NCBI RefSeq assembly: GCF_902459645.1
Contig: NZ_CABPSK010000003.1
Coordinates: 62,001-126,000, forward strand
Reading direction: 5' to 3'
Origin: Pandoraea pneumonica
GTDB lineage: Bacteria; Pseudomonadota; Gammaproteobacteria; Burkholderiales; Burkholderiaceae
Length of the DNA stretch: 64,000 nt
A model generated the notes under the pieces. The model searched no databases. It had not been told where the DNA came from and was given only the letters and a program-made list of their open reading frames with translations. The translations under genes and the position numbers were made by a program. This document shows, in pieces, positions 1 through 64,000 of this stretch; position 1 is the first letter of the stretch; each line of letters opens with the position of its first letter.

Positions 1-525
1 GCGCAAGACGTCGCCGTCGAGTTCTTCACGCTGTCGAAGAGCTACAACATGGCGGGATGGCGCATCGGCTTCATGGTCGGCAACTCGGAGCTGGTCGCCG
101 CGCTTGCACGCATCAAGAGCTATCACGACTACGGCACGTTCACGCCCGTGCAAGTCGCTGCTATCGCTGCGCTGGAAGGCGACCAGACGTGTGTCGAAGA
201 GATTCGCGCGCAATATCAGCGCCGTCGCGACGTGCTCTATAAAGGCTTGATCGAAGCCGGTTGGGCCGTCGATCTGCCCAAGGCATCGATGTATATCTGG
301 GCGCGCATCCCCGAGCCGTATCGGGCGCTCGGTTCGCTGGAATTCGCGAAGAAGTTGCTCGCGCAAGCGAAGGTGTCGGTTTCGCCCGGCATCGGCTTCG
401 GCGAGTACGGCGACGAATACGTGCGCTTCGCGCTGATCGAAAACGAATCGCGAATTCGTCAGGCAGTGCGCGGCATCAAGCACATGTTCCGTGACGACGG
501 ACTCGTGACGCCGACCGTCGCGTAA
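1..525 (+). CDS. alaC: AlaC-type PLP aminotransferase, 3' part only
   Basis: This is the C-terminal part of a class I/II aminotransferase; the gene begins before the window and the reading frame is open from base 1. The fragment has the PLP-lysine motif [12 protein letters not shown], with the Schiff-base lysine encoded at 37-39, followed by RIGFMVGN. This signature is typical of the AlaC (YfdZ) branch, which makes alanine from pyruvate and glutamate. The C-terminal RFALIEN segment, containing the substrate-carboxylate arginine, is intact. An internal ATG at 49 is not the start because it would lose the catalytic lysine. A strong hairpin follows the stop. Family assignment is solid; the exact substrate is inferred. 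Confidence 0.85.
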
Positions 526-565
526 GCAACCACGTCAACGTGTCGTCGCGACACGTCGCAACACG

Positions 566-604
566 CCGGGGCTTCCGTTCAGACGGAAGCCCCGGTTTGC
601 TTTC
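566..604 (+). terminator. intrinsic terminator after alaC
   Basis: A perfect 13-bp stem (566-578 with 583-595) closes a 4-nt loop and is followed by TTT and a T-rich stretch. It lies 40 nt after the aminotransferase stop. It also lies 22 nt beyond the stop of the convergent AraC gene, so it may serve both strands. Confidence 0.8.
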
Positions 605-625
605 CAGCACCGCCGCCGACACCAC

Positions 626-1405
626 CTACGCGCGAACTTCCAAATACCGGCTCGGCACATCGCCCAGCACACGGCGAAATGCCGAAGTAAAGGCGCTTGG
701 GCTGCCATAGCCCAAATCGAGCGCGACGCGCGTCACCGACTGCCCTTCGCTCAGACGTGCAATCGCCGCCAACAAACACACTTGCTGTCGCCATTCGGCA
801 AAACTCACACCCGCCTCCTCGCGGAACCGACGCGTGAACGTCCGTCGACTCATCGACGCCGCAGCCGCCACAGCATCGAGATCCGTCGCAATCGACGGCG
901 CAGCGAAGATCGTTCTGCACACATCCGCCAGCCGCGCATCACTCGGCATCGGGGCATGCAACGACAAGCGCGGCATCGCGGCAATCTCTGCGATCAACAA
1001 GTCCATGAGCTTGCCGTCTCGCCCGTCGACGTCGTACATCGCAGGCAAATCTACAGCGTCATCCATCAATTGCCGAAGCAACGGCGACACGCCGTAGACG
1101 CAGCAATGCGAAGGCATCCCTGCCGCCTCGGCAGCGTCACTAGCGATGAACGTGTTGAGCATCGTCACGGCGCCGCTCATGGTCATCTCATGCTGCATGC
1201 CCGCAGGCACCCAACAAGCGCGTTGCGGCGGCACGAACCAACGCCCCTGCGGCGTCGCGACCGTAATCATGCCGCGCGAAGCGAACGCGAACTGGCCGCG
1301 TGCGTGCGCGTGTTCGGGATAGGTCGAGCCTGCCGCATAGTCGTTGGCTGTCACGACCACGGTACGTGGCAAGGCTTCGTAGGGATCGAGCGGGGTATTG
1401 CGCAT
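626..1405 (-). CDS. AraC-family transcriptional regulator with cupin sensor
   Basis: A 259-aa regulator with an N-terminal cupin-like ligand domain (histidines in PEHAHARGQFAF near residue 34) and a C-terminal double helix-turn-helix of AraC type. The second HTH reads RVALDLGYGSPSAFTSAFRR, which is canonical. I start it at the ATG complementary to 1403-1405 because the cupin domain begins right after it; the open frame extends 26 residues further upstream but looks non-coding. It is divergent from the alpha/beta hydrolase with a 98-bp gap, so control of that hydrolase is likely. AraC proteins of this size usually sense a small molecule and activate the adjacent gene; the ligand is unknown. 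Confidence 0.85.
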   Translation of the reverse strand: MRNTPLDPYEALPRTVVVTANDYAAGSTYPEHAHARGQFAFASRGMITVATPQGRWFVPPQRACWVPAGMQHEMTMSGAVTMLNTFIASDAAEAAGMPSHCCVYGVSPLLRQLMDDAVDLPAMYDVDGRDGKLMDLLIAEIAAMPRLSLHAPMPSDARLADVCRTIFAAPSIATDLDAVAAAASMSRRTFTRRFREEAGVSFAEWRQQVCLLAAIARLSEGQSVTRVALDLGYGSPSAFTSAFRRVLGDVPSRYLEVRA

Positions 1406-1503
1406 GGCCCGAATTCTACAGTGATTGACCCAGCATTGACGGCGGGCAACGGCATCGACACCTACGATTCCCGCTGTCGACACTATTCACACACGGAGTT
1501 GTG

Positions 1504-2295
1504 ATGCCCAATACCTTTCATCGCGTGGGGACTGGCCCCCACGTGGTTCTTGTCCTGCATGGCTGGTTCGGCGACGCGCACGCGTTCGACGCCATCGAAG
1601 CGTGGCTCTCCCGCGACGAGTTCACCTACGTCTTCATGGACTACCGCGGCTACGGCGGCATGCGTGAGGTCGCGGGCGCCTACACCATCGATGAGATTGC
1701 CGATGACGCGCTAGCACTCGCCGACGCCCTTGGTGCGCAGCAATTCAGCCTTATCGGGCACTCGATGGGAGCGATGGCGATCGAGAAGATCGCCGTCCTT
1801 GCGTCTGAACGCGTTCGCGCGTTGATACCCGTGACACCGGTGCCATGCGGCGGCGTGCCGTTCGACGCGCAGCGACGTGCGATGTTCGAAAATGCCGCGC
1901 ATGACATCGAATTGCGCCAGGCGATCATCGACCGCAGCACGGGCCACCGGCTGCCATCGCAATGGATCGAATGGAAAGCGGCTTACTCGGCATCGCGCTC
2001 GACGCCGGAAGCCTTCGCCGCCTACTTTGCCGCATGGGCCGACACCAACTTCAGCCACGAAATTACGGGCGTGCATCCGATGAAAGTGCTCGTCGGCGAA
2101 CATGACCCGACGTTCAACGCGACGCTCGTGCGTGAGACGTATCTGCAACGATATCCCCACGCCACGCTCGAGGTCATGCCGAACGCCGGTCACTATCCGA
2201 TGAACGAAACGCCGCTCGCCCTCGTCACCGCCATCGAATCGTTCCTGCGCATCACGACGCCGGCAACCACTCTTGCAGCGTCACTTCGATGGTGA
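1504..2295 (+). CDS. alpha/beta hydrolase
   Basis: A 263-aa cytosolic alpha/beta-hydrolase. The HGWFGDAHAFD segment supplies the oxyanion hole, GHSMGA the nucleophile serine elbow, GEHD the acid and GHYPMNE the histidine. Together they make a complete Ser-Asp-His triad. The ATG at 1504 is preferred over the GTG at 1501 because the GGAG at 1495-1498 is then 5 nt away. The substrate cannot be deduced; relatives are esterases, C-C hydrolases or lactonases. Its 3' end overlaps the 3' end of the opposite-strand PPC gene by 44 nt, an unusual tail-to-tail overlap of two coding regions. Confidence 0.85.
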   Translation: MPNTFHRVGTGPHVVLVLHGWFGDAHAFDAIEAWLSRDEFTYVFMDYRGYGGMREVAGAYTIDEIADDALALADALGAQQFSLIGHSMGAMAIEKIAVLASERVRALIPVTPVPCGGVPFDAQRRAMFENAAHDIELRQAIIDRSTGHRLPSQWIEWKAAYSASRSTPEAFAAYFAAWADTNFSHEITGVHPMKVLVGEHDPTFNATLVRETYLQRYPHATLEVMPNAGHYPMNETPLALVTAIESFLRITTPATTLAASLRW

Positions 2296-2668
2296 TGAAC
2301 GACAGGTTGCCACCGCGCACGAAGCGTCCGGCGAACATGCGTCCTTCGGTGTCGGCCACCATGCCGTGCAGCATCGGCAGCGCGTTGGCGGGGTCGGTGC
2401 GCACATCGACTTCGCCGAACACGTTGAGGATTTCCACGCCCGGACCCTGCACGAGTTGCTCGCGCCAGCCCTCGCCCGCGCGAAACGTGAGCCGTGCATC
2501 GATCAGACTGCCGACCGCCCCGCGCACGATCGCGCGCGAGATCGAATGCTCGGCGCACAACGCTTCGATGCTTTCGGTCAGATCCTGATTCGGTTTGAGA
2601 CGGGCCACCACCAACCGGCCCAGCGTGCCATTTTCAATGGCTACGGGAACATCGAGCGCTGCGCTCAT
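2252..2668 (-). CDS. PPC (DUF296) domain protein, degenerate metal site
   Basis: A 138-aa protein consisting of one PPC/DUF296 domain, a small trimer-forming fold found in plant AT-hook proteins and in many bacterial proteins of unclear role. The stretch SISRAIVRGAVGSLIDARL and the later LPMLHGMVADTEGRMFAG segment are diagnostic. The histidines that normally form the domain's metal site (HxH...GGH) are mostly lost: the second half reads AGRF rather than GGH. It is the last gene of the thiolase-ligase-PPC operon and its ATG overlaps the stop of the upstream PPC gene by 4 nt, so the two are probably translationally coupled. A heteromer with that protein is an inference. Confidence 0.8.
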   Translation of the reverse strand: MSAALDVPVAIENGTLGRLVVARLKPNQDLTESIEALCAEHSISRAIVRGAVGSLIDARLTFRAGEGWREQLVQGPGVEILNVFGEVDVRTDPANALPMLHGMVADTEGRMFAGRFVRGGNLSFITIEVTLQEWLPAS

Positions 2669-3201
2669 GAGAGATCTCCGGCAACGGGATGGAGCAGGTG
2701 AAAGCGCGTTTCCTCATCGTCTGCGGTCACATAGCCGCCGTGCTCGAACAAGCACAGGCGGATAACCACGGGCTCATCGCCAGCCCATGTGTGATCGAGA
2801 ATCAGATGGCCGCCATGCAACATGCCCGACGGGTCGGAAAACCCCGCATGGCAATGCAGCAATGTCGCCCCGTCCGCTGTACGGCCCACCGTGATGGCGC
2901 CGCCGATCAGGTCCACTTCCCGGGTTTCGTCGACCGGCGCCCCATACCCGAAGGGGCGCTCTGTATCTGCGGTGTTCTCGATCATGTGATACCGCAGACC
3001 TCGCGCGGTGCCCGCGCAAAAACGGCCGACGCCGCCGCCGTACGCATAGCGGGATAACGCCGCGCGTAACGACTCGCCAAGATTCGCACCAGACCGGATC
3101 GTCACGCGCAGTTCGTGCTGCCCGCTCAACACGCAGTCTTCCACACGGGGTAACGTGGGGGCGCCTGCATGCCGATAGATCCGTGAAAGCGCAGGTTTCA
3201 T
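2665..3201 (-). CDS. PPC (DUF296) domain protein, intact metal site
   Basis: A 178-aa protein with a PPC/DUF296-like domain in its C-terminal two thirds. It keeps the histidine pattern LLHCHAGFSDPSG followed by MLHGGHLI, the usual metal-binding signature of bacterial PPC proteins. The N-terminal third (TLPRVEDCVLSGQHEL onwards) looks like a separate strand-rich extension. The start at 3201 gives an ATGA overlap with the acyl-CoA ligase stop, and the stop overlaps the next gene's ATG in the same way, so three genes are chained. Annotation as a DNA-binding protein would be by homology only; being encoded between catabolic enzymes, it could be an enzyme or a small-molecule-binding subunit. Confidence 0.75.
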   Translation of the reverse strand: MKPALSRIYRHAGAPTLPRVEDCVLSGQHELRVTIRSGANLGESLRAALSRYAYGGGVGRFCAGTARGLRYHMIENTADTERPFGYGAPVDETREVDLIGGAITVGRTADGATLLHCHAGFSDPSGMLHGGHLILDHTWAGDEPVVIRLCLFEHGGYVTADDEETRFHLLHPVAGDLS

Positions 3202-4775
3202 AGTCGATAGTCTCCTTGCTCTTCGAGCATCGTCTTGATTTGCTTCTTCACGATCTTGCCGTAGCCCGACTTGGGCATGGCATTCCAGAACACAAAGCGG
3301 CGCGGCCACTTGTAGCGGGCAATGCGCGCTTCGAGATGTCCCAGCAACTCGTCGGCTTGCGCGGCCATGCCCTCACGGGCCACCACCACCGCCAGCCCAC
3401 TCTCGCCCCACTTGGGGTCGGGCACGCCGAGCACTGCGCACTCCGACACTGCCGGGTGCGTGAGCAACGCTTCTTCGATCTCGCGCGGATACACGTTCGA
3501 GCCGCCCGAGATGTACATGTCCGACGCGCGCCCCGTGATGTACAGGAACCCCTGTTCATCGACATGGCCCAGATCGCCGGTGTGGAACCAGTCGTCCTTG
3601 AACGCCTTGGCGTTCGCGTCCGGGTTGTTGTGATAGCCCATGAACACGGCCGGCCCACGCACGCAAATCTCGCCTGAGCCGAACGGCGGCTGACGCACAC
3701 CATGTTCGTCGAGAATCGCCACTTCCATCCCCGTGCGCGGCAATCCGCAGGTGCCCACTCGCGCATCGGGCGCATCGTCGTCATCGCCATGCAGCCACGG
3801 CGGCAGCACGGTGATATTGCCCGTCACTTCACCAAGACCGTAGTACTGCACCAGCACGCGGCCCAGCTTTTGCAACGCGTATTTCTGATCGGCGCGATAC
3901 ATCGGCGCGCCCGCATAAATCACGAAACGCAACGAGCTGTGATCGTATTCGTCGACGGACGGGTCTTCGACCAGCATCTTCACAATGGTCGGCACGGTGA
4001 ACATGTTGTCCACCCGATGACGCTCGACGGCCTGCCACACCTGCGCCGCATCCATCTTCTCGCCCGGCAGCAGCACACTCGCGGCCCCACGCGCCGTGTT
4101 GACGATGGCGTGAATGCCCGCGCCGTGCGAGAGCGGTGCGACCACCATCGAACGGCTGCGATAGGTGATGCCCGGCATCAGGTCGGCCAGATGGTTGGTG
4201 ACGACGAACGCCATTTGCCCGTGCGAGAGCACACCCGCTTTCGGATGCCCCGTCGTGCCCGAGGTGTAGAAGAACCACAGCGGGTCTTCGTACTCCACCT
4301 CTTCCTCGAACTCGGGCGCGCCCATGTGCTCGGCGACCAGCGTCTCGTAATGCAGTTCGCCCGCGCGAGGGGTGCCCAGCGCGATCACGTGGCGCAATGC
4401 GGGGGACGCCGCCTTCACCGCGTCGACATGCCCCTCGAAACCCGCGTCGTAAATCATCGTGCATGCCCCGCTCGACTGACCGAGATAGGCCGCTTCGGGC
4501 GCAGTAATGCGGAAATTGGTCGGCACCCAGATCGCGCCGAGCTTGAACGCGACCCACGCGCTCTCGAAGATCGGCAGATTGTTGCGCGAGTGCACCAGCA
4601 GCTTGTCGCCCTTGCCCACACCGAGCTTGCGCAACGCATCGACGGCGGCATTCACACGGGCGTCGATTTCGCCCCACGTCGCGACTTTGTCGCCGATGAT
4701 GACACCCGCCTCATTCGGATGACGCCGGGCAACGTCGGCCAACAAGCGGCCGAGATTCATGACCTTCTTGAGCAT
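3198..4775 (-). CDS. AMP-forming acyl-CoA synthetase (class I adenylate-forming)
   Basis: A 525-aa ligase of the ANL superfamily that activates a carboxylic acid to its CoA thioester through an acyl-adenylate. Visible motifs are the P-loop FYTSGTTGHPKAGV (about residue 168), YYGLGEVTG (A5), WFHTGDLGHVDEQG (A7), ITGRASDMYISGGSNVYP (A8 hinge) and the catalytic lysine segment PKSGYGKIVKKQ near the C terminus. Length and motifs are complete. GAGGAG lies about 8 nt before the ATG. It follows the thiolase gene by 88 bp and overlaps the next gene by 4 nt. The acid substrate is unknown; medium-chain, branched or aromatic acids are all possible. Confidence 0.88.
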   Translation of the reverse strand: MLKKVMNLGRLLADVARRHPNEAGVIIGDKVATWGEIDARVNAAVDALRKLGVGKGDKLLVHSRNNLPIFESAWVAFKLGAIWVPTNFRITAPEAAYLGQSSGACTMIYDAGFEGHVDAVKAASPALRHVIALGTPRAGELHYETLVAEHMGAPEFEEEVEYEDPLWFFYTSGTTGHPKAGVLSHGQMAFVVTNHLADLMPGITYRSRSMVVAPLSHGAGIHAIVNTARGAASVLLPGEKMDAAQVWQAVERHRVDNMFTVPTIVKMLVEDPSVDEYDHSSLRFVIYAGAPMYRADQKYALQKLGRVLVQYYGLGEVTGNITVLPPWLHGDDDDAPDARVGTCGLPRTGMEVAILDEHGVRQPPFGSGEICVRGPAVFMGYHNNPDANAKAFKDDWFHTGDLGHVDEQGFLYITGRASDMYISGGSNVYPREIEEALLTHPAVSECAVLGVPDPKWGESGLAVVVAREGMAAQADELLGHLEARIARYKWPRRFVFWNAMPKSGYGKIVKKQIKTMLEEQGDYRL

Positions 4776-4863
4776 CTTGCTCGTCTCCTCTGCTTTGCTC
4801 TTTGTCTGCTTTGCACGGCCTTGCTCTGCGCATCGAACACGGCCGCCGGGCCATTCATGCCAA

Positions 4864-6030
4864 TCAACGGGCTTCGAGAATGCTCACGTAGTTGGCCACC
4901 GCCGCACCGCCCATGTTGAACACCCCCGCGAGCTTCGCGTTCGGAATCTGCATCTCGCCCGCCGTGCCCGTGAGCTGCATCGCGGCCATGACGTGCATCG
5001 ACACGCCCGTGGCGCCGACCGGATGCCCCTTGGCCTTCAGACCGCCCGACGGATTGACCGGCAGCAGGCCGTCTTTTTCCGTCAGCCCCTCGGCCACAAC
5101 GCTGGCTCCCTGGCCCGGCTTGGCAAGCCCCATGGCTTCGTATTCGATGAGCTCGGCAATGGTGAAGCAGTCGTGCGTCTCGACCAGCGACAAATCCTTG
5201 AGCGACAGCCCCGCAACGCCTAACGCCTGACGCCATGCGTGCTGACCGCCTTCGAAGGCAAGCGCGTCGCGGCGCGAGAGCGGCAGGTAGTCGTTGACTT
5301 GCACGGCGGCGCGAAAGCCCACGGCCTTCGGCATCGTGCGAGCGACATCGGCTTTCGAGATCACGAGCGCCGCAGCGCCGTCGGAGACCATCGAGCAATC
5401 GGTGCGCTTGAGCGGACCCGCGACGAACGGATTCTTCTCGGAGACGTTGCGGCAGAAGTCGTAACCGAAGTCGCGGCGCATGTGGGCGTACGGGTTGACC
5501 GTGCCGTTGCGATGGTTCTTCGCGGCAATGCGTGCGAGCGCGTCGGATTGATCGCCGTAGCGATCGAAGTACTGCTGCGCAATGGTGCCGAAAACGCCAG
5601 CGAAGCCGCCCGGAATGCCCGCTTCCTCACGCGCATACGAACACTTGAGCAACACTTCGCCGACTTGCGGGTTAGCGAGCTCGGTCATCTTCTCGAAACC
5701 GATCACGAGGACGTGCGTAGCCTTGCCCGCTTCGATCGATTGCAGACCGCCATGCACGGCAGCCGAGCCGGTGGCGCACGCGTTCTCGTAGCGCGTTGCC
5801 GGTTTGAAGCGAAGGCCGGGAATGTTGTTGAAGACAAGCGACGACGGGAAGTCCTGATACAGGAAGCCGCCATTGAAGGTGCCGACGTGAATCGAGTCGA
5901 TCTGCTCGGGGGCGAGGCCCGCATCGTCGAGCGCGGCTTGCGCCACTTGGGCCAGCAGAACTTCGGCGTCGACGTTATCGAGTTTGCCGAACTGGGAGTG
6001 AGCCCAGCCCGTAAGGCATGCAGCAACCAT
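4864..6030 (-). CDS. thiolase-family acyl-CoA acetyltransferase (SCP2-like)
   Basis: A 388-aa thiolase of the SCP-2/archaeal-like branch. The nucleophilic cysteine is in ENACATGSAA (about residue 88), the histidines are in VETHDCFTIAE and NPSGGLKAKGHPVGATG, and the C terminus is GVFNMGGAAVANYV. The second thiolase cysteine is absent, as is common in this branch. I start it at 6030 (MVAACLTGWAHS), where CGGAGA precedes the ATG; the open frame upstream of this is not thiolase-like. It is first in the leftward operon and a -24/-12 promoter lies 42 bp upstream. The likely role is cleavage of a beta-ketoacyl-CoA made via the adjacent ligase. Confidence 0.85.
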   Translation of the reverse strand: MVAACLTGWAHSQFGKLDNVDAEVLLAQVAQAALDDAGLAPEQIDSIHVGTFNGGFLYQDFPSSLVFNNIPGLRFKPATRYENACATGSAAVHGGLQSIEAGKATHVLVIGFEKMTELANPQVGEVLLKCSYAREEAGIPGGFAGVFGTIAQQYFDRYGDQSDALARIAAKNHRNGTVNPYAHMRRDFGYDFCRNVSEKNPFVAGPLKRTDCSMVSDGAAALVISKADVARTMPKAVGFRAAVQVNDYLPLSRRDALAFEGGQHAWRQALGVAGLSLKDLSLVETHDCFTIAELIEYEAMGLAKPGQGASVVAEGLTEKDGLLPVNPSGGLKAKGHPVGATGVSMHVMAAMQLTGTAGEMQIPNAKLAGVFNMGGAAVANYVSILEAR

Positions 6031-6070
6031 GAAGTATCTCCGGAAAATTGGGGTGATCCAGACTCCGGTG

Positions 6071-6087
6071 AGCAATTTCGATGCCAG
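6071..6087 (-). promoter_or_regulatory. sigma-54 (-24/-12) promoter for the thiolase operon
   Basis: Read on the minus strand the site is CTGGCATCGAAATTGCT, with GG and GC separated by exactly 10 nt as RpoN requires; the consensus is TGGCACG-N4-TTGCW. Transcription would start near 6060, giving a 5' leader of about 30 nt before the thiolase ATG at 6030. Confidence 0.65.
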
Positions 6088-6301
6088 TGTTGCGCGGCTC
6101 ATGAACGCCATGACATCGAACGCCGATTGCGCAACGGGACACAGGGCGATTCAACCCGTCGTCCGAACACACGCTTGTGGCGTGCGCGCAATTGACGTAA
6201 GCGTAAAGCCGGATTCCTAACGGCATCAAGTGAATTCGAATGCCCGGCGCATGAAGCGAATTTGCTGTGATGCAGCAACGCCGCCCGGGTCGAATCGAGG
6301 G

Positions 6302-6390
6302 TGTCTCACGTGCGACAGGTGTCGCATCCACTGTCGCACTCGCGCGAGACACGTGTCGCAACGGGCACCCCGGATGCGACAGGTGTCGCA
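6302..6390. promoter_or_regulatory. activator-binding array: three TGCGACA-N2-TGTCGCA palindromes
   Basis: There are two perfect palindromes, TGCGACA-GG-TGTCGCA, at 6311-6326 and 6375-6390. Between them lies an imperfect copy, CGAGACA-CG-TGTCGCA, at 6345-6360. Extra half sites occur at 6302-6308 (TGTCTCA) and 6332-6338 (TGTCGCA). The centres are 34 and 30 bp apart, about three helical turns each, so the sites lie on roughly one face of the helix. The placement between divergent sigma-54 promoters suggests an upstream activating sequence for an RpoN-dependent activator, perhaps the one encoded at 11584-12915. Confidence 0.7.
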
Positions 6391-6547
6391 TGTCTGCGCG
6401 CCGCCAAGTTGATCCCCATGTTGATCACCCTGCACGCCCGTCATGCCTTCGCCCCCGCCTGTTCCGCCAGACAAAAGCCGCTGCGCCGTACGCCCACGCT
6501 CGCTTGGATGCTTAACAACGTAAGGGTTTTCCCGTCAGGGCGTCGAA

Positions 6548-6564
6548 CTGGCATTCGATTTGCG
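6548..6564 (+). promoter_or_regulatory. sigma-54 promoter candidate 1 for the TRAP operon
   Basis: CTGGCATTCGATTTGCG has GG-N10-GC spacing and near-consensus -24 and -12 elements. Transcription would start near 6576, about 110 nt before the dctP-like ATG. Confidence 0.5.
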
Positions 6565-6601
6565 TAAGATAGCCAAGCCACTTGCGAGCCCGCTTTCCGA
6601 G

Positions 6602-6618
6602 TTGGCAGGAACGTTGCA
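6602..6618 (+). promoter_or_regulatory. sigma-54 promoter candidate 2 for the TRAP operon
   Basis: TTGGCAGGAACGTTGCA has GG-N10-GC spacing and matches the consensus TTGGCACG-N4-TTGCA better than the site 54 bp upstream. Transcription would start near 6630, leaving a leader of about 57 nt that includes the AAGGAG ribosome-binding site at 6672-6677. Confidence 0.6.
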
Positions 6619-6686
6619 GGGCAACACGCCCGCACCTTCCCGCTTCAGACGCAGTCACCAAACCTATAAACAAGGAGACATGCAGT

Positions 6687-7706
6687 ATGAGCACCATGGA
6701 TCGTCGCCACTTCATCAAAGTTGTGGCCGCCACATCGGCAGCCGCCGCCACGGGGTTGTATCAAGCGCAGGCACACGCCGCCGAAATCACGCTGAAATTC
6801 GCCAACAACTTGCCGATCAGCCATCCGATGAACATTCGCGCCAAGGAGATGGCGCAGAAGATCGCGGATCAATCGAAGGGCCGCATCGACTTCCAGATTT
6901 ACCCGAACAACCAACTCGGCACCGACAGCGACATGCTGAGTCAGATTCGCTCGGGAGCCATCGACTTCTTCACGCTCTCGCCGCTGATTCTCGGCACGCT
7001 GGTGCCCTCGGCGCAGATCTCGGGTGTGGGCTTCGCATTCAAGGACTACGGCCAAGTGTGGGCCGCCATGGACGGCGATCTCGGCGCGCACGTGCGCGGT
7101 CAGATCGCGAAGACCACGGTGTTCGCGTTCGACAAGATTTGGGAGAACGGGTATCGCCAGATCACCACGAGCAATCGCCCGATCAACTCGCCCGCCGATC
7201 TCAAGGGCCTGAAGATTCGCGTGCCGACGAGCCCGCTGTGGACGTCGATGTTCCGTGCCTTCGATTCGTCGCCGACGTCGATCAACTTCTCGGAAGTCTA
7301 TTCGGCGCTGCAAACGAAGATCGTCGAAGCGCAGGAAAACCCGCTCGCGCTGCTCACCACGGCCAAGCTGTACGAAGTGCAGAAGTACGTCTCGATGACG
7401 AACCACATGTGGGACGGCTTCTGGTTCCTCGCCAACAAACAGAAGTGGGACAAGATTCCGAAGGATTTGCAGGACATCATCACCGCCAACGTGAATGCCG
7501 CGGCACTCGTGCAGCGCGACGACGTGAAGAAGCTCAACGACGGCGTGATGGTCGAACTCAAGCAGAAGGGTCTCGTGTTCAACGCACCGAACAACGAACA
7601 GTTCCGCGACAAGCTGCGCTCGGCAGGCTTCTATACCGAATGGCATAAGAAGTTCGGCGACGAGGCGTGGGCGATGTTGGAAAAGTACACCGGGAAGCTT
7701 GCGTAA
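6687..7706 (+). CDS. TRAP transporter substrate-binding protein (DctP family), Tat-exported
   Basis: A 339-aa periplasmic binding protein of a TRAP carboxylate transporter. The N terminus MDRRHFIKVVAATSAAAATG carries a twin-arginine motif, then a hydrophobic segment and an AHA-AE cleavage site near residue 31. The mature protein has the DctP hallmarks FANNLPISHPMN, LGTDSDMLSQIRSGAIDF and LKGLKIRVPTSPLW; in the last, the conserved arginine normally binds the substrate carboxylate. ATG 6687 has AAGGAG 9 nt upstream. Its stop abuts the permease start. The likely substrate is the acid handled by the neighbouring CoA ligase, which is an inference from shared control DNA. Confidence 0.9.
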   Translation: MSTMDRRHFIKVVAATSAAAATGLYQAQAHAAEITLKFANNLPISHPMNIRAKEMAQKIADQSKGRIDFQIYPNNQLGTDSDMLSQIRSGAIDFFTLSPLILGTLVPSAQISGVGFAFKDYGQVWAAMDGDLGAHVRGQIAKTTVFAFDKIWENGYRQITTSNRPINSPADLKGLKIRVPTSPLWTSMFRAFDSSPTSINFSEVYSALQTKIVEAQENPLALLTTAKLYEVQKYVSMTNHMWDGFWFLANKQKWDKIPKDLQDIITANVNAAALVQRDDVKKLNDGVMVELKQKGLVFNAPNNEQFRDKLRSAGFYTEWHKKFGDEAWAMLEKYTGKLA

Positions 7707-9584
7707 ATGGAAACGTTGACGATGACGGCCGAGCCCACGCACGCGCTCGCCCGCCTCTTCTGCCACGTCAACCGCGCGGTGATGAAAGTCACCGAGGCGG
7801 TTGCCGTGCTGCTGGTCGTGGCGGAGACTCTCATCCTGCTCGCGGGCGTGATCTCGCGGTACGGGTTCGACAATCCGCTCACCTGGTCGGATGAACTGGC
7901 GCAAATCCTGTTCATCTGGCTATCGATGCTCGGTGCGGTGATCGCACTCGATCGCGGTGAGCACATGCGTTTGTCCGCCATCGTCAACAAGCTCCCCGCA
8001 GCGTGGCGCGACTGGTTCCAGACGATGGCCGCGCTCACAGTATGCGTGTTCGTGGCGCTCATCATCATGCCCGCCTACACGCATGCCATCGAGCAGATGG
8101 ACATCACCACGCCTGCGCTCGAAATTCCCGACGGCTTGCGCGCGGCTGCCTTGCCGGTAGGCGCGGCCCTCATGCTGCTCGCTGCGATCTCTCGCATGGC
8201 GCGTTGTTCTACGGTGCGTCAGTTCGGCTTGGGCGTGTTGGTGGTCGCCGCCATCGGCGCCGCACTGTGGCTCGGCCGCCCCGCGCTGATCGCGATGGGC
8301 AACTACAACTTGCTCGTGTTCTTCGTGCTGATCGTCGGCGTGTGTGTGGCCGGGGGCATTCCGATTGCGTTCGCCTTCGGTACCGCCACGCTGGCCTATC
8401 TGGCGCTGGTGACCGACGCCCCGTTGCAGATCGTCGTGAGCCGCATGGACGAAGGCATGTCTGGCCTCATCCTGCTCTCGGTGCCGCTCTTCGTATTGCT
8501 CGGTGCGCTGATCGAAATGAGCGGTCTGGCACGCAGTCTGATCGAGTTCATGGCATCGCTGCTCGGCCACGTGCGCGGCGGTCTGCAATATGTGCTGCTC
8601 GGGGCGATGTTTCTCGTCTCGGGCATCTCGGGTTCGAAGGCTGCCGACATGGCCGCTGTCGCCCCGGCACTGTTCCCCGAGATGAAGCGCCGCGGCTCGA
8701 AGCCGGAAGACCTCGTTGCACTGCTCGCGTCGACTGGCGCGATGACGGAGACGATTCCGCCGAGTCTGGTGCTCATCACCATCGGCGCCGTGTGCGGTGT
8801 GTCGATTACTGCACTCTTCGTCGGCGGCCTGCTACCCGCCGTGATCGCCACGCTCGCCATTGTGGTGGTGTGCTTCACGCGCTCGCGTAAAGAAGCCCCT
8901 AACGCAGCACGTCGCGCGCCGTGGAGCGTGATCGGCAAGACGTTCATCATCGCGCTGCCCGCGCTGGCCCTGCCGATTCTGATCCGTACGGCGGTGATCG
9001 AAGGCGCAGCGACGGCGACGGAAGTCTCGACGGTCGGTATCGCTTACACGATCGTGATCGGCCTGATCGTGCATGCCTTCAAGAAACATCTGGACTTCAA
9101 GCGTCTGTATCCGCTGCTCACGGAAACCGCTGCGCTGTCGGGCGCCATTCTGCTGATTATCGGCATGGCCACCGCGATGGCATGGGCGCTCACGCAGTCG
9201 GGCTTCTCGGCCAAACTGGTCGGCCTGATGCACGGCGTGCCCGGCGGGCAGGTCGGCTTCCTGCTGATCTCGATGGTCGTGTTCATCGTGCTGGGCAGCG
9301 TGCTCGAAGGCATTCCCGCGATTGTGCTGTTCGGCCCGTTGTTGTTCCCGGTGGCGCGCTCCTTGGGAATTCACGACGTGCATTACGCCATGGTCGTGAT
9401 TCTGTCGATGGGCATGGGGTTGTTTGCCCCGCCGCTCGGCGTCGGCTTCTATGCCGCGTGCGCGATCGGCAAGACGTCTCCCGACAAGGTGTTCAACCGC
9501 ATGTGGACCTACATGGGCGCGCTTCTCATTGCGCTGCTCATCGTCGTCTTCGTGCCTTGGATCTCGATCGGCTTCCTGAAGTAA
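7707..9584 (+). CDS. fused TRAP transporter permease DctQM
   Basis: A 625-aa inner-membrane protein joining the small DctQ subunit (about residues 1-185, four helices, signature WSDELAQILFIWLSMLGA) to the large DctM subunit (about 190-625). The DctM part has about a dozen helices and the patterns FVLLGALIEMSGLARSLIEF and FAPPLGVGFYAACAIG. It uses the sodium gradient to import the acid delivered by the binding protein. Translation starts directly after the upstream stop codon with no intergenic base, so the two are cotranscribed and probably coupled. Natural Q-M fusions are known in TRAP families. There is no sign of frameshift. Confidence 0.9.
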   Translation: METLTMTAEPTHALARLFCHVNRAVMKVTEAVAVLLVVAETLILLAGVISRYGFDNPLTWSDELAQILFIWLSMLGAVIALDRGEHMRLSAIVNKLPAAWRDWFQTMAALTVCVFVALIIMPAYTHAIEQMDITTPALEIPDGLRAAALPVGAALMLLAAISRMARCSTVRQFGLGVLVVAAIGAALWLGRPALIAMGNYNLLVFFVLIVGVCVAGGIPIAFAFGTATLAYLALVTDAPLQIVVSRMDEGMSGLILLSVPLFVLLGALIEMSGLARSLIEFMASLLGHVRGGLQYVLLGAMFLVSGISGSKAADMAAVAPALFPEMKRRGSKPEDLVALLASTGAMTETIPPSLVLITIGAVCGVSITALFVGGLLPAVIATLAIVVVCFTRSRKEAPNAARRAPWSVIGKTFIIALPALALPILIRTAVIEGAATATEVSTVGIAYTIVIGLIVHAFKKHLDFKRLYPLLTETAALSGAILLIIGMATAMAWALTQSGFSAKLVGLMHGVPGGQVGFLLISMVVFIVLGSVLEGIPAIVLFGPLLFPVARSLGIHDVHYAMVVILSMGMGLFAPPLGVGFYAACAIGKTSPDKVFNRMWTYMGALLIALLIVVFVPWISIGFLK

Positions 9585-9610
9585 GTCATACGTATGGCTA
9601 GGTAACTGAC

Positions 9611-9641
9611 GGGCTCCGCCGCTTTGCTGGCGGTGGAGCCC
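9611..9641. repeat. intercistronic hairpin between TRAP permease and SDR genes
   Basis: An inverted repeat: GGGCTCCGCC pairs imperfectly with GGCGGTGGAGCCC. No T-run follows, so it is more likely an mRNA-processing or stability element, or a weak attenuator, than a terminator. Confidence 0.4.
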
Positions 9642-9677
9642 GCGCTGTAAATCGAAATAAATTTAGGAGTCCATAGC

Positions 9678-10433
9678 ATGACCCAGAAAGTGGCAGTGGT
9701 GACAGGCGGTGGCATGGGGATTGGTGCGGCCATTTGCGAGCGGCTGGCGAGCGACGGCATGACGGTCGTGGTCGCGGACCTGAACGAGGCAGTCGCCCAC
9801 GAGACGGCGGGTAAGCTCCGCGAAGCAGGCCACGACGCGTGGGCACTCGCGATGAACGTGGGCGATGAGGCGTCGATTGCCGACGGGTTCCGGCAAGTGG
9901 CGCAAAAGCACGGGCGCTGCGATGTGCTGGTCAATAACGCGGGCATCGCCAAGACGTTTCCGTTTCTCGAATATCCGCTCGATCACTGGCATCAAGTGAT
10001 GGCCGTGAACCTGACCGGCACGCTGCTGTGCGGTCAACATGCGGCACGCCTGATGCGCGAGCAACGCTGGGGACGCATCGTCAATCTCGCCTCCGTGGCG
10101 GGCATTCTCGCGAGCGCGGGGCGCACGGCCTATGGCACGTCGAAGGCCGCGGTGATCGGTCTGACGCGTCAGATGGCGATTGAACTGGCGCCGTTCGGAA
10201 TTACGGCTAACGGCGTTGCACCAGGCCCCATCGACACGCCGCTCACCAAGGCGCTGCACTCCGATATCTCGCGCCAGCACTATACGGAAACGACGCCGCT
10301 CGGTCGCTACGGCCAGCCGCGAGAGATTGCGGGTGCCGTGAGTTTTCTGGCGTCGGACGATGCGTCGTATGTGACCGGGCATATCCTGCCGGTCGACGGC
10401 GGGTTTGTCGCCGCCGGGATTTTGGAAATCTAA
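9678..10433 (+). CDS. short-chain dehydrogenase/reductase (SDR)
   Basis: A 251-aa classical SDR. The Rossmann motif TGGGMGIG is at residues 9-16, VLVNNAG follows, the catalytic serine is in NLASVAG and the YGTSK motif carries the Tyr and Lys. All catalytic residues are present. The C-terminal VTGHILPVDGGF is typical of FabG-like enzymes. AGGAG lies about 10 nt before the ATG. It sits 93 bp after the TRAP permease in the same direction and is probably the third gene of the operon, acting as a 3-hydroxyacyl or secondary-alcohol dehydrogenase on the imported compound. It converges on the LysR gene with a 24-bp gap. Confidence 0.88.
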   Translation: MTQKVAVVTGGGMGIGAAICERLASDGMTVVVADLNEAVAHETAGKLREAGHDAWALAMNVGDEASIADGFRQVAQKHGRCDVLVNNAGIAKTFPFLEYPLDHWHQVMAVNLTGTLLCGQHAARLMREQRWGRIVNLASVAGILASAGRTAYGTSKAAVIGLTRQMAIELAPFGITANGVAPGPIDTPLTKALHSDISRQHYTETTPLGRYGQPREIAGAVSFLASDDASYVTGHILPVDGGFVAAGILEI

Positions 10434-10457
10434 GAGGAAATCTGAGTAGGCATGTGA

Positions 10458-11402
10458 TCAGCGCAGGCTGGTGTCCGGCAGATCGGGCACCACCCGCGCG
10501 CCCGGCACTCGCTGCATTTCGCGCCACGCGCGCTGGGCGTTCTCAACGAATGTGGCGACGCAGGGGTTGTGATTGTCTCGGCTCCACAGCAACGCCACTT
10601 CCGCCACCGGCGCGTTACGCAGCGGCTTGAACACCGCGTTACCCGACGCGCTGGCGCTGCTCATCGACATCGGCACCATCGCCACGCCCAGCCCCTCCCC
10701 CACCAAATTGATAATCGTTTGCTGAAGGTTCGTCTCGAGCCGGATATGCGGTGCGAAGCCTGCGCGGCGGCAGTGCGTGACGATCAGGTCATAGACCAGC
10801 GGGGCGATCTCGCGCGGAATGCTCACGAACGATTCATCGGCTAACTGCGTGGCGTCGAGCAGCGGGGTCTCTGCCAGCGCATGCGTGCGCGGGATCACGG
10901 CCACCATCTCCTCGCGAAATACCGTTGCGGTATCGAGCCCCGACAAATCTTCCGGGCGATACATGATGCCCACGTCGATACGTCCAGCTCGCACCGATTC
11001 AGCCAGCAAATTGGGCAGCGCTTCGGCGAGCTTCATGTCGACGCGCGGATAGGCGGCTGCGTAGGTACGCGTGAGCGCAGGCAGGATGTTGTACGCCGAA
11101 GACATCATGAAACCGACGGTAATCGCCCCATCCTCGCCCCGGCTCGCAGCAACCACGTTGCGCTTGGCCCGATCGACCGAATTGAGAATTTCTACCGCGT
11201 CCTGATAAAACCGCGCTCCCGCCCGGGTCAGACGCACGCTACGGCGCGTGCGCTCGAATAGCAGCACCCCCAACTCGGCTTCCATCAGTGCAATCTGCCG
11301 CGAGAGCGGCGGCTGCGAGATGTGCAATTGCTGCGCCGCGCGGCCAAAGTGCAACGTCTCGGCCAACACGACGAAATACTGAAAATGGCGCAGTTCGATC
11401 AT
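10458..11402 (-). CDS. LysR-family transcriptional regulator
   Basis: A 314-aa LysR regulator. The N-terminal winged helix is MIELRHFQYFVVLAETLHFG followed by AAQQLHISQPPLSRQIALME; residues from about 90 onward form the two-lobed effector domain. The ATG at 11402 is chosen because the family motif begins there; the open frame continues 61 residues upstream into the divergent promoter region. A LysR-type T-N11-A box lies 4 nt before the start codon, suggesting autorepression. It is divergent from the sigma-54 activator gene and convergent with the SDR gene, so it probably controls one of these. The effector is unknown. Confidence 0.9.
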   Translation of the reverse strand: MIELRHFQYFVVLAETLHFGRAAQQLHISQPPLSRQIALMEAELGVLLFERTRRSVRLTRAGARFYQDAVEILNSVDRAKRNVVAASRGEDGAITVGFMMSSAYNILPALTRTYAAAYPRVDMKLAEALPNLLAESVRAGRIDVGIMYRPEDLSGLDTATVFREEMVAVIPRTHALAETPLLDATQLADESFVSIPREIAPLVYDLIVTHCRRAGFAPHIRLETNLQQTIINLVGEGLGVAMVPMSMSSASASGNAVFKPLRNAPVAEVALLWSRDNHNPCVATFVENAQRAWREMQRVPGARVVPDLPDTSLR

Positions 11403-11405
11403 CTG

Positions 11406-11420
11406 ATACCCCACAGGTAT
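11406..11420. promoter_or_regulatory. LysR-type T-N11-A operator
   Basis: ATACC-N5-GGTAT is a perfect dyad containing the T-N11-A core of LysR-type boxes, only 4 nt upstream of the LysR ATG. A second dyad, CAATA-TTG-TATTG, lies at 11432-11444. The pair would suit recognition and activation sites of the divergent regulator. Confidence 0.5.
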
Positions 11421-11583
11421 TAATAGCGCATCAATATTGTATTGGATGTTATGACTGTGCGGTCGTATGCTCCATTTGCGGTCGCCACCCGAGCGAGACG
11501 CAACAATAAAGAGACGTGAAGGAAACGCCAGGCCAAAAGCCACCGACGGCGACCTTTCGTAACGATACGAGAAGGAGACAGTC

Positions 11584-12915
11584 ATGCCCGCTCACCTTGC
11601 TGTAGCGAACGCCCCCGCTCGACCCGTCAGTCCGCTTGGTTCCCTTGGCTATCTTGGCAATGTCGCCCCCAATGTCACCCCGTTAGGCACGTCGGCCACC
11701 TTTGGCAACGTCGCCTCGATTGCTCCCCTTGCTCCTCTTGCTCCTGCCTTACCGCTCGCTCCGGCGCCCGCCACGGCGGCTCAGCGCCAGATGCGCCCCG
11801 ACTATCTCGCCATCGACGATCTCAGCGGCACCGACGCCCGCATGCGCGACCTGCTCGCGCGCGGCAAGCGCTTCGTCGATCGCGGCCTGCCGGTGCTGAT
11901 TCTCGGCGAGACGGGCACCGGTAAGGAATTTCTCGCCCGCGCGCTGCATGCTTATAGCGAGCGGCGCGCGCAAGCATTCGTCGCGATCAATACCGCCTCG
12001 ATTCCCGAACATCTGGTCGAGAGCGAATTGTTCGGCTATCAACGCGGCGCGTTCTCCGGTGCACTGCCCGGCGGCATGAAAGGCAAGCTGCAACAGGCCG
12101 ACGGCGGCACGCTGTTTCTCGATGAAATCGGCGACATGCCGTATGCGCTGCAAACGCGGCTGCTACGCGTGCTATCGGAGCGCGAAGTCACGCCGCTGGG
12201 CGCGAGCCGCGCCATTCCCGTCGACGTGCAATTGATTTGCGCCACCCATCAGGATCTCGCTAGCGCGGTCGCACAAGGCAAGTTTCGCGAAGACCTCTAT
12301 TACCGCGTCGCCGTGGGTGTGCTCACGCTGCCCACGCTTCACGAGCGCGACGACAAGCCCGAGCTTATTGCGCGCATGCTCTGCGACGAATGGCCCGGCC
12401 TGCGCATGGATCAAGCGCTCGCCCGTGTGTCGACCGACGCGATGACGCGCCTGCTCGCTTACGCCTGGCCCGGTAACCTGCGGCAGATGCGCGCAGCATT
12501 GCGCTACGCGTGCGCGGTGATGAACGGGAATGTCATGCGGGTGGAAGATTTGCCGCCAGAGGTGTGCGCGGCAACGCCAATGACGGCGACGGTGTCGCGC
12601 CACGCGGTGACCACAGCACACGATGCACCGCTGCGGGAAGCGTCGGTACTGACGATGCAGCATGCGGCGTCGGCGGCGTCGATGAATGCCGTTGCGGCCA
12701 CCGCCTCAGCGAACGTCTCGACCGAGCGCGATACGCCGCGTATGCAGGAGCGAGAACGCATCTTGCAGGCGCTCGCGCAGCATCGCTGGAACATTTCTGC
12801 GGCGGCTCGTACGTTGGGATTTTGTCGCGCGTCGCTGTATCGCAAGCTCAAGCAATTGAGCATTCCGCACGTGCGCGATTGTGCCGATGCGCTGACGTCG
12901 GGGCACTACGCATGA
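11584..12915 (+). CDS. sigma-54-dependent activator (AAA+ and Fis-type HTH) lacking a sensor domain
   Basis: A 443-aa bacterial enhancer-binding protein. Residues 1-70 are low-complexity, rich in Leu, Ala and Pro, with no recognisable sensor. The AAA+ domain follows with Walker A GETGTGKE (108-115), the sigma-54 contact loop as GAFSGA (155-160; usually GAFTGA), Walker B GGTLFLDEIGD (174-184) and the arginine-finger region FREDLYYR. A Fis-type HTH (NISAAARTLGFCRASLYRKL, from residue 403) ends the protein after an Ala/Thr-rich linker. AGGAG lies before the ATG. It sits near a locus with sigma-54 promoters on both strands, so it is the obvious candidate activator. Lacking a receiver or GAF domain, it may be constitutive or controlled by its own level. 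Confidence 0.88.
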   Translation: MPAHLAVANAPARPVSPLGSLGYLGNVAPNVTPLGTSATFGNVASIAPLAPLAPALPLAPAPATAAQRQMRPDYLAIDDLSGTDARMRDLLARGKRFVDRGLPVLILGETGTGKEFLARALHAYSERRAQAFVAINTASIPEHLVESELFGYQRGAFSGALPGGMKGKLQQADGGTLFLDEIGDMPYALQTRLLRVLSEREVTPLGASRAIPVDVQLICATHQDLASAVAQGKFREDLYYRVAVGVLTLPTLHERDDKPELIARMLCDEWPGLRMDQALARVSTDAMTRLLAYAWPGNLRQMRAALRYACAVMNGNVMRVEDLPPEVCAATPMTATVSRHAVTTAHDAPLREASVLTMQHAASAASMNAVAATASANVSTERDTPRMQERERILQALAQHRWNISAAARTLGFCRASLYRKLKQLSIPHVRDCADALTSGHYA

Positions 12916-13837
12916 CACGAAAAACCGACGAAAAAACGCAGGCAAAAAAAAGCGCGGCCGATGAGGCCGCGCCAAGGTTTGGAGACTTTTCACTCAACGC
13001 AAAAGTCTACTTCTCGCGGAACGTAGTATAGGTGCGCACCCGCGAAACATTCTCATCATTCGGCGCAATGATTTATTCGCCCGCTCGCAATAGTCTCTAA
13101 AACCCCATAAATAAAGGGCTTTTTTGACGCCACGCGAAGTCGCGCGCGAAAACAACTCGGAATTCGCACATCGGCCACATCAGTGACATCTTTGCTTTCG
13201 CACTCGATGCTGCATGCGTGCGTTCAGCGATGACGCGAAGATGACACGATGCTGTCGCGAATCGAACATGCCAGTCATCGGCTGCTTCACGATGCACTCG
13301 GCAGCTATATAGAAGTGAGTAGAAGTGCGTCGACATCGGAAGATCGCTCACGCAAATCGTTAAACGAATACGTGACGGCTTTCTCTACGCAATTCCCTTC
13401 GATGCACCGCTCGCGCAAAGCGTGAGTGCGACATGAAATCGCAGCGCGGGAACCAATTCAAAACATGCGTGTCGCGCGCAAATCCAGCGCTGGCAACGCT
13501 TCGCAGCCGCCTCATTGCTGTGCAAACACTGTGTCCCGAGCGCAACACACACCGCTTGCATCGCCATTTCTCGCCTAGGCTTAATCAAGCCAATCCCTTG
13601 TCACACAACGCTTTGCGACACGTCGACACGATTCTTTTCAGAAGTGAAATAGATTCTTGCGGATTCTGAAATAGGCGAGAGGGAAGCCCCCTCATACACT
13701 GCCCCCTGTCAGCAGAACAGTGCCGATACCTGATCGGGCCCGCGAATGACAAACCGTCACCTCGACATGTTCTGTTTCGCCGCGTTCTGTTTTCACGCGA
13801 ATTCTGCGATTCGTGTCACGTTACTGGAGCTTAAACC
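12916..13837. other. gene-free region upstream of the porin
   Basis: 922 bp in which I find no credible protein gene on either strand. The left end (12944-13030) has the layout of a small minus-strand RNA gene, listed separately. Elsewhere there is a TGCGACA half site at 13614-13620, a direct repeat GTTCTGTTT at 13769-13777 and 13784-13792, and a GGAG ribosome-binding site just before the porin. The rest is probably the porin control region. Confidence 0.5.
12944..13018 (-). ncRNA. candidate small RNA, minus strand
   Basis: Read leftward, a TATACT -10 box (13025-13030) would start an RNA near 13018. The RNA would hold an 8-bp hairpin AGACTTTT-N10-AAAAGTCT (13008 to 12983), then a GC-rich hairpin GCGCGGCC-TCATC-GGCCGCGC (12972 to 12952) followed by eight Ts (12951-12944), a textbook intrinsic terminator on this strand. 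On the plus strand the same hairpin has no U-tract, so it does not serve the activator gene ending at 12915. The -35 region is poor, so the promoter is uncertain. Confidence 0.45.
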
Positions 13838-15004
13838 ATGAAAAAAACTCTTCTTGCCGCAGCCGTCGTCGGCGCGTTCTCGGCAACCGCCGCGCATGCA
13901 CAGAGCAGCGTTACGCTGTACGGCTTGATCGATGCTGGCGTTGCTTACACGAGCAACTCCACCACCACGGCAGGTGCTTCGGGTTCGAAGAACTTCCGCG
14001 CAACGAGCGGCCTGGTGAACGGCAGCCGTTGGGGCCTGAAGGGCTCGGAAGATCTGGGTGGCGGTAACAAGGCCATCTTCGTGTTGGAAAACGGTTTCTC
14101 GATCAACAACGGTCAATCGGGTCAAAACAGCCGCATGTTCGGCCGTCAGGCTTTCGTTGGCCTGTCGAACGACAAGTTCGGTTCGGTGACCGTGGGTCGT
14201 CAGTACGACTCGCTGGTTGACTACCTGGCTCCGCTGACCCTGAACGGTTCGTCGTACGGCGGCACGATCGCTTCGCACCCGTATGACAACGACAACACGA
14301 ACAACTCGTTCCGTGTGAACAACTCGGTCAAGTACTCGAGCGCCAACTACAACGGCCTGACCTTCGGCGGCCTGTATGGCTTCTCGAACAAGGCTGGTGA
14401 CTTCGCCAACAACCGTGCATTCAGCGCCGGCGTGAACTACGCAAACGGCCCGCTGACGGTGGCTGCTGCTTACTTGGAACGCCAAGGCAACCCGGGTGCT
14501 AACAACACCGCAGGTGCTGTGGACACGTCGGCAGGCGGTGACTCGGTGTTCAACGCATCGAAGCAACGCGTGTGGGGTATCGGTGGTAACTACGCCTTCG
14601 GCCCGGCAACGGTCGGCCTGGTGTACACCCACACCCAACTGCAAGGTCTGTCGGGCCTGAACTACAACAGCACCGCTGTGTCGTTCAACAACGACGGTCT
14701 GAAGTTCGACAACTTCGAAATCAACGGTCGCTACATGCTGACCCCGGCAGTCTCGCTGTCGGCCGCGTACACGTACACGATGGCCAAGCAAGATTCGACC
14801 GACCAGAAGCCGAAGTTCCACACCGTTACGCTGCAAGCTGACTACCGTCTGTCGAAGCGCACCGACGTGTACCTGACCGGTTCGTACCAACACATCTCCG
14901 ACAACCAAGGCACGGGCTTGCAAGCCGGCGTTGGCGCTGCCGGTGGTATGTCGTCGACCAGCTCGCAAACCGTTGTGGGCACGGGCATCCGTCACCGCTT
15001 CTAA
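13838..15004 (+). CDS. Gram-negative trimeric porin (Burkholderia OpcP/OmpC type)
   Basis: A 388-aa outer-membrane general porin. MKKTLLAAAVVGAFSATAAHA is a clear Sec signal peptide (its first 20 residues carry the Lys and hydrophobic parts), cleaved before QSSVTLYG. The mature part begins with the typical SSVTLYGLIDAGVAY strand and contains alternating beta-strand patterns such as NGSRWGLKGSEDLGGG and GSVTVGRQYDS. It ends in GTGIRHRF, the terminal aromatic needed for Bam-dependent assembly. It would form a 16-stranded diffusion pore for small solutes. Synonymous codon choice looks strongly biased, as in highly expressed genes. It is monocistronic: a long upstream region precedes it and a strong terminator follows. 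Confidence 0.93.
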   Translation: MKKTLLAAAVVGAFSATAAHAQSSVTLYGLIDAGVAYTSNSTTTAGASGSKNFRATSGLVNGSRWGLKGSEDLGGGNKAIFVLENGFSINNGQSGQNSRMFGRQAFVGLSNDKFGSVTVGRQYDSLVDYLAPLTLNGSSYGGTIASHPYDNDNTNNSFRVNNSVKYSSANYNGLTFGGLYGFSNKAGDFANNRAFSAGVNYANGPLTVAAAYLERQGNPGANNTAGAVDTSAGGDSVFNASKQRVWGIGGNYAFGPATVGLVYTHTQLQGLSGLNYNSTAVSFNNDGLKFDNFEINGRYMLTPAVSLSAAYTYTMAKQDSTDQKPKFHTVTLQADYRLSKRTDVYLTGSYQHISDNQGTGLQAGVGAAGGMSSTSSQTVVGTGIRHRF

Positions 15005-15052
15005 TCGACGCGGACAGAGCGCTGTTAGCCACATCGCAGCGCTCTCGACATG

Positions 15053-15082
15053 AAAAAGGGCAGCCTCGGCTGCCCTTTTTCT
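15053..15082 (+). terminator. intrinsic terminator after the porin
   Basis: AAAAAGGGCAGCC pairs with GGCTGCCCTTTTT across a very short loop, giving a GC stem flanked by A and T runs. It lies 48 nt after the porin stop and can act on both strands, including for the convergent hydrolase gene. Confidence 0.9.
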
Positions 15083-15123
15083 TTGGCGATGAACGCGACG
15101 GTCATCGCATTAGTAAGACCTCA

Positions 15124-16647
15124 TCAGAAGCGCGTTTCGCGCGCGGCACGCAGGAAGTTATCGAGCACCGGCGTGCAATCCAGAAACTCCGGACCACCCG
15201 CACGGTGAAACTCCGGATGCCATTGCAGGCCCATCACGAACGGTGCCTTGCGATAACGAATCGCCTCCACCACACCATCCTCCGCACACACGGCCTCGAC
15301 GCTTAGGTCGCGCCCCAGTGTCTTCACCGATTGGTGGTGAATCGAGTTCACGATCGGCACATCGACCGGGCCGAGCATCTGCGCAAGCGACGAGCCTTCG
15401 GTGAAGGTCAGCGTGTGACGGTTGTGCTCGTACGTTTCGGTCACGTGCGGAATGGCTTCGGGCAAGTCGGTGGCAATGTCCTGATGCAGCGTGCCGCCAA
15501 ACGCCACGTTAATGAGCTGGCAGCCCCGGCACACCCCGAGAATCGGTTTGCCCTGCTCGACGAACTCGTGCAGCAGTTCCAGTTCGTACATGTCACGCAT
15601 GCGGTCGCCCTGCCATTCGTGGCGCGTGGCGACTTCCGAGTACGTGAGCGGCGCAACGTCTGCCCCGCCCTGCAACACCAGGCCGTCGAGATGCTTGGCG
15701 TAATCGTGCAAACGGATGTGACTGGGGTGCAATTGCCCTTGCGTGTCGACCGTCGGAATCATGAACACCAGCACGTCGCGCGACATCACCCAGTGAGCGA
15801 TCGACTCTTCGAGGTATTGCAGCGTTTTGCTGCGCAACCCCTTGTTACCGGGCTCCGGATGGAAGATACGCGCGGAGATGCCGATCTTGAGCGTGCGCTG
15901 TGTGATGCGTTGACCCGCACGGTCGTACCACGCACGGAAACGCGCACCGACGATACGGCGCAGCACCGACCACGGCGAGTCGCCCGCCTGAAGATACGAC
16001 GGCGCGCCGCCCATCGACGCAGGACTGCCGGGGCGCGGTGCGCCGCCGCCGAAGGTTGGTTGATGGGGAGGCTCGCCGCCGCCAGAGCCGCCGGAACCAC
16101 TTGCGCCTGCTGGCGCAGTACCGCCTGTGGCGGCAGATGCTGCCGCACCGGTCGCCCCCGCTTGAGTGGATGACGCGCTCGCGCCAGCATCAATCGTTCC
16201 GCCCGCGCTACCCACGCCAGCGGCCTTAACGTCTTCACGCGACGCGGCGGCCGACGGTGCACCGATGGGGTTGCTGTCGGACGCGACTTCGGCAACCGAT
16301 TTCTGGCTGACTGCCGGTGTCGATGGCGTCAAAGGCGTTGCAGGAGGCTGCGGTTTCTCTGCGCGCGCATCGGCGGAGGCGCCCGGTTCGGGCTGATGCA
16401 CCGGGCGCGTCAGCGTATCGGGATTGGGGGGCATCTCGGCAGAACCTTCCGCCGTGCCGCCCACCGGCTTGCCGGTCGCACGCGGCGACGCGGGCGTCGC
16501 GCCTTCGACGTACTCCGTCGACGTCGTCGATGTGCTCGACGATGACTCCGGCGTCACGGGCTTGGCTGCGCTCTTGCTCGCGCCGGTATCGGCTTCGGGG
16601 GACTTGGGGGGCTGTTGCGGCGATTTCGGATCTTGAGCGTCGGTCAT
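15124..16647 (-). CDS. class I glutamine amidotransferase-like hydrolase (peptidase C26, PuuD-like) with long disordered N terminus
   Basis: A 507-aa protein. Residues from about 252 form a gamma-glutamyl-GABA hydrolase-like domain. LVLQGGADVAP is followed by the nucleophile elbow GVCRGCQ with Cys373, and LQWHPEF supplies His477 and Glu479, so the triad is complete. Residues 1-225 are low-complexity Ala/Ser/Pro/Gly/Thr with no predicted structure and no signal peptide. PuuD itself is about 250 aa, so half the protein is extension. The enzyme would cleave gamma-glutamyl amide bonds in polyamine breakdown or a related pathway. It is monocistronic, and the start at 16647 is the first ATG of the frame. 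The role of the tail is unknown. Confidence 0.85.
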   Translation of the reverse strand: MTDAQDPKSPQQPPKSPEADTGASKSAAKPVTPESSSSTSTTSTEYVEGATPASPRATGKPVGGTAEGSAEMPPNPDTLTRPVHQPEPGASADARAEKPQPPATPLTPSTPAVSQKSVAEVASDSNPIGAPSAAASREDVKAAGVGSAGGTIDAGASASSTQAGATGAAASAATGGTAPAGASGSGGSGGGEPPHQPTFGGGAPRPGSPASMGGAPSYLQAGDSPWSVLRRIVGARFRAWYDRAGQRITQRTLKIGISARIFHPEPGNKGLRSKTLQYLEESIAHWVMSRDVLVFMIPTVDTQGQLHPSHIRLHDYAKHLDGLVLQGGADVAPLTYSEVATRHEWQGDRMRDMYELELLHEFVEQGKPILGVCRGCQLINVAFGGTLHQDIATDLPEAIPHVTETYEHNRHTLTFTEGSSLAQMLGPVDVPIVNSIHHQSVKTLGRDLSVEAVCAEDGVVEAIRYRKAPFVMGLQWHPEFHRAGGPEFLDCTPVLDNFLRAARETRF

Positions 16648-16977
16648 ATTGGCTTTGGGATGCGTCCGCTAGAAGAGGGAAAGTGGGTAGACCATGGCGA
16701 CCGGCAAATTATCCCGCCGCCCTTGTGACGTCGCAACCGCGAAACTTGTCCGGCCATCCGGTGCTGCGCCAGACATCGCGCGTCGATGAAACCGTCGCGT
16801 CGCCATGATGTCGAAGTCATTTGTAACGCAAAGTGCGTGACCATGCCTACCAGCAAGAAAGTTCGCTTGCGCGTATCATTCTCAACACTTTGAACGATGT
16901 TATACGACGTTTGCGTCGGTTCGGCACGCAATTCTGCAAAACCGCCCCGTATTGACGTCTGTTTTTGGAGTCTGCAA
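16648..16977. other. divergent intergenic region, C26 hydrolase and ykvA-like gene
   Basis: 330 bp with no gene I can support. It must hold two divergent promoters. A TTATAC element near 16899-16904 could be a -10 box for the rightward gene, but no good -35 accompanies it. Confidence 0.4.
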
Positions 16978-17259
16978 GTGAAACGATTTCTGCGCCTGTG
17001 GCAAGTGGCCCGCCACGATTTCCGCATCCTCTGGCACGCCGTGCGCGACCCACGCCGTCCGCGCTGGCTGCTGCCCGCCGTGGCTGCGCTGGTCGTCTAT
17101 CTGCTCAGCCCCTTCGACCTGATTCCCGACTTCATCCCGGTTTTCGGTCTACTCGACGACGTGGTCATCATCGGCATGGTGGTGCACTGGCTGGTAGGAC
17201 GCCTGCCCGCCGACTTGCGCGAGGATGCGCGCGCCCATGTGTTCACACAACGCGCCTGA
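16978..17259 (+). CDS. YkvA/DUF1232 family small membrane protein
   Basis: A 93-aa protein of the DUF1232 family. The diagnostic segment is LVVYLLSPFDLIPDFIPVFG, which includes SPFDLIPDFIP, followed by LLDDVVIIGMVVHWL. Two hydrophobic stretches (about residues 35-55 and 60-78) suggest a small inner-membrane protein. I choose the GTG at 16978 because GGAG ends 7 nt before it; a longer reading from an ATG at 16897 has no ribosome-binding site and no family resemblance. Family function is unknown. It is monocistronic, with a bidirectional terminator after it. Confidence 0.8.
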   Translation: MKRFLRLWQVARHDFRILWHAVRDPRRPRWLLPAVAALVVYLLSPFDLIPDFIPVFGLLDDVVIIGMVVHWLVGRLPADLREDARAHVFTQRA

Positions 17260-17281
17260 GCGCTAGCGGTCGCGGCAACAA

Positions 17282-17308
17282 AAAAGGGACGCCTCGGCGT
17301 CCCTTTTC
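17282..17308. terminator. bidirectional intrinsic terminator
   Basis: AAAAGGGACGCC-TC-GGCGTCCCTTTT forms a GC-rich stem with A and T runs on either side. It lies between the convergent ykvA-like and quinone reductase genes and can end transcripts from both. Confidence 0.88.
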
Positions 17309-17336
17309 CTTTTCTAGCCAATGATCCGTCAACCAG

Positions 17337-18311
17337 TTACGGCATCAGCAGCGTCGAACCCGTGGTCTTGCGCCCTTCGAGATCGCGATGCGCCTGCGCG
17401 ACGTCGGCCAACGCATAACGCTGATTGACTTCGATCTTCACCGTCCCCTTAGCAACGACATCGAACAGTTCGTTCGCGGTGGCTTCCAGATCCGCACGCT
17501 TGGCCGTGTAGTTGAACAAAGTCGGACGCGTGAAGAACAGCGAGCCACGCGACACCAGATCGGCGGTGTTGATCTGCGTGACCGGCCCCGACGCATTCCC
17601 GAAATTCACCATCGTACCCAGCGGGCGCAGACAGTCGAGCGAACCGATGAAGGTGTCTTTGCCGATCGAGTCGTACACCACCGGCACGCCTTCGCCGCCC
17701 GTGATTTCCTTCACGCGTTCGACGAAGTTCTCGCGTGTGTAGACGATCGGATGGTCGCAACCGTGCTGGCGCACCAGCGCCGCCTTCTCGTCGGAGCCCA
17801 CGGTGCCGATGACCGTCGCACCCAGTGCCTTGGCCCATTGGCACACGATCAGGCCCACGCCACCGGCGGCGGCATGAATCAGAATCGTGTCGCCAGCCTT
17901 CACCGGGTACGTGCGGCGCAGCAGATATTGCGCCGTCATGCCTTGCAGCATCATGGCCGCGGCCTGATCGTCGGTGATGGCATCGGGCACGCGCACGAGC
18001 GGTGCGGCGGGCATGACGCGCGCCTGCGAATAAGCGCCGCACGGACGGCTCGCATAGGCGACGCGATCGCCGGGTTTCACATGCGTGACGCCCTCACCCA
18101 CCGCTTCGACCACACCCGCGGCTTCCATGCCGAGGCCTGCGGGCAGCGGCTGCGGATAGAGGCCCGTGCGGAAATACACGTCGATATAGTTCAGCCCGAC
18201 CGCGTTGTGGCGCACACGCGCCTCGCCCGGCCCCGGCTCACCCACTTGCACGTCGACGTACTGCATCACTTCCGGGCCGCCGTTCGTTTCGATACGGATC
18301 GCTTTTGTCAT
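17337..18311 (-). CDS. qor: NADPH:quinone oxidoreductase (zinc-independent MDR)
   Basis: A 324-aa medium-chain reductase of the quinone oxidoreductase type. It has the GroES-like N-terminal domain (NAVGLNYIDVYFRTGLYP), the nucleotide-binding motif HAAAGGVGLIVCQWAKALG and the late segment VVYDSIGKDTF. The zinc ligands of alcohol dehydrogenases are missing, as expected for QOR. It reduces quinones or electrophilic alkenals with NADPH in the cytoplasm. It is the last of three leftward genes (SDR, mgsA, qor) with gaps of 15 and 67 bp, so cotranscription is likely. The grouping with methylglyoxal synthase hints at carbonyl stress handling, which is an inference. Confidence 0.88.
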   Translation of the reverse strand: MTKAIRIETNGGPEVMQYVDVQVGEPGPGEARVRHNAVGLNYIDVYFRTGLYPQPLPAGLGMEAAGVVEAVGEGVTHVKPGDRVAYASRPCGAYSQARVMPAAPLVRVPDAITDDQAAAMMLQGMTAQYLLRRTYPVKAGDTILIHAAAGGVGLIVCQWAKALGATVIGTVGSDEKAALVRQHGCDHPIVYTRENFVERVKEITGGEGVPVVYDSIGKDTFIGSLDCLRPLGTMVNFGNASGPVTQINTADLVSRGSLFFTRPTLFNYTAKRADLEATANELFDVVAKGTVKIEVNQRYALADVAQAHRDLEGRKTTGSTLLMP

Positions 18312-18378
18312 CCTCGCTCCTTAAGACTTTTGGTGTGTCGCTTTGGGGTGTGTCGATGGCTTACCGGCCGTGCGCCAA

Positions 18379-18798
18379 TTACTTGGGTTGCGCCGCCAGC
18401 CGAATGATCAACTGTTCGAGCAGCAACCGCGCCGTCGAGCTATTCGTGGCGCACGGCACGTTGTGCACGTCGCACGCGCGCACGAGCGCGTTGATGTCCG
18501 GTTCGTGCGGTTGCGGCGTCATCGGGTCGCGCAGGAACAGCACCATGTCGACGCGCCCTTCGGCCAGTTGGGCGCCGATTTGCAAGTCGCCGCCGTGCGG
18601 GCCCGAAAGCTTGCGCTCGACCTCAAGGCCCAGTTCCGTGGCAATGCGTCCGCCCGTCGTGCCGGTGGCGACGAGATCGCACTGACGCAGCACGTCCACG
18701 TAGTCGCGCGCGACGGCGAGAATTTCATCTTTCTTTTTGTCGTGCGCGATAAGGGCAATACGAACCTTCGGAACGCTTGTGACGCTGGATACGGTCAT
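18379..18798 (-). CDS. mgsA: methylglyoxal synthase
   Basis: A 139-aa enzyme that converts dihydroxyacetone phosphate to methylglyoxal and phosphate, a bypass that relieves phosphosugar build-up. The N-terminal [14 protein letters not shown], the phosphate-binding ATGTTGGRI and [13 protein letters not shown] motifs and the catalytic aspartate in [14 protein letters not shown] are all present. The length is close to the E. coli enzyme (152 aa). It lies 15 bp downstream of the SDR gene and 67 bp upstream of qor, in one likely operon. Confidence 0.93.
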
Positions 18799-18813
18799 GT
18801 GGGAAGTCTCTGC

Positions 18814-19593
18814 CTAGAAAGTGCCGGGGTAAGCGCCGCCGTCGATCAGGACGTTTTGCCCGGTGATGTAGCCTGCCTGCGCGCTGCACAGGAATGCGCA
18901 CGTTGCGCCGAATTCGTCCGGCTGCCCGAACCGACGCGCCGGAATCGCCGCCGCACGCTTCGCACGCGCTTCGTCGACCGACTGCCCGCTCTTGTCGGCC
19001 CACGCTTTCATCGTGCCCGCCAGACGGTCGGTATCGAACGCGCCGGGCAGCAGATTGTTGATCGTGACGTTATGACCGACCGTCGTGCGCGATAACCCCG
19101 CGACAAAGCCCGTCAGGCCCGAACGCGCACCGTTCGAGAGCCCGAGGATGTCGATGGGGGCCTTCACCGCCGAGGAGGTGATGTTCACGATACGCCCGAA
19201 CTGGCGCGCGATCATGCCGTCCACCGTCGCTTTGATCAGCTCGATGGGGGTGAGCATGTTGGCGTCCAGCGCACGAATCCAGTCGTCGCGCTGCCAGTCG
19301 CGGAAGTCGCCCGGGGGCGGGCCGCCCGCGTTAGTCACGAGGATGTCGGGTTGCGGGCATGCGGCGAGCGCCTGTGCACGGCCTTCTGGCGTGGTGATGT
19401 CGCAGACGACTGCCGTCACTTTCACGCCCGCCGATGCGCGGATGGCGTCTGCGGCCTCATTCAACGCCGCCGCGGTGCGCGCCACGATCACCACATCGGC
19501 GCCCGCCTCGGCCAATGCTTGCGCGCAAGCACGCCCAAGCCCCTTGCTCGCACCGCACACCAGCGCCGTGCGGCCCTTGATTCCCAGATCCAT
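18814..19593 (-). CDS. SDR-family protein with non-canonical active site
   Basis: A 259-aa SDR fold. The cofactor motif is CGASKGLG instead of TGxxxGxG, the NAG motif is LVTNAGG and the serine is in NITSSAV. The position of the YxxxK catalytic pair reads SNGAR, with Ser for Tyr and Arg for Lys. Substrate turnover by the usual proton relay is therefore doubtful. A FabG-like subgroup lacking the tetrad is known from family databases (from memory). The C-terminal YITGQNVLIDGGAYPGTF is normal. It is first in the operon with mgsA and qor. Its start is at 19593, with a downstream rightward gene (upp) in divergent orientation. Confidence 0.82.
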   Translation of the reverse strand: MDLGIKGRTALVCGASKGLGRACAQALAEAGADVVIVARTAAALNEAADAIRASAGVKVTAVVCDITTPEGRAQALAACPQPDILVTNAGGPPPGDFRDWQRDDWIRALDANMLTPIELIKATVDGMIARQFGRIVNITSSAVKAPIDILGLSNGARSGLTGFVAGLSRTTVGHNVTINNLLPGAFDTDRLAGTMKAWADKSGQSVDEARAKRAAAIPARRFGQPDEFGATCAFLCSAQAGYITGQNVLIDGGAYPGTF

Positions 19594-19827
19594 GGTTCAA
19601 CCTTCCGAATAAGTAGCGACGCCGTCGCGAATTCGTGGAAATACGGCCCTGCGAGCCGTCTCGCAGCGATTCTAAGGGAATCGGGCGACGGCCGCTGACG
19701 CCCGGCCTGATGTCCGGCATTTCAGGCCAGCCATGGGTGCCAAGCGTCGAAAGGCGGACCGCCGTCGCCTGCATCGGCTAAAATCGCGGCCATGCGGGCC
19801 ACACCGGCCCTGCCTCAGAATGCTGCC

Positions 19828-20478
19828 ATGAAACAAGACAATCGCTTCCCGAATCTCTATATCTGCGATCACCCGCTGATCCAGCACAAGCTCTCGCACA
19901 TGCGCGACAAGGAAACCTCGACGCGCACGTTCCGCGGCCTGCTGCGCGAGATCACCTTGCTCATGGGCTATGAAATCACGCGCGACCTGCCGCTCACGAC
20001 CGAGCGCATCGACACGCCCATGGTCACCATGGACGCCCCCGTCATCGCCGGTAAGAAACTGGCCATCGTGCCGGTGCTGCGCGCAGGCGTCGGCATGAGC
20101 GACGGGCTGCTCGATCTGGTGCCCTCGGCCCGCGTGGGCCATATCGGCGTGTATCGCGACGAACAACATCGTCCGGTGGAATATCTGGTGCGCCTGCCCG
20201 ATGTGACCGACCGCCGCTTCATTCTGTGCGATCCGATGGTGGCCACGGGCTACTCGGCCGTGCACGCGGTGGACGTGCTGCGCAAGCGCGGCGTGGAAGA
20301 AGAGAACATCGCGTTCCTCGCGCTCGTGGCCGCGCCCGAAGGTGTGAAGGTGCTGCACGACGCGCATCCGGGCGTGAAGCTCTACGTGGCGTCGCTCGAC
20401 GAGCGCCTGGACGATCACGCCTACATCATCCCGGGTCTGGGCGATGCAGGCGACCGTCTGTTCGGCACGAAAAACTGA
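19828..20478 (+). CDS. upp: uracil phosphoribosyltransferase
   Basis: A 216-aa enzyme making UMP from uracil and PRPP in pyrimidine salvage. It has [20 protein letters not shown] at the N terminus, the PRPP-loop [11 protein letters not shown], and the uracil-contacting C terminus [16 protein letters not shown]. The ATG at 19828 matches the family start; an ATG 36 bp upstream adds unrelated residues. A TAAAAT at 19779-19784 could be the -10 element. It is monocistronic and converges with the DMT exporter gene. Confidence 0.95.
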
Positions 20479-20502
20479 GTTTGCGATGAAGGATCAACGC
20501 GC

Positions 20503-21420
20503 CTAACGACGCTTACGGCGCGTGGCCATCGCCACCCCGATGGCCGCGAGCACCATGCCGCCCCACGCCAGCGGCGGCATGTGCTCACCGACCATGACCC
20601 ACGCCGCGAGCGCGGCCGCGGGCGGCACGAGGAAGAACAGCGCTGAGACGCGCGACGCTTCGCCGCGCCGGATCATGGCGAGCAACAGCGAGATGGCTAC
20701 GATCGAGTTGCCGATGACAAGGTAGACGAGCGAGAGCCCGAGCTGCCAATTCCACGTGACATGCATCGGTTCGAGCCACCACGCGAGCGGCAACGTGGCC
20801 GCAAAGCCGACGGCGTATTGCACGAGATTCGACGTAATCGGGTGCTGCCCGACGCCGAAGCGCTTCTCGTACAACGTGCCGCAGGTAATCGCGCCCAGTG
20901 CGATAAACGTGAGCAGCAAGCCCAGCGACGACGTCGCCTCCACCGCCGAGCGCGCCACGATCACCAGCGCCGCCCCCGCCAAGCCCAGCCCCAGACCGAT
21001 CCAGTTCATGCCGCTCACACGCTCGCCGACCAAATGCGGCACGGCCAGCGCGACGAGAATCGGTTGCAGCGACGTAATCAACGCCACACTGCCCGCCGAG
21101 ACGCCAAGGCGCAGCGCCAGGTACGTCATGCTGAAGTACAACGCTTGTATCAGCAGGCCGATGACGATGAGATGGCCCCACGCGGCGGCAGTCTTCGGCA
21201 AAGGCGGGCGCATCACGATCGCTAGCGGCGCGAGGACCACCAGCACGAATCCGTAACGCAGCGCGAGGAACGTGAGCGGATCGGCGTAAGCCAGCCCGAT
21301 TTTGGCGACGGTAAAGCCGACCGACCACAGAAACAGGAAGATCAACGGTGCGGCGCGCAGCCACAGCGGATCGTGAGCGACGCCGGTACGCACCGGCTCA
21401 AGCGACGATTTCAGAGACAT
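20503..21420 (-). CDS. EamA/DMT-family transporter
   Basis: A 305-aa inner-membrane protein with about ten hydrophobic segments forming two EamA repeats (about residues 20-150 and 160-300). The first repeat contains FLALRYGFVLVVLAP and the second MVGEHMPPLAWGGMVLAA. It ends in a basic RRKRR tail on the cytoplasmic side. Family members export amino acids or metabolites, or act as drug and nucleotide-sugar carriers; no substrate can be read from the sequence. It is monocistronic. Confidence 0.88.
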   Translation of the reverse strand: MSLKSSLEPVRTGVAHDPLWLRAAPLIFLFLWSVGFTVAKIGLAYADPLTFLALRYGFVLVVLAPLAIVMRPPLPKTAAAWGHLIVIGLLIQALYFSMTYLALRLGVSAGSVALITSLQPILVALAVPHLVGERVSGMNWIGLGLGLAGAALVIVARSAVEATSSLGLLLTFIALGAITCGTLYEKRFGVGQHPITSNLVQYAVGFAATLPLAWWLEPMHVTWNWQLGLSLVYLVIGNSIVAISLLLAMIRRGEASRVSALFFLVPPAAALAAWVMVGEHMPPLAWGGMVLAAIGVAMATRRKRR

Positions 21421-21493
21421 CGGGAAGCGCAGACTCCTTCATTGTTATTGTTGTCGTGCGTGATGCGTGATCCGGGTATGACGTATGACCGAG

Positions 21494-23080
21494 CTATCGG
21501 CGGCGATTCCCACCGAAAATGCTACCGAGTACACCCCGGACGATCTCGCGGCCCAACTGACTGCCGATCGTGCGTGCCGTGCTCTTGACCATGGCGTCGA
21601 TCGGGGTGTCTTTGCGGCTGGTGCCGCGCGCCCCAGTACCGCCACTGCTCCCCCCGAGCAAACCGCCGAGCGAATCTTTCACCGCGTCGAGCAGTCCGCC
21701 CCCGGACGCCTCACCGCTCGCCGGGGCGCCAGCGGCATCCGATTGCTTGTCCTGTGTCCGGCCGACCAGCTTTTCGTAAGCGGATTCGCGATCGACGGCG
21801 GTTTCATACACCCCCGCCACTAGCGAGCTCGCCATCAACGCCTGCCGCTCCTGCGGCGTAATCGGCCCAATGCGCGACGCCGGCGGCGCGATGTACGCCC
21901 GCTCGGTAATCGCCGGGCGGCCCTTCTCGTCGAGCAACGACACCAGCGCCTCACCGACGCCTAGCTCGCCAATCACTTTCTCGATATCCAGCGACGGGTT
22001 CGCGCGCATCGTCTGTGCGGCCACCTTCACCGCCTTCTGATCGCGCGGGGAATACGCCCGCAGCGCATGCTGCACGCGGTTGCCCAACTGACCAAGCACC
22101 GTGTCGGGCACGTCGACCGGATTCTGCGTGACGAAATACACGCCGACACCCTTCGAACGAATCAGGCGAACCATTTGCTCGATGCGCTCAAGCAACGCTT
22201 TCGGCGCCTCGTTGAAGAGCAGATGCGCCTCGTCGAAGAAGAACACCAGCTTCGGCTTATCGGGATCGCCCACTTCAGGCAGCCGCTCGAACAATTCCGC
22301 CAGCAGCCACAGCAGGAACGTGCCGTAGATGCGCGGTGCGGTCAGCAGTTTGTCGGCCGCGAGGATGTTGACGATGCCGCGCCCTTGCGCGTCCGTCTGC
22401 ATGAAGTCGTCGATGTTGAGCATCGGCTCGCCGAAGAACTTGTCGGCCCCCTGCTGCTCCAGCGCCAACAGCCCGCGCTGGATCGCGCCGACCGACGCGG
22501 CCGAGATATTGCCGTACTGCGTGGTGAAGCTCGACGCGTTATCGCCCACGTGCTGAAGCATCGCGCGCAGGTCTTTGCTGTCGAGCAGCAACAGGCCGTT
22601 GTCGTCGGCAATCTTGAATACAAGGTTGAGCACGCCGGTCTGCGTCTCGTTCAGCCCCAGCAGGCGTGCCAGCAGCAGCGGCCCGAGATCGGAGACGGTC
22701 GCGCGCACCGGGTGCCCCTGTTCGCCGAACACATCCCATAAGGTGGCGGGGCTGCCGTGCCAGTCGGGCGTCTCGAAGCCCAGATTGGCAATGCGCTCTT
22801 TGAGCTTGGGGGTTTCGACGCCCGGCTGGGTGATGCCGGTCAGGTCGCCCTTCACGTCGGCAAGAAAGACCGGCACGCCGATATCCGAGAACGCCTGCGC
22901 GATGACTTGCAGCGTGACGGTCTTGCCGGTGCCGGTGGCGCCGGTGATCAGGCCGTGGCGGTTGCCCATGGCGGGCAGCAACCCGAGCAGGTGTTCGGTG
23001 TTACGGGCGATGACCAGCGAGTCGTTCGAAGGAGAGGCGGGGGACGGCGACGCTTGCGGCGGCGCGGGCTTCTTGGGCAT
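21494..23080 (-). CDS. HerA-like ATPase (DUF853, YjgR family)
   Basis: A 528-aa P-loop ATPase. Walker A is GATGTGKT at residues 47-54; Walker B is [12 protein letters not shown]. The segments [20 protein letters not shown] and [18 protein letters not shown] identify the E. coli YjgR/DUF853 group, related to HerA/FtsK hexamers. The N-terminal 20 residues are Pro/Ser-rich, and a disordered Gly/Ser stretch (about 470-500) precedes the last helix. The ATG at 23080 has GAGG about 7 nt upstream; an upstream extension of 21 codons looks non-coding. Cellular role is unsettled; DNA-translocating activity is inferred from fold. Confidence 0.88.
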
Positions 23081-23333
23081 GAGCGACCTCGGCAGTAGAC
23101 AACGGCGCGGGTCGTGACACGGCGCAGCAAACACCCGTGGCACGGTGCGGCGGCATGATAAAATTGCCTCCGATTATAGCGGCAGGTTGCCGCCCGGGCC
23201 GTCTCGGCTGGGGGCCCACCTGTCAAGCGCCCGCTGCCCACGGTGGCGGGCGCTCCCGTTTCAGAGCTTGGCCACGCGGGACTGCGGCGGCCGGCAGCAT
23301 ACTTAGCCGCAGTGCGGCACGACGGAGAATTTC

Positions 23334-24059
23334 ATGGCGGGTCATAGCAAATGGGCCAACATCAAACACAAGAAAGCGGCGGCGGATGCCAAGCGCGGTA
23401 AAGTCTGGACACGCCTGATCAAGGAAATCACCGTGGCGGCGCGTCTGGGCGGCGGTGACGCCGACAGCAACCCGCGCCTGCGTCTGGCCGTGGAAAAGGC
23501 GGCCGACGCCAACATGCCGAAGGACAACGTCAAGCGCGCGATCGATCGCGGCGTGGGCGGTCTGGACGGCGCGAACTACGAAGAAATTCGCTACGAAGGC
23601 TATGGCATCAACGGCGCGGCCGTGATCGTCGACACGATGACCGACAACCGCGTGCGTACCGTCGCGGAAGTGCGTCACGCCTTCTCGAAGTTCGGCGGCA
23701 ACATGGGCACCGACGGCTCGGTGGCCTTCCTGTTCACGCACTGCGGCCAGTTCCTGTTCTCGCCGGAAACGCCGGAAGACAAGCTCATGGAAGTGGCGCT
23801 GGACGCCGGTGCCGACGACGTCATCACCAACGACGACGGCAGCTTCGAAGTGATCTGCCCGCCCAACGACTTCCAGTCGGTCAAGACCCAGCTCGAAGCC
23901 GCTGGTCTGAAGGCCGAAGTCGCGGAAGTCACGATGAAACCGCAAACCGAAGTGGTCTTCACCGGCGACGACGCCGTGAAGATGCAAAAGCTGCTCGACG
24001 CGCTCGAAAACCTCGACGACGTGCAGGAAGTCTTTACCAACGCCGTCATCGAGGAATAA
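23334..24059 (+). CDS. yebC: YebC/PmpR-family protein
   Basis: A 241-aa three-domain protein beginning [20 protein letters not shown], the strict signature of the family. Members act as transcriptional regulators (PmpR) and, as shown more recently, as translation factors helping ribosomes stalled at proline-rich stretches. The acidic cleft motifs and RAIDRGVG are present. A GGAG-like site precedes the ATG. It is followed by purD after only 6 bp, so the two are cotranscribed, an arrangement common in beta-proteobacteria. Confidence 0.95.
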
Positions 24060-24065
24060 ACAAGC

Positions 24066-25352
24066 ATGAAGATTCTGGTTGTCGGCTCGGGTGGCCGCGA
24101 ACACGCCCTGGCGTGGAAGCTTGCGCAATCCCCGCGCATCCAATTGGTCTACGTCGCCCCGGGTAACGGCGGCACGGCGCTCGACGAGCGCCTGCGCAAT
24201 GTCCCGATCAGCGATCCGAACGTGCTCGCCGAGTTCGCCATTCGTGAAGGCATCGCCCTCACCGTGGTTGGGCCCGAAGCGCCGCTCGCCGCCGGTATCG
24301 TCAACATCTTCCGTGCTCGCGGCCTGAAGGTCTTCGGCCCGACGCGCGAAGCGGCTCAACTCGAATCGTCGAAGGACTTCGCCAAAGCGTTCATGAAGCG
24401 CCACGGCATTCCGACCGCCGATTACGAAACCTTCTCGGACGCCGCCCGCGCCCACGCCTACATCGACGCCAAGGGCGCGCCGATCGTCATCAAAGCCGAT
24501 GGTCTGGCTGCTGGCAAGGGCGTGGTCGTTGCGATGTCGCTCGAAGAAGCCCACAGCGCCGTGGACGCCATGCTGGCGGACAACAAGCTGGGCGACGCCG
24601 GTGCGCGCGTGGTGATCGAGGAATTCCTGCAAGGCGAAGAAGCCAGCTTCATCGTCATGGTCGACGGCAAGAATGTGCTGCCGCTGGCCACGTCGCAAGA
24701 TCACAAGCGTTTGCTCGACAACGATCAGGGCCCGAACACGGGCGGCATGGGCGCTTACTCGCCCGCGCCGATCGTCACGCCGCAAATTCACGCCCGCGTG
24801 ATGCGCGAGATCATTCTGCCGACCGTGCGCGGCATGGAAACCGACGGCATTCGCTATACGGGCTTCCTTTATGCCGGTCTGATGATCGACGCACAAGGCA
24901 ACATCAAGACGCTCGAATTCAACTGCCGTATGGGCGACCCCGAGACGCAGCCGATCATGGCGCGCCTGAAGGGCGACTTCTCGGTGGTGGTCGAGCACGC
25001 GATTGCCGGCACGCTCGATAAGGTGGAACTCGACTGGGATCGCCGCTATGCGCTGGGCGTGGTGCTCGCCGCTCACGGCTATCCGGAGACCCCGCGCAAG
25101 GGCGACCGTATCTCGGAGATTCCCGCCGAGACGAGCGATTGCGTGACGTTCCACGCCGGTACGCAGTTGGAAAACGACGTGCTGACGGTCACCGGCGGGC
25201 GCGTGCTGTGCGTGGTCGGCCTGTCGGATACCGTGCGCGGTGCGCAAAGCGTGGCGTACCAGATGGTCAATCAGATCAGCTTCGACGGCATGCAATATCG
25301 CCACGACATCGGCAACCGCGCCCTCGCGCGCAAGCCGGACGGCACGGCGTGA
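24066..25352 (+). CDS. purD: phosphoribosylamine-glycine ligase
   Basis: A 428-aa ATP-grasp enzyme, step 2 of purine synthesis (phosphoribosylamine, glycine and ATP to GAR). It has MKILVVGSGGREHALAWKL at the N terminus, VVGPEAPLAAGI, the ATP-grasp loop KADGLAAGKGVVVA and the metal-binding LEFNCRMGDPETQPIM. It is complete and of normal length. It starts 6 bp after yebC and is followed by a hairpin at 25400-25428. Confidence 0.97.
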   Translation: MKILVVGSGGREHALAWKLAQSPRIQLVYVAPGNGGTALDERLRNVPISDPNVLAEFAIREGIALTVVGPEAPLAAGIVNIFRARGLKVFGPTREAAQLESSKDFAKAFMKRHGIPTADYETFSDAARAHAYIDAKGAPIVIKADGLAAGKGVVVAMSLEEAHSAVDAMLADNKLGDAGARVVIEEFLQGEEASFIVMVDGKNVLPLATSQDHKRLLDNDQGPNTGGMGAYSPAPIVTPQIHARVMREIILPTVRGMETDGIRYTGFLYAGLMIDAQGNIKTLEFNCRMGDPETQPIMARLKGDFSVVVEHAIAGTLDKVELDWDRRYALGVVLAAHGYPETPRKGDRISEIPAETSDCVTFHAGTQLENDVLTVTGGRVLCVVGLSDTVRGAQSVAYQMVNQISFDGMQYRHDIGNRALARKPDGTA

Positions 25353-25679
25353 TCGCATAGCTTCGCTGCGCTAGTCGCTTAGCTAGCGGCTTAATCAGCG
25401 GCCCGGACGACGATAAGTTGTCCGGGCCGTTGTCGTTTCAGCCCCTCCCCTGCCCGCCGGACGTGACAACGGCGTCCAACGCGTCATCTCGCCACGATTG
25501 ACAAGCGAATGGCAACTTGGCACGCTGGCAGCGGCGCAACCTGCGTAGTTCAACGATGGCGTCCGCAAATTCGCGGCCTGCGTGGACTGCGCAGCCTGCA
25601 CACCGGTAGCCCCCCATCCGGCCAGCCCGGCGGAACCCAGCAGTTTTCCCGACAGATCCCTAGCTCGACGGAGACGCAT
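25353..25679. other. intergenic region purD-mscS
   Basis: 327 bp without a gene. It holds the purD terminator hairpin and a CGGAG ribosome-binding site just before the mscS start. No convincing promoter is seen; TTGACA at 25498-25503 lacks a partner -10. Confidence 0.4.
25400..25436 (+). terminator. probable terminator after purD
   Basis: A 9-bp perfect stem GGCCCGGAC/GTCCGGGCC encloses an 11-nt loop and is followed by GTTGTCGTTT, a broken T-run. Confidence 0.6.
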
Positions 25680-26579
25680 ATGTTCGACCTCAACAAGCTG
25701 GTCAACGATTATCTGGTGCCGTTCGGACTGAAGATTCTGATGGCCGTCGTCATCTGGATCATCGGCGGCCTCGTCATCAATTTGGCCGCCCGGCTCGTGC
25801 GTGCCGCCATGACCCGGCGCGCCATCGATCCCACGCTCGTGCGCTACACCGAATCGTCGCTGCGCATCGCCCTGCGCATCGCTTTGGTGCTCACCATCCT
25901 GAGCGTGTGCGGCATCGAGACGACCTCGTTCGCTGCCCTGCTCGCGGCCGCCGGTATCGCCATCGGCGCGGCCTGGTCGGGGCTGCTGTCGAATTTCGCC
26001 TCCGGCATCTTCTTGATCGTGCTGCGCCCGTTCAAGACGGGCGACATGATCAGCGCAGGCGGTGTGACCGGCGTGGTCGATGAAATCGGCCTGTTCGTGA
26101 CGACCATGACCACCCCCGACAATCTGCGCGTGTACGTGGGCAACACGAAGGTGTTCAGCGACAACATCACGGTGTACGACGCCAACGCCTTCCGACGCGT
26201 CGAGCTGAAGGCGCAGCTTGCCCACACCGTCGACGTGCAGGACGCCGTGGCACGCCTCAAGGCCCGCATCGCCCAAATTCCGAATGTGACGAGCACGCCC
26301 GCCGTGGACGTCGAGATTCTGGAGTTCACCCCGGCCGGGCCGGTGCTCGCGGTGCGCCCGTATTGCCATAACCGCGACTATTGGCAGGTGTATTTCGATA
26401 CCAACCGGGCCATTGCGGAAGTGGGCGGCGCGGCGCATTGGCCGGTGCCCGCACCGCGCCAGATCCTCATGCCGCCGCCGGCCGACGTGGGTGGCGGCAC
26501 CGCCAGCGCCGCAGCGCCGATCATCGGCACGGGCAATGCGGCGCCAGCCGGTGCGCGCCCGAATGCCCCGGCGCCCTGA
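25680..26579 (+). CDS. small-conductance mechanosensitive channel (MscS family)
   Basis: A 299-aa channel that releases solutes on hypo-osmotic shock. Transmembrane helices lie near residues 14-38 and 62-80, and the pore-lining helix TM3 has the Ala/Gly pattern AAAGIAIGAAWSGLLSNFAS (about 89-108) followed by LIVLRPFKTGD. The cytoplasmic beta and alpha-beta domains follow, with a Gly/Ala/Pro-rich tail. The ATG at 25680 has GGAG upstream; the 57 codons before it are not family-like. It lies between purD and hemF. Confidence 0.92.
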   Translation: MFDLNKLVNDYLVPFGLKILMAVVIWIIGGLVINLAARLVRAAMTRRAIDPTLVRYTESSLRIALRIALVLTILSVCGIETTSFAALLAAAGIAIGAAWSGLLSNFASGIFLIVLRPFKTGDMISAGGVTGVVDEIGLFVTTMTTPDNLRVYVGNTKVFSDNITVYDANAFRRVELKAQLAHTVDVQDAVARLKARIAQIPNVTSTPAVDVEILEFTPAGPVLAVRPYCHNRDYWQVYFDTNRAIAEVGGAAHWPVPAPRQILMPPPADVGGGTASAAAPIIGTGNAAPAGARPNAPAP

Positions 26580-26629
26580 ACGTCCCGAAAATACCGAAAG
26601 TCATAACAACCTCTTGATACCGATCATTC

Positions 26630-26649
26630 GGGCGGCGAATCCGCCGCCC
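26630..26649. repeat. short GC hairpin after mscS
   Basis: GGGCGGCG-AATC-CGCCGCCC is a perfect 8-bp hairpin with no T-run. It could be a Rho-assisted stop or a stability element. Confidence 0.35.
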
Positions 26650-26737
26650 CATGAGCGGTCGAAAGCGGTACCTGACGCCCCTGAACGCCCGTCAGCCGGT
26701 ACAATCCGGGTATTACCAAGCAACGGGACGTAGAAGG

Positions 26738-27685
26738 ATGACCGCGAGCACGACAGCGCACGACGACGCTCAGATGCCGGATACCGGCGCAGTGCGAACT
26801 TATTTGCTCGGTCTGCAAGACCGAATTGTCGAAACGCTGGAACGGCTCGACGGCAAGCGCTTCCTCGCCGACGACTGGCAACGCCCGGCCGATGGCGCGC
26901 TGCGCGGCGACGGCCGCACGCGAGTGCTCGACGACGGCGACTTCTTCGAGCGCGGCGGTGTGAACTTCTCCCACGTGGTAGGCGACAAGCTGCCCGGCTC
27001 GGCCAGCGCCTCCCGACCCGAACTGGCTGGGCGCGGTTTCGAAGCCCTCGGCGTCTCGCTGGTTCTCCATCCGCGTAATCCGTACTGCCCGACCGTGCAC
27101 TTCAATGTGCGCATTCTGATCGCGACTGCGCCCGGCGAAGCCCCGGCGTTCTGGTTCGGCGGCGGCATGGATCTCACCCCGTACTATCCCTTCGAAGAAG
27201 ACTGTCAGCACTTCCACCAGACGTGCAAGGACGCCCTCGATCCGTTCGGCACCGATTGGTACCCGCGCTTCAAGGCGTGGTGCGACGAGTACTTCTATCT
27301 GAAACACCGGCAGGAGCCGCGCGGCATCGGTGGCATCTTCTTCGACGATTTCTCGGGCGGTGGCTTCGAGACCGGTTTCGCCGTGATGCAAAGCGTGGGC
27401 GACGCGTTCCTCGACGCCTATGTGCCGATCGTCGAGCGCCGCCGCGGCATGCCGTATGGCGAGCGCGAACGCGACTTTCAGGCGCATCGCCGTGGCCGTT
27501 ACGTCGAATTCAATCTGGTCTGGGACCGTGGCACGCACTTCGGCCTGCAATCGGGCGGGCGCACCGAGTCGATCCTGATGTCGATGCCGCCGGTCGTGAA
27601 GTGGCACTACGACTGGAAGCCAGAACCGGATACGCCGGAAGCGAAGCTCTATACCGACTTCCTCGTACGTCGCGAGTGGGTGTAA
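26738..27685 (+). CDS. hemF: oxygen-dependent coproporphyrinogen III oxidase
   Basis: A 315-aa enzyme of haem synthesis that decarboxylates coproporphyrinogen III to protoporphyrinogen IX with oxygen. It carries the family blocks [15 protein letters not shown]-like (as [18 protein letters not shown]), [48 protein letters not shown] and [19 protein letters not shown]. The ATG at 26738 has AGAAGG directly before it. A TACAAT at 26700-26705 could be a -10 box. nadD follows after 13 bp. Confidence 0.97.
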
Positions 27686-27698
27686 AGGCAGCCCACGC

Positions 27699-28421
27699 AT
27701 GACCGTCACTTCTCCTGCCGCTGGCCACACCAGCCACCCCGGCCGCCCCAAGCGCATCGGCGTGCTCGGCGGCACGTTCGACCCGATTCATACCGGCCAT
27801 CTGGCGCTGGGCGCGCTCTTTGCCCGCACGCTCGCGCTCGACGAATTGCTGCTCATGCCCGCGGGCCAGCAGCCGCAAAAGCAAGGCAGCACGCCTGCGG
27901 TGCACCGTCTCGCGATGACCCGGCTGGCTAGCGAACTGCTGGCCGAGGAACTGCACCGTACCTGCCCGGCCACGCAACTGATCGTGAGTACACGTGAAAT
28001 CGAGCGCGCCGGCCCGAGCTACACCGTCGACACGTTACGCGAGCTTCGCGCCGATTACGGCCCCGAAGCCTCGTTATCGTTACTGATCGGCTCGGACCAA
28101 CTGGTGCGCCTCGACACCTGGCACGCGTGGCGCGAACTGTTCGATTACGCCCACGTCTGCGCGGCCGCCCGCCCCGGTTTTAGCCGCGAGACCGCCTCGG
28201 CACCGTTGCGCCAAGTCTTCACTGAAAGGGAAAAGTCCGCGCTCGGGGTACAATCCACGCCATGCGGCGGCATCCTGATCGACGACTCCCTAGCCGTCGA
28301 CATCTCCGCCACCGAGTTGCGCGCCGCGCTGGCGCATGCGTCAGACGCAGTCTCACGGCCTGAAAACCTGCCCGAACCCGTTTGGCAGTACATTCGCGCG
28401 CAACACCTGTATCGCGCCTGA
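27699..28421 (+). CDS. nadD: nicotinate-nucleotide adenylyltransferase
   Basis: A 240-aa enzyme forming deamido-NAD from nicotinate mononucleotide and ATP. The nucleotidyltransferase motif GGTFDPIHTGHL is near residue 27, LMPAGQQPQK and LIGSDQLVRLDTWHAW follow, and the C-terminal ISATELR motif is present. About 20 residues precede the usual family start; the ATG at 27699 has no strong Shine-Dalgarno, so a later start remains possible. It lies 13 bp after hemF and before rsfS in one operon. Confidence 0.93.
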   Translation: MTVTSPAAGHTSHPGRPKRIGVLGGTFDPIHTGHLALGALFARTLALDELLLMPAGQQPQKQGSTPAVHRLAMTRLASELLAEELHRTCPATQLIVSTREIERAGPSYTVDTLRELRADYGPEASLSLLIGSDQLVRLDTWHAWRELFDYAHVCAAARPGFSRETASAPLRQVFTEREKSALGVQSTPCGGILIDDSLAVDISATELRAALAHASDAVSRPENLPEPVWQYIRAQHLYRA

Positions 28422-28484
28422 CGAGCCCTTGCGGCCCGTCGTACGGCGCCCCCTGATCGCCCCGTTTCACCAAGACAACGCACT

Positions 28485-28931
28485 ATGGATATTCGCAAAC
28501 TTCAGCGCCTTATCGTCGACGCCCTCGAAGACGTCAAGGCCCAAGACATCAAGGTGTACAACACCGAGCACCTCACCGCCCTGTTCGAGCGCGTGATCAT
28601 CGCCAGCGGTACGTCCAACCGCCAAACCAAGGCCCTCGCCGCCAGCGTGCGCGACAAGGTCAAGGCCGCCGGTGGCGACATCATCAGCATGGAAGGCGAA
28701 GATGTGGGCGAATGGGTGCTGGTCGACACGGGCGACGCCATCGTGCACATCATGCAGCCGGCCCTGCGCCAGTACTACAACCTCGAAGAGATCTGGGGCG
28801 AGAAGCCCGTGCGCCTCAAGGCCGCCGGGACCAAAGCCGGCGTGAAGGCCAGCGCTGAAGACGACGCGGAAGACGAAGAAGACGCCCCGGCCGAAGCCAA
28901 GGCCCCGGCGCGCCGCAAGGCAACCAAGTAA
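28485..28931 (+). CDS. rsfS: ribosome silencing factor RsfS
   Basis: A 148-aa protein that binds ribosomal protein uL14 and blocks subunit joining in starvation. The family core ([55 protein letters not shown]) fills residues 5-112. Residues 118-148 are an added acidic then basic tail (ending ARRKATK), longer than in E. coli RsfS (105 aa). It sits between nadD and rlmH, the usual order. Confidence 0.95.
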
Positions 28932-28954
28932 GTCTCGTCGACGGCTGCACGGTC

Positions 28955-29425
28955 ATGCGTCTGTTCATTCTCGCGGTCGGGCACAAAATGCCCGGCTGGA
29001 TCGAGACCGCCTTTGCCGAGTACGCGAAGCGCATGCCCCCCGAGCTGCGCATCGAACTCAAGGAAATCAAGCCGGAGCAACGCTCCAACTCCCGCACGGC
29101 CGAGACGGTCATGGCCGCCGAGGCGCAGCGCATCGACGCGGCACTGCCGCGCGGCTGCCGTCTGATCTGTCTGGACGAGCGCGGCACCGACCTCACCACG
29201 ATGCGTCTCGCGCAGTCGCTCACCACCTGGCAGCAAGACGGCCGCGACGTGGCCTTCGTGATCGGTGGTGCCGACGGGTTAGACCCGGCCCTCAAATCGC
29301 GCGCCGACACGCTCATCCGCTTGTCCAGCCTCACGCTGCCGCACGGTATGGTGCGCGTGCTCCTCGCCGAACAGCTCTACCGCGCGTGGAGCATCAACGC
29401 CAATCACCCCTACCATCGCGTCTGA
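28955..29425 (+). CDS. rlmH: 23S rRNA pseudouridine-1915 N3-methyltransferase
   Basis: A 156-aa SPOUT methyltransferase that modifies pseudouridine 1915 of 23S rRNA in assembled 70S ribosomes. The N terminus [29 protein letters not shown], the SAM-binding [11 protein letters not shown] and the C-terminal [20 protein letters not shown] are all diagnostic. It is the last gene of the hemF-nadD-rsfS-rlmH run here; in relatives maf and rng normally follow at once, but the ugp operon intervenes. Confidence 0.97.
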
Positions 29426-29761
29426 TTTACGTCCCTTGCCTGTGTTGCGGATGTCATCGTGCAATGCGATGCCGCCCGCAAGGTTGTACGCAAGGTGACG
29501 TCCTCCCGGCAAATAAGTCAGAAATAAGTCACAACGCCTTGTGCAGTGCAACGGCGCGTTGCGTGGCGCTTCAACCATTGCTCGCGAGCCTTGCGGGCAG
29601 GTGAAATCCAAAAATCTGTCAATGCCCCGCCAGACGCCGCCATACAACAACCTGTGCTGCACTGCGGGTGGAAAAAACACGATGGCGTGGTAGTCTACGC
29701 GGCGCTATAACCGTTCGCACCGCGAACAGACAAGACTTCTCGTGAACCCCCGGAGATTGGC
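29426..29761. other. control region upstream of ugpB
   Basis: 336 bp without a gene. It contains two 11-bp tandem repeats resembling a Pho box (29511-29532), a lone CTGTCAA at 29613 and a TATAAC element at 29705-29710 that could be a -10 box. No terminator for rlmH is visible. A CGGAG ribosome-binding site precedes the ugpB ATG. Confidence 0.45.
29511..29532 (+). promoter_or_regulatory. Pho-box-like tandem repeat
   Basis: The core is AAGTCAG-AAAT-AAGTCAC, two GTCA-containing half sites spaced 11 bp with an AT-rich 4-nt linker, the geometry of PhoB boxes (CTGTCAT-N4-CTGTCAT). The outer bases differ from consensus and no -10 element lies at the usual distance, so this is only a candidate for phosphate control of ugp. 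Confidence 0.35.
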
Positions 29762-31093
29762 ATGAAGCAACCTTCTTTGCGCACGTTCGCCCTGGCTGGC
29801 GTCGGTGCGGCCCTGGCGCTCACCATGAGCACGTCGGCATTGGCCGCCACCGAGATCCAGTTCTGGCACTCGATGGAATCGGCACTCGGCGAGCGCGTCA
29901 ACCAGATCGCCAACGACTTCAACGCCTCGCAAAGCGATTACAAGATTGTCCCGATCTACAAGGGCAACTACGAGCAGGGCCTGGCCGCAGGCATCGCCGC
30001 GTTCCGTGCTGGCAATGCACCCGCCATTCTCCAGGTGTACGAAGTGGGCACCGCCACGATGATGCAGGCCCAGAAGGCCGTGAAGCCGGTGTGGCAAGTG
30101 ATGAAGGACGCCGGCGAGCCGTTCGACGAAGCCGCGTTCGTGCCGACGGTGGCCAGCTACTACGCCGACAGCAAGACCAACCATCTGGTGTCGATGCCGT
30201 TCAATAGCTCGACCCCGGTGCTGTACTACAACAAGGACGCCTTCAAGAAGGCCGGCCTCGATCCGAACACCCCGCCCAAGACGTGGGCCGACGTGAAGGC
30301 CGACGCCACCAAGCTCAAGGCCGCGGGTCTGTCGTGCGGTTTCACGATGGGCTGGCAAAGCTGGACGCAGCTCGAGAACTACAGCGCATGGCACGCCCTG
30401 CCGTTCGCCACGAAGAACAACGGCTTCGACGGTCTTGACGCCAAGCTGGTCTTCAACGGCCCGCAACAAACCAAGCACATCCAGTTCCTCGCCGACATGG
30501 CCAAGGAAGGCACGTTCACGTATGTGGGCCGCAAGGATGAAGTGACCTCGAAGTTCTACAGCGGCGACTGCGGTATCGCGATGACCACTTCGGGTGCGCT
30601 CGCCAACATCGCCAAGTACGCCAAGTTCAGCTACGGCGTGGGCATGATGCCGTACGACGCCGACGTGAAGGGTGCACCGCAGAACGCCATCATCGGTGGC
30701 GCCAGCCTGTGGGTGCTCGCGGGCAAGTCGTCTGCCGAATACAAGGGCGTGGCCAAGTTCCTGAACTACCTCGCCTCGCCGGCCGTCGCCGCGAAGTGGC
30801 ACCAAGACACCGGCTACCTGCCGGTGACGAAGGCCGCTTACGAACTGACCGAGAAGCAAGGCTTCTACGCGAAGAACCCCGGCGCCGACATGGCCATCAA
30901 GCAGATGCTCAACAAGCCGCCTCTGCCGTTCACGCGTGGCCTGCGTCTGGGCAATATGCCGCAGATCCGCACGGTGATCGACGAAGAACTCGAAGGCGTG
31001 TGGAGCGGCAAGCAAACGCCGAAGGCCGCGCTGGATAAGGCGGTGGCCCGTGGCGACGACCTGCTGCGCCGCTTCGAAAAGTCGGGAAGCTAA
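29762..31093 (+). CDS. ugpB: sn-glycerol-3-phosphate ABC transporter, periplasmic binding protein
   Basis: A 443-aa periplasmic protein. The signal peptide ends with STSALA before [10 protein letters not shown]. The mature protein shows UgpB features: [54 protein letters not shown] and the sugar-phosphate pocket around SLWVLAGKS. It captures glycerol-3-phosphate and its diesters and delivers them to UgpAE. It is first in the ugpBAECQ operon, and a strong terminator lies between it and ugpA. Confidence 0.95.
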
Positions 31094-31171
31094 GCGCTAC
31101 CCCGCACACGTCGCAGCCGCTGATGTACGAGCGATTCGTGCATCGGCCAATGTGACCGTGACGTTACAATG

Positions 31172-31214
31172 ACGCCACCCGGCCCGCCCACGCGGGCCGG
31201 GTTGGCGTTTTTTT
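31172..31214 (+). terminator. intrinsic terminator inside the ugp operon (ugpB/ugpA)
   Basis: A 16-bp GC-rich stem (31172-31187 with 31192-31208, one bulged T) has a 4-nt loop and is followed by seven Ts (31208-31214). It stands 78 nt after ugpB and 17 nt before ugpA. Part of the transcripts should end here, giving more UgpB than permease. Confidence 0.85.
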
Positions 31215-31231
31215 CATTGGTTCTATTCGTT

Positions 31232-32128
31232 ATGGCGCACAACTCAAGAGAACGCCCTCGCTTCGGTACCGGCTGGCTGCCCTACGCGCTCGTCGCTCCG
31301 CAGCTCCTCATTACCGTCGTGTTCTTTCTGTGGCCCGCGGGCGAGGCCCTCTGGCAATCCACATCGACGCAGGACGCGTTCGGGCTCTCCAGCCAGTTCG
31401 TGGGCTTCGACAACTTCACGGCGCTCTGGAGCGATCCGCTCTACCTCGCGTCGTTCCGCACCACGATGATCTTCAGCGGACTGGTCACCGTTTGCGGGCT
31501 GGTCATCTCGCTGCTGCTCGCGGCCATGGCCGATCGCGTGACGCGCGGCAAGCGCGCCTATCAGACGCTGCTCATCTGGCCGTATGCGGTGGCCCCCGCC
31601 ATTGCTGCCGTGCTGTGGGCGTTTTTGTTCAACCCGAGTATCGGTCTGGTGACCTACGGGCTGGGCAAGCTCGGCGTCGAATGGAACCATGCGCTCAACG
31701 GCGGTCAGGCGATGTTCCTCGTCGTGTTGGCCTCGATCTGGAAGCAAATCAGCTATAACTTCCTGTTCTTCTACGCCGGTTTGCAGGCCATTCCGCGCTC
31801 GCTGGTGGAAGCCGCGGCGATTGACGGTGCCGGTCCGGTGCGCCGGTTCTTCGGGCTGGTGCTGCCGTTGATCTCGCCGACCACGTTCTTCCTGCTCGTG
31901 GTGAATCTCGTGTACTCGTTCTTCGACACCTTCCCGGTGATCGATGCAGCCACGGGCGGTGGCCCCGGCCAGTCGACCATGACGCTCATCTACAAGATCT
32001 ACTCGGAAGGCTTCAAGGGGCTCGACCTCGGTAGCTCGGCGGCGCAATCGGTGGTGCTCATGGCAATCGTCATCGTGCTCACGGTCGTGCAGTTCCGCTT
32101 CATCGAACGCAAGGTGCAATACGCATGA
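31232..32128 (+). CDS. ugpA: glycerol-3-phosphate ABC transporter permease UgpA
   Basis: A 298-aa inner-membrane permease with six predicted helices, starting [20 protein letters not shown]. The EAA loop that docks the ATPase reads [20 protein letters not shown] near residue 200. The start at 31232 is preferred because upstream codons lie within the terminator hairpin. The stop overlaps the ugpE start by 4 nt. Confidence 0.94.
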
Positions 32129-32970
32129 TCGAGAACCGTCGCGGCCTAGATATCTTCTGCCACGTCATGCTGATCATCGGCGTGTTGTTGGTGGTCTTTC
32201 CGCTCTACGTGGCGTTCGTCGCCGCCACGATGAACGAGCGCGAAATCTTTAACGTGCCTCTGTCGCTCGTTCCGAGCTCGCACTTGTTCGAGAATCTCGC
32301 AACGGTGTGGGGCCGGGGCACGGGCGATTCGGCGATGCCGTTCGGCCTGATGCTCGGCAACAGCCTGCTCATGGCGCTGGTTATCACGATCGGCAAGATC
32401 TCGGTGTCGATCCTGTCGGCCTTCGCCATCGTGTATTTCCGCTTCCCGTTGCGCAACCTGTTCTTCTGGCTGATCTTCGTCACGCTAATGCTGCCGGTCG
32501 AAGTGCGCATTTTCCCGACGGTGCAAGTCATCTCCAGCCTCGGGCTCATCAATAGTTATGTGGGCTTGACGGTGCCGCTCATCGCGTCGGCCACTGCCAC
32601 GTTCCTGTTCCGGCAGTTCTTCATGACATTGCCCGACGAACTCGTGGAAGCCGCGCGCATCGATGGCGCCGGCCCGATGCGCTTCTTCATCGACGTGGTG
32701 CTGCCGCTCTCGAAGACGAACATCGCAGCGCTCTTCGTCATCACCTTCATCTATGGCTGGAATCAGTACCTGTGGCCGATTCTCGTGACCAACGCCCCGT
32801 CGATGACGACGGCGGTCGTGGGCATCAAGAGCATGATCGGCAGCGGGGACACGGCCACGCAGTGGCAGCTCGTGATGAGCGCCACGCTGCTCGCAATGCT
32901 CCCGCCGCTTGCCGTGGTGCTGCTCATGCAGCGTTGGTTCGTGCGCGGTCTGGTCGATTCGGAAAAGTAA
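32125..32970 (+). CDS. ugpE: glycerol-3-phosphate ABC transporter permease UgpE
   Basis: A 281-aa permease partner of UgpA with six helices. The EAA loop is [20 protein letters not shown], and [16 protein letters not shown] near residue 215 is typical of UgpE. Translation is coupled to ugpA by an ATGA overlap, and ugpC begins 2 nt after the stop. Confidence 0.95.
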
Positions 32971-32972
32971 TC

Positions 32973-34070
32973 ATGGCAAATCTCAAACTCCATAGCGTTA
33001 AGAAAACCTACGACCAGACGAACTACATCCTGCACGGTGTCGACATCGACATCCAGGACGGCGAATTCGTGGTGATCGTCGGTCCCTCGGGCTGCGGCAA
33101 GTCGACCCTGCTGCGCATGGTGGCCGGCCTGGAGTCGGTGAGCGAAGGCAGCATCCTGATCGGCTCGCAAGTGGTGAACAAGCTGGAACCGAAGGATCGC
33201 AACATTGCGATGGTGTTCCAGAACTACGCGCTGTATCCGCATATGGATGTGCGTCAGAACATGTCGTACGGCCTGAAGATTCGAGGCATCGACAAGAAGT
33301 CCATCGAGGAGCGCGTGCTTGCCGCAGCGAAGATTCTCGAACTCGAACCGCTGCTCGCGCGCAAGCCGCGTGAGCTCTCGGGCGGCCAGCGTCAGCGCGT
33401 GGCCATGGGCCGCGCCATCGTGCGCGAACCCGCCGTGTTCCTGTTCGACGAACCGCTCTCCAACCTCGACGCGAAACTGCGCGTGCAAATGCGTCTAGAA
33501 ATTCAGCGTCTGCATAAACGCCTGAAGACCACGAGCCTGTACGTCACGCACGATCAAGTCGAAGCTATGACGCTCGCCGATCGCGTGATCGTGATGAACA
33601 AGGGTTACGCCGAGCAGATCGGCACGCCGTCGGATGTGTACGAGCGCCCGGCTTCGCTGTTCGTCGCCAGCTTCATGGGCTCGCCCGCGATGAACCTGCT
33701 CAAGGGCCGCGTGGATTCGGAAGGCCGTTCGTTCCAAGTGGATGGCGGCGGCCCGTCGCTGCGTCTGCCGCCGACGAGCATGGCGCACGCCAACCGCGAA
33801 CTGGTGCTCGGCGTGCGTCCGGAGCATCTCATTCCGGCGGAGCAACCGAACGGCATCGGCGCGTTCGCGGCGCAAACCAGCATCCTCGTCGATCAGCTCG
33901 AACTGCTCGGTGCCGACAATCTGGCGCACGGCCGCTGGGGCGATCAACACATCACCGTGCGTTTGCCGCACGAGTTGCGTCCGGCGGCAGGCACGGTGGT
34001 GCCGTTGGCCATTTCGGCAAAGGCACTGCATCTGTTCGATCCCTCCACCGGTAAGCGAGTCGAAGCATGA
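32973..34070 (+). CDS. ugpC: glycerol-3-phosphate ABC transporter ATPase UgpC
   Basis: A 365-aa ATPase of the MalK/UgpC type. Walker A is GPSGCGKST, the Q-loop is [12 protein letters not shown], the ABC signature LSGGQRQR and Walker [16 protein letters not shown]; a C-terminal OB-fold regulatory domain starts at about residue 240. It powers UgpAE. In E. coli UgpC binds UgpQ, and here ugpQ directly follows with a 4-nt overlap. Confidence 0.95.
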
Positions 34071-34846
34071 GTGATAGTGCAACGTCTTCTCATTTGTGGC
34101 GCGCGTGGCCGTACCCGCGCATCGTCTCTCACCGGGGCGGCGGCAAGCTGGCCCCGGAGAACACGCTGGCAGCCTTCGAAACCGGCGCCTCGCTCGGCCT
34201 GCAAATGGTCGAGTTCGACGCCAAGCTCTCGGCGGATAACGTCGTGTTTTTGCTGCACGACGACACGGTCGATCGCACCAGCAACGGCCACGGCGCTGCC
34301 GCGCAGATGACCTACGCCGAGATCGCCAAGCTCGACGCCGGGTCGTGGTTCGACGCGCGCTTCGCCGGGGAAGTCATGCCGACGCTGGCGCAGGTCGCCG
34401 AGCGTTGTCACGCGCTGGGGCTCGCGGCCAATGTGGAGATCAAGCCGTGCCCGGGGCGCGAAGTGGAGACGGGCACGCTCGTCGCGCTCGCCGTACAGGC
34501 GCTGTGGCCCGCCCATGCCCTGCCGCCGCTGCTCTCGTCGTTCTCTTACGAAGCGCTGGAAGCCGCCGCTAAGGCGGCGCCTGCGCTGCCGCGCGGCATG
34601 CTGTACGAAGCCGTGCCGGCGCATTGGCGTGACGACGCGAAGGCGCTTGGCACCGTGTCGCTGCACGCCAGCCATAAGCATCTCGACGGCCCGCAGGTCG
34701 CTGAAATCAAGGCGGCCGGTCTGCAAATGCTCGTCTATACCGTCAACGACCCCGAACGCGCGCGTGAGCTCGCGGCTTGGGGTGTAGATGCCATCTGCAC
34801 CGATCGCATCGACCTAATCGGCGCAGATTTCCTCGCGGATGCCTGA
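34067..34846 (+). CDS. ugpQ: glycerophosphodiester phosphodiesterase UgpQ
   Basis: A 259-aa cytosolic GDPD-fold enzyme that hydrolyses imported glycerophosphodiesters to glycerol-3-phosphate and an alcohol. The catalytic histidines are in [14 protein letters not shown] and [13 protein letters not shown], the metal-binding glutamate in MVEFDAKLS and a second in NVEIKPCPG. The C-terminal [20 protein letters not shown] is typical. The ATGA overlap with ugpC couples translation. An imperfect hairpin follows. Confidence 0.95.
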
Positions 34847-34853
34847 AACCCCG

Positions 34854-34887
34854 GCGCCCCCCCGCTGAAACTGGCGGGCGTGGGCGC
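34854..34887 (+). terminator. possible terminator hairpin after ugpQ
   Basis: GCGCCC and CCCGC arms pair with GCGGG and GGGCGC around a TGAAACTG-type loop with a small internal bulge. There is no T-run. A CATAAT at 34895-34900 just beyond could be the -10 box for maf. Confidence 0.4.
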
Positions 34888-34995
34888 AAGGCGGCATAAT
34901 AGGGCGCGTTCCCTTCGCCCAGCCTACCAAGCGGCCCGGTGCAGCCCGAATATCCCTTCGAGCGCCGGGCTGGACGATTTCAAGCCAAGCCGCCC

Positions 34996-35595
34996 ATGCC
35001 GTATATCTATCTCGCTTCGCAAAGTCCCCGCCGTCAGGAATTGCTGCACCAGCTCGGTGTGCGTTTCGAACTGCTGCTGCCCTCCGCCGACGAAGACGCT
35101 GAAGCGCTCGAAGCCGTCCTGCCCGGTGAGCCGCCCGACAACTATGTCCAGCGCGTCACCCGTGCCAAGGCGGAAGCGGCCATTGCCCGGCTCAAGCGCG
35201 CCGGTCTGCCCGATGCCCCGATTCTCGCCGCGGATACCACTGTGTGCCTCGACGGCACCATTCTCGGCAAACCCTTCGACGATGCCGACGCGCGGGCCGT
35301 GCTCTCGCGGCTCTCGGGCACGCGTCACCGCGTGCTGACCGCCGTGGCGGTGTGTACCGGCGACCAGATTCGTCAGGCCGTCAATATCTCGCATGTCTGG
35401 TTCCGGCCGCTGCGCACGGAGGAAATCGAGCGTTACGTCGCGTCGGGCGAAGCCATGGGCAAAGCCGGTGCTTACGGTATTCAAGGCAAGGCCGCCGAAT
35501 TTGTGATGCGCATCGACGGCAGCTATTCCGGCATCATGGGCCTGCCGCTATGCGAAACCGCTGCGCTGCTGCGTCAAGCGGGCGTCGACTTCTGA
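34996..35595 (+). CDS. maf: Maf-family nucleoside triphosphate pyrophosphatase
   Basis: A 199-aa house-cleaning pyrophosphatase. It has [17 protein letters not shown] at the start, [18 protein letters not shown] in the middle with the catalytic aspartate, and [16 protein letters not shown]. The YhdE subgroup (dTTP/UTP) fits this spacing. The ATG at 34996 follows the family start. The next gene, rng, is 43 bp downstream; maf-rng adjacency is widespread in proteobacteria. Confidence 0.94.
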
Positions 35596-35638
35596 CGCGT
35601 ACCGAATTCCTAAGAATTTCGAGTCTGGTCGACACTTT

Positions 35639-37108
35639 ATGAACGAAGACATTCTGGTCAACATCACGCCGCAAGAGACGCGCGTCGCGCTCATGCAAAT
35701 TGGCGCGGTGCAAGAACTGCACATCGAGCGCACGCTCTCGCGCGGCCTCGTGGGCAACATCTATCTGGGCAAAGTCGTGCGCGTGCTGCCCGGCATGCAG
35801 TCGGCCTTCATCGATATCGGGCTGGAGCGCGCCGCGTTCCTGCACGTGGCCGACATCTGGCATCCGCGCACGAGCAACGACACGTCGGTGCCGCACCCGC
35901 AACCGCCGATCGAGAAGACCGTTTTCGAAGGCCAAACGCTGATGGTGCAGGTCATCAAAGACCCCATCGGCACGAAGGGTGCGCGCCTGTCCACGCAGGT
36001 CAGCATCGCTGGGCGCACGCTGGTGTATCTGCCGCAAGAGCCGCATATCGGTATCTCGCAACGCATCGAAAGCGAAGCCGAGCGTGAAGCGCTGCGCAGC
36101 AAGATTCAGTCGCTGGTGCCGGCCGACGAAAAGGGCGGCTTCATCGTGCGCACCATCGCCGAAGACGCCGCCGACGCTGAACTGGCCAACGACATCGCCT
36201 ATTTGCGCAAGTCGTGGCAAACCATCGGCGAGCAAAGCACGCGCGTGCCCGCACCGGCGCTGCTGTATCAGGATTTGAATCTGGCGCAGCGCGTGCTGCG
36301 GGATTTCGTGCACGAAGAAACCGGCAAGATTCTGGTCGACTCGCGCGAAACCTTCCAGAAGCTGGCCGAATTCGCCGCTATCTACACGCCCGCCGTGCTG
36401 AGCAAGCTCACGCATTACACCGGCGAGCGCCCGCTGTTCGATCTGTATAACGTCGAGACGGAAATCGAACGGGCGCTCTCGCGGCGCGTCGATCTGAAGT
36501 CGGGCGGCTACCTGATGATCGACCAGACCGAAGCGATGACGACCATCGACGTGAACACCGGCGGCTACGTCGGTGCGCGCAACTTCGACGACACGATCTT
36601 CAAGACGAACCTCGAAGCCGCGCTGATGATCGCGCGCCAACTGCGCCTGCGCAATCTGGGCGGCATCATCATCATCGACTTCATCGACATGGAGAGCGCC
36701 GACCATCGCGACTCCGTACTCGCCGAGTTGAAGAAGGCACTGGCACGCGATCGCACGCGCATCACCGTGAACGGCTTCTCGCAACTGGGGCTGGTGGAAA
36801 TGACGCGCAAGCGCACGCGCGAATCGCTCGCGCACGTGCTGTGCGAGCCCTGCGCGGTGTGTCAGGGCAAGGGGCAGGTGAAGACGCCGCGCACGCTGTG
36901 CTACGACATCCTGCGTGAAATTCTGCGCGAGTCGCGTCAGTTCAATCCGCGCGAATTCCGTCTGATCGCCTCGCAGGAAGTGGTCGATCTGTTCCTCGAA
37001 GAAGAGTCACAACACCTTGCTATGCTCATCGACTTCATCGGCAAGCCGATTTCGTTGCAGGTGGAGTCGTCGTTCCATCAAGAGCAGTACGACATCATTC
37101 TGATGTAA
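35639..37108 (+). CDS. rng: ribonuclease G
   Basis: A 489-aa endoribonuclease that matures the 5' end of 16S rRNA and degrades some mRNAs. The N terminus MNEDILVNITPQETRVALMQ leads into the S1 domain (NIYLGKVVRVLPGMQSAFID). The catalytic DNase I-like part contains MTTIDVNTGGYVG and the metal-binding IIIIDFIDM, and the zinc-link is CEPCAVCQGKG. It lacks the RNase E C-terminal scaffold and so is RNase G. Confidence 0.96.
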   Translation: MNEDILVNITPQETRVALMQIGAVQELHIERTLSRGLVGNIYLGKVVRVLPGMQSAFIDIGLERAAFLHVADIWHPRTSNDTSVPHPQPPIEKTVFEGQTLMVQVIKDPIGTKGARLSTQVSIAGRTLVYLPQEPHIGISQRIESEAEREALRSKIQSLVPADEKGGFIVRTIAEDAADAELANDIAYLRKSWQTIGEQSTRVPAPALLYQDLNLAQRVLRDFVHEETGKILVDSRETFQKLAEFAAIYTPAVLSKLTHYTGERPLFDLYNVETEIERALSRRVDLKSGGYLMIDQTEAMTTIDVNTGGYVGARNFDDTIFKTNLEAALMIARQLRLRNLGGIIIIDFIDMESADHRDSVLAELKKALARDRTRITVNGFSQLGLVEMTRKRTRESLAHVLCEPCAVCQGKGQVKTPRTLCYDILREILRESRQFNPREFRLIASQEVVDLFLEEESQHLAMLIDFIGKPISLQVESSFHQEQYDIILM

Positions 37109-37132
37109 GCACCCTCGCGCGCCTCGTCTCCC

Positions 37133-38338
37133 ATGCCCTACTCCAACTACGACAATCTTGCGGCATCCAGCGAGGCGCTCGACAAACACGCGGTCGCGCG
37201 ACATTCGACCTGGGTCAGTATCTGGGTCAATGTCGTGCTCACCACGGCGCAGATCGTCATCGGCATTTTTGCGCGCTCGCAAGCGTTGATCGCCGACGGG
37301 ATTCACTCGCTCTCCGACATCGTTTCCGACTTCGTCGTGCTGGCCGCCGCACGCGGCAGTGCCCGTGCACCCGACGCGGATCACCCCTACGGTCATAACC
37401 GCTACGAAAACGCCGCGTCGCTCTTTCTCGGCGCCATTTTGCTGGTGGTGGGGGCTGGCATGCTGTGGCGAGGCATCGAGCGGCTGCTGCACCCGGAAGA
37501 GATTCCGGAAGTGCACGCGATTGCGCTCGGCGTGGCAGTGCTCGTGCTGGTCTGCAAGGAAGGTCTGTTCCGCTACATGCTGCGCGCGGCGCAGCGCGTG
37601 CGTTCGGCGATGCTGGTGGCGAATGCATGGCACGCGCGCTCCGATGCCTTGTCGTCGCTCGTCGTCGCGTGCGGCATTCTGGGCAATCTGGCGGGCTACC
37701 GACTGCTCGACCCGCTCGCTGCTGCCCTGGTGGGTCTGATGATCGGGCGCACCGGATGGAAGTTCGGCTGGAATGCGCTGCAAGACCTGATCGATCGCGG
37801 GGTGGACGACGCCACGATGGTCACGATTCGCCAGCACTTGTTGGAAACCCCGGGCGTGCGCGCCATCGACATGCTGCGCACGCGACGCATGGGCGACGAA
37901 ATCGTGGTGGACGTGCATGTGCTCGTCGACGCACGGCTGTCGGTCTCGGAAGGTCACTACATCGCAGAACAGGCGCGCGCGGCCGTCATGAACGTGCCGC
38001 AGATTCTCGACGTGCTGGTCCACGTCGACCCGGAGAGCGACACAAAAGGCACCGCTTTGCAGCAATGGCCCGCGCGAGCGGCGGTGGTGTCCGCCGCCGA
38101 GGTGCTTTGTCGGGCAAATGCGCTGGCGCTGCACGACGTGAAGCTGCACTACATCAATAACGGGCTCGAAGCCGACGTGATCGTGGAAGGACTGAATGAG
38201 TCCGCGACGAACGCGTTACACGCGGATGCCTGCGGCGAATATGCCTCGCAAACGATCGCCGATGCGCTCGCCGCGCGCTTCGGGCTGCGCCATGTGAGAG
38301 TGCTGCGCGTGACGGGGGAGACGTCCGCTACGACCTGA
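37133..38338 (+). CDS. cation diffusion facilitator (FieF-like) metal efflux protein
   Basis: A 401-aa inner-membrane exporter of divalent metals in exchange for protons. Six helices lie in residues 25-215. The metal-binding pairs are in LIADGIHSLSDIVSDFVV (HxxxD) and NAWHARSDALSSLVV (HxxxD), and DPLAAALVGLMIG follows. The C-terminal half (about 215-400) is a cytoplasmic domain, about 100 residues longer than in FieF. It lies 24 bp after rng, possibly cotranscribed, and ends in a terminator. Confidence 0.92.
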   Translation: MPYSNYDNLAASSEALDKHAVARHSTWVSIWVNVVLTTAQIVIGIFARSQALIADGIHSLSDIVSDFVVLAAARGSARAPDADHPYGHNRYENAASLFLGAILLVVGAGMLWRGIERLLHPEEIPEVHAIALGVAVLVLVCKEGLFRYMLRAAQRVRSAMLVANAWHARSDALSSLVVACGILGNLAGYRLLDPLAAALVGLMIGRTGWKFGWNALQDLIDRGVDDATMVTIRQHLLETPGVRAIDMLRTRRMGDEIVVDVHVLVDARLSVSEGHYIAEQARAAVMNVPQILDVLVHVDPESDTKGTALQQWPARAAVVSAAEVLCRANALALHDVKLHYINNGLEADVIVEGLNESATNALHADACGEYASQTIADALAARFGLRHVRVLRVTGETSATT

Positions 38339-38363
38339 CCTGATCCGACCTGACGGCAGAAAC

Positions 38364-38396
38364 AAAAACGGCGCTGAAACAGCGCCGTTTTCATTT
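38364..38396. terminator. bidirectional intrinsic terminator
   Basis: AAAACGGCGCTG-AAA-CAGCGCCGTTTT is a perfect 12-bp stem followed by CATTTTCC. It lies between the convergent CDF transporter and rfbC genes. Confidence 0.9.
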
Positions 38397-38413
38397 TCCG
38401 CTTAGCCATCGAC

Positions 38414-38962
38414 TCAGTCTTCGTGCTTGTAGTCGGCGAACAGCATGCCTTGCTTGTCCTTGTCCGACACGAGTGGCGTGATGCCCTCGAGCGGCCAGGG
38501 GATCGCCAGCGAGGGATCGTCCCAACGGATGCAGCGCTCGAACTGCGGCGCCCAGTAGTCGGTCGTCTTGTAGAACACTTCAGCGTACTCGGACACGACG
38601 ACAAAGCCGTGCGCAAAGCCCGCCGGAACCCACAGTTGCTTCTTGTTTTCCGCGCTCAATGTCTCGGCAACCCACTTGCCGAAGGTCGGCGAACCTTGGC
38701 GAATGTCGACGGCGACGTCGTAAATTTCACCCTCCAACACGCGCACGAGCTTGCCCTGCGGCTGCTTGACTTGATAGTGCAGGCCGCGCAAAACACCGCG
38801 TGCCGAGCGGGACTGGTTGTCTTGCACGAACGAGAACTCGCCGCCCAGCAAATCATTGAAGTTACGCTGGTTGAAGCTCTCGAAAAAATGGCCGCGCGAG
38901 TCGCCAAAGACCTTGGGTTCGATGACGCACACAGCCGGAATGGCGGTCGGAGTGACTTGCAT
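38414..38962 (-). CDS. rfbC: dTDP-4-dehydrorhamnose 3,5-epimerase
   Basis: A 182-aa cupin enzyme (RmlC), step 3 of dTDP-L-rhamnose synthesis. It contains the family blocks GHFFESFNQRNFNDLLG, VQDNQSRSARGVLRGLHYQ (catalytic histidine), EIYDVAVDIRQGSPTFG and WVPAGFAHGFVVVSEYAEV. Its length is normal. It follows rfbA by 69 bp and ends the leftward cluster rfbB-rfbA-rfbC. Confidence 0.96.
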   Translation of the reverse strand: MQVTPTAIPAVCVIEPKVFGDSRGHFFESFNQRNFNDLLGGEFSFVQDNQSRSARGVLRGLHYQVKQPQGKLVRVLEGEIYDVAVDIRQGSPTFGKWVAETLSAENKKQLWVPAGFAHGFVVVSEYAEVFYKTTDYWAPQFERCIRWDDPSLAIPWPLEGITPLVSDKDKQGMLFADYKHED

Positions 38963-39031
38963 AACGATTAGCGGTAGATATCAGAAGCCAAAGGAGAACT
39001 GGCCTTGCGGCCAGTTCTGCGTTCGGAGATG

Positions 39032-39919
39032 TTAGAAAACTCGCTCGCGCAACATCGCGAGGAGGTACTGGCCGTAGCCGTTCTTCGCCAGCGGTTGCGC
39101 CAATTTCTCAATGGCAGCGGCATCGACCCAGCCACGGCGGTACGCGATCTCTTCCGGGCAAGCCACTTTCAGGCCCTGCCGGCTTTCAATCGTTTGAATG
39201 AACGTGCTGGCCTCCAGCATCGACTCGTGCGTGCCCGTGTCGAGCCACGCATAACCACGGCCCATGATCTGCACGCTCAGCTTGCCGCGCCTCAGGTACT
39301 CGTTATTGACGTCGGTAATTTCCAACTCGCCGCGGGCCGAAGGCTTGATCGAGCGCGCGATGTCGATGACGTTGTTATCGCAGAAGTACAGCCCCGTCAC
39401 CGCGTAACGCGACTTCGGCTCCTTCGGCTTCTCGACGAGTTCGATCGCTTTGCCGCTGTCGTCGAACGTCACCACACCGTAACGCTCCGGGTCGTGCACC
39501 GGATAGGCGAACACCGACGCCCCTTCGGTTTGGGCGTTCGCTGCCGACAACAGCCCGGCAAAGTCATGACCGTAGAACAGGTTATCGCCCAGCACCAACG
39601 CGCACGGGTCGTTACCGATGAAATCGGCACCGATCAGGAAGGCCTGCGCCAGACCGTCCGGCGACGGTTGCACAGCGTACTGAAGATTCAGCCCCCACTG
39701 GCTGCCATCGCCGAGCAATTGCTCGAAACGCGGCGTGTCTTGCGGGGTCGAGATGATCAGAATGTCGCGAATACCCGCCAGCATCAGCGTGGTGAGCGGG
39801 TAATAGATCATCGGCTTGTCGTACACCGGCAGCAACTGCTTCGACACGGCGAGCGTCGCCGGATACAGCCGCGTGCCGGAACCGCCGGCGAGGATGATGC
39901 CTTTACGTTTGATGCTCAT
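39032..39919 (-). CDS. rfbA: glucose-1-phosphate thymidylyltransferase
   Basis: A 295-aa RmlA enzyme making dTDP-glucose from dTTP and glucose-1-phosphate. It has the nucleotide-binding [50 protein letters not shown] and the C-terminal [19 protein letters not shown] start it at 39919 (MSIKRKG); the open frame runs a further 65 codons into rfbB coding sequence and is not credible. It is 13 bp from rfbB. Confidence 0.96.
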
Positions 39920-39932
39920 ACGTGCCCCACAC

Positions 39933-40991
39933 TTATTTTTGATAATGCGTTTCGATCCAGCGCTGATACTCGCCCGACTGCACTTGGCGCACCCATTCGC
40001 CATTGGCGAGGTACCACTGCACGGTCTTGCGCATGCCGGTCTCGAACGTCTCGGCCGGACGCCAGCCCAACTCGCGCTCAAGCTTGCGCGCGTCGATGGC
40101 GTAGCGGCGGTCATGGCCCGGACGATCCGTCACGAACGTGATCTGATCGCTATACGACTTGCCATCGGCACGCGGCGAGAGTTCGTCGAGCAGCGTGCAC
40201 AGGTACTTCACCACCGACAAGTTGTTCTGCTCGTTCCAGCCGCCCACGTTGTACACCTCGCCCGTCGTGCCCTTCGACAGCACTTCGCGAATGGCCGAGC
40301 AATGGTCGCCGACGTACAGCCAGTCGCGAACGTTGCTGCCGTCGCCGTAGATCGGCAGCGGCTTACCGGCGAGCGCGTTGGCGATCACCAGCGGAATCAG
40401 CTTTTCGGGGAATTGGTACGGACCGTAGTTGTTCGAGCAATTCGTCGTGAGGACCGGCAGGCCGTAGGTGTGGTGATAAGCACGCACCAGATGGTCGGAA
40501 CCGGCCTTCGATGCCGAATACGGGCTGTTCGGCGCGTACGGCGTCGTCTCAGTGAACGCCGGGTCGGTCGGGCTCAGCGAGCCATACACCTCGTCGGTCG
40601 ACACATGCAGGAAGCGGAACGCATCGCGTGCCTCACCTTCGAGCGAGCCCCAGTAGGCGCGGGCAGCTTCGAGCATCGCGAACGTGCCGACGATATTGGT
40701 TTGCACGAACTCGCCGGGGCCATGAATCGAGCGGTCGACGTGGCTTTCTGCCGCGAAATGCAGGACCGCGCGCGGACGATGTTCGGCATAGAGACGATCG
40801 AGTGCTGCGCGATCACAGATATCGACCTGCGCGAAACGATGGCGCGCATCGTGCTCAAGACTCGCCAGATTGGCCAGATTGCCAGCGTAGGTGAGTTTGT
40901 CGATGGTCACCACCGGCTCGTCATGTTGCGCCAGCCAGTCGAGAACGAAGTTTGCGCCGATGAAACCGGCGCCGCCAGTCACGAAGATCAT
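39933..40991 (-). CDS. rfbB: dTDP-glucose 4,6-dehydratase
   Basis: A 352-aa RmlB enzyme. The NAD motif is [20 protein letters not shown], and the active-site segments [18 protein letters not shown] and [19 protein letters not shown] (YxxxK) are intact. [10 protein letters not shown] is represented by [15 protein letters not shown]. It forms dTDP-4-keto-6-deoxyglucose for rhamnose used in LPS or O-antigen. It heads the rfbBAC run and lies 30 bp downstream of the AhpD-like gene, so both may share a transcript. Confidence 0.96.
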
Positions 40992-41021
40992 GAGTATCGA
41001 AGAAAGTTGAGAGAAGTAGAT

Positions 41022-41606
41022 TTAGCGGGTGCGCGGTACGCGCCCCATTAAGAAGAATTCGTCGTTCGGTTGCATCGACACCGCATTCGCAATCCGGTTG
41101 GACATACCGAAAAATGCCGTGATCGCCGCAATATCCCAGATGTCCTCGTCGTCCAGCCCATACTCGCGCAGGATGGCGTAGTCCTGATCGCCCACCTCGT
41201 GCGAGCGTTCGCACACTTTCATCGCGTAGGCGAGGATCGCTTTCTGACGCGGGCTCAGATCGGCCTTCAAGTAATTGACGGCCACCTGATCGGCCAGCAA
41301 CGGCTGCTTTTCATAAATACGCACCAGCGCGCCGTGCGCAACCACGCAGTACAAACACTGGTTCGCGGCACTCGTCACCACCACGATCATTTCGCGCTCG
41401 CCCTTGCTGAGGTTGCCCTCTTTAAGCATCAGTGCATCGTGATAGGCGAAAAACGCGCGGAATTCGTCGGGCCGATGTGCCAACGCGAGAAACACGTTCG
41501 GGATGAAGCCCGCCTTTTCCTGCACTTCGTCGATACGCGCACGAATGTCCGCCGGCAGGCTCGCGAGCTCCGGCACAGGAAAACGACTAATCGGCGGCTG
41601 GCTCAT
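41022..41606 (-). CDS. AhpD-like peroxidase-related protein (carboxymuconolactone decarboxylase family)
   Basis: A 194-aa protein of the peroxidase-related subgroup of the CMD/AhpD fold. The AhpD redox motif is present: a glutamate in KGEREMIVVV, then NQCLYCVVAHG with CxxC and the following histidine. It probably acts as a thiol-dependent peroxidase or disulfide reductase. A GGAG lies about 8 nt before the ATG. It is 99 bp after msbA and 30 bp before rfbB on the same strand. A role in envelope synthesis is not implied by its sequence. Confidence 0.85.
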   Translation of the reverse strand: MSQPPISRFPVPELASLPADIRARIDEVQEKAGFIPNVFLALAHRPDEFRAFFAYHDALMLKEGNLSKGEREMIVVVTSAANQCLYCVVAHGALVRIYEKQPLLADQVAVNYLKADLSPRQKAILAYAMKVCERSHEVGDQDYAILREYGLDDEDIWDIAAITAFFGMSNRIANAVSMQPNDEFFLMGRVPRTR

Positions 41607-41705
41607 CGTAATCTCCTCGAAACGTATTGTCGGTTGCAGAAATTGAGCGAATTCAAGCGGAATTTCGTCGAAATCAGACGCTATCCCCTGAAATTCGCCC
41701 CGAGA

Positions 41706-43454
41706 TCAAGCCACTTCCTGCGCGTATTGAATGCGGTGCAAGTGCGCGTAGAGGCCATTATGCGCCAGCAAGGCCTGGTGCGAGCCTTGCTCCACGATGC
41801 GGCCATGCTCGAGCACGACGATACGATCGGCGCGCTCGATGGTCGACAGGCGGTGCGCAATCACCAGCGTGGTGCGGCCTTCCATCAACACTTCGAGCGC
41901 CGCTTGCACGTGGCGTTCCGACTCGGAGTCGAGCGCCGAGGTCGCCTCGTCCAGAATCAGGATCGGGGCGTCCTTGTAGATCGCGCGTGCAATGGCCAAG
42001 CGTTGACGCTGACCGCCCGACAAGCGCATGCCGTTATCGCCCACGAGCGTCTGCACGCCATCGGGCATTGCCGCGACGGCGTCAGTCAGATTGGCCGCCT
42101 TGAGCGCCGCATCGACGCGTGCCGCATCGATTTCCTGACCGTAGGCCACGTTGGCGGCGATGGTGTCGTTAAAGAGCACCACGTCTTGACTCACGAACGC
42201 AATTTGACGGCGCAGATCGGCCAAGCGAAGGTCGCTGAGCGGAATGTCGTCGAGCAAAATACGGCCGCCCGTCGGATCGAAGAAGCGCGGCACCAGATTG
42301 ACCATCGTCGTCTTGCCGCTGCCCGACGGGCCGACCAGCGCAACCATCTCGCCGGGCGCGACATCGAGCGAAATATTGTCCAGCGTCGGACGATCGCTCG
42401 CGCCGTAGTGGAAGCTCACGTGATCGAACGTCACACGGCCCTGCGCGCGCTCCAGCGTGCGCGTACCGCCGCTCGGTTCCGTTTCGACATCCATCACTTC
42501 GAAGATGAGTTCGGCGGCGGTCATACCGCGTTGCAGCGGCTGGTTCACGTCCATCAGATGCTTGAGCGGCGAGACCACCAGCAGCAGCGCCGTGACGAAC
42601 GCCGTGAAACCACCGACCGTCATCTCGCCCGACGACGATTCGATCATTGCCACGGTAATCACGATGGCCAATGCCAGCGAGGCCAACGCTTGTGTCACCG
42701 GCTGCGCCAGGCCACCCGAGACGGTCACGCGCATGGCATAGCCGCGCAGCGTGCTGGTCATCTTGTCGAAGCGCGATTTTTCGTACGCCTCGCCGTTATG
42801 GATCTTCACGACCTTGTAGCCGCCGACCGCCTCTTCCACCACGTAGGACAGCGCGTTGGTCAGCGTTTGCTGCTCGCGGTTCAGGCGGCGCAGGCGGCGG
42901 TTGATCTTCCCGACCAGCCAGCCGATGAGCGGCAGAATGATCGCCACGACCAGCGTGAGGCGCCAGTTCAGATAGAAGAGATAGCCGAGCAAACCGATCA
43001 CGGTCAGCGAGTCGCGCACGAGCGTGATCAGCACGGTGGTCAGCACACCGAGCACCTGATTGACCTCGAAGACGATGGCGTTGATCAGCGTGCTGGTGGT
43101 TTCGCGCTGGAAGTAAGCGGCAGGCGCATGCAGCAAGCGCTCGAACATGCGCACGCGCAAATCGAGCAGCACGCGGTTCGAAACCCAAGAGAGCATGTAG
43201 TTGGCCGCGTACTGCGCAAGACCCCGGATGACGGCCAGCCCAATGACGGCGGCGGGCACGTACCAAAGTTTCCACGGATCGCCGCCCGAGAAGCCCTTGT
43301 CGAGCACCGGCTTGAGCACGGCCGGGATGGCGGCCTCGGTCGCCGCGACCATGGCCATGGCGAGCACGGCCAGCAAACCCATGTGCCAGTAAGGCTGGAG
43401 ATAGCCCAGCAGACGTCGGAGTATCGGTCCGGAGGGCTTATGCGGTGCGCTCAT
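41706..43454 (-). CDS. msbA: lipid A export ATP-binding/permease protein MsbA
   Basis: A 582-aa half-transporter that flips core-lipid A across the inner membrane as a homodimer. Six helices occupy residues 20-315. The ATPase domain has Walker [12 protein letters not shown], signature [20 protein letters not shown] and Walker [16 protein letters not shown]. The start at 43454 (MSAPHKP) matches the family length; 28 upstream codons are unlikely. Nearby glycosyltransferase genes and rfb genes support LPS assembly. Orientation is divergent to recQ. Confidence 0.94.
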
Positions 43455-43617
43455 GTAGTCGGGGAACGGCGGAAAAACCGCTATTCTAACGTACCGGCCT
43501 GTCCCGCCGGGACTCGTCTGACGCGGCACCGGACGCATCCGGAAAATTCATCGGAATGCCGCTCGTTCCCGCCCTTGAGCGCGCCTGCCGGGAATGGGAA
43601 CCGGTATACTGCCGCCC

Positions 43618-45423
<1,806 letters not shown>

Positions 45424-45477
45424 ACGTGAGATCGTTAGTACGTTAGATCGTCCGAATCCGTCTATCCCTGAAACCTC

Positions 45478-46287
45478 ATGACTGAAGCCCATTCGACCAC
45501 GCCGGGTTTATCGAGTCAGCCAACGACATCGGCGTCGCAACGCCTGCCGTTGACCGTGACGATTCTCACCCGCAACGAACGGCACAACATCGCCGACTGC
45601 ATTGCGTCGGTGAGCGGGTTGGCATCGCAAATCGTCGTGGTGGATAACGCCAGTACGGATGGCACGGCAGATATCGCGCGCGCGGCGGGTGCCGAGGTAC
45701 ACGTCACGCCCGATTGGCCCGGCTTCGGGCCGCAGAAGAACCGCGCCTTGTCGTTCGCGACGCAGCCTTGGGTGCTGTCGCTCGATGCCGACGAACGCGT
45801 GACACCCGAACTGGCCAGCGACATCGCTGCGGCGATTTCAGCTAACCGCTATGCGGGCTATCGCATGCCGCGACTGTCGCAGTTCCTCGGTCATTGGGTG
45901 CGCCATTGCGGGTGGTATCCGGACTACGTGCTGCGGCTCTTCCGCCGCGAAGCCGGACGTTTCTCCGACAATCTCGTGCACGAACGCGTGATCGTGGACG
46001 GAGAACTCGGCACGCTGTCGCACCATCTGCTCCACTACAGCTATACCGAAGCGCGGCAGGTCGAAGACAAGGTGCAGCGCTACGCGAAGGCGGGTGCCAA
46101 AGAAATGGCATTGCGCGGCAAGCAAGTGTCTGCACTTAAGCCTTGGATTAATGGCGGATGGGCCTTCGTGCGCACCTACGTGCTGCGGCGCGGTTTTCTG
46201 GATGGCTCAACCGGCGTGGCGATTGCGCGCATGAATGCACGAAGTGCTTTCTTGAAGTACGCGTTGTTGAGGCGCGGCGAGAATTGA
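45478..46287 (+). CDS. family 2 glycosyltransferase (WaaE/KdtX-like, LPS core)
   Basis: A 269-aa GT-A enzyme. It opens with LTVTILTRNERHNIADCIAS, has VVVDNASTDGTADIA, and the metal-binding acidic motif in VLSLDADERVTPELA. The segments GHWVRHCGWYPDYVLRLFRR and NLVHERVIVDGELG are characteristic of WaaE/KdtX beta-1,4-glucosyltransferases that decorate the LPS inner core. It starts 54 bp after recQ and ends at a terminator. Proximity to msbA supports the LPS role. Confidence 0.88.
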   Translation: MTEAHSTTPGLSSQPTTSASQRLPLTVTILTRNERHNIADCIASVSGLASQIVVVDNASTDGTADIARAAGAEVHVTPDWPGFGPQKNRALSFATQPWVLSLDADERVTPELASDIAAAISANRYAGYRMPRLSQFLGHWVRHCGWYPDYVLRLFRREAGRFSDNLVHERVIVDGELGTLSHHLLHYSYTEARQVEDKVQRYAKAGAKEMALRGKQVSALKPWINGGWAFVRTYVLRRGFLDGSTGVAIARMNARSAFLKYALLRRGEN

Positions 46288-46307
46288 GTTGGGTGCCAGC
46301 AAAAACG

Positions 46308-46337
46308 AAAAAAGGACGCTACGAAGCGTCCTTTTTT
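46308..46337. terminator. bidirectional intrinsic terminator
   Basis: AAAAAAGGACGCT-ACGA-AGCGTCCTTTTTT has a clean 13-bp stem including A/T flanks. It lies between two convergent glycosyltransferase genes. Confidence 0.92.
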
Positions 46338-46413
46338 GTTGACCAAGGCCCTCATGACTATCGCGACAGTGCGGCACACAGCAACGACAAATTCTCGGGC
46401 AGGCCGCCAAACG

Positions 46414-47265
46414 TCACTTTGCAAGCGCTCGCTTGATACGTGAGCGCAGCATCTGCCAGCGCAGGTTGCCGTCTTCGACAGGTTCTGCCAGACGGCCGTC
46501 GCTACCCGCAGGCAAGACCGTGCCGCGACGCAGATAGTAGCGGTCGAAAATCTTCTGCGTCATCCCCCACTTGCGCAGGAACTGCGTGCGGCCATCGTTC
46601 TTCACGACCTTGCCGGTGCTCTTGCACTGGAAGTGGTAAACCAGGCTCGCACCAACGCCGATGAACTTGCGGCAGCCCGCCGCCCACATCTTCATCGAGA
46701 AATCGTTGTCGCTGCTCATACCGGGGCTCAACTCGGTGCTGTAGCCACCGACAAGGAACCACCAATCGCGATGCACGAGCGTCGGCGGCCATGTCGAACC
46801 GAACCAATCCGCCTTCTGATAGGTCGGTGCCGTCGCGAGCAGTGCCGCTTCATCGAAGGTGTCGACTTCGCGCCCGAAGTCTTGCACCAGCACACACGGA
46901 TTGCCCGTATCGACCGGCTCGATCATCGTGCCCGAGAGCATGAACGCCTTGTCCGGCATCGCATCAGCACGTTCGATGAGCGCCGTATCCCAGCCCGGGC
47001 AGCAATACATGTCGTCGTTCAGATAGACGATGTACTTCTCGCGCGCGAGCGCCGCCGCTTGATTCACGGCGTAGCAAATCCCGATGTTATCCGGCGACGC
47101 CGTGTGGTCGAGCCCCTCGGCACGCACCCAGTCCAACGACCCGTCCGACCCATCGTTCACGTGCACGATGATCTGATGCGGCATAGCTGAGTTCTGGCGA
47201 ATGCTGCGCACGCAAAGTTGCAGCAACGCGAGGTTGTTCCACGTCGGAACGATGATCGAAAACAT
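46414..47265 (-). CDS. family 2 glycosyltransferase
   Basis: A 283-aa GT-A fold enzyme. It has the N-terminal MFSIIVPTWNNLALLQLCVR, the nucleotide-binding HVNDGSDGS, the DxD-type motif IVYLNDDMYCCPGWD and an acceptor-region GGYSTELSPGMSSDNDFSMK. It probably transfers a sugar in LPS core or O-antigen synthesis. It lies 40 bp downstream of dnaE on the same strand and so may be cotranscribed with it. Donor and acceptor cannot be told from sequence. Confidence 0.87.
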   Translation of the reverse strand: MFSIIVPTWNNLALLQLCVRSIRQNSAMPHQIIVHVNDGSDGSLDWVRAEGLDHTASPDNIGICYAVNQAAALAREKYIVYLNDDMYCCPGWDTALIERADAMPDKAFMLSGTMIEPVDTGNPCVLVQDFGREVDTFDEAALLATAPTYQKADWFGSTWPPTLVHRDWWFLVGGYSTELSPGMSSDNDFSMKMWAAGCRKFIGVGASLVYHFQCKSTGKVVKNDGRTQFLRKWGMTQKIFDRYYLRRGTVLPAGSDGRLAEPVEDGNLRWQMLRSRIKRALAK

Positions 47266-47305
47266 CCGGAAATTCCTTGTTGTTCAGGCTAATGGGACAA
47301 GCCGG

Positions 47306-50300
47306 TTAGTAGACGATCTGCACCGAGTCCGGCGTGAGCCACTGACGCAGCTCGCCCAGCAACTCGTCGCCAGGCTGGACCTTCCAGTCGTCGCCAAGGC
47401 GCGACTCGCACTCGGCATCGGGGCGGCGGTACACAATGTGCACCGGCAGGCCCGTCGGCTTGTCGTCGTCGCCATTCCCGTTGCCATTGCGTCGGCCGAA
47501 GCCGCCCCCGCCGCCGCCATTTCCGCCGTGGCCGCCGTTGAAACCACCCCCACCGAAGTTCCCGCCACCGCCGTTGCCGCTACCGGCCGTTGCCGTCACG
47601 CGATACATCGTGCAATGCGGTTGCAATGTGGCGCGCAAACGCGTCCAGTCGGCATTGCCGTTGAACGACAGCTTGAGCGCGCGCGCAAAACGGGCACGGG
47701 CGCGCCCCAGGTCCATGAGACTTTCCGTGGTGAAACGCAGCCCGCCGGTGAAGCTGTCGGGGCGCGCGTTGCCGTGCACGATCAGCAGTTCGTCTTCTTT
47801 GAAGAGTTGCTTATTCGCTTCGAACTGTTCGTTGAAAATCGTCACTTCGAGCGTGCCGGTGCCGTCGTCGAGTTGTGCGATCACCATCTTGCCGCGCTGG
47901 GTCATCATCGTGCGCAGGCTGGCGATCACGCCCGCGACGAGCCGGTCGCGCCCTTCGCTCAGATCCCGAATGCGCGTACGCACAAAGCGGCGCACTTCTT
48001 CGGCGTAGGAGTCGAACATGTGGCCAGACAGATAGAAACCTAGCGCCTGCTTTTCTTCCTGAAGCTTGCGCTTGTCTGTCCATGCGGGCTCGTCGGCCAA
48101 CTCGAGCGGCGCTTGCAGGCTTTCGTCACCGAGATCGAACAAGCTAACTTGATTGGCCGCAGCACTCGCCTGTTCGGCGGCTTCCATCGCCATCGGCACC
48201 GACGCCATCAACTGCGCACGGTTGGCGTGAATGGTGTCGAACGCCCCGGCGCGAATCAGCGCTTCAATCGTGCGGCGATTCACCATGCGGCGGTCAATGC
48301 GCTGGCAGAAGTCGAACAGATCGGTAAAAGGCCGCTCTTCGCGCGCGCGCAAAATCTCTTCGATGGCCGATTGGCCGCTGCCCTTGATTGCGCCGAGACC
48401 GTAGCGCACGGTCTTCGAGTCCGCCGGTTCGAAACGGTACGCGGACGCGTTCACGTCCGGCGGCAAGACGGCCAGTCCGTTCGTCAGGCAGTCTTCGTAC
48501 AGAATCTTGACCTTGTCCGTATCGTCCATGGCCAAGCTCATATTGGCCGCCATGAATTCGGCAGGGTGGTGCGCCTTGAGCCAAGCCGTGTAATACGCGA
48601 GCAGCGCATAGGCGGCCGCGTGCGACTTGTTGAAGCCGTAGCCCGCGAACTTCTCCATCAAGTCGAAGATTTCGTCGGCCTTCTCGGCGGTCAGCCCGTT
48701 CTTATCCGCACCTTCGCGGAACAAGCCACGGTGCATGGCCATTTCCTCGGCCTTCTTCTTACCCATCGCGCGACGCAGCAAGTCGGCGCCACCGAGCGAG
48801 TAGCCACCGATGATCTGCGCCATCTGCATCACCTGCTCCTGATAGACCATGATGCCGTAGGTCTCTTGGAGCACCGGCTCAACGCGCGGGTCAGGGTATT
48901 CGACCTTCTCGCGGCCATGCTTACGCGCGCAGAAGCTCGGAATCAGGTCCATTGGCCCCGGGCGGTACAACGCCACGAGTGCAATGATGTCTTCGAAGCG
49001 GTCGGGCTGGGCGTCTTTCAACATGCCCTGCATGCCCCGGCTTTCCAGCTGGAACACCGCCACCGTATTGGCTTTCTTGAGAATGCTGAACGCTGCCGGG
49101 TCGGTCAGCGACACCTGTTCGAGCGACCAGTCGGCCATCTCTGGGTGCAAGCGCTTAATGTAGCGCTCGGCCCAGTTCAGGATCGTGAGCGTGGTCAGCC
49201 CCAAGAAGTCGAACTTCACGAGGCCGACGGCTTCCACGTCGTCCTTGTCGTACTGGCTCACGACGCCGCTTGCATCCTCACCAACGCCTTGCGTGTACAG
49301 CGGGCAAAAATCGGTGAGCTTGCCCGGGGCGATCAGCACACCACCGGCGTGCATCCCCACGTTACGCGTGAGGCCTTCCACACGCTGGGCCAGTTCGAGC
49401 AGTTGCTTAACCTCGTCTTCCGTGTTGAAGCGCTCGGCCAGTTGCGGCTCTTCCTTCATGGCGTCGTCGAGGGTGACGAGCTTGCCGGGCTTGAACGGAA
49501 TGAGCTTGGCCACGCCGTCGACGAAGTTGTAGCCGAGATCGAGCACGCGCCCGACGTCTCGCACCGCCGCCTTGGCCGCCATCGAGCCAAAGGTCGCGAT
49601 CTGCGACACGGCGTCGGCGCCGTACTTGTCCTTCACGTACTGAATCACGCGGTCGCGGCCGTCCTGACAGAAGTCGATATCGAAGTCAGGCATCGAGACG
49701 CGTTCTGGATTCAGGAAACGCTCGAACAGCAGGTTGTATTTCAGCGGGTCGAGGTCGGTAATACCCAGTGCATACGCGACGAGCGAACCGGCACCCGAGC
49801 CCCGGCCCGGGCCAACAGGCACGCCGTTGTTCTTCGCCCACTGAATAAAGTCCGCCACGATCAGGAAGTAGCCAGGGAAGCCCATCTTGATAATCGTGCC
49901 GGTCTCGAAATCGAGCCGCTTGTAGTACTCCGGGCGCTGCGCGTCGCGCTCCGCCGCATCGGGGAACAGTTGTCCCAGACGCACTTCCAGCCCTTCCTTC
50001 GACAAATGCACGAGATAGTCGTCGAGCGACATGCCGTCAGGTGTCGGGAAAAGCGGCAGCTTCGGCTTGCCGAGTTCGAGCGTCAGGTTGCAACGCTTGG
50101 CAATCTCGACCGAATTGGCAATCGCAGACGGCACGTCCTCGAACGCGGCGATCATGTCGTCCTGCGTGCGGAAACTCTGATCCTGCGTGAAGCGGCGCAC
50201 ACGGCGCGCATTGCCGAGAATTTCGCCCTCGGAGATACACACGCGCGCTTCGTGCGCGGTGAAGTCGTCGGCCGTCATGAACTGGATCGGATGCGTCGCC

Positions 50301-50896
50301 ACCACCGGCAACCCCACCTTCGCCGCCAATTGCACCGCGTGCTGCACGTAGGCTTCCATACCGGGCTGACCGGTGCGTTGCAGTTCGATATAGAACGCGC
50401 CCGGGAAGACCTTCGCCCAATGCTGAGCACACTGGGCGGCCAGATCGGGGTTACCCGCCGTCAGTGCGGCACCGATGTCGCCCATCTGCGCCCCGGAAAT
50501 CGCCAATAGCCCACTGGCCAGGCCGTCGGCCTCAAGCCACGACGGGTCGATTTCCGCGCGTCCGCGCCACTGATTCCCGAGCCAGGCTTTCGAGAGCAAC
50601 TGGCACAGATTCAAATAGCCTTCCTTGTTCCGCGCGAGCAGCAGCAATCGTGACGGCTTGTCGCGATCGGCGGCATTCGTGATCCAGGCGTCGCAGCCGA
50701 CAATCGGCTTGACGCCCTTGCCGCGGGCTTCTTTGTAGAAACGGATGGCACCGAACATGTTCGCGAGATCGGTGAGCGCGAGCGCGCCCTGCCCGTCCTT
50801 GGCCGCGGCTTTGACGACGTCGTCAAGGCGCACGATGCCATCGGCGATCGAGTATTCGGAGTGGAGGCGGAGGTGGACGAAACGAGGTTCTGACAT
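47306..50896 (-). CDS. dnaE: DNA polymerase III alpha subunit
   Basis: The 1196-aa replicative polymerase. The N-terminal PHP domain begins [20 protein letters not shown]. The palm carries [20 protein letters not shown] and the catalytic aspartates in [16 protein letters not shown] tandem helix-hairpin-helix includes [20 protein letters not shown], and an OB domain follows. The start at 50896 (MSEPRF) matches the family; 39 codons further upstream are not conserved-looking. Residues about 1104-1145 are an almost pure Gly/Asn insertion in the C-terminal tau-binding region, absent from E. coli DnaE as I know it; the terminal 51 residues after it look normal. Confidence 0.96.
47462..47587 (-). 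repeat. glycine-rich low-complexity insert in dnaE
   Basis: About 42 codons, mostly GGN and AAY triplets, encode runs of Gly and Asn with scattered Phe, ending in Asp-Asp-Asp. The frame is preserved. The stretch joins the OB-fold part of DnaE to its extreme C-terminal domain and probably forms a flexible linker. Confidence 0.8.
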
Positions 50897-51124
50897 GGGC
50901 CGTATTGTAACGCGGCGGCTCCGGATTTCGCGCGCCGTCTCCCGGTTCGAACCCCTCGGCTGTGCTTTTCGGAACGTACCGGCCAGCCGGTCGGAATTTG
51001 CGCTATCCGGCAAGGGGCGTTTGTCCGATTCGGCGACTTACGGGGTGAAATCAAAGTGCCTTCGGGCCAGATCAGCGATAATAGCGGTTTATTGCTTCAC
51101 GCTTTTTTGCGAAACCCCGTTGCC

Positions 51125-52009
51125 ATGTCTATCGTCAACATCGCTGCGTACAAGTTCGTCTCGCTCGACGACATCGCGACGCTGCGCCCCGCGCTCCTCG
51201 AACACTGCCAAACGCTCGACCTGAAGGGCACCATCCTGCTCGCACCGGAAGGCATCAATCTGTTTCTGGCCGGCTCGCGCGAATCCATCGACGCGTTCCT
51301 CGCCCAGTTGCGCGCCGACGGGCGCTTTGCCGACCTGATCGTCAAGGAAAGCCTGTCTGAGACGCAGCCGTTCCGCCGCATGCTGGTGCGCGCCAAGAAG
51401 GAAATCATCACGATGAAGATGCCGGTCATCAAACCGGCAGACGGACGCGCGCCCGGCGTCGAACCCGCTACGCTCAAGCGCTGGCTCGATGCCGGTCACG
51501 ACGACGAAGGCCGTCCGGTCGTGATGCTCGATACGCGCAATGACTTCGAAGTGGATGTCGGCACGTTCGACAACGCCGTCGACTACCGCCTAACCAAGTT
51601 CTCCGAGTTTCCCGACGTCATCGCCGAGCATCGCGCAGAGTTCGAAGGGAAAACCATCGTGTCGTTCTGCACCGGCGGCATTCGTTGCGAGAAGGCAGCC
51701 ATCTACATGCGCGACATTGGGCTGGAACATACCTATCAGCTCGACGGCGGCATTCTCAAGTACTTTGAAGATGTCGGCGGCGCCCACTATCAAGGCGATT
51801 GCTTCGTGTTCGACTATCGCACGGCACTCACGCCCGATCTCGCACCGGCAGGTACCAAGCAATGCTTCGCTTGCCGCGCCGTTGTCACCCCCGAAGCTCA
51901 ACAAAGCCCCGACTACGTCGAGGGCGAACATTGCCCCGCTTGCGTCGGCGACAAAGCGGCGCAGTCGGCCGCCCCTGCCGAGAGCCCCTCGCCGTCCGTC
52001 GTCAACTGA
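51125..52009 (+). CDS. trhO: tRNA uridine(34) hydroxylase TrhO (rhodanese family, YceA)
   Basis: A 294-aa enzyme that hydroxylates U34 of some tRNAs using oxygen, a first step to carboxymethoxyuridine. An N-terminal acylphosphatase-like domain ([17 protein letters not shown]) precedes a rhodanese domain with the active-site loop [18 protein letters not shown]-terminal cysteine set (CFACR and HCPAC) follows. The ATG at 51125 fits the family; GATAAT at 51077-51082 could be a -10 box. It is divergent from dnaE. The next gene's ribosome-binding site overlaps its stop. Confidence 0.93.
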
Positions 52010-52018
52010 GGCGCGCCG

Positions 52019-52993
52019 GTGACGCTGACTTCGTCGCAAGACTCGGCGCATCAAGCACACGCGAAGGCCGCGGAGGCGTCGACACCTGTCGAACCGCGCC
52101 TTTCGCAGCGATATCGCGGCCGGTTCGCCCCGTCGCCAACCGGACCGCTGCATCGCGGCTCGCTGGTCACGGCGCTGGCGAGTTGGCTCGATGCACGCGC
52201 GCACGACGGCGTCTGGATCGTGCGCATGGAAGATCTCGACGAACCGCGCTGCGTGCCGGGCGCGGCCGACGACATTCTGACGACGCTCACCCGGCTGGGC
52301 TTCCACAGCGATGAACCCGTTGTCTGGCAGAGTCATCGGCACGCGTTGTATGAAACGGCGCTTGCGTCGCTCACCGCTGCCGGCCGGGTCTATCCCTGCG
52401 GGTGTACTCGCCGCGAGATCGCGGATTCGCTCACGCGCGTGCATGCCCGTCACAGCACACTGGCCTACCCCGGCACTTGCCGTGATGGCCTGCATGGCAA
52501 ACCGGCGCGTGCGTGGCGTCTGCGTGTCCCCGACGGCGATGCCGCCTGCGTGCGTTTCGATGATCGCTGGATGGGCCCGCAATCGCAGGATCTCGCCACC
52601 GAAGTCGGCGACTTCGTCCTGAAGCGCGCGGACGGGCAGTGGGCCTATCAGTTGGCGGTGGTCGTCGATGACGAAGCGCAGCGAATTACCGATGTCGTGC
52701 GCGGCACCGACCTGCTCGATTCCACGGCCCGGCAAATCTACCTTCAGCAATGCCTTGACGCCACCACGCCGCGTTATCTACATGTTCCGCTGGTCATGGC
52801 CGACGATGGCGAGAAGTTGAGCAAGCAGAATGGCGCAGCACCGCTCGCCATCGACTCCGACGACGCCGTACTTAGCGCGCTTAAAGACGCCGCGATGCAT
52901 CTCGGCTTGCCAGCCGTCTTGCATCAAGCGACACATCGCGAAGACTTCTTCGCGGCAGCAACGCAGGCATGGCGTGAGCAGCATGGCGACTGA
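52019..52993 (+). CDS. gluQ: glutamyl-Q tRNA(Asp) synthetase
   Basis: A 324-aa paralogue of glutamyl-tRNA synthetase that attaches glutamate to queuosine-34 of tRNA-Asp. The HIGH-like motif is [14 protein letters not shown], the zinc site uses [10 protein letters not shown] and YPGTC, and the KMSKS-like motif is GEKLSKQNG. No anticodon-binding domain is present, as expected. The start is GTG at 52019, with GAGG about 8 nt upstream overlapping the trhO stop; no ATG lies near. It follows trhO by 9 bp, so two tRNA wobble-base enzymes share a transcript. Confidence 0.93.
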
Positions 52994-53078
52994 CCGGGAC
53001 CGGACAGGCTGACATAGCTGGCGTAGCAGCCCAGCGTCAGGCCAAAGTGCCAACCTATCTCAAACCGGGTCGCACCAT

Positions 53079-53112
53079 AAAAAAAGCCAGCGTGAGCACG
53101 CTGGCTTTTTTA
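53079..53112. terminator. bidirectional intrinsic terminator
   Basis: Seven As, then the stem GCCAGCGTG-AG-CACGCTGGC and six Ts. It lies between the convergent gluQ and rhlE genes and suits both directions. Confidence 0.93.
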
Positions 53113-53151
53113 TGTTCGGCCAAGACAAGCTAATCGGCCGAAAGCACCACC

Positions 53152-54663
53152 TCAGTTACTCGCCTTACGCGGAAAGCCCGCGAGCAATGCGGCCACCTGG
53201 CGTTTCGGGGCCTTCTCAGGCATCGCACCGAAGGCAGTCGGCGCACTGGCGTCTTGCGAAGCCTTGTTGTTTTGCTGGCCATTGTCGGCCGTCGGCGACG
53301 GCTCGTACGGCTTGTAGAAAAACTCGTCTTCCGGGCGAACACGGCGCTGACCCGGCAGGCTGCCGCCGCTGCGACCAGCGCGCAGACCTTCGTGACGGGT
53401 GTGGCGCTCACTGCGCTCACCACGTTCGCTACGGTCCGAACGCTCGGTTCGTTCGCTGCGCTCACCGCGCCCATCACGATCATCGCGCGAACGGCTACGG
53501 CGCTCCAGCACCAGTTCGCCGCGCTTGAGTTCGCGCTTAATCAGCTTCTCGATTTCGACGAGATGCTTGCGCTCGTCCGGTGCGCACAACGAGATGGCTT
53601 CACCCGACGCCCCGGCACGGCCCGTACGGCCAATGCGGTGAACATAGTCTTCCGGGTTGTACGGCAAATCGTAGTTGATCACGCCCGGCAGATCGGAGAT
53701 ATCCAGACCACGTGCTGCCACGTCGGTGGCCACTAGCGCCTGAATGCCGCCTTGCTTGAAGGCTTCGAGCGCTTGCATGCGCTCGTTCTGCGACTTGTCG
53801 CCGTGAATGGCCGCCGTCACCACGCCGTCGCGCTCGAGCTGACGCGCCAGACGGCTTGCACCGATCTTGCTGTTCACGAACACGATCACCTGCTTGAGGT
53901 CGCGTTCGTTGAGAATCTGCACCACAGCGGCGCGCTTGTCGTCTTCCGGCACTTCATAGACGACTTGCTCGACCGTATCGGCCGTCGCATTGCGACGCGC
54001 CACTTCGATGGTCAGCGGGTTGGTGAGATAGCTCGAAGCGAGCTTTTTGATTTCGTTGGAGAACGTTGCCGAGAACAGCAGCGTTTGGCGCTGCTTGGGC
54101 AGCAAATTCAGAATGCGCTGGAGATCGGGCAGGAAGCCCATGTCCAGCATGCGGTCGGCTTCGTCGAGCACCAGCATCTTGACCTGCCCCAGATTGACCG
54201 TCTTTTGCTCGACGTGATCGAGCAGACGTCCCGGGGTGGCGATCAGAATTTCGACGCCGCGGCGCAGCGCGTCCTTCTGCGGGTTCATGTCGACGCCACC
54301 GAACACGACCGTATTGCGCAGCGGCGTGTGCGAGGCATACAGGCGCACGTTTTCGGCCACTTGGTCGGCGAGCTCACGCGTAGGCGTGAGAATCAGGGCA
54401 CGTACCGGGTGACGGGCGGGGGAAGCACTCGTATTCGCGTCGGGCAGCAGGCGCTGGATGATCGGCAGCGAGAAGCTGGCGGTCTTGCCGGTACCCGTTT
54501 GCGCAGCACCCATCACGTCACGGCCGGAAAGCACCACGGGAATCGCCTGCGCCTGGATCGGCGTGGGACTCGTGTACCCCTGCTCGGCGATGGCCCGCAA
54601 GATGTCCGCATGCAGCCCAAAGCTATCGAAGCCAGGGGTAGGAACAGCATTCACATCAGCCAT
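53152..54663 (-). CDS. rhlE: DEAD-box RNA helicase RhlE
   Basis: A 503-aa helicase. The Q motif is [14 protein letters not shown], motif [12 protein letters not shown], motif [15 protein letters not shown], motif III LFSATF and motif [12 protein letters not shown]. The basic tail (about 385-503) is rich in Arg, Asp and Ser-Glu-Arg repeats, with a final Ala/Lys-rich part, typical of RhlE of beta-proteobacteria. It unwinds RNA in ribosome assembly, RNA decay and cold adaptation. It is monocistronic with a long leader. Confidence 0.94.
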
Positions 54664-54988
54664 GGTGAAGGGACATCTCTTTTAAAAAAAACGGGGGCCG
54701 CCACGCGGAAAAGGTCCGCATCAAAGCACACTCGCGAAGATTCAAGGGGCGCAGAGCGCCATGCTCAGGGCTGGCGCAGGAGGGGGCTGTCAGAGGACAG
54801 ATGCGTCGGGCGCCGCCGGACCTGGGAGGTCATTAAGAAGCGAAACAGACGCAATTCTAGCACTTGCGCACGACCAACGTGTGACAGCGAGGCTTTGCGG
54901 CCCGATATCTCGGCCTGCGCAGCCCCGCGCCGCGCCTGATGGCACGGGATGCGGGACGCGGTTTTCGACGTGAGGATCGCTGCCGTGC
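54664..54988. other. intergenic region rhlE leader and 3' side of symporter gene
   Basis: 325 bp with no gene. On the minus strand it is the rhlE leader. About 20 nt before the rhlE ATG is a T8 tract (54684-54691), preceded by two small hairpins that share bases, GCGGA/TCCGC (54705-54719) and CCGC/GCGG (54698-54708). No clear promoter or terminator for the symporter gene is seen. Confidence 0.45.
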
Positions 54989-56041
54989 TTAGCGGCCAGC
55001 GCCAGCGTTTGCGCTAGCGTCGGACTTGGCGGCCTTGGCCACTCCGGCCTTACCGGCTTTCGCCTGTGCGGCGCGCTGCTTGGTCGCATAACGTTGCGCG
55101 AGTACCGCGCAGACCATCAGTTGCATCTGGTGAAACAACATCAGCGGCAGCACAATCGCGCCGAGCGGGCCGGTGGCAAACAACACCTTGGCCATCGGGA
55201 TACCGCTTGCCAGGCTCTTTTTCGAACCGCAGAAGACGATGGTGATTTCGTCTTCGCGCGAGAACCCGAGCCAGCGCGCCGCAAACGTGGTGAAGGCGAG
55301 CATCACCGCCAGAATGACCGCGCAGCAGCCCAGCAGGCCGAGCAACGCCAGCGGCGGAATCTGATGCCACAGGCCGGTATTGACCGCCTCGCTGAACGCC
55401 GTGTACACCACCAGCAGGATCGAGCCCTGGTCGACGAATTTGAGCAACGCACGATTGCGCTCGACCCAGCCGCCAATCGCCTTGCGCGACAACTGGCCGG
55501 CAATGAACGGCACGAGCAGTTGCAGCATGATGTTGCCGATGGAATCGAACGGCGACGCCCCGGTGTTGCCGTCGTGATGCACCACGATCAGGCCCACGAG
55601 TACCGGCGTAATGAAGATGCCAAACAGGCTGGAGGCCGACGCGCTGCAGACGGCGGCAGGCACGTTGCCGCGCGCGATCGACGTGAAGGCGATGGCCGAC
55701 TGGACCGTGGCAGGCAAGGTGCACAGAAACAGAATGCCGAGATACAACTCAGGCGTCACCGCCCAAGAGAGCACCGGCTTGAGCACCACACCCACGAGCG
55801 GGAACACCGCGAACGTGCTGGCAAAGACGAGCAGGTGCAGGCGCCAGTGCGTAGCACCGGCCAACACCGCTTCACGCGAGAGTTTCGCGCCATGCAGGAA
55901 GAACAGCGCAGCAATTGCGACGTTCGTGAGCAGGTTGAAGGCAACTTCACCCTCACCGTGCGCCGGCAGGAAGCTGGCGAGCGCTACGGTCGCCACTAAC
56001 ATCAACGTAAAGTTGTCGGGAAGGAAACGCGGTCGGGCCAT
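54989..56041 (-). CDS. bile acid:sodium symporter-like carrier (SBF/YfeH type)
   Basis: A 350-aa inner-membrane protein with about ten helices. Family segments visible are FFLHGAKLSREAVLAGATHW, LCTLPATVQSAIAFTSIARG and FCGSKKSLASGIPMAKVLF. These are the SBF-like CPA group represented by E. coli YfeH. The C-terminal 30 residues are Ala/Lys-rich. The ATG at 56041 is preferred to the TTG at 56047. Substrate is unknown; organic anions are usual for the fold. The divergent LysR gene is the likely regulator. Confidence 0.85.
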   Translation of the reverse strand: MARPRFLPDNFTLMLVATVALASFLPAHGEGEVAFNLLTNVAIAALFFLHGAKLSREAVLAGATHWRLHLLVFASTFAVFPLVGVVLKPVLSWAVTPELYLGILFLCTLPATVQSAIAFTSIARGNVPAAVCSASASSLFGIFITPVLVGLIVVHHDGNTGASPFDSIGNIMLQLLVPFIAGQLSRKAIGGWVERNRALLKFVDQGSILLVVYTAFSEAVNTGLWHQIPPLALLGLLGCCAVILAVMLAFTTFAARWLGFSREDEITIVFCGSKKSLASGIPMAKVLFATGPLGAIVLPLMLFHQMQLMVCAVLAQRYATKQRAAQAKAGKAGVAKAAKSDASANAGAGR

Positions 56042-56194
56042 CGTCAATCTCGGGTCGATCTCGAGGAAATCTCGGCAGAGTTACAAAAGACAAAGCCCGT
56101 ACGCCAAGACACAGCACGCTGCGGCGTGGGGCCGGCAGCGCCGTCGACAATCAATCGGTGCGCGATCGAATGTGACCGGAAGTGTGCGCTCGCG

Positions 56195-56212
56195 ATACGG
56201 GTTTTCACGTAT
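56195..56212. promoter_or_regulatory. dyad in the symporter/LysR divergent promoter
   Basis: ATACG-N8-CGTAT is a perfect dyad within the 232-bp gap between the symporter and LysR genes. It is a plausible LysR operator. The region downstream to the LysR start is AT-rich, which fits a promoter. Confidence 0.4.
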
Positions 56213-56273
56213 TAAAGCGCAACGACAGTTAAAATACAAATTCATTTAAAAAATTTATTCATACCAATAACGC

Positions 56274-57242
56274 ATGAATATCTCGCTGCGCCAACTCAAG
56301 GTCTTCCTCGCCGTCGCCGAGCACGGCAGCTTCAGCCGGGCCGGCGAGGACATCGGTCTGACCCAACCGGCCGTGAGCCGCTGTATTCGAGAGTTGGAAC
56401 AAGAACTCGGCCTCAAGCTGGTAGACCGCACCACGCGGGAGGTCACCCTCACCGAAGTGGGCGCTAGCCTCTCGGCCACGCTCGCCCGGGTGCTCGATGA
56501 ACTCGAGAGCGCGTTGCGTGACACCCACGGCTTGGCGGAGGAGCGGCGCGGCCGCGTGCGTGTGGCCAGCGCGCCCACCATCTCGGCGAACCTCATGCCC
56601 GAGTGCATCTCGGCCTGCGCCGCCCGGTATCCGGACATCACCTTGATGTTGCGCGATCAGGTGCAGACGCTCGCCACCGACAGCGTGCGGCACGGCGAAG
56701 TGGACTTCGGCGTAATCGTCGCCTCGGAAGGGACCGACGACCTCGTGGGCGAGCCCATCATGGTCGAGCCGTTCCTCGTGGTATGCGACCGCTCACATCG
56801 CTTCGCCAAGCAGTCGCAAGTCACGTGGAAGGATTTGAACGGCGAGAAGCTCGTGCTGCTCGACTATGCCTCCGGCAGCCGACCGCTCATCGACCGGGCG
56901 CTGGCCGAGCATGGTGCCTACTGCCAGGTCGCGCAGGAAGTCGGCCATGCGATTACCGTGTTTCGCATGGTCGAAGCCGGAATCGGCATCAGCATCATGC
57001 CGGCGCTGGCCTTGCCCGCCATGCCCGGCCTGCCTGAGAGCGGCGGGCAGCTGGTCGCCCTGCCCCTCGTGCCGCAGATCGACCGCACGATCATGCTGGT
57101 GCGCCGGAAGAACCGCACGCTGTCACCCGCCGCGCAATCCGTGTGGGAGTTGATTCAGCAAATTACCGCCAACACGCCACATGCCCTCGCAGCGAAGGCA
57201 AGCAAGGCGGCCAAGACCTCCAAACCCAGCGACAAACCCTGA
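56274..57242 (+). CDS. LysR-family transcriptional regulator
   Basis: A 322-aa LysR regulator. It opens MNISLRQLKVFLAVAEHGSF and has the HTH AGEDIGLTQPAVSRCIRELE; the effector domain covers about residues 90-300. It ends in an Ala/Lys/Ser-rich tail. It is divergent from the SBF-like symporter, the classic arrangement for a LysR regulator and its target. The effector is unknown. Confidence 0.9.
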   Translation: MNISLRQLKVFLAVAEHGSFSRAGEDIGLTQPAVSRCIRELEQELGLKLVDRTTREVTLTEVGASLSATLARVLDELESALRDTHGLAEERRGRVRVASAPTISANLMPECISACAARYPDITLMLRDQVQTLATDSVRHGEVDFGVIVASEGTDDLVGEPIMVEPFLVVCDRSHRFAKQSQVTWKDLNGEKLVLLDYASGSRPLIDRALAEHGAYCQVAQEVGHAITVFRMVEAGIGISIMPALALPAMPGLPESGGQLVALPLVPQIDRTIMLVRRKNRTLSPAAQSVWELIQQITANTPHALAAKASKAAKTSKPSDKP

Positions 57243-57484
57243 CATCATTGGAGATAAGCGTGGTTACCTGACGTAACCCGCGCGTTGGCCGCCAATGAAT
57301 TCACTTATTGCTCGTGCGACAGCTTTTTGGGGCGAAATGTAAGTGAGCACCTGCTACAATTGCCCTGCGTCGACTCCCCCCGAAAGCGCCTGACTGTCGT
57401 GTGAGGACTCACCAGCTTCTCACCCCACCATGCCTCGACGCCATGCCCGCACCCCTGCGGGCATTGTGTTTCCGGTATGGCGTC

Positions 57485-57778
57485 ATGGACTTGTTCATCA
57501 AATACTTCAGCCCGCTGTGGCTTTTTCACGCGGCAGCCGATCTGTCGTTCTGGCAGCGGCATCAACTCGACGCGCGCATGCAAATCGTGAGCCGCTTCAT
57601 GTGGCGTTACGTCATGCGCTGGTCTGTCGTCACTGCCGTGCTGCTGGTACCGGCGGCCGTGATGGCGCACGGTCTTGCTGCGACTGGATTCGCCCTCGCA
57701 GGCGGACTGTCGGCCAGCGTGGCGGTACTGATGGCCGCGCTCGCGCTGGGCTGCTTGATTGGTTCGCGCCTGCGCTGA
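57485..57778 (+). CDS. hypothetical small membrane protein
   Basis: A 97-aa protein I do not recognise. It begins MDLFIKYFSPLWLFHAAADL, continues with a basic and aromatic stretch (RMQIVSRFMWRYVMRW) and ends with two hydrophobic helices (about 45-65 and 70-92), suggesting an inner-membrane protein with a cytoplasmic N terminus. The same frame is open from 57401, so a longer start is possible; there is no good ribosome-binding site for any candidate. Coding status is moderately supported by the hydrophobic pattern only. Confidence 0.5.
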   Translation: MDLFIKYFSPLWLFHAAADLSFWQRHQLDARMQIVSRFMWRYVMRWSVVTAVLLVPAAVMAHGLAATGFALAGGLSASVAVLMAALALGCLIGSRLR

Positions 57779-57995
57779 GCGGTTCGCGCTTGCGCTAACC
57801 GGTCCGCTCCCGCGCCAAGCCTCGACGCGCCGCACCCAACACCCGAATCTCCGCGACAAATTGCCCCGGCACGGGACCGTGCCGACCGTATCGTCATGTG
57901 CGTCGACTATGATGAAACGGCTCGCATCGCACCGCCGATCGCCGGCCGGTTGTGACGCAAGCCACTTTGCCCCTTCACCCCCTTAGGAGCATTTC

Positions 57996-58628
57996 ATGGC
58001 CAACGCCAAGATTCTGGTGGTGTTCTACAGCATGTACGGGCACATTTTTACGATGGCCGAAGCGGTCGTCGAAGGCGCGAAGAGCGTCGCCGGTGCCGAC
58101 GTCACCCTGATGCAAGTCCCCGAACTGGTTCCCGACGAAGTCCTGGAGAAGAGCGGCGCCAAGGCAGCGCGCGCGGCGTTCGCCCACGTGCCCGTGGCGC
58201 GCGTCGAGCAGTTGGCCGATTACGACGCGATCATTTTCGGCACCCCCACGCGCTTCGGCAATATGACCGCGCAGATGCGCAACTTCCTCGATCAAACCGG
58301 CGGCCTATGGGCCAAGGGTGCGCTGATCGGCAAAGTCGGGAGCGTGTTCGCGAGTACCGGCACGCAACACGGCGGGCAGGAAACCACGATCACGAGTTTT
58401 CATACGACGCTGTTGCACCAAGGCATGGTGATCGTCGGTGTGCCTTACTCCGAGCCGGGGCTCACCAATATGCAGGAAATCACGGGCGGCACGCCCTACG
58501 GCGCCACCACACTCGCGGGCGCCGATGGCTCGCGCCACCCCAGCGCTAACGAGTTGAAGATCGCCAAGACACAAGGCCGCCATGTGACGGAAATCGCGTC
58601 GGCGCTCAAACACGGCCGTACGCTGTAA
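57996..58628 (+). CDS. wrbA: NAD(P)H:quinone oxidoreductase WrbA
   Basis: A 210-aa flavodoxin-like tetrameric enzyme reducing quinones by two electrons. The FMN phosphate loop is [17 protein letters not shown] (residues 8-24), and the family segments [34 protein letters not shown] and [15 protein letters not shown] are intact. TTAGGAG precedes the ATG. It is monocistronic; an inverted repeat follows at 58655-58692. Confidence 0.94.
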
Positions 58629-58654
58629 CCAGCGCCTGAATTCGGCAATCTCAC

Positions 58655-58692
58655 GATGGCGGGAGCTGGCCTCCCGGCAAACTCCCGCCATC
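58655..58692. repeat. inverted repeat after wrbA
   Basis: GATGGCGGGAG pairs perfectly with CTCCCGCCATC across a 16-nt loop. No T-run follows. It may act as a weak or Rho-aided terminator between wrbA and the convergent beta-lactamase gene. Confidence 0.45.
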
Positions 58693-58756
58693 ACGTAATG
58701 TCACGCGACATCAAAGCGCGACGTCAATCCGATGCCGCCGCAGCGGTGACACAACC

Positions 58757-59602
58757 TCAGATCAACTTCAAATCCTTCATCACTGCCCGTGCAATGCGCG
58801 CACGCTTGGGGGCATCGTCGTCGCTGTGCATGTCCATATTCATCGCCACGGTCGTAATCTTGCCGTCGCGCTCGACCCAGCCAACCCACCAGCCGATGTC
58901 GTGCTTACCGTCCACATACCAGCCGGTTTTGGCGTGCATCACGTAGTCCATGGTCGCTTCGGCAATGGAGATCTGCCGCACGATGTCTTGCGTGCGTGCC
59001 GAGAACGGCAACTGTCCACGGGCAAGCCGTTGCAGAAACACCACCTGTTCGCGCGCTGAAATTTGCAGGCTGTCGTCCACCCAGTACGCATCGGCGGCAC
59101 GCCCGATCGTGTGGTTGCCGTAGCCGACCTCGTTGAGCTTGGCCTGCGCGTATTGACGGGGAATCTTGTGCGAGACGACCTGATAGCACGGCAGACACGA
59201 CACCCGGAACGCATCGCGCAAATTCATCGCAGCATTCCAGCGCGCGAAGTGGCGCGGCTTGCCATCCCAAGGAATGATCTCGCGCTCGTTGTCGAGTGCC
59301 CCCGAATCGAGTGCCAACAGGCTATTGAAAATCTTGTAAGTCGATGCGGGCGACATGCGTTGGTTGGCGCGAATGCTGTCGTAGGCCTGATAAGCACCCG
59401 TGCGCTCGTCGAGCACGATGATCGTGCCCTTGGCGCCTTCCGCCTCGAAGTACTTGCCCCAGTCGGGTCGTTCTACGATTTTTGGGGCGACCGGGGCGGC
59501 ATCGGCAGCAATTGCCGGCGCTACGAACCCGGCGGGAGACAGCAATGCGCAGACGATCCGTAAGACCGCGATCCGAGTGCACCAGCGAGAGAGATTCATC
59601 AT
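58757..59602 (-). CDS. class D beta-lactamase, OXA-62-like
   Basis: A 281-aa periplasmic serine beta-lactamase. A signal peptide ends near APAIA (about residue 32). The catalytic STYK is at residues 87-90 with Ser87 and the carbamylatable Lys90. The YGN motif is at 161-163, KTG at 225-227, and the WWVGW segment follows. The usual SxV motif reads SCL within RVSCLPCYQ, with two cysteines next to the active site. The closest family I recall is OXA-62 of Pandoraea, which hydrolyses carbapenems; the actual spectrum here is not shown by sequence. It has no mobile flanks, so it looks resident. Confidence 0.9.
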   Translation of the reverse strand: MMNLSRWCTRIAVLRIVCALLSPAGFVAPAIAADAAPVAPKIVERPDWGKYFEAEGAKGTIIVLDERTGAYQAYDSIRANQRMSPASTYKIFNSLLALDSGALDNEREIIPWDGKPRHFARWNAAMNLRDAFRVSCLPCYQVVSHKIPRQYAQAKLNEVGYGNHTIGRAADAYWVDDSLQISAREQVVFLQRLARGQLPFSARTQDIVRQISIAEATMDYVMHAKTGWYVDGKHDIGWWVGWVERDGKITTVAMNMDMHSDDDAPKRARIARAVMKDLKLI

Positions 59603-59836
59603 TTTGGAGTCCTGATGTCAGTGGGTAGACGTACGCCATGAACGAATGTCATAGGCGGATATCGATAAGCGCTGGCCGGGCGCTCGCTTCCGAAAGCGCT
59701 TGCAGGATAGGAGGTGTTTCGGCACATGAAAAGACACACTGCCGTAACCGATGTAACCGCCGTATCATTGCCGCGAATCCGGCGCACAATGCCGGTTATT
59801 GCCGCCTCTTAGCGCACATTTTTCCGGCACGCCGCC

Positions 59837-61534
59837 ATGCCAGATCCTCGCGTTCCCCCGTCATCCGCGACGCACGCCGCAGTCATCGAACCCGTCAGCG
59901 CCCCCGGCGGCGCGCCGCCCCTCGTCATTCGTCTCGACGCGCCTCAGCAGGTTGACGACCAGCCGGTGCGATATCAGAGCCTATGGCTGCTGATGCGCTT
60001 GTATTACGCGGCGCGCTACGAAGCGTCGCCCGTGCCGCTTGCCGCGCTCAAGTCGCGTTTCGCGCAGGCGGGCGACCTGCGCATGCTGGTCAGCCGGGCG
60101 TTTGCCGATTTCGGCGATTGGGGCGTGCAAGCGGGATGGGGCGACGACCGGCACGCCGACGCGCGCCTGTTACCCAAGCGCGGACGAGGCAAAGGGCCGT
60201 TCTGGCTAGCCGCCGATGAACTCGCGCGCATCGTGGTCACGATAGGCGGTGCCGCCCCCAGCGATGAGCAGCGCACGCTCGCCACGTTCCTCGGACTCGC
60301 CTTAGACGCACCGTCCACGCTCGACACCCCGGCACTCGACTACGTGATGCAGGACATCGCGTTCTGGCATCACGTCACGCTGGGCAAGCGCGATATGCAG
60401 GACGGCATCTTCTTCGCGCCCGCAGAACCCGCGCTCCAAGCCCGTTCGCGCACGCAACGCACGGGGGCCATTCCGTCGTTTCATGCGGCGCAAGTCTGCG
60501 CGGTCGACGACGTGCAGCGCGGCATCGCCTTGCTGGCTGAGACCATCGTTTGGCGGCGGATGGGCGACGTGGCGCGCGCAAAACGCACACTCACGGCGCT
60601 CGCGGAAACGTTCGGCACGCAGGCCACGACGCAGCATTCGTCACCGACATTGCGCGCGATGCACTGGATCGTGCAGGCGTGGCAAGCGTATGCCTTGCGC
60701 GATGAAGCCGGTGCGTTCGCGCACTTGCAGCGCATTAGCGACGACGCCACGCTCGCGCCCTGTCTCGTCTACAACCCGCGCATTCGCTTCGAAACACGCA
60801 ATTTGCAGGCCTTGCTGTACAAAACGCATGCGGCGCGGCCCGGCCCGCAACCCGCGCGTGCGCAATCGGCAGCCGACGCCCTCGCCGCCTTTTCCGACGC
60901 GCTGCAAGCCGCCTTCGAAGCCGACTCCATCGAACTGGCGCAGCACGTGGCCGCCAACATCGGCTTGTCGTTGTGGCTGTTTTGGCAGGATTCGTTGATC
61001 GATCCGGCACGGCGTCTTGCGGTGGCCGATGTGCAGCGCCAGGCATTGCGCTGGATTGGCCTGTCCGAGTGGATCTGCGACCGCTTCGGTGTCGGTGGCA
61101 ACTCGGTGTGGAATACGGTGTTTTTGCTGCGCATCGCGCGCGGCGCGGTGCCCGTGCGGCGCGATCCCGATTTGGCAACGCTGCGCGCGAGCACGCCGCT
61201 CGCCGTCGACGCGTTTCTCGACGCCGTGCAGCCGTTCGGCGCACCGTTCTCACGCGCCAAAGGTTTTTCGAAGTGGACCGATGTGGTGGCGACGACACTT
61301 GCCGATCACGAGGAAGGACGCGTGCGCTTCGAGCCGTTGCAGCTCGCCAACTTGTGGTTCGAAATGTTGTGGTTTGCGCTGCATCAGGATGGCGATTCGC
61401 CGCAGGCGACGCACGCGGCCCAATCGCTCGGGCGCGTGCTGCCCATGCTGCCCCCGCCCGACCGGCGGTTTTTCCGCGACGCGCTACGTCTCATGCCGCG
61501 CGAGTTTCAGCGCGAGGTGCGCATCGCGGAGTAA
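59837..61534 (+). CDS. unrecognised 565-aa protein, winged-helix-like N-terminal region
   Basis: I do not recognise this family. Residues 1-40 are Pro/Ala-rich and probably disordered. Residues 45-130 (starting VRYQSLWLLMRLYYAARYEA) resemble a winged helix: a helix pair LRMLVSRAFADFGDWGV, then a basic hairpin LLPKRGRGKGPFWLAADEL. The rest (140-560) is helical with Ala/Leu-rich pairs resembling TPR or similar superhelices. There is no signal peptide, no membrane segment and no recognisable catalytic motif. It is monocistronic, between the beta-lactamase and an AhpD-like gene. A regulator with an alpha-helical sensor domain is a guess. Confidence 0.75.
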   Translation: MPDPRVPPSSATHAAVIEPVSAPGGAPPLVIRLDAPQQVDDQPVRYQSLWLLMRLYYAARYEASPVPLAALKSRFAQAGDLRMLVSRAFADFGDWGVQAGWGDDRHADARLLPKRGRGKGPFWLAADELARIVVTIGGAAPSDEQRTLATFLGLALDAPSTLDTPALDYVMQDIAFWHHVTLGKRDMQDGIFFAPAEPALQARSRTQRTGAIPSFHAAQVCAVDDVQRGIALLAETIVWRRMGDVARAKRTLTALAETFGTQATTQHSSPTLRAMHWIVQAWQAYALRDEAGAFAHLQRISDDATLAPCLVYNPRIRFETRNLQALLYKTHAARPGPQPARAQSAADALAAFSDALQAAFEADSIELAQHVAANIGLSLWLFWQDSLIDPARRLAVADVQRQALRWIGLSEWICDRFGVGGNSVWNTVFLLRIARGAVPVRRDPDLATLRASTPLAVDAFLDAVQPFGAPFSRAKGFSKWTDVVATTLADHEEGRVRFEPLQLANLWFEMLWFALHQDGDSPQATHAAQSLGRVLPMLPPPDRRFFRDALRLMPREFQREVRIAE

Positions 61535-61551
61535 TGCCAACGGCATCGCGC

Positions 61552-62007
61552 TTAGCGCACGCCTTGCGGTGTCTTCGGCAGCGGCGAGCGGAACGAGATC
61601 GCCAGACGATTCCATGCGTTGATGGTGCCGATGGCGAACGTCAAATCTGCAATTTGCTTGTCGTCGAAGTGCTCGCGCAGGTCGGCGAAAACAGCGTCGG
61701 GCACATGGCCGTCCTGCACGTTGGTCACGGCTTCGGTCCACGCCAGTGCTGCGCGCTCGGCCGGTGAATACAGTTCGGTTTCGCGCCACGCGTCGAGCAG
61801 ATGCAAACGGCGCGCTTCGATACCGACTTTGAGCGCGTCGGCCACGTGCATATCGATGCAGAACGCACAGCCGTTCAGTTGCGAAGCGCGCAGCCACACG
61901 AGTTCCAGCAAGCCGCCCGGAAGGCCGCAATCGTGGAAGTAGCCGCTCAGTGCCGCCATGTGTTCGTAAGCGCGCGGGGCGGCTTTGATGTAGTTCAGTC
62001 GCATCAT
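61552..62007 (-). CDS. AhpD-like carboxymuconolactone decarboxylase-family protein
   Basis: A 151-aa AhpD-fold protein. The redox motif is ELVWLRASQLNGCAFCIDMH, with the glutamate, CxxC and histidine of alkylhydroperoxidases. WTEAVTNVQDGHVPDAVF and the C-terminal NAWNRLAISFRSP are typical of the short CMD family. The ATG at 62007 (MMRLN) has GGAG 9 nt upstream; the open frame continues upstream without family resemblance. It is divergent from the MocR regulator, a pair seen often in proteobacteria. Confidence 0.88.
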   Translation of the reverse strand: MMRLNYIKAAPRAYEHMAALSGYFHDCGLPGGLLELVWLRASQLNGCAFCIDMHVADALKVGIEARRLHLLDAWRETELYSPAERAALAWTEAVTNVQDGHVPDAVFADLREHFDDKQIADLTFAIGTINAWNRLAISFRSPLPKTPQGVR

Positions 62008-62151
62008 GATTCTTGTCTCCGTTAAAGGTCGGAAAACACCGCTGACGTCGGCCCGCCATCTGGGTGCCGATGCCGCCTGCGCTGTGCGTCGATGGATGCA
62101 ACGATACGGGCTCTTGGCCCCCTTCGGAAGAGCCAAAACAGAATAGAATCG

Positions 62152-62172
62152 GTAGGCCAAAAAGTAGGCCAA
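62152..62172. promoter_or_regulatory. direct repeat, candidate MocR operator
   Basis: GTAGGCCAA-AAA-GTAGGCCAA gives two identical 9-bp half sites with a 12-bp period. An inverted TTGGCC lies at 62114-62119. MocR regulators commonly bind direct repeats in the gap shared with a divergent target, as here (62008-62211). Confidence 0.5.
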
Positions 62173-62211
62173 TCCACCCGAGATGCCGGTGCCTTAGCGG
62201 AGCCCCCTCAC

Positions 62212-63840
62212 ATGTCTGATTCGTCCAACGTGTCCGAAAGGTCCGAAAGATCAGAAAGCTCCGACCTCAGCGCCCTGCACCTCGGCGACGCCGCACACGC
62301 GACCGGCATGCCGACCTATCGCGCGCTGTACGAGCGAATTCGCGAAGGCATTCTCTCCGGCAAGCTCGCCCCGTCGTCGCGCTTACCGTCCACACGTGCG
62401 CTGGCGAGCGAACTAGGCGTGGCACGCGGCACCGTCGAGGCCGCCTACGAGCGGCTCGTTGCCGAAGGCTTCGTGATCGGACGCGGCGCGGCTGGTAGCC
62501 GCGTCAATCCCCAACTCAGCGCGGCCCGTCTGGACGCTGCCGCCAAGGTACTGACCAGCGATGCCGGTCGGCGCAAGGGTGTCGGCGCTAACGTCCCCAA
62601 CAGCGCCCCCACTAGCGCCCCCAACAGCGCCGCCCTGCCGCCGTCGGTCTCGGCACGCACAAAGGACAGCCCACCGGCCCCAGGCCCCACCGCCGAGAGC
62701 CCGAGTCACGTGCCGCTCAGCGCACACGGCACGCCAATGCCGCTGCAAAACGGCATGCCAGCATTCGACGAGTTTCCCCGCAAGCTCTGGGCGCGACTGG
62801 CAGCGCGGCATGCCCGTCATCTCCCGTCCGACGCCTTGAGCTATCAAGACGCCGCCGGTATCGCCCCCCTTCGAGAGGCCATCGCAGGCTATCTGGCGAT
62901 CGCGCGCGGCATTCACTGCGATCCGGCCCAAGTCATCGTCACCACCGGCTTTCAAGGCGCACTCGCGCTGATCACCCGCGTACTGCTCCAACCGGGCGAC
63001 GCCGTGTGGTGTGAAGATCCCGGCTACTTCCGGGCGCATGAAGCCCTGCGGATGGCGGGTGCGGCGTTGGTACCGGTGCCCGTCGACAACGATGGCCTCG
63101 ACGTTGCCGAGGGAGAGCGCCGAGCCCCGAATGCGCGGCTCGCCGTCATCACGCCATCGCACCAGTCGCCGCTGTCGGTCGCGCTGCCGCTTGAACGGCG
63201 TCTCGCCTTGCTGGCGTGGGCGCAGGCCAATCAAGCGTGGATCGTCGAAGACGACTACGACAGCGAATTCCGCTACACGGGCGCACCGCTGCCCGCGCTC
63301 AAGAGTCTGGATGGCGGCGAGCGCGTGCTTTATGCGGGGTCGTTCGGCAAGGTGTTGTTTCCTGGGTTGCGGCTCGGCTATCTCGTCGTGCCACCTGAGT
63401 TGTGCAACGCATTTATCGCGGCGACCGCCCTCCTCAGCCCCGTGCACGGATGGATCGAGCAGGCCACGGTTACCGACTTCATGACGCAAGGGCATTTCAG
63501 CCGCCACATCCGGCGCATGCGCCAGCTTTACGGCGAGCGTCGCGCCGCGCTGGCTGACGCGCTGCGACAACATCTCGGCGGCCGGATCGAGCTCGCGCAA
63601 CAAGCGGGCGGCATGCATTTGCTGGGCTGGATCGAACCGCATCGCAACGATCGGGCGGTATCCCGTGCGGCCCACCCGCATGGTCTGGCGCCCGGGGCGC
63701 TGTCGTATTTCCGTATCGAGCGCGAGTTGCCGCCAGCGCTCGTGATGAGCTTCACCAATGTGCCCGTCGCCAGCGCAGACGACGTCGCGAAGCGGCTCGC
63801 CCGCGCCTTCGACGACGACGAAAAATTCCGCCTCGTATGA
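62212..63840 (+). CDS. MocR-type regulator (GntR HTH fused to aminotransferase fold)
   Basis: A 542-aa PLP-dependent transcription factor. The GntR winged helix spans about residues 33-100 (LPSTRALASELGVARGTVEA). A Pro/Ala/Ser-rich linker (about 120-175) contains short repeats of the type SAPTSAPNSA. The aminotransferase-like domain follows, with the PLP lysine in YAGSFGKVLFPGLRLGY (Lys380) and VEDDYDSEFRY. The start at 62212 is the first ATG giving a normal N terminus. Members sense PLP or amino-acid adducts. It probably controls the divergent AhpD-like gene and itself. Confidence 0.92.
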   Translation: MSDSSNVSERSERSESSDLSALHLGDAAHATGMPTYRALYERIREGILSGKLAPSSRLPSTRALASELGVARGTVEAAYERLVAEGFVIGRGAAGSRVNPQLSAARLDAAAKVLTSDAGRRKGVGANVPNSAPTSAPNSAALPPSVSARTKDSPPAPGPTAESPSHVPLSAHGTPMPLQNGMPAFDEFPRKLWARLAARHARHLPSDALSYQDAAGIAPLREAIAGYLAIARGIHCDPAQVIVTTGFQGALALITRVLLQPGDAVWCEDPGYFRAHEALRMAGAALVPVPVDNDGLDVAEGERRAPNARLAVITPSHQSPLSVALPLERRLALLAWAQANQAWIVEDDYDSEFRYTGAPLPALKSLDGGERVLYAGSFGKVLFPGLRLGYLVVPPELCNAFIAATALLSPVHGWIEQATVTDFMTQGHFSRHIRRMRQLYGERRAALADALRQHLGGRIELAQQAGGMHLLGWIEPHRNDRAVSRAAHPHGLAPGALSYFRIERELPPALVMSFTNVPVASADDVAKRLARAFDDDEKFRLV

Positions 63841-63945
63841 CGCAGCGCACCATTTTTCGGATGTCGCATCGGAACAATTTTCGGATGGTTTTCGGGACAC
63901 ATCGCGCTTGTGTTCGCCCGTCATGTCGGTGTATCGTTGCCGCAA

Positions 63946-64000
63946 AGCTAGCGCAGGGGTCCTGCAACGTGAGTTGTGGGTGAGAAATACCCTTAGAACC
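63946..64000 (+). promoter_or_regulatory. TPP riboswitch (THI element), 5' part, cut by window end
   Basis: The segment contains GCGCAGGGGTCCTGCAACG, then GGGTGAGAAATACCCTTAGA and ends AACC, matching the conserved pyrimidine-sensing half of TPP riboswitches (AGGGG, CTGAGA-like GTGAGA, ACCCTTxGAACC). The 3' part with the pyrophosphate arm lies beyond the edge. In this family it usually controls thiC, which is expected downstream on the plus strand. Confidence 0.85.

Follow-up and report, generated by a model that had tools for sequence, protein, structure and literature searches.

Introduction

Most, but not all, sigma-54 enhancer-binding proteins carry an N-terminal sensor domain; those of the PspF/HrpS type are sensorless, and SfnR is likewise without such a domain. 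CysB, a member of the LysR family, is a global and unlinked regulator. We know of no function assigned to bacterial PPC/DUF296 proteins. In dimethyl sulfone use by Pseudomonas, the sigma-54-dependent regulator SfnR is placed under the LysR protein CysB, according to the title of Endoh 2003 (cited in PMC8234197). In Pandoraea, LysR and Fis regulators adjoin the ham cluster, as described in the accessible part of Jenul 2018 (PMC5878181). Here we describe a Pandoraea locus that, judged from its sequence, is probably a module devoted to the uptake and breakdown of a small organic acid and governed by a switch with two tiers. A literature search, with subscription papers mostly outside its reach, found no published description of this module.

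Results

Two divergent operons and a regulatory pair

The host, Pandoraea, is a soil bacterium. In the window (the whole 64-kb stretch of DNA that was analysed), two operons diverge from one common gap, with thiolase, ligase and two PPC genes running leftward and TRAP and SDR genes running rightward. The genes of the locus are:

2252..2668, minus strand: PPC1, PPC/DUF296 protein without the three-histidine site (Pfam PCC, 58.6 bits)
2665..3201, minus strand: PPC2, PPC/DUF296 protein with a putative metal site H117, H119, H133 (numbered on the 2665-3204 translation)
3198..4775, minus strand: acyl-CoA ligase, LIG (AMP-binding, 231.5 bits; NF005676, 882 bits, cut-off 774)
4864..6030, minus strand: SCP2-type thiolase, THL (start corrected; Cys, HDCF and GHP motifs)
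6687..7706, plus strand: TRAP binding protein, TRP (Tat signal; nearest solved chain 4OAN)
7707..9584, plus strand: fused TRAP permease DctQ-DctM, TRQM (Pfam match)
9678..10433, plus strand: SDR dehydrogenase (Pfam and NCBIfam matches)
10458..11402, minus strand: LysR regulator, LYSR (start corrected; best model AlsR, 261 bits)
11584..12915, plus strand: sensorless sigma-54 activator, EBP (GAFSGA loop, Fis-type HTH)

The longest-ORF starts of the thiolase (6111) and LysR (11585) genes were discarded because the conserved alignment begins downstream of them. By Pfam, the TRAP transporter is complete, with DctP, DctQ and DctM parts all present. An alpha/beta hydrolase (1501-2295) was rejected as a module member: of the best 80 of 379 relatives, 9/17 from Pandoraea and 0/63 others have it next to the module. 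AraC relatives (40-41%) are present in five Burkholderia/Paraburkholderia loci.

Sigma-54-type sites face both operons

Sigma-54 (-24/-12) promoters have GG and GC at the proper spacing, near YTGGCACGRNNNTTGCW. The divergent gap contains the following sites:

6071..6087, minus strand: left-operon sigma-54-type site, CTGGCATCGAAATTGCT; rank 2 of 127,968; conserved upstream of THL
6548..6564, plus strand: right-operon sigma-54-type site 1; rank 4; counterparts in the more distant Pandoraea loci L018 and L019
6602..6618, plus strand: right-operon sigma-54-type site 2; rank 1 of 127,968

The window's top two sigma-54 scores both fall in this gap, one per direction, confirming the genes, the divergent operons and the RpoN-type sites facing each way that the earlier note had reported. 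Both top-scoring sites (6087 on the minus strand, 6602 on the plus strand) show the GG/GC spacing, and neither fits the strict TGGCAC-N5-TTGCW pattern. Close forms of right-operon site 2 occur in L004 and L005, and weaker ones (12.2-12.9) in six other Pandoraea. RpoN is encoded in the genome (PF04552, 225.6 bits).

Upstream regions were compared in the best 80 of 379 relatives, minus loci without the gene or with less than 150 bp upstream (THL 79, TRP 67). An activator gene is present in 51 of these 80 loci, while the other 29 fetched pieces are without one. In the activator-bearing loci, a site scoring at least 11 lies within 220 bp upstream of THL in 48/51 and of TRP in 48/51, with antisense controls of 3/51 and 0/51; at the stricter score of 13, the counts are 44/51 and 40/51, with 1 and 0 antisense. 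No such site was found in these loci before LIG, SDR, PPC1 or LYSR (0/50 each) or before EBP (0/51), and PPC2 is preceded by one in 6/50. The promoter-like sites are conserved as to strand and gene across loci.

Palindromes in the divergent gap

Three palindromes of the form TGCGACA-N2-TGTCGCA lie between the two operons that carry these sites:

6311..6326, no strand assigned: palindrome 1, TGCGACAGGTGTCGCA
6345..6360, no strand assigned: palindrome 2, imperfect, with 2 mismatches
6375..6390, no strand assigned: palindrome 3, TGCGACAGGTGTCGCA

In a whole-genome search, the exact palindrome was confined to the divergent gap. With up to two mismatches and within 450 bp upstream, it precedes THL in 31 and TRP in 37 of the 51 activator-bearing loci (best 80 of 379 relatives).

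A sensorless activator beside a LysR regulator

The window's activator matches Sigma54_activat (214 bits) and a Fis-type HTH (48 bits), and its loop is the GAFSGA variant of GAFTGA in 51/51 orthologues. No sensor domain was detected, with 41-127 residues ahead of Walker A across the 51 orthologues and no N-terminal Pfam match in the window protein. The LysR regulator, at 261 bits, falls below the cut-off of 430 for assignment to AlsR (NCBIfam NF045775). Between the two genes lies an element with a single occurrence in the genome:

11403..11455, minus strand: putative LysR operator, TCCAATACAATATTGATGC (11428-11446) plus AATACC...GGTAT

Whole genomes were searched for 13 of the 29 activator-less pieces (L010, L013, L014 and ten others). 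For L010, L013, L014 and L024, where the fetched piece holds the sites, whole-genome search located the orthologous activator. In 8/8 tested genomes whose loci have neither sites nor activator (L041, L050, L057, L065, L068-L071), no close activator orthologue was found: six gave no match at E 1e-75, and two have relatives (47-48%) encoded by reading frames of 693 and 731 aa. A search across the order at E 1e-95 returned 2/300 genomes, including G000, a cut-off too strict for any count to be drawn.

In the mechanism we propose, the LysR protein, the only evident ligand sensor, would bind the conserved element in the gap that separates its gene from the activator's and control activator synthesis. 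Since the activator consists of an ATPase and a DNA-binding domain only, its activity would depend on how much of it is made, not on any signal sensed by the protein itself. It would bind the TGCGACA-N2-TGTCGCA palindromes, and this single enhancer would serve RpoN polymerase at the sites observed in both directions. We regard this chain, from LysR through activator and palindromes to both RpoN promoters, as highly likely.

Enzymes and candidate substrates

From their families, the TRAP system is predicted to import a carboxylate, the SDR to oxidise or reduce a hydroxyl or keto group, the ligase to form a CoA ester and the thiolase to cleave a 3-oxoacyl-CoA, roles that we hold with good confidence. 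A nucleophilic Cys, HDCF and GHP are the class marks of SCP2-type thiolases; they occur in 80/80 cases, and the matches of the thiolase among PDB entries include SCP2-thiolases.

The PPC fold expected of the PPC/DUF296 family was found. The HxH...GGH motif is present in 65/65 orthologues of PPC2 and 0/70 of PPC1, and also in the solved PPC members 2dt4, 2hx0, 2p6y and 3hwu. The fold of PPC2 appears to resemble that of alpha-acetolactate decarboxylase, whose metal site is formed by three His residues, but at 8-12% identity, and PCC is its sole Pfam match, with none to the decarboxylase's sequence family. We somewhat favour a catalytic, metal-requiring role for PPC2 over one in DNA binding, and PPC1, which has no metal site, would act as its partner.

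The solved chain nearest to TRP is 4OAN (480 bits, 60% identity), a likeness that we take as a pointer away from rival acids; the predicted structure of TRP itself is weak (pLDDT 71.4). D-lactate dehydrogenase (Dld) genes neighbour the module in 6/15 Pseudomonas and 4/12 Burkholderia/Paraburkholderia/Caballeronia loci, and GlcF- and GlcD-like (glycolate-oxidase-like) genes lie within Herbaspirillum loci, in a comparison that covered three Pandoraea loci, L020-L081 and L146-L165. Because of the closeness to 4OAN, the PPC2 fold and the Dld/GlcD-type neighbours, our best guess is an acetolactate-type (2-hydroxy-3-oxo) acid, which would yield acetyl-CoA and a 2-hydroxyacyl-CoA. The accessible part of a review names 2-acetolactate among the new ligands of TRAP systems (PMC5812351). 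The substrate class would comprise short branched 2-hydroxy-3-oxo or 2,3-dihydroxy acids; 2-acetolactate, for example, would give acetyl-CoA and lactoyl-CoA, and Dld or GlcD-type enzymes would then oxidise the 2-hydroxy acid. We put forward this class and route only tentatively.

There is close to an even chance that the same switch serves another acid (3-hydroxy-2-methylbutanoate/2-methylacetoacetate or an aryl 3-oxo acid) through SDR, ligase and thiolase, with the PPC pair otherwise employed. By general chemical knowledge, these three enzymes, the thiolase being of the SCP2 type, suit any 3-hydroxy or 3-oxo acid, and fatty-acyl- and feruloyl-CoA synthetases are among the solved structures closest to the ligase. 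Dld, moreover, is absent from G000, whereas the Dld and GlcD/GlcF-like neighbours in other loci indicate a 2-hydroxy acid and the likeness of TRP to 4OAN also speaks against such a substrate.

A sister relay beside ham-type clusters

In three further Pandoraea, whose genomes also contain the catabolic module, a sister relay adjoins a fragin/valdiazen-type (ham) cluster. In 3/3 fetched loci it comprises a LysR regulator, a sensorless GAFSGA activator, the LysR element, the exact palindrome and sigma-54-like sites on both sides. Trees were built from 22 of the 51 module activators and their available LysR rows, the three ham-side pairs and outgroups; in both, the ham-side pair clusters with the L046/L048 pair, which adjoins the catabolic module. 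The L046 and L054 pieces also hold aldo/keto reductase and aminotransferase relatives of ham-side genes. All this would suit a signalling programme, in which the relay would respond to a signal of the diazeniumdiolate type or to its precursor, and a branched-chain by-product would be recycled through the module. We judge such a programme distinctly improbable, given that relatives of the ham-type core (DUF3050, AurF, peptide-synthetase-like, cyclase; E 1e-20) were found only in L182-L184 and were absent from the window and the other fetched loci.

Assignment of the palindromes and linkage across genomes

LysR adjoins the activator in nearly all activator-bearing loci, and LysR sites are often palindromic, so the palindromes might be LysR sites, with the activator working elsewhere. 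This is very improbable and was rejected: in the activator-bearing loci no palindrome (up to two mismatches, within 450 bp) precedes LYSR (0/50) or EBP (0/51), where a different element is conserved. That element occurs in 48/50 LysR-activator gaps against 0.007 expected per gap, having been chosen from the same gaps. At L060, where the PPC2 operon has split off, PPC2 has both an exact palindrome and a sigma-54 site.

Loci of Pandoraea, Herbaspirillum, Paraburkholderia and Pseudomonas hold the same gene set, regulators included, often with the genes in a different order, and more distant genomes contain versions without the relay in which the linkage of genes is retained. A PPC2 search matched 42/299 genomes of the family, of which 30 belong to the genus, weak relatives counted. 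The search for the same gene set in other genomes found linkage kept across genera in several orders; together with the conserved sites, this supports, on sequence grounds, the earlier proposal of one sigma-54-driven bidirectional module for uptake and breakdown. A chance juxtaposition of two unrelated operons, which the differing gene order among genera might suggest, is scarcely credible, as linkage outlasts rearrangement and is also found in the more distant relay-less genomes.

Discussion

Beyond the initial reading, the analysis, comparative throughout, brought out the palindromes, a likely LysR-activator relay, modules without the relay, a paralogous relay on the ham side and clues to the substrate. 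The proposed circuit of sensor, activator, enhancer and paired promoters is complete and testable for a module of Pandoraea, Herbaspirillum, Paraburkholderia and Pseudomonas. For a TRAP/ligase/thiolase pathway that is still uncharacterised it would supply a ligand class, and for bacterial PPC/DUF296 proteins a catalytic role; if PPC2/PPC1 is indeed a metal enzyme, this would be, to our knowledge, the first catalytic role assigned to PPC proteins. The sister relay suggests candidate switch proteins for ham-type clusters in Pandoraea. It is conceivable, if rather unlikely, that a portable switch from LysR to GAFSGA activator to enhancer operates both a new acetolactate-type route, with the PPC2/PPC1 metal enzyme, and the ham-type cluster; in Pandoraea that have both, two activators would then read one enhancer code and link the signal cluster to acid catabolism.

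Comparison with described systems places the locus near several of them. The TRAP binding protein RPB_2686 (4OAN) comes from Rhodopseudomonas palustris, and relatives at 61-64% in eight genomes of one family adjoin a different ligase. PspF/HrpS-type proteins resemble the activator in having an ATPase and an HTH without a sensor domain, but the activator has GAFSGA in place of GAFTGA (51/51) and a LysR partner. SfnR/CysB offers the arrangement proposed here, a sigma-54-dependent regulator below a LysR protein; CysB, however, is global and unlinked, whereas in the window the LysR and activator genes stand back to back, share an element of their own and have acid catabolism as their cargo. The Pandoraea LysR/Fis pair of Jenul 2018 in all likelihood corresponds to our sister pair, and an aldo/keto reductase is common to both; the accessible part of that article mentions neither an enhancer nor RpoN for these clusters (PMC5878181). 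The sister pair shares with the window a divergent LysR and Fis-type activator, the same palindrome and the same LysR element, but the neighbours differ, being biosynthetic genes at the Pandoraea ham cluster and a catabolic module in the window.

Module layout and promoter region

In the window, two divergent operons flank a gap of about 650 bases (6030 to 6687). The left operon comprises, in order, the genes for a thiolase (THL), an acyl-CoA ligase (LIG) and the PPC/DUF296 proteins PPC2 and PPC1, and the right operon those for a Tat-exported TRAP binding protein (TRP), a fused TRAP permease and a dehydrogenase (SDR). Beyond the right operon lie mutually divergent genes for a LysR regulator (LYSR, leftward) and a sigma-54 activator (EBP, rightward). 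This layout confirms the earlier note, which had described the two gene sets as running leftward and rightward from a shared control region, followed by the LysR and activator genes. Its claim of RpoN-type promoter sites facing each way was also borne out by scoring with a matrix built on the RpoN consensus. The two top-ranking sites among 127,968 window positions flank three copies, one of them imperfect (6345), of the palindrome TGCGACA-N2-TGTCGCA, the proposed activator enhancer:

6087, minus strand: left sigma-54 site, rank 2
6311, 6345 and 6375: palindromes
6602, plus strand: right sigma-54 site, rank 1

Neither site fits the strict TGGCAC-N5-TTGCW pattern, which occurs at 10 genome places, near the control level (7 for the reversed pattern). 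The left site falls within the longest thiolase ORF; the conserved thiolase begins at about 6030, however, which places this site upstream of it. Across the whole genome, the exact palindrome has no occurrence outside this gap, while allowing one mismatch yields 3 places, not above the reversed control. The case for the palindrome as a putative enhancer rests on its clustering and conservation.

At the left end, an alpha/beta hydrolase gene (1501-2295, plus strand) and PPC1 overlap tail-to-tail by 44 bases (2252-2295); 8 of 17 Pandoraea loci have no such gene next to the module. A porin gene (window 13838-15004) adjoins the activator in Pandoraea, and an OprD porin lies beside PPC1 instead in ten Pseudomonas loci.

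Conservation of genes and cis sites

We fetched the best 80 of 379 thiolase relatives in the genome collection, the nearest named ones being Pandoraea proteins (95-98%). The gene set sought in related genomes was found linked in many of these loci, with an order that differs among Pandoraea, Herbaspirillum, Paraburkholderia and Pseudomonas. The activator is present in 51 of the 80 (14 Pandoraea, 12 Herbaspirillum, 15 Pseudomonas, 7 Burkholderia/Paraburkholderia and 3 others). In these, the 220 bases preceding THL contain a sigma-54-type site scoring at least 11 in 48/51 loci, and those preceding TRP likewise in 48/51 (antisense control, 3/51 and 0/51); at the initial cut-off of 13, the counts were 44/51 and 40/51 (antisense, 1 and 0). 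No sense-strand sites were found upstream of LIG, SDR, PPC1, LYSR or EBP in the activator-bearing loci; sigma-54-like sites occur on the EBP antisense strand in 4/51, and PPC2 has upstream sites in 6/50. In three exceptions (L060, L076 and L080), the best site precedes PPC2 (14.4, 10.9 and 10.9). The palindrome, with at most two mismatches and within 450 bases, lies upstream of THL in 31/51 and of TRP in 37/51. In Pseudomonas it is degenerate, with half-sites resembling GACACCTGT.

Activator presence or absence appears to be mostly mirrored by the cis sites. The THL site is present in 10 of 28 testable loci whose fetched piece holds no activator. Whole-genome search took in four of these (L010, L013, L014 and L024) and located the activator elsewhere in all four genomes; the other six are Herbaspirillum pieces ending at contig ends. 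Conversely, the genomes of eight loci with neither site nor activator (L041, L050, L057, L065 and L068-L071) contain no close orthologue: six gave no match at E 1e-75, and two hold relatives of 47-48% identity whose reading frames span 693 and 731 aa. Two cases run against this rule, namely L031, a second module copy that has no sites although its genome has the activator, and L065, where a site scoring 14.2 lies 434 bases before TRP. Herbaspirillum sp. 3R11 carries both L031, with altered gene order and neither relay nor sites, and L039.

A putative two-tier relay

All 51 activator orthologues have just 41-127 residues before Walker A and carry the loop GAFSGA, which in sigma-54 activators contacts sigma-54. 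In the window, the N-terminal 80 residues (11584-11820) are Pro/Ala-rich and of low complexity, and their length varies among Pandoraea. The activator has no evident means of ligand sensing, whereas LysR has one; LysR would therefore form the ligand-sensing tier and the sensorless activator the second.

In 48/50 loci, against 0.007 expected per gap, the LysR-activator gap contains TCCAAT(A/C)C, usually with (A/G)ATACC after it, the element having been selected from the same gaps in which it was counted. L018 has a one-base variant. The element occurs once in the window's genome, and matches outside the gap in the fetched loci are scattered, mainly within genes; L055 has a partial match in a TRP-THL gap, and the L024 match is the LysR-side element itself, at the edge of the fetched piece. 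Two distinct elements, this one and the palindrome, may thus mark two tiers. On this we base the proposed relay, in which LysR would control the activator, and the activator both operons via RpoN, through putative binding.

Enzyme sets with and without the relay genes

Twenty further loci from the same phylum were retrieved via the TRAP protein. None contains an activator relative, and sigma-54-like sites or palindromes are only scattered across them. The same kind of ligase (55-63%) occurs in 8/20 and the thiolase in 4/20, with PPC genes in several of the loci bearing either; alphaproteobacterial L075 and L081 carry the thiolase and ligase together with a pair of PPC genes but no relay. The occurrence of enzyme sets without the relay suggests that the enzymes came first and that the relay was added to them. 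In eight loci of one family (L146-L148, L150, L161-L163 and L165), the same TRAP pair adjoins another acyl-CoA ligase, which is 29-30% identical to LIG and in L148 of PRK08162 type; these loci lack both thiolase and PPC genes.

A putative sister relay at a ham-type cluster

Three other Pandoraea genomes with the module (G117, G210 and G222) encode a further pair of LysR and sensorless activator (50-54% identical), which shares the LysR element and the GAFSGA loop. At all three sister loci (L182-L184), an exact palindrome close to this pair, flanked on either side by sigma-54-like sites (12.4 to 16.6), precedes phosphopantetheinyl-transferase-like and aldo/keto reductase genes. The cluster also encodes a DUF3050 protein, which we take to correspond to HamA, an AurF-type N-oxygenase, an A-T-R peptide-synthetase-like protein, a polyketide cyclase and an aminotransferase. 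The DUF3050 gene has an upstream site of 19.1 in two loci and none scoring 12 or more in the third (L182). The cluster resembles the ham (fragin/valdiazen) cluster, which according to Jenul 2018 (PMC5878181) likewise encodes AurF-type, A-T-R and cyclase proteins, accompanied in Pandoraea by a LysR regulator, a Fis regulator, an aldo/keto reductase and an aminotransferase.

In trees of both LysR and the activator, the ham-side pair falls into one group with the L046 and L048 pair (100/99 in each tree), which adjoins the catabolic module. The L046 and L054 pieces, with module and relay, also hold an aldo/keto reductase (71%) and an aminotransferase gene end (56-61%). Relatives of ham-side genes in L046 lie at:

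12941-13930
20849-21148

Given the relatedness of the two pairs and these shared neighbours, we infer that the relay has been paired with two different cargoes.

Comparison with known systems

Overall, the analysis supports the original interpretation of a single sigma-54-driven bidirectional module for uptake and breakdown. The proposed relay design is notable for its linkage, its conservation and its reuse at a signal cluster; in SfnR/CysB, a sigma-54 activator is likewise under a LysR protein.
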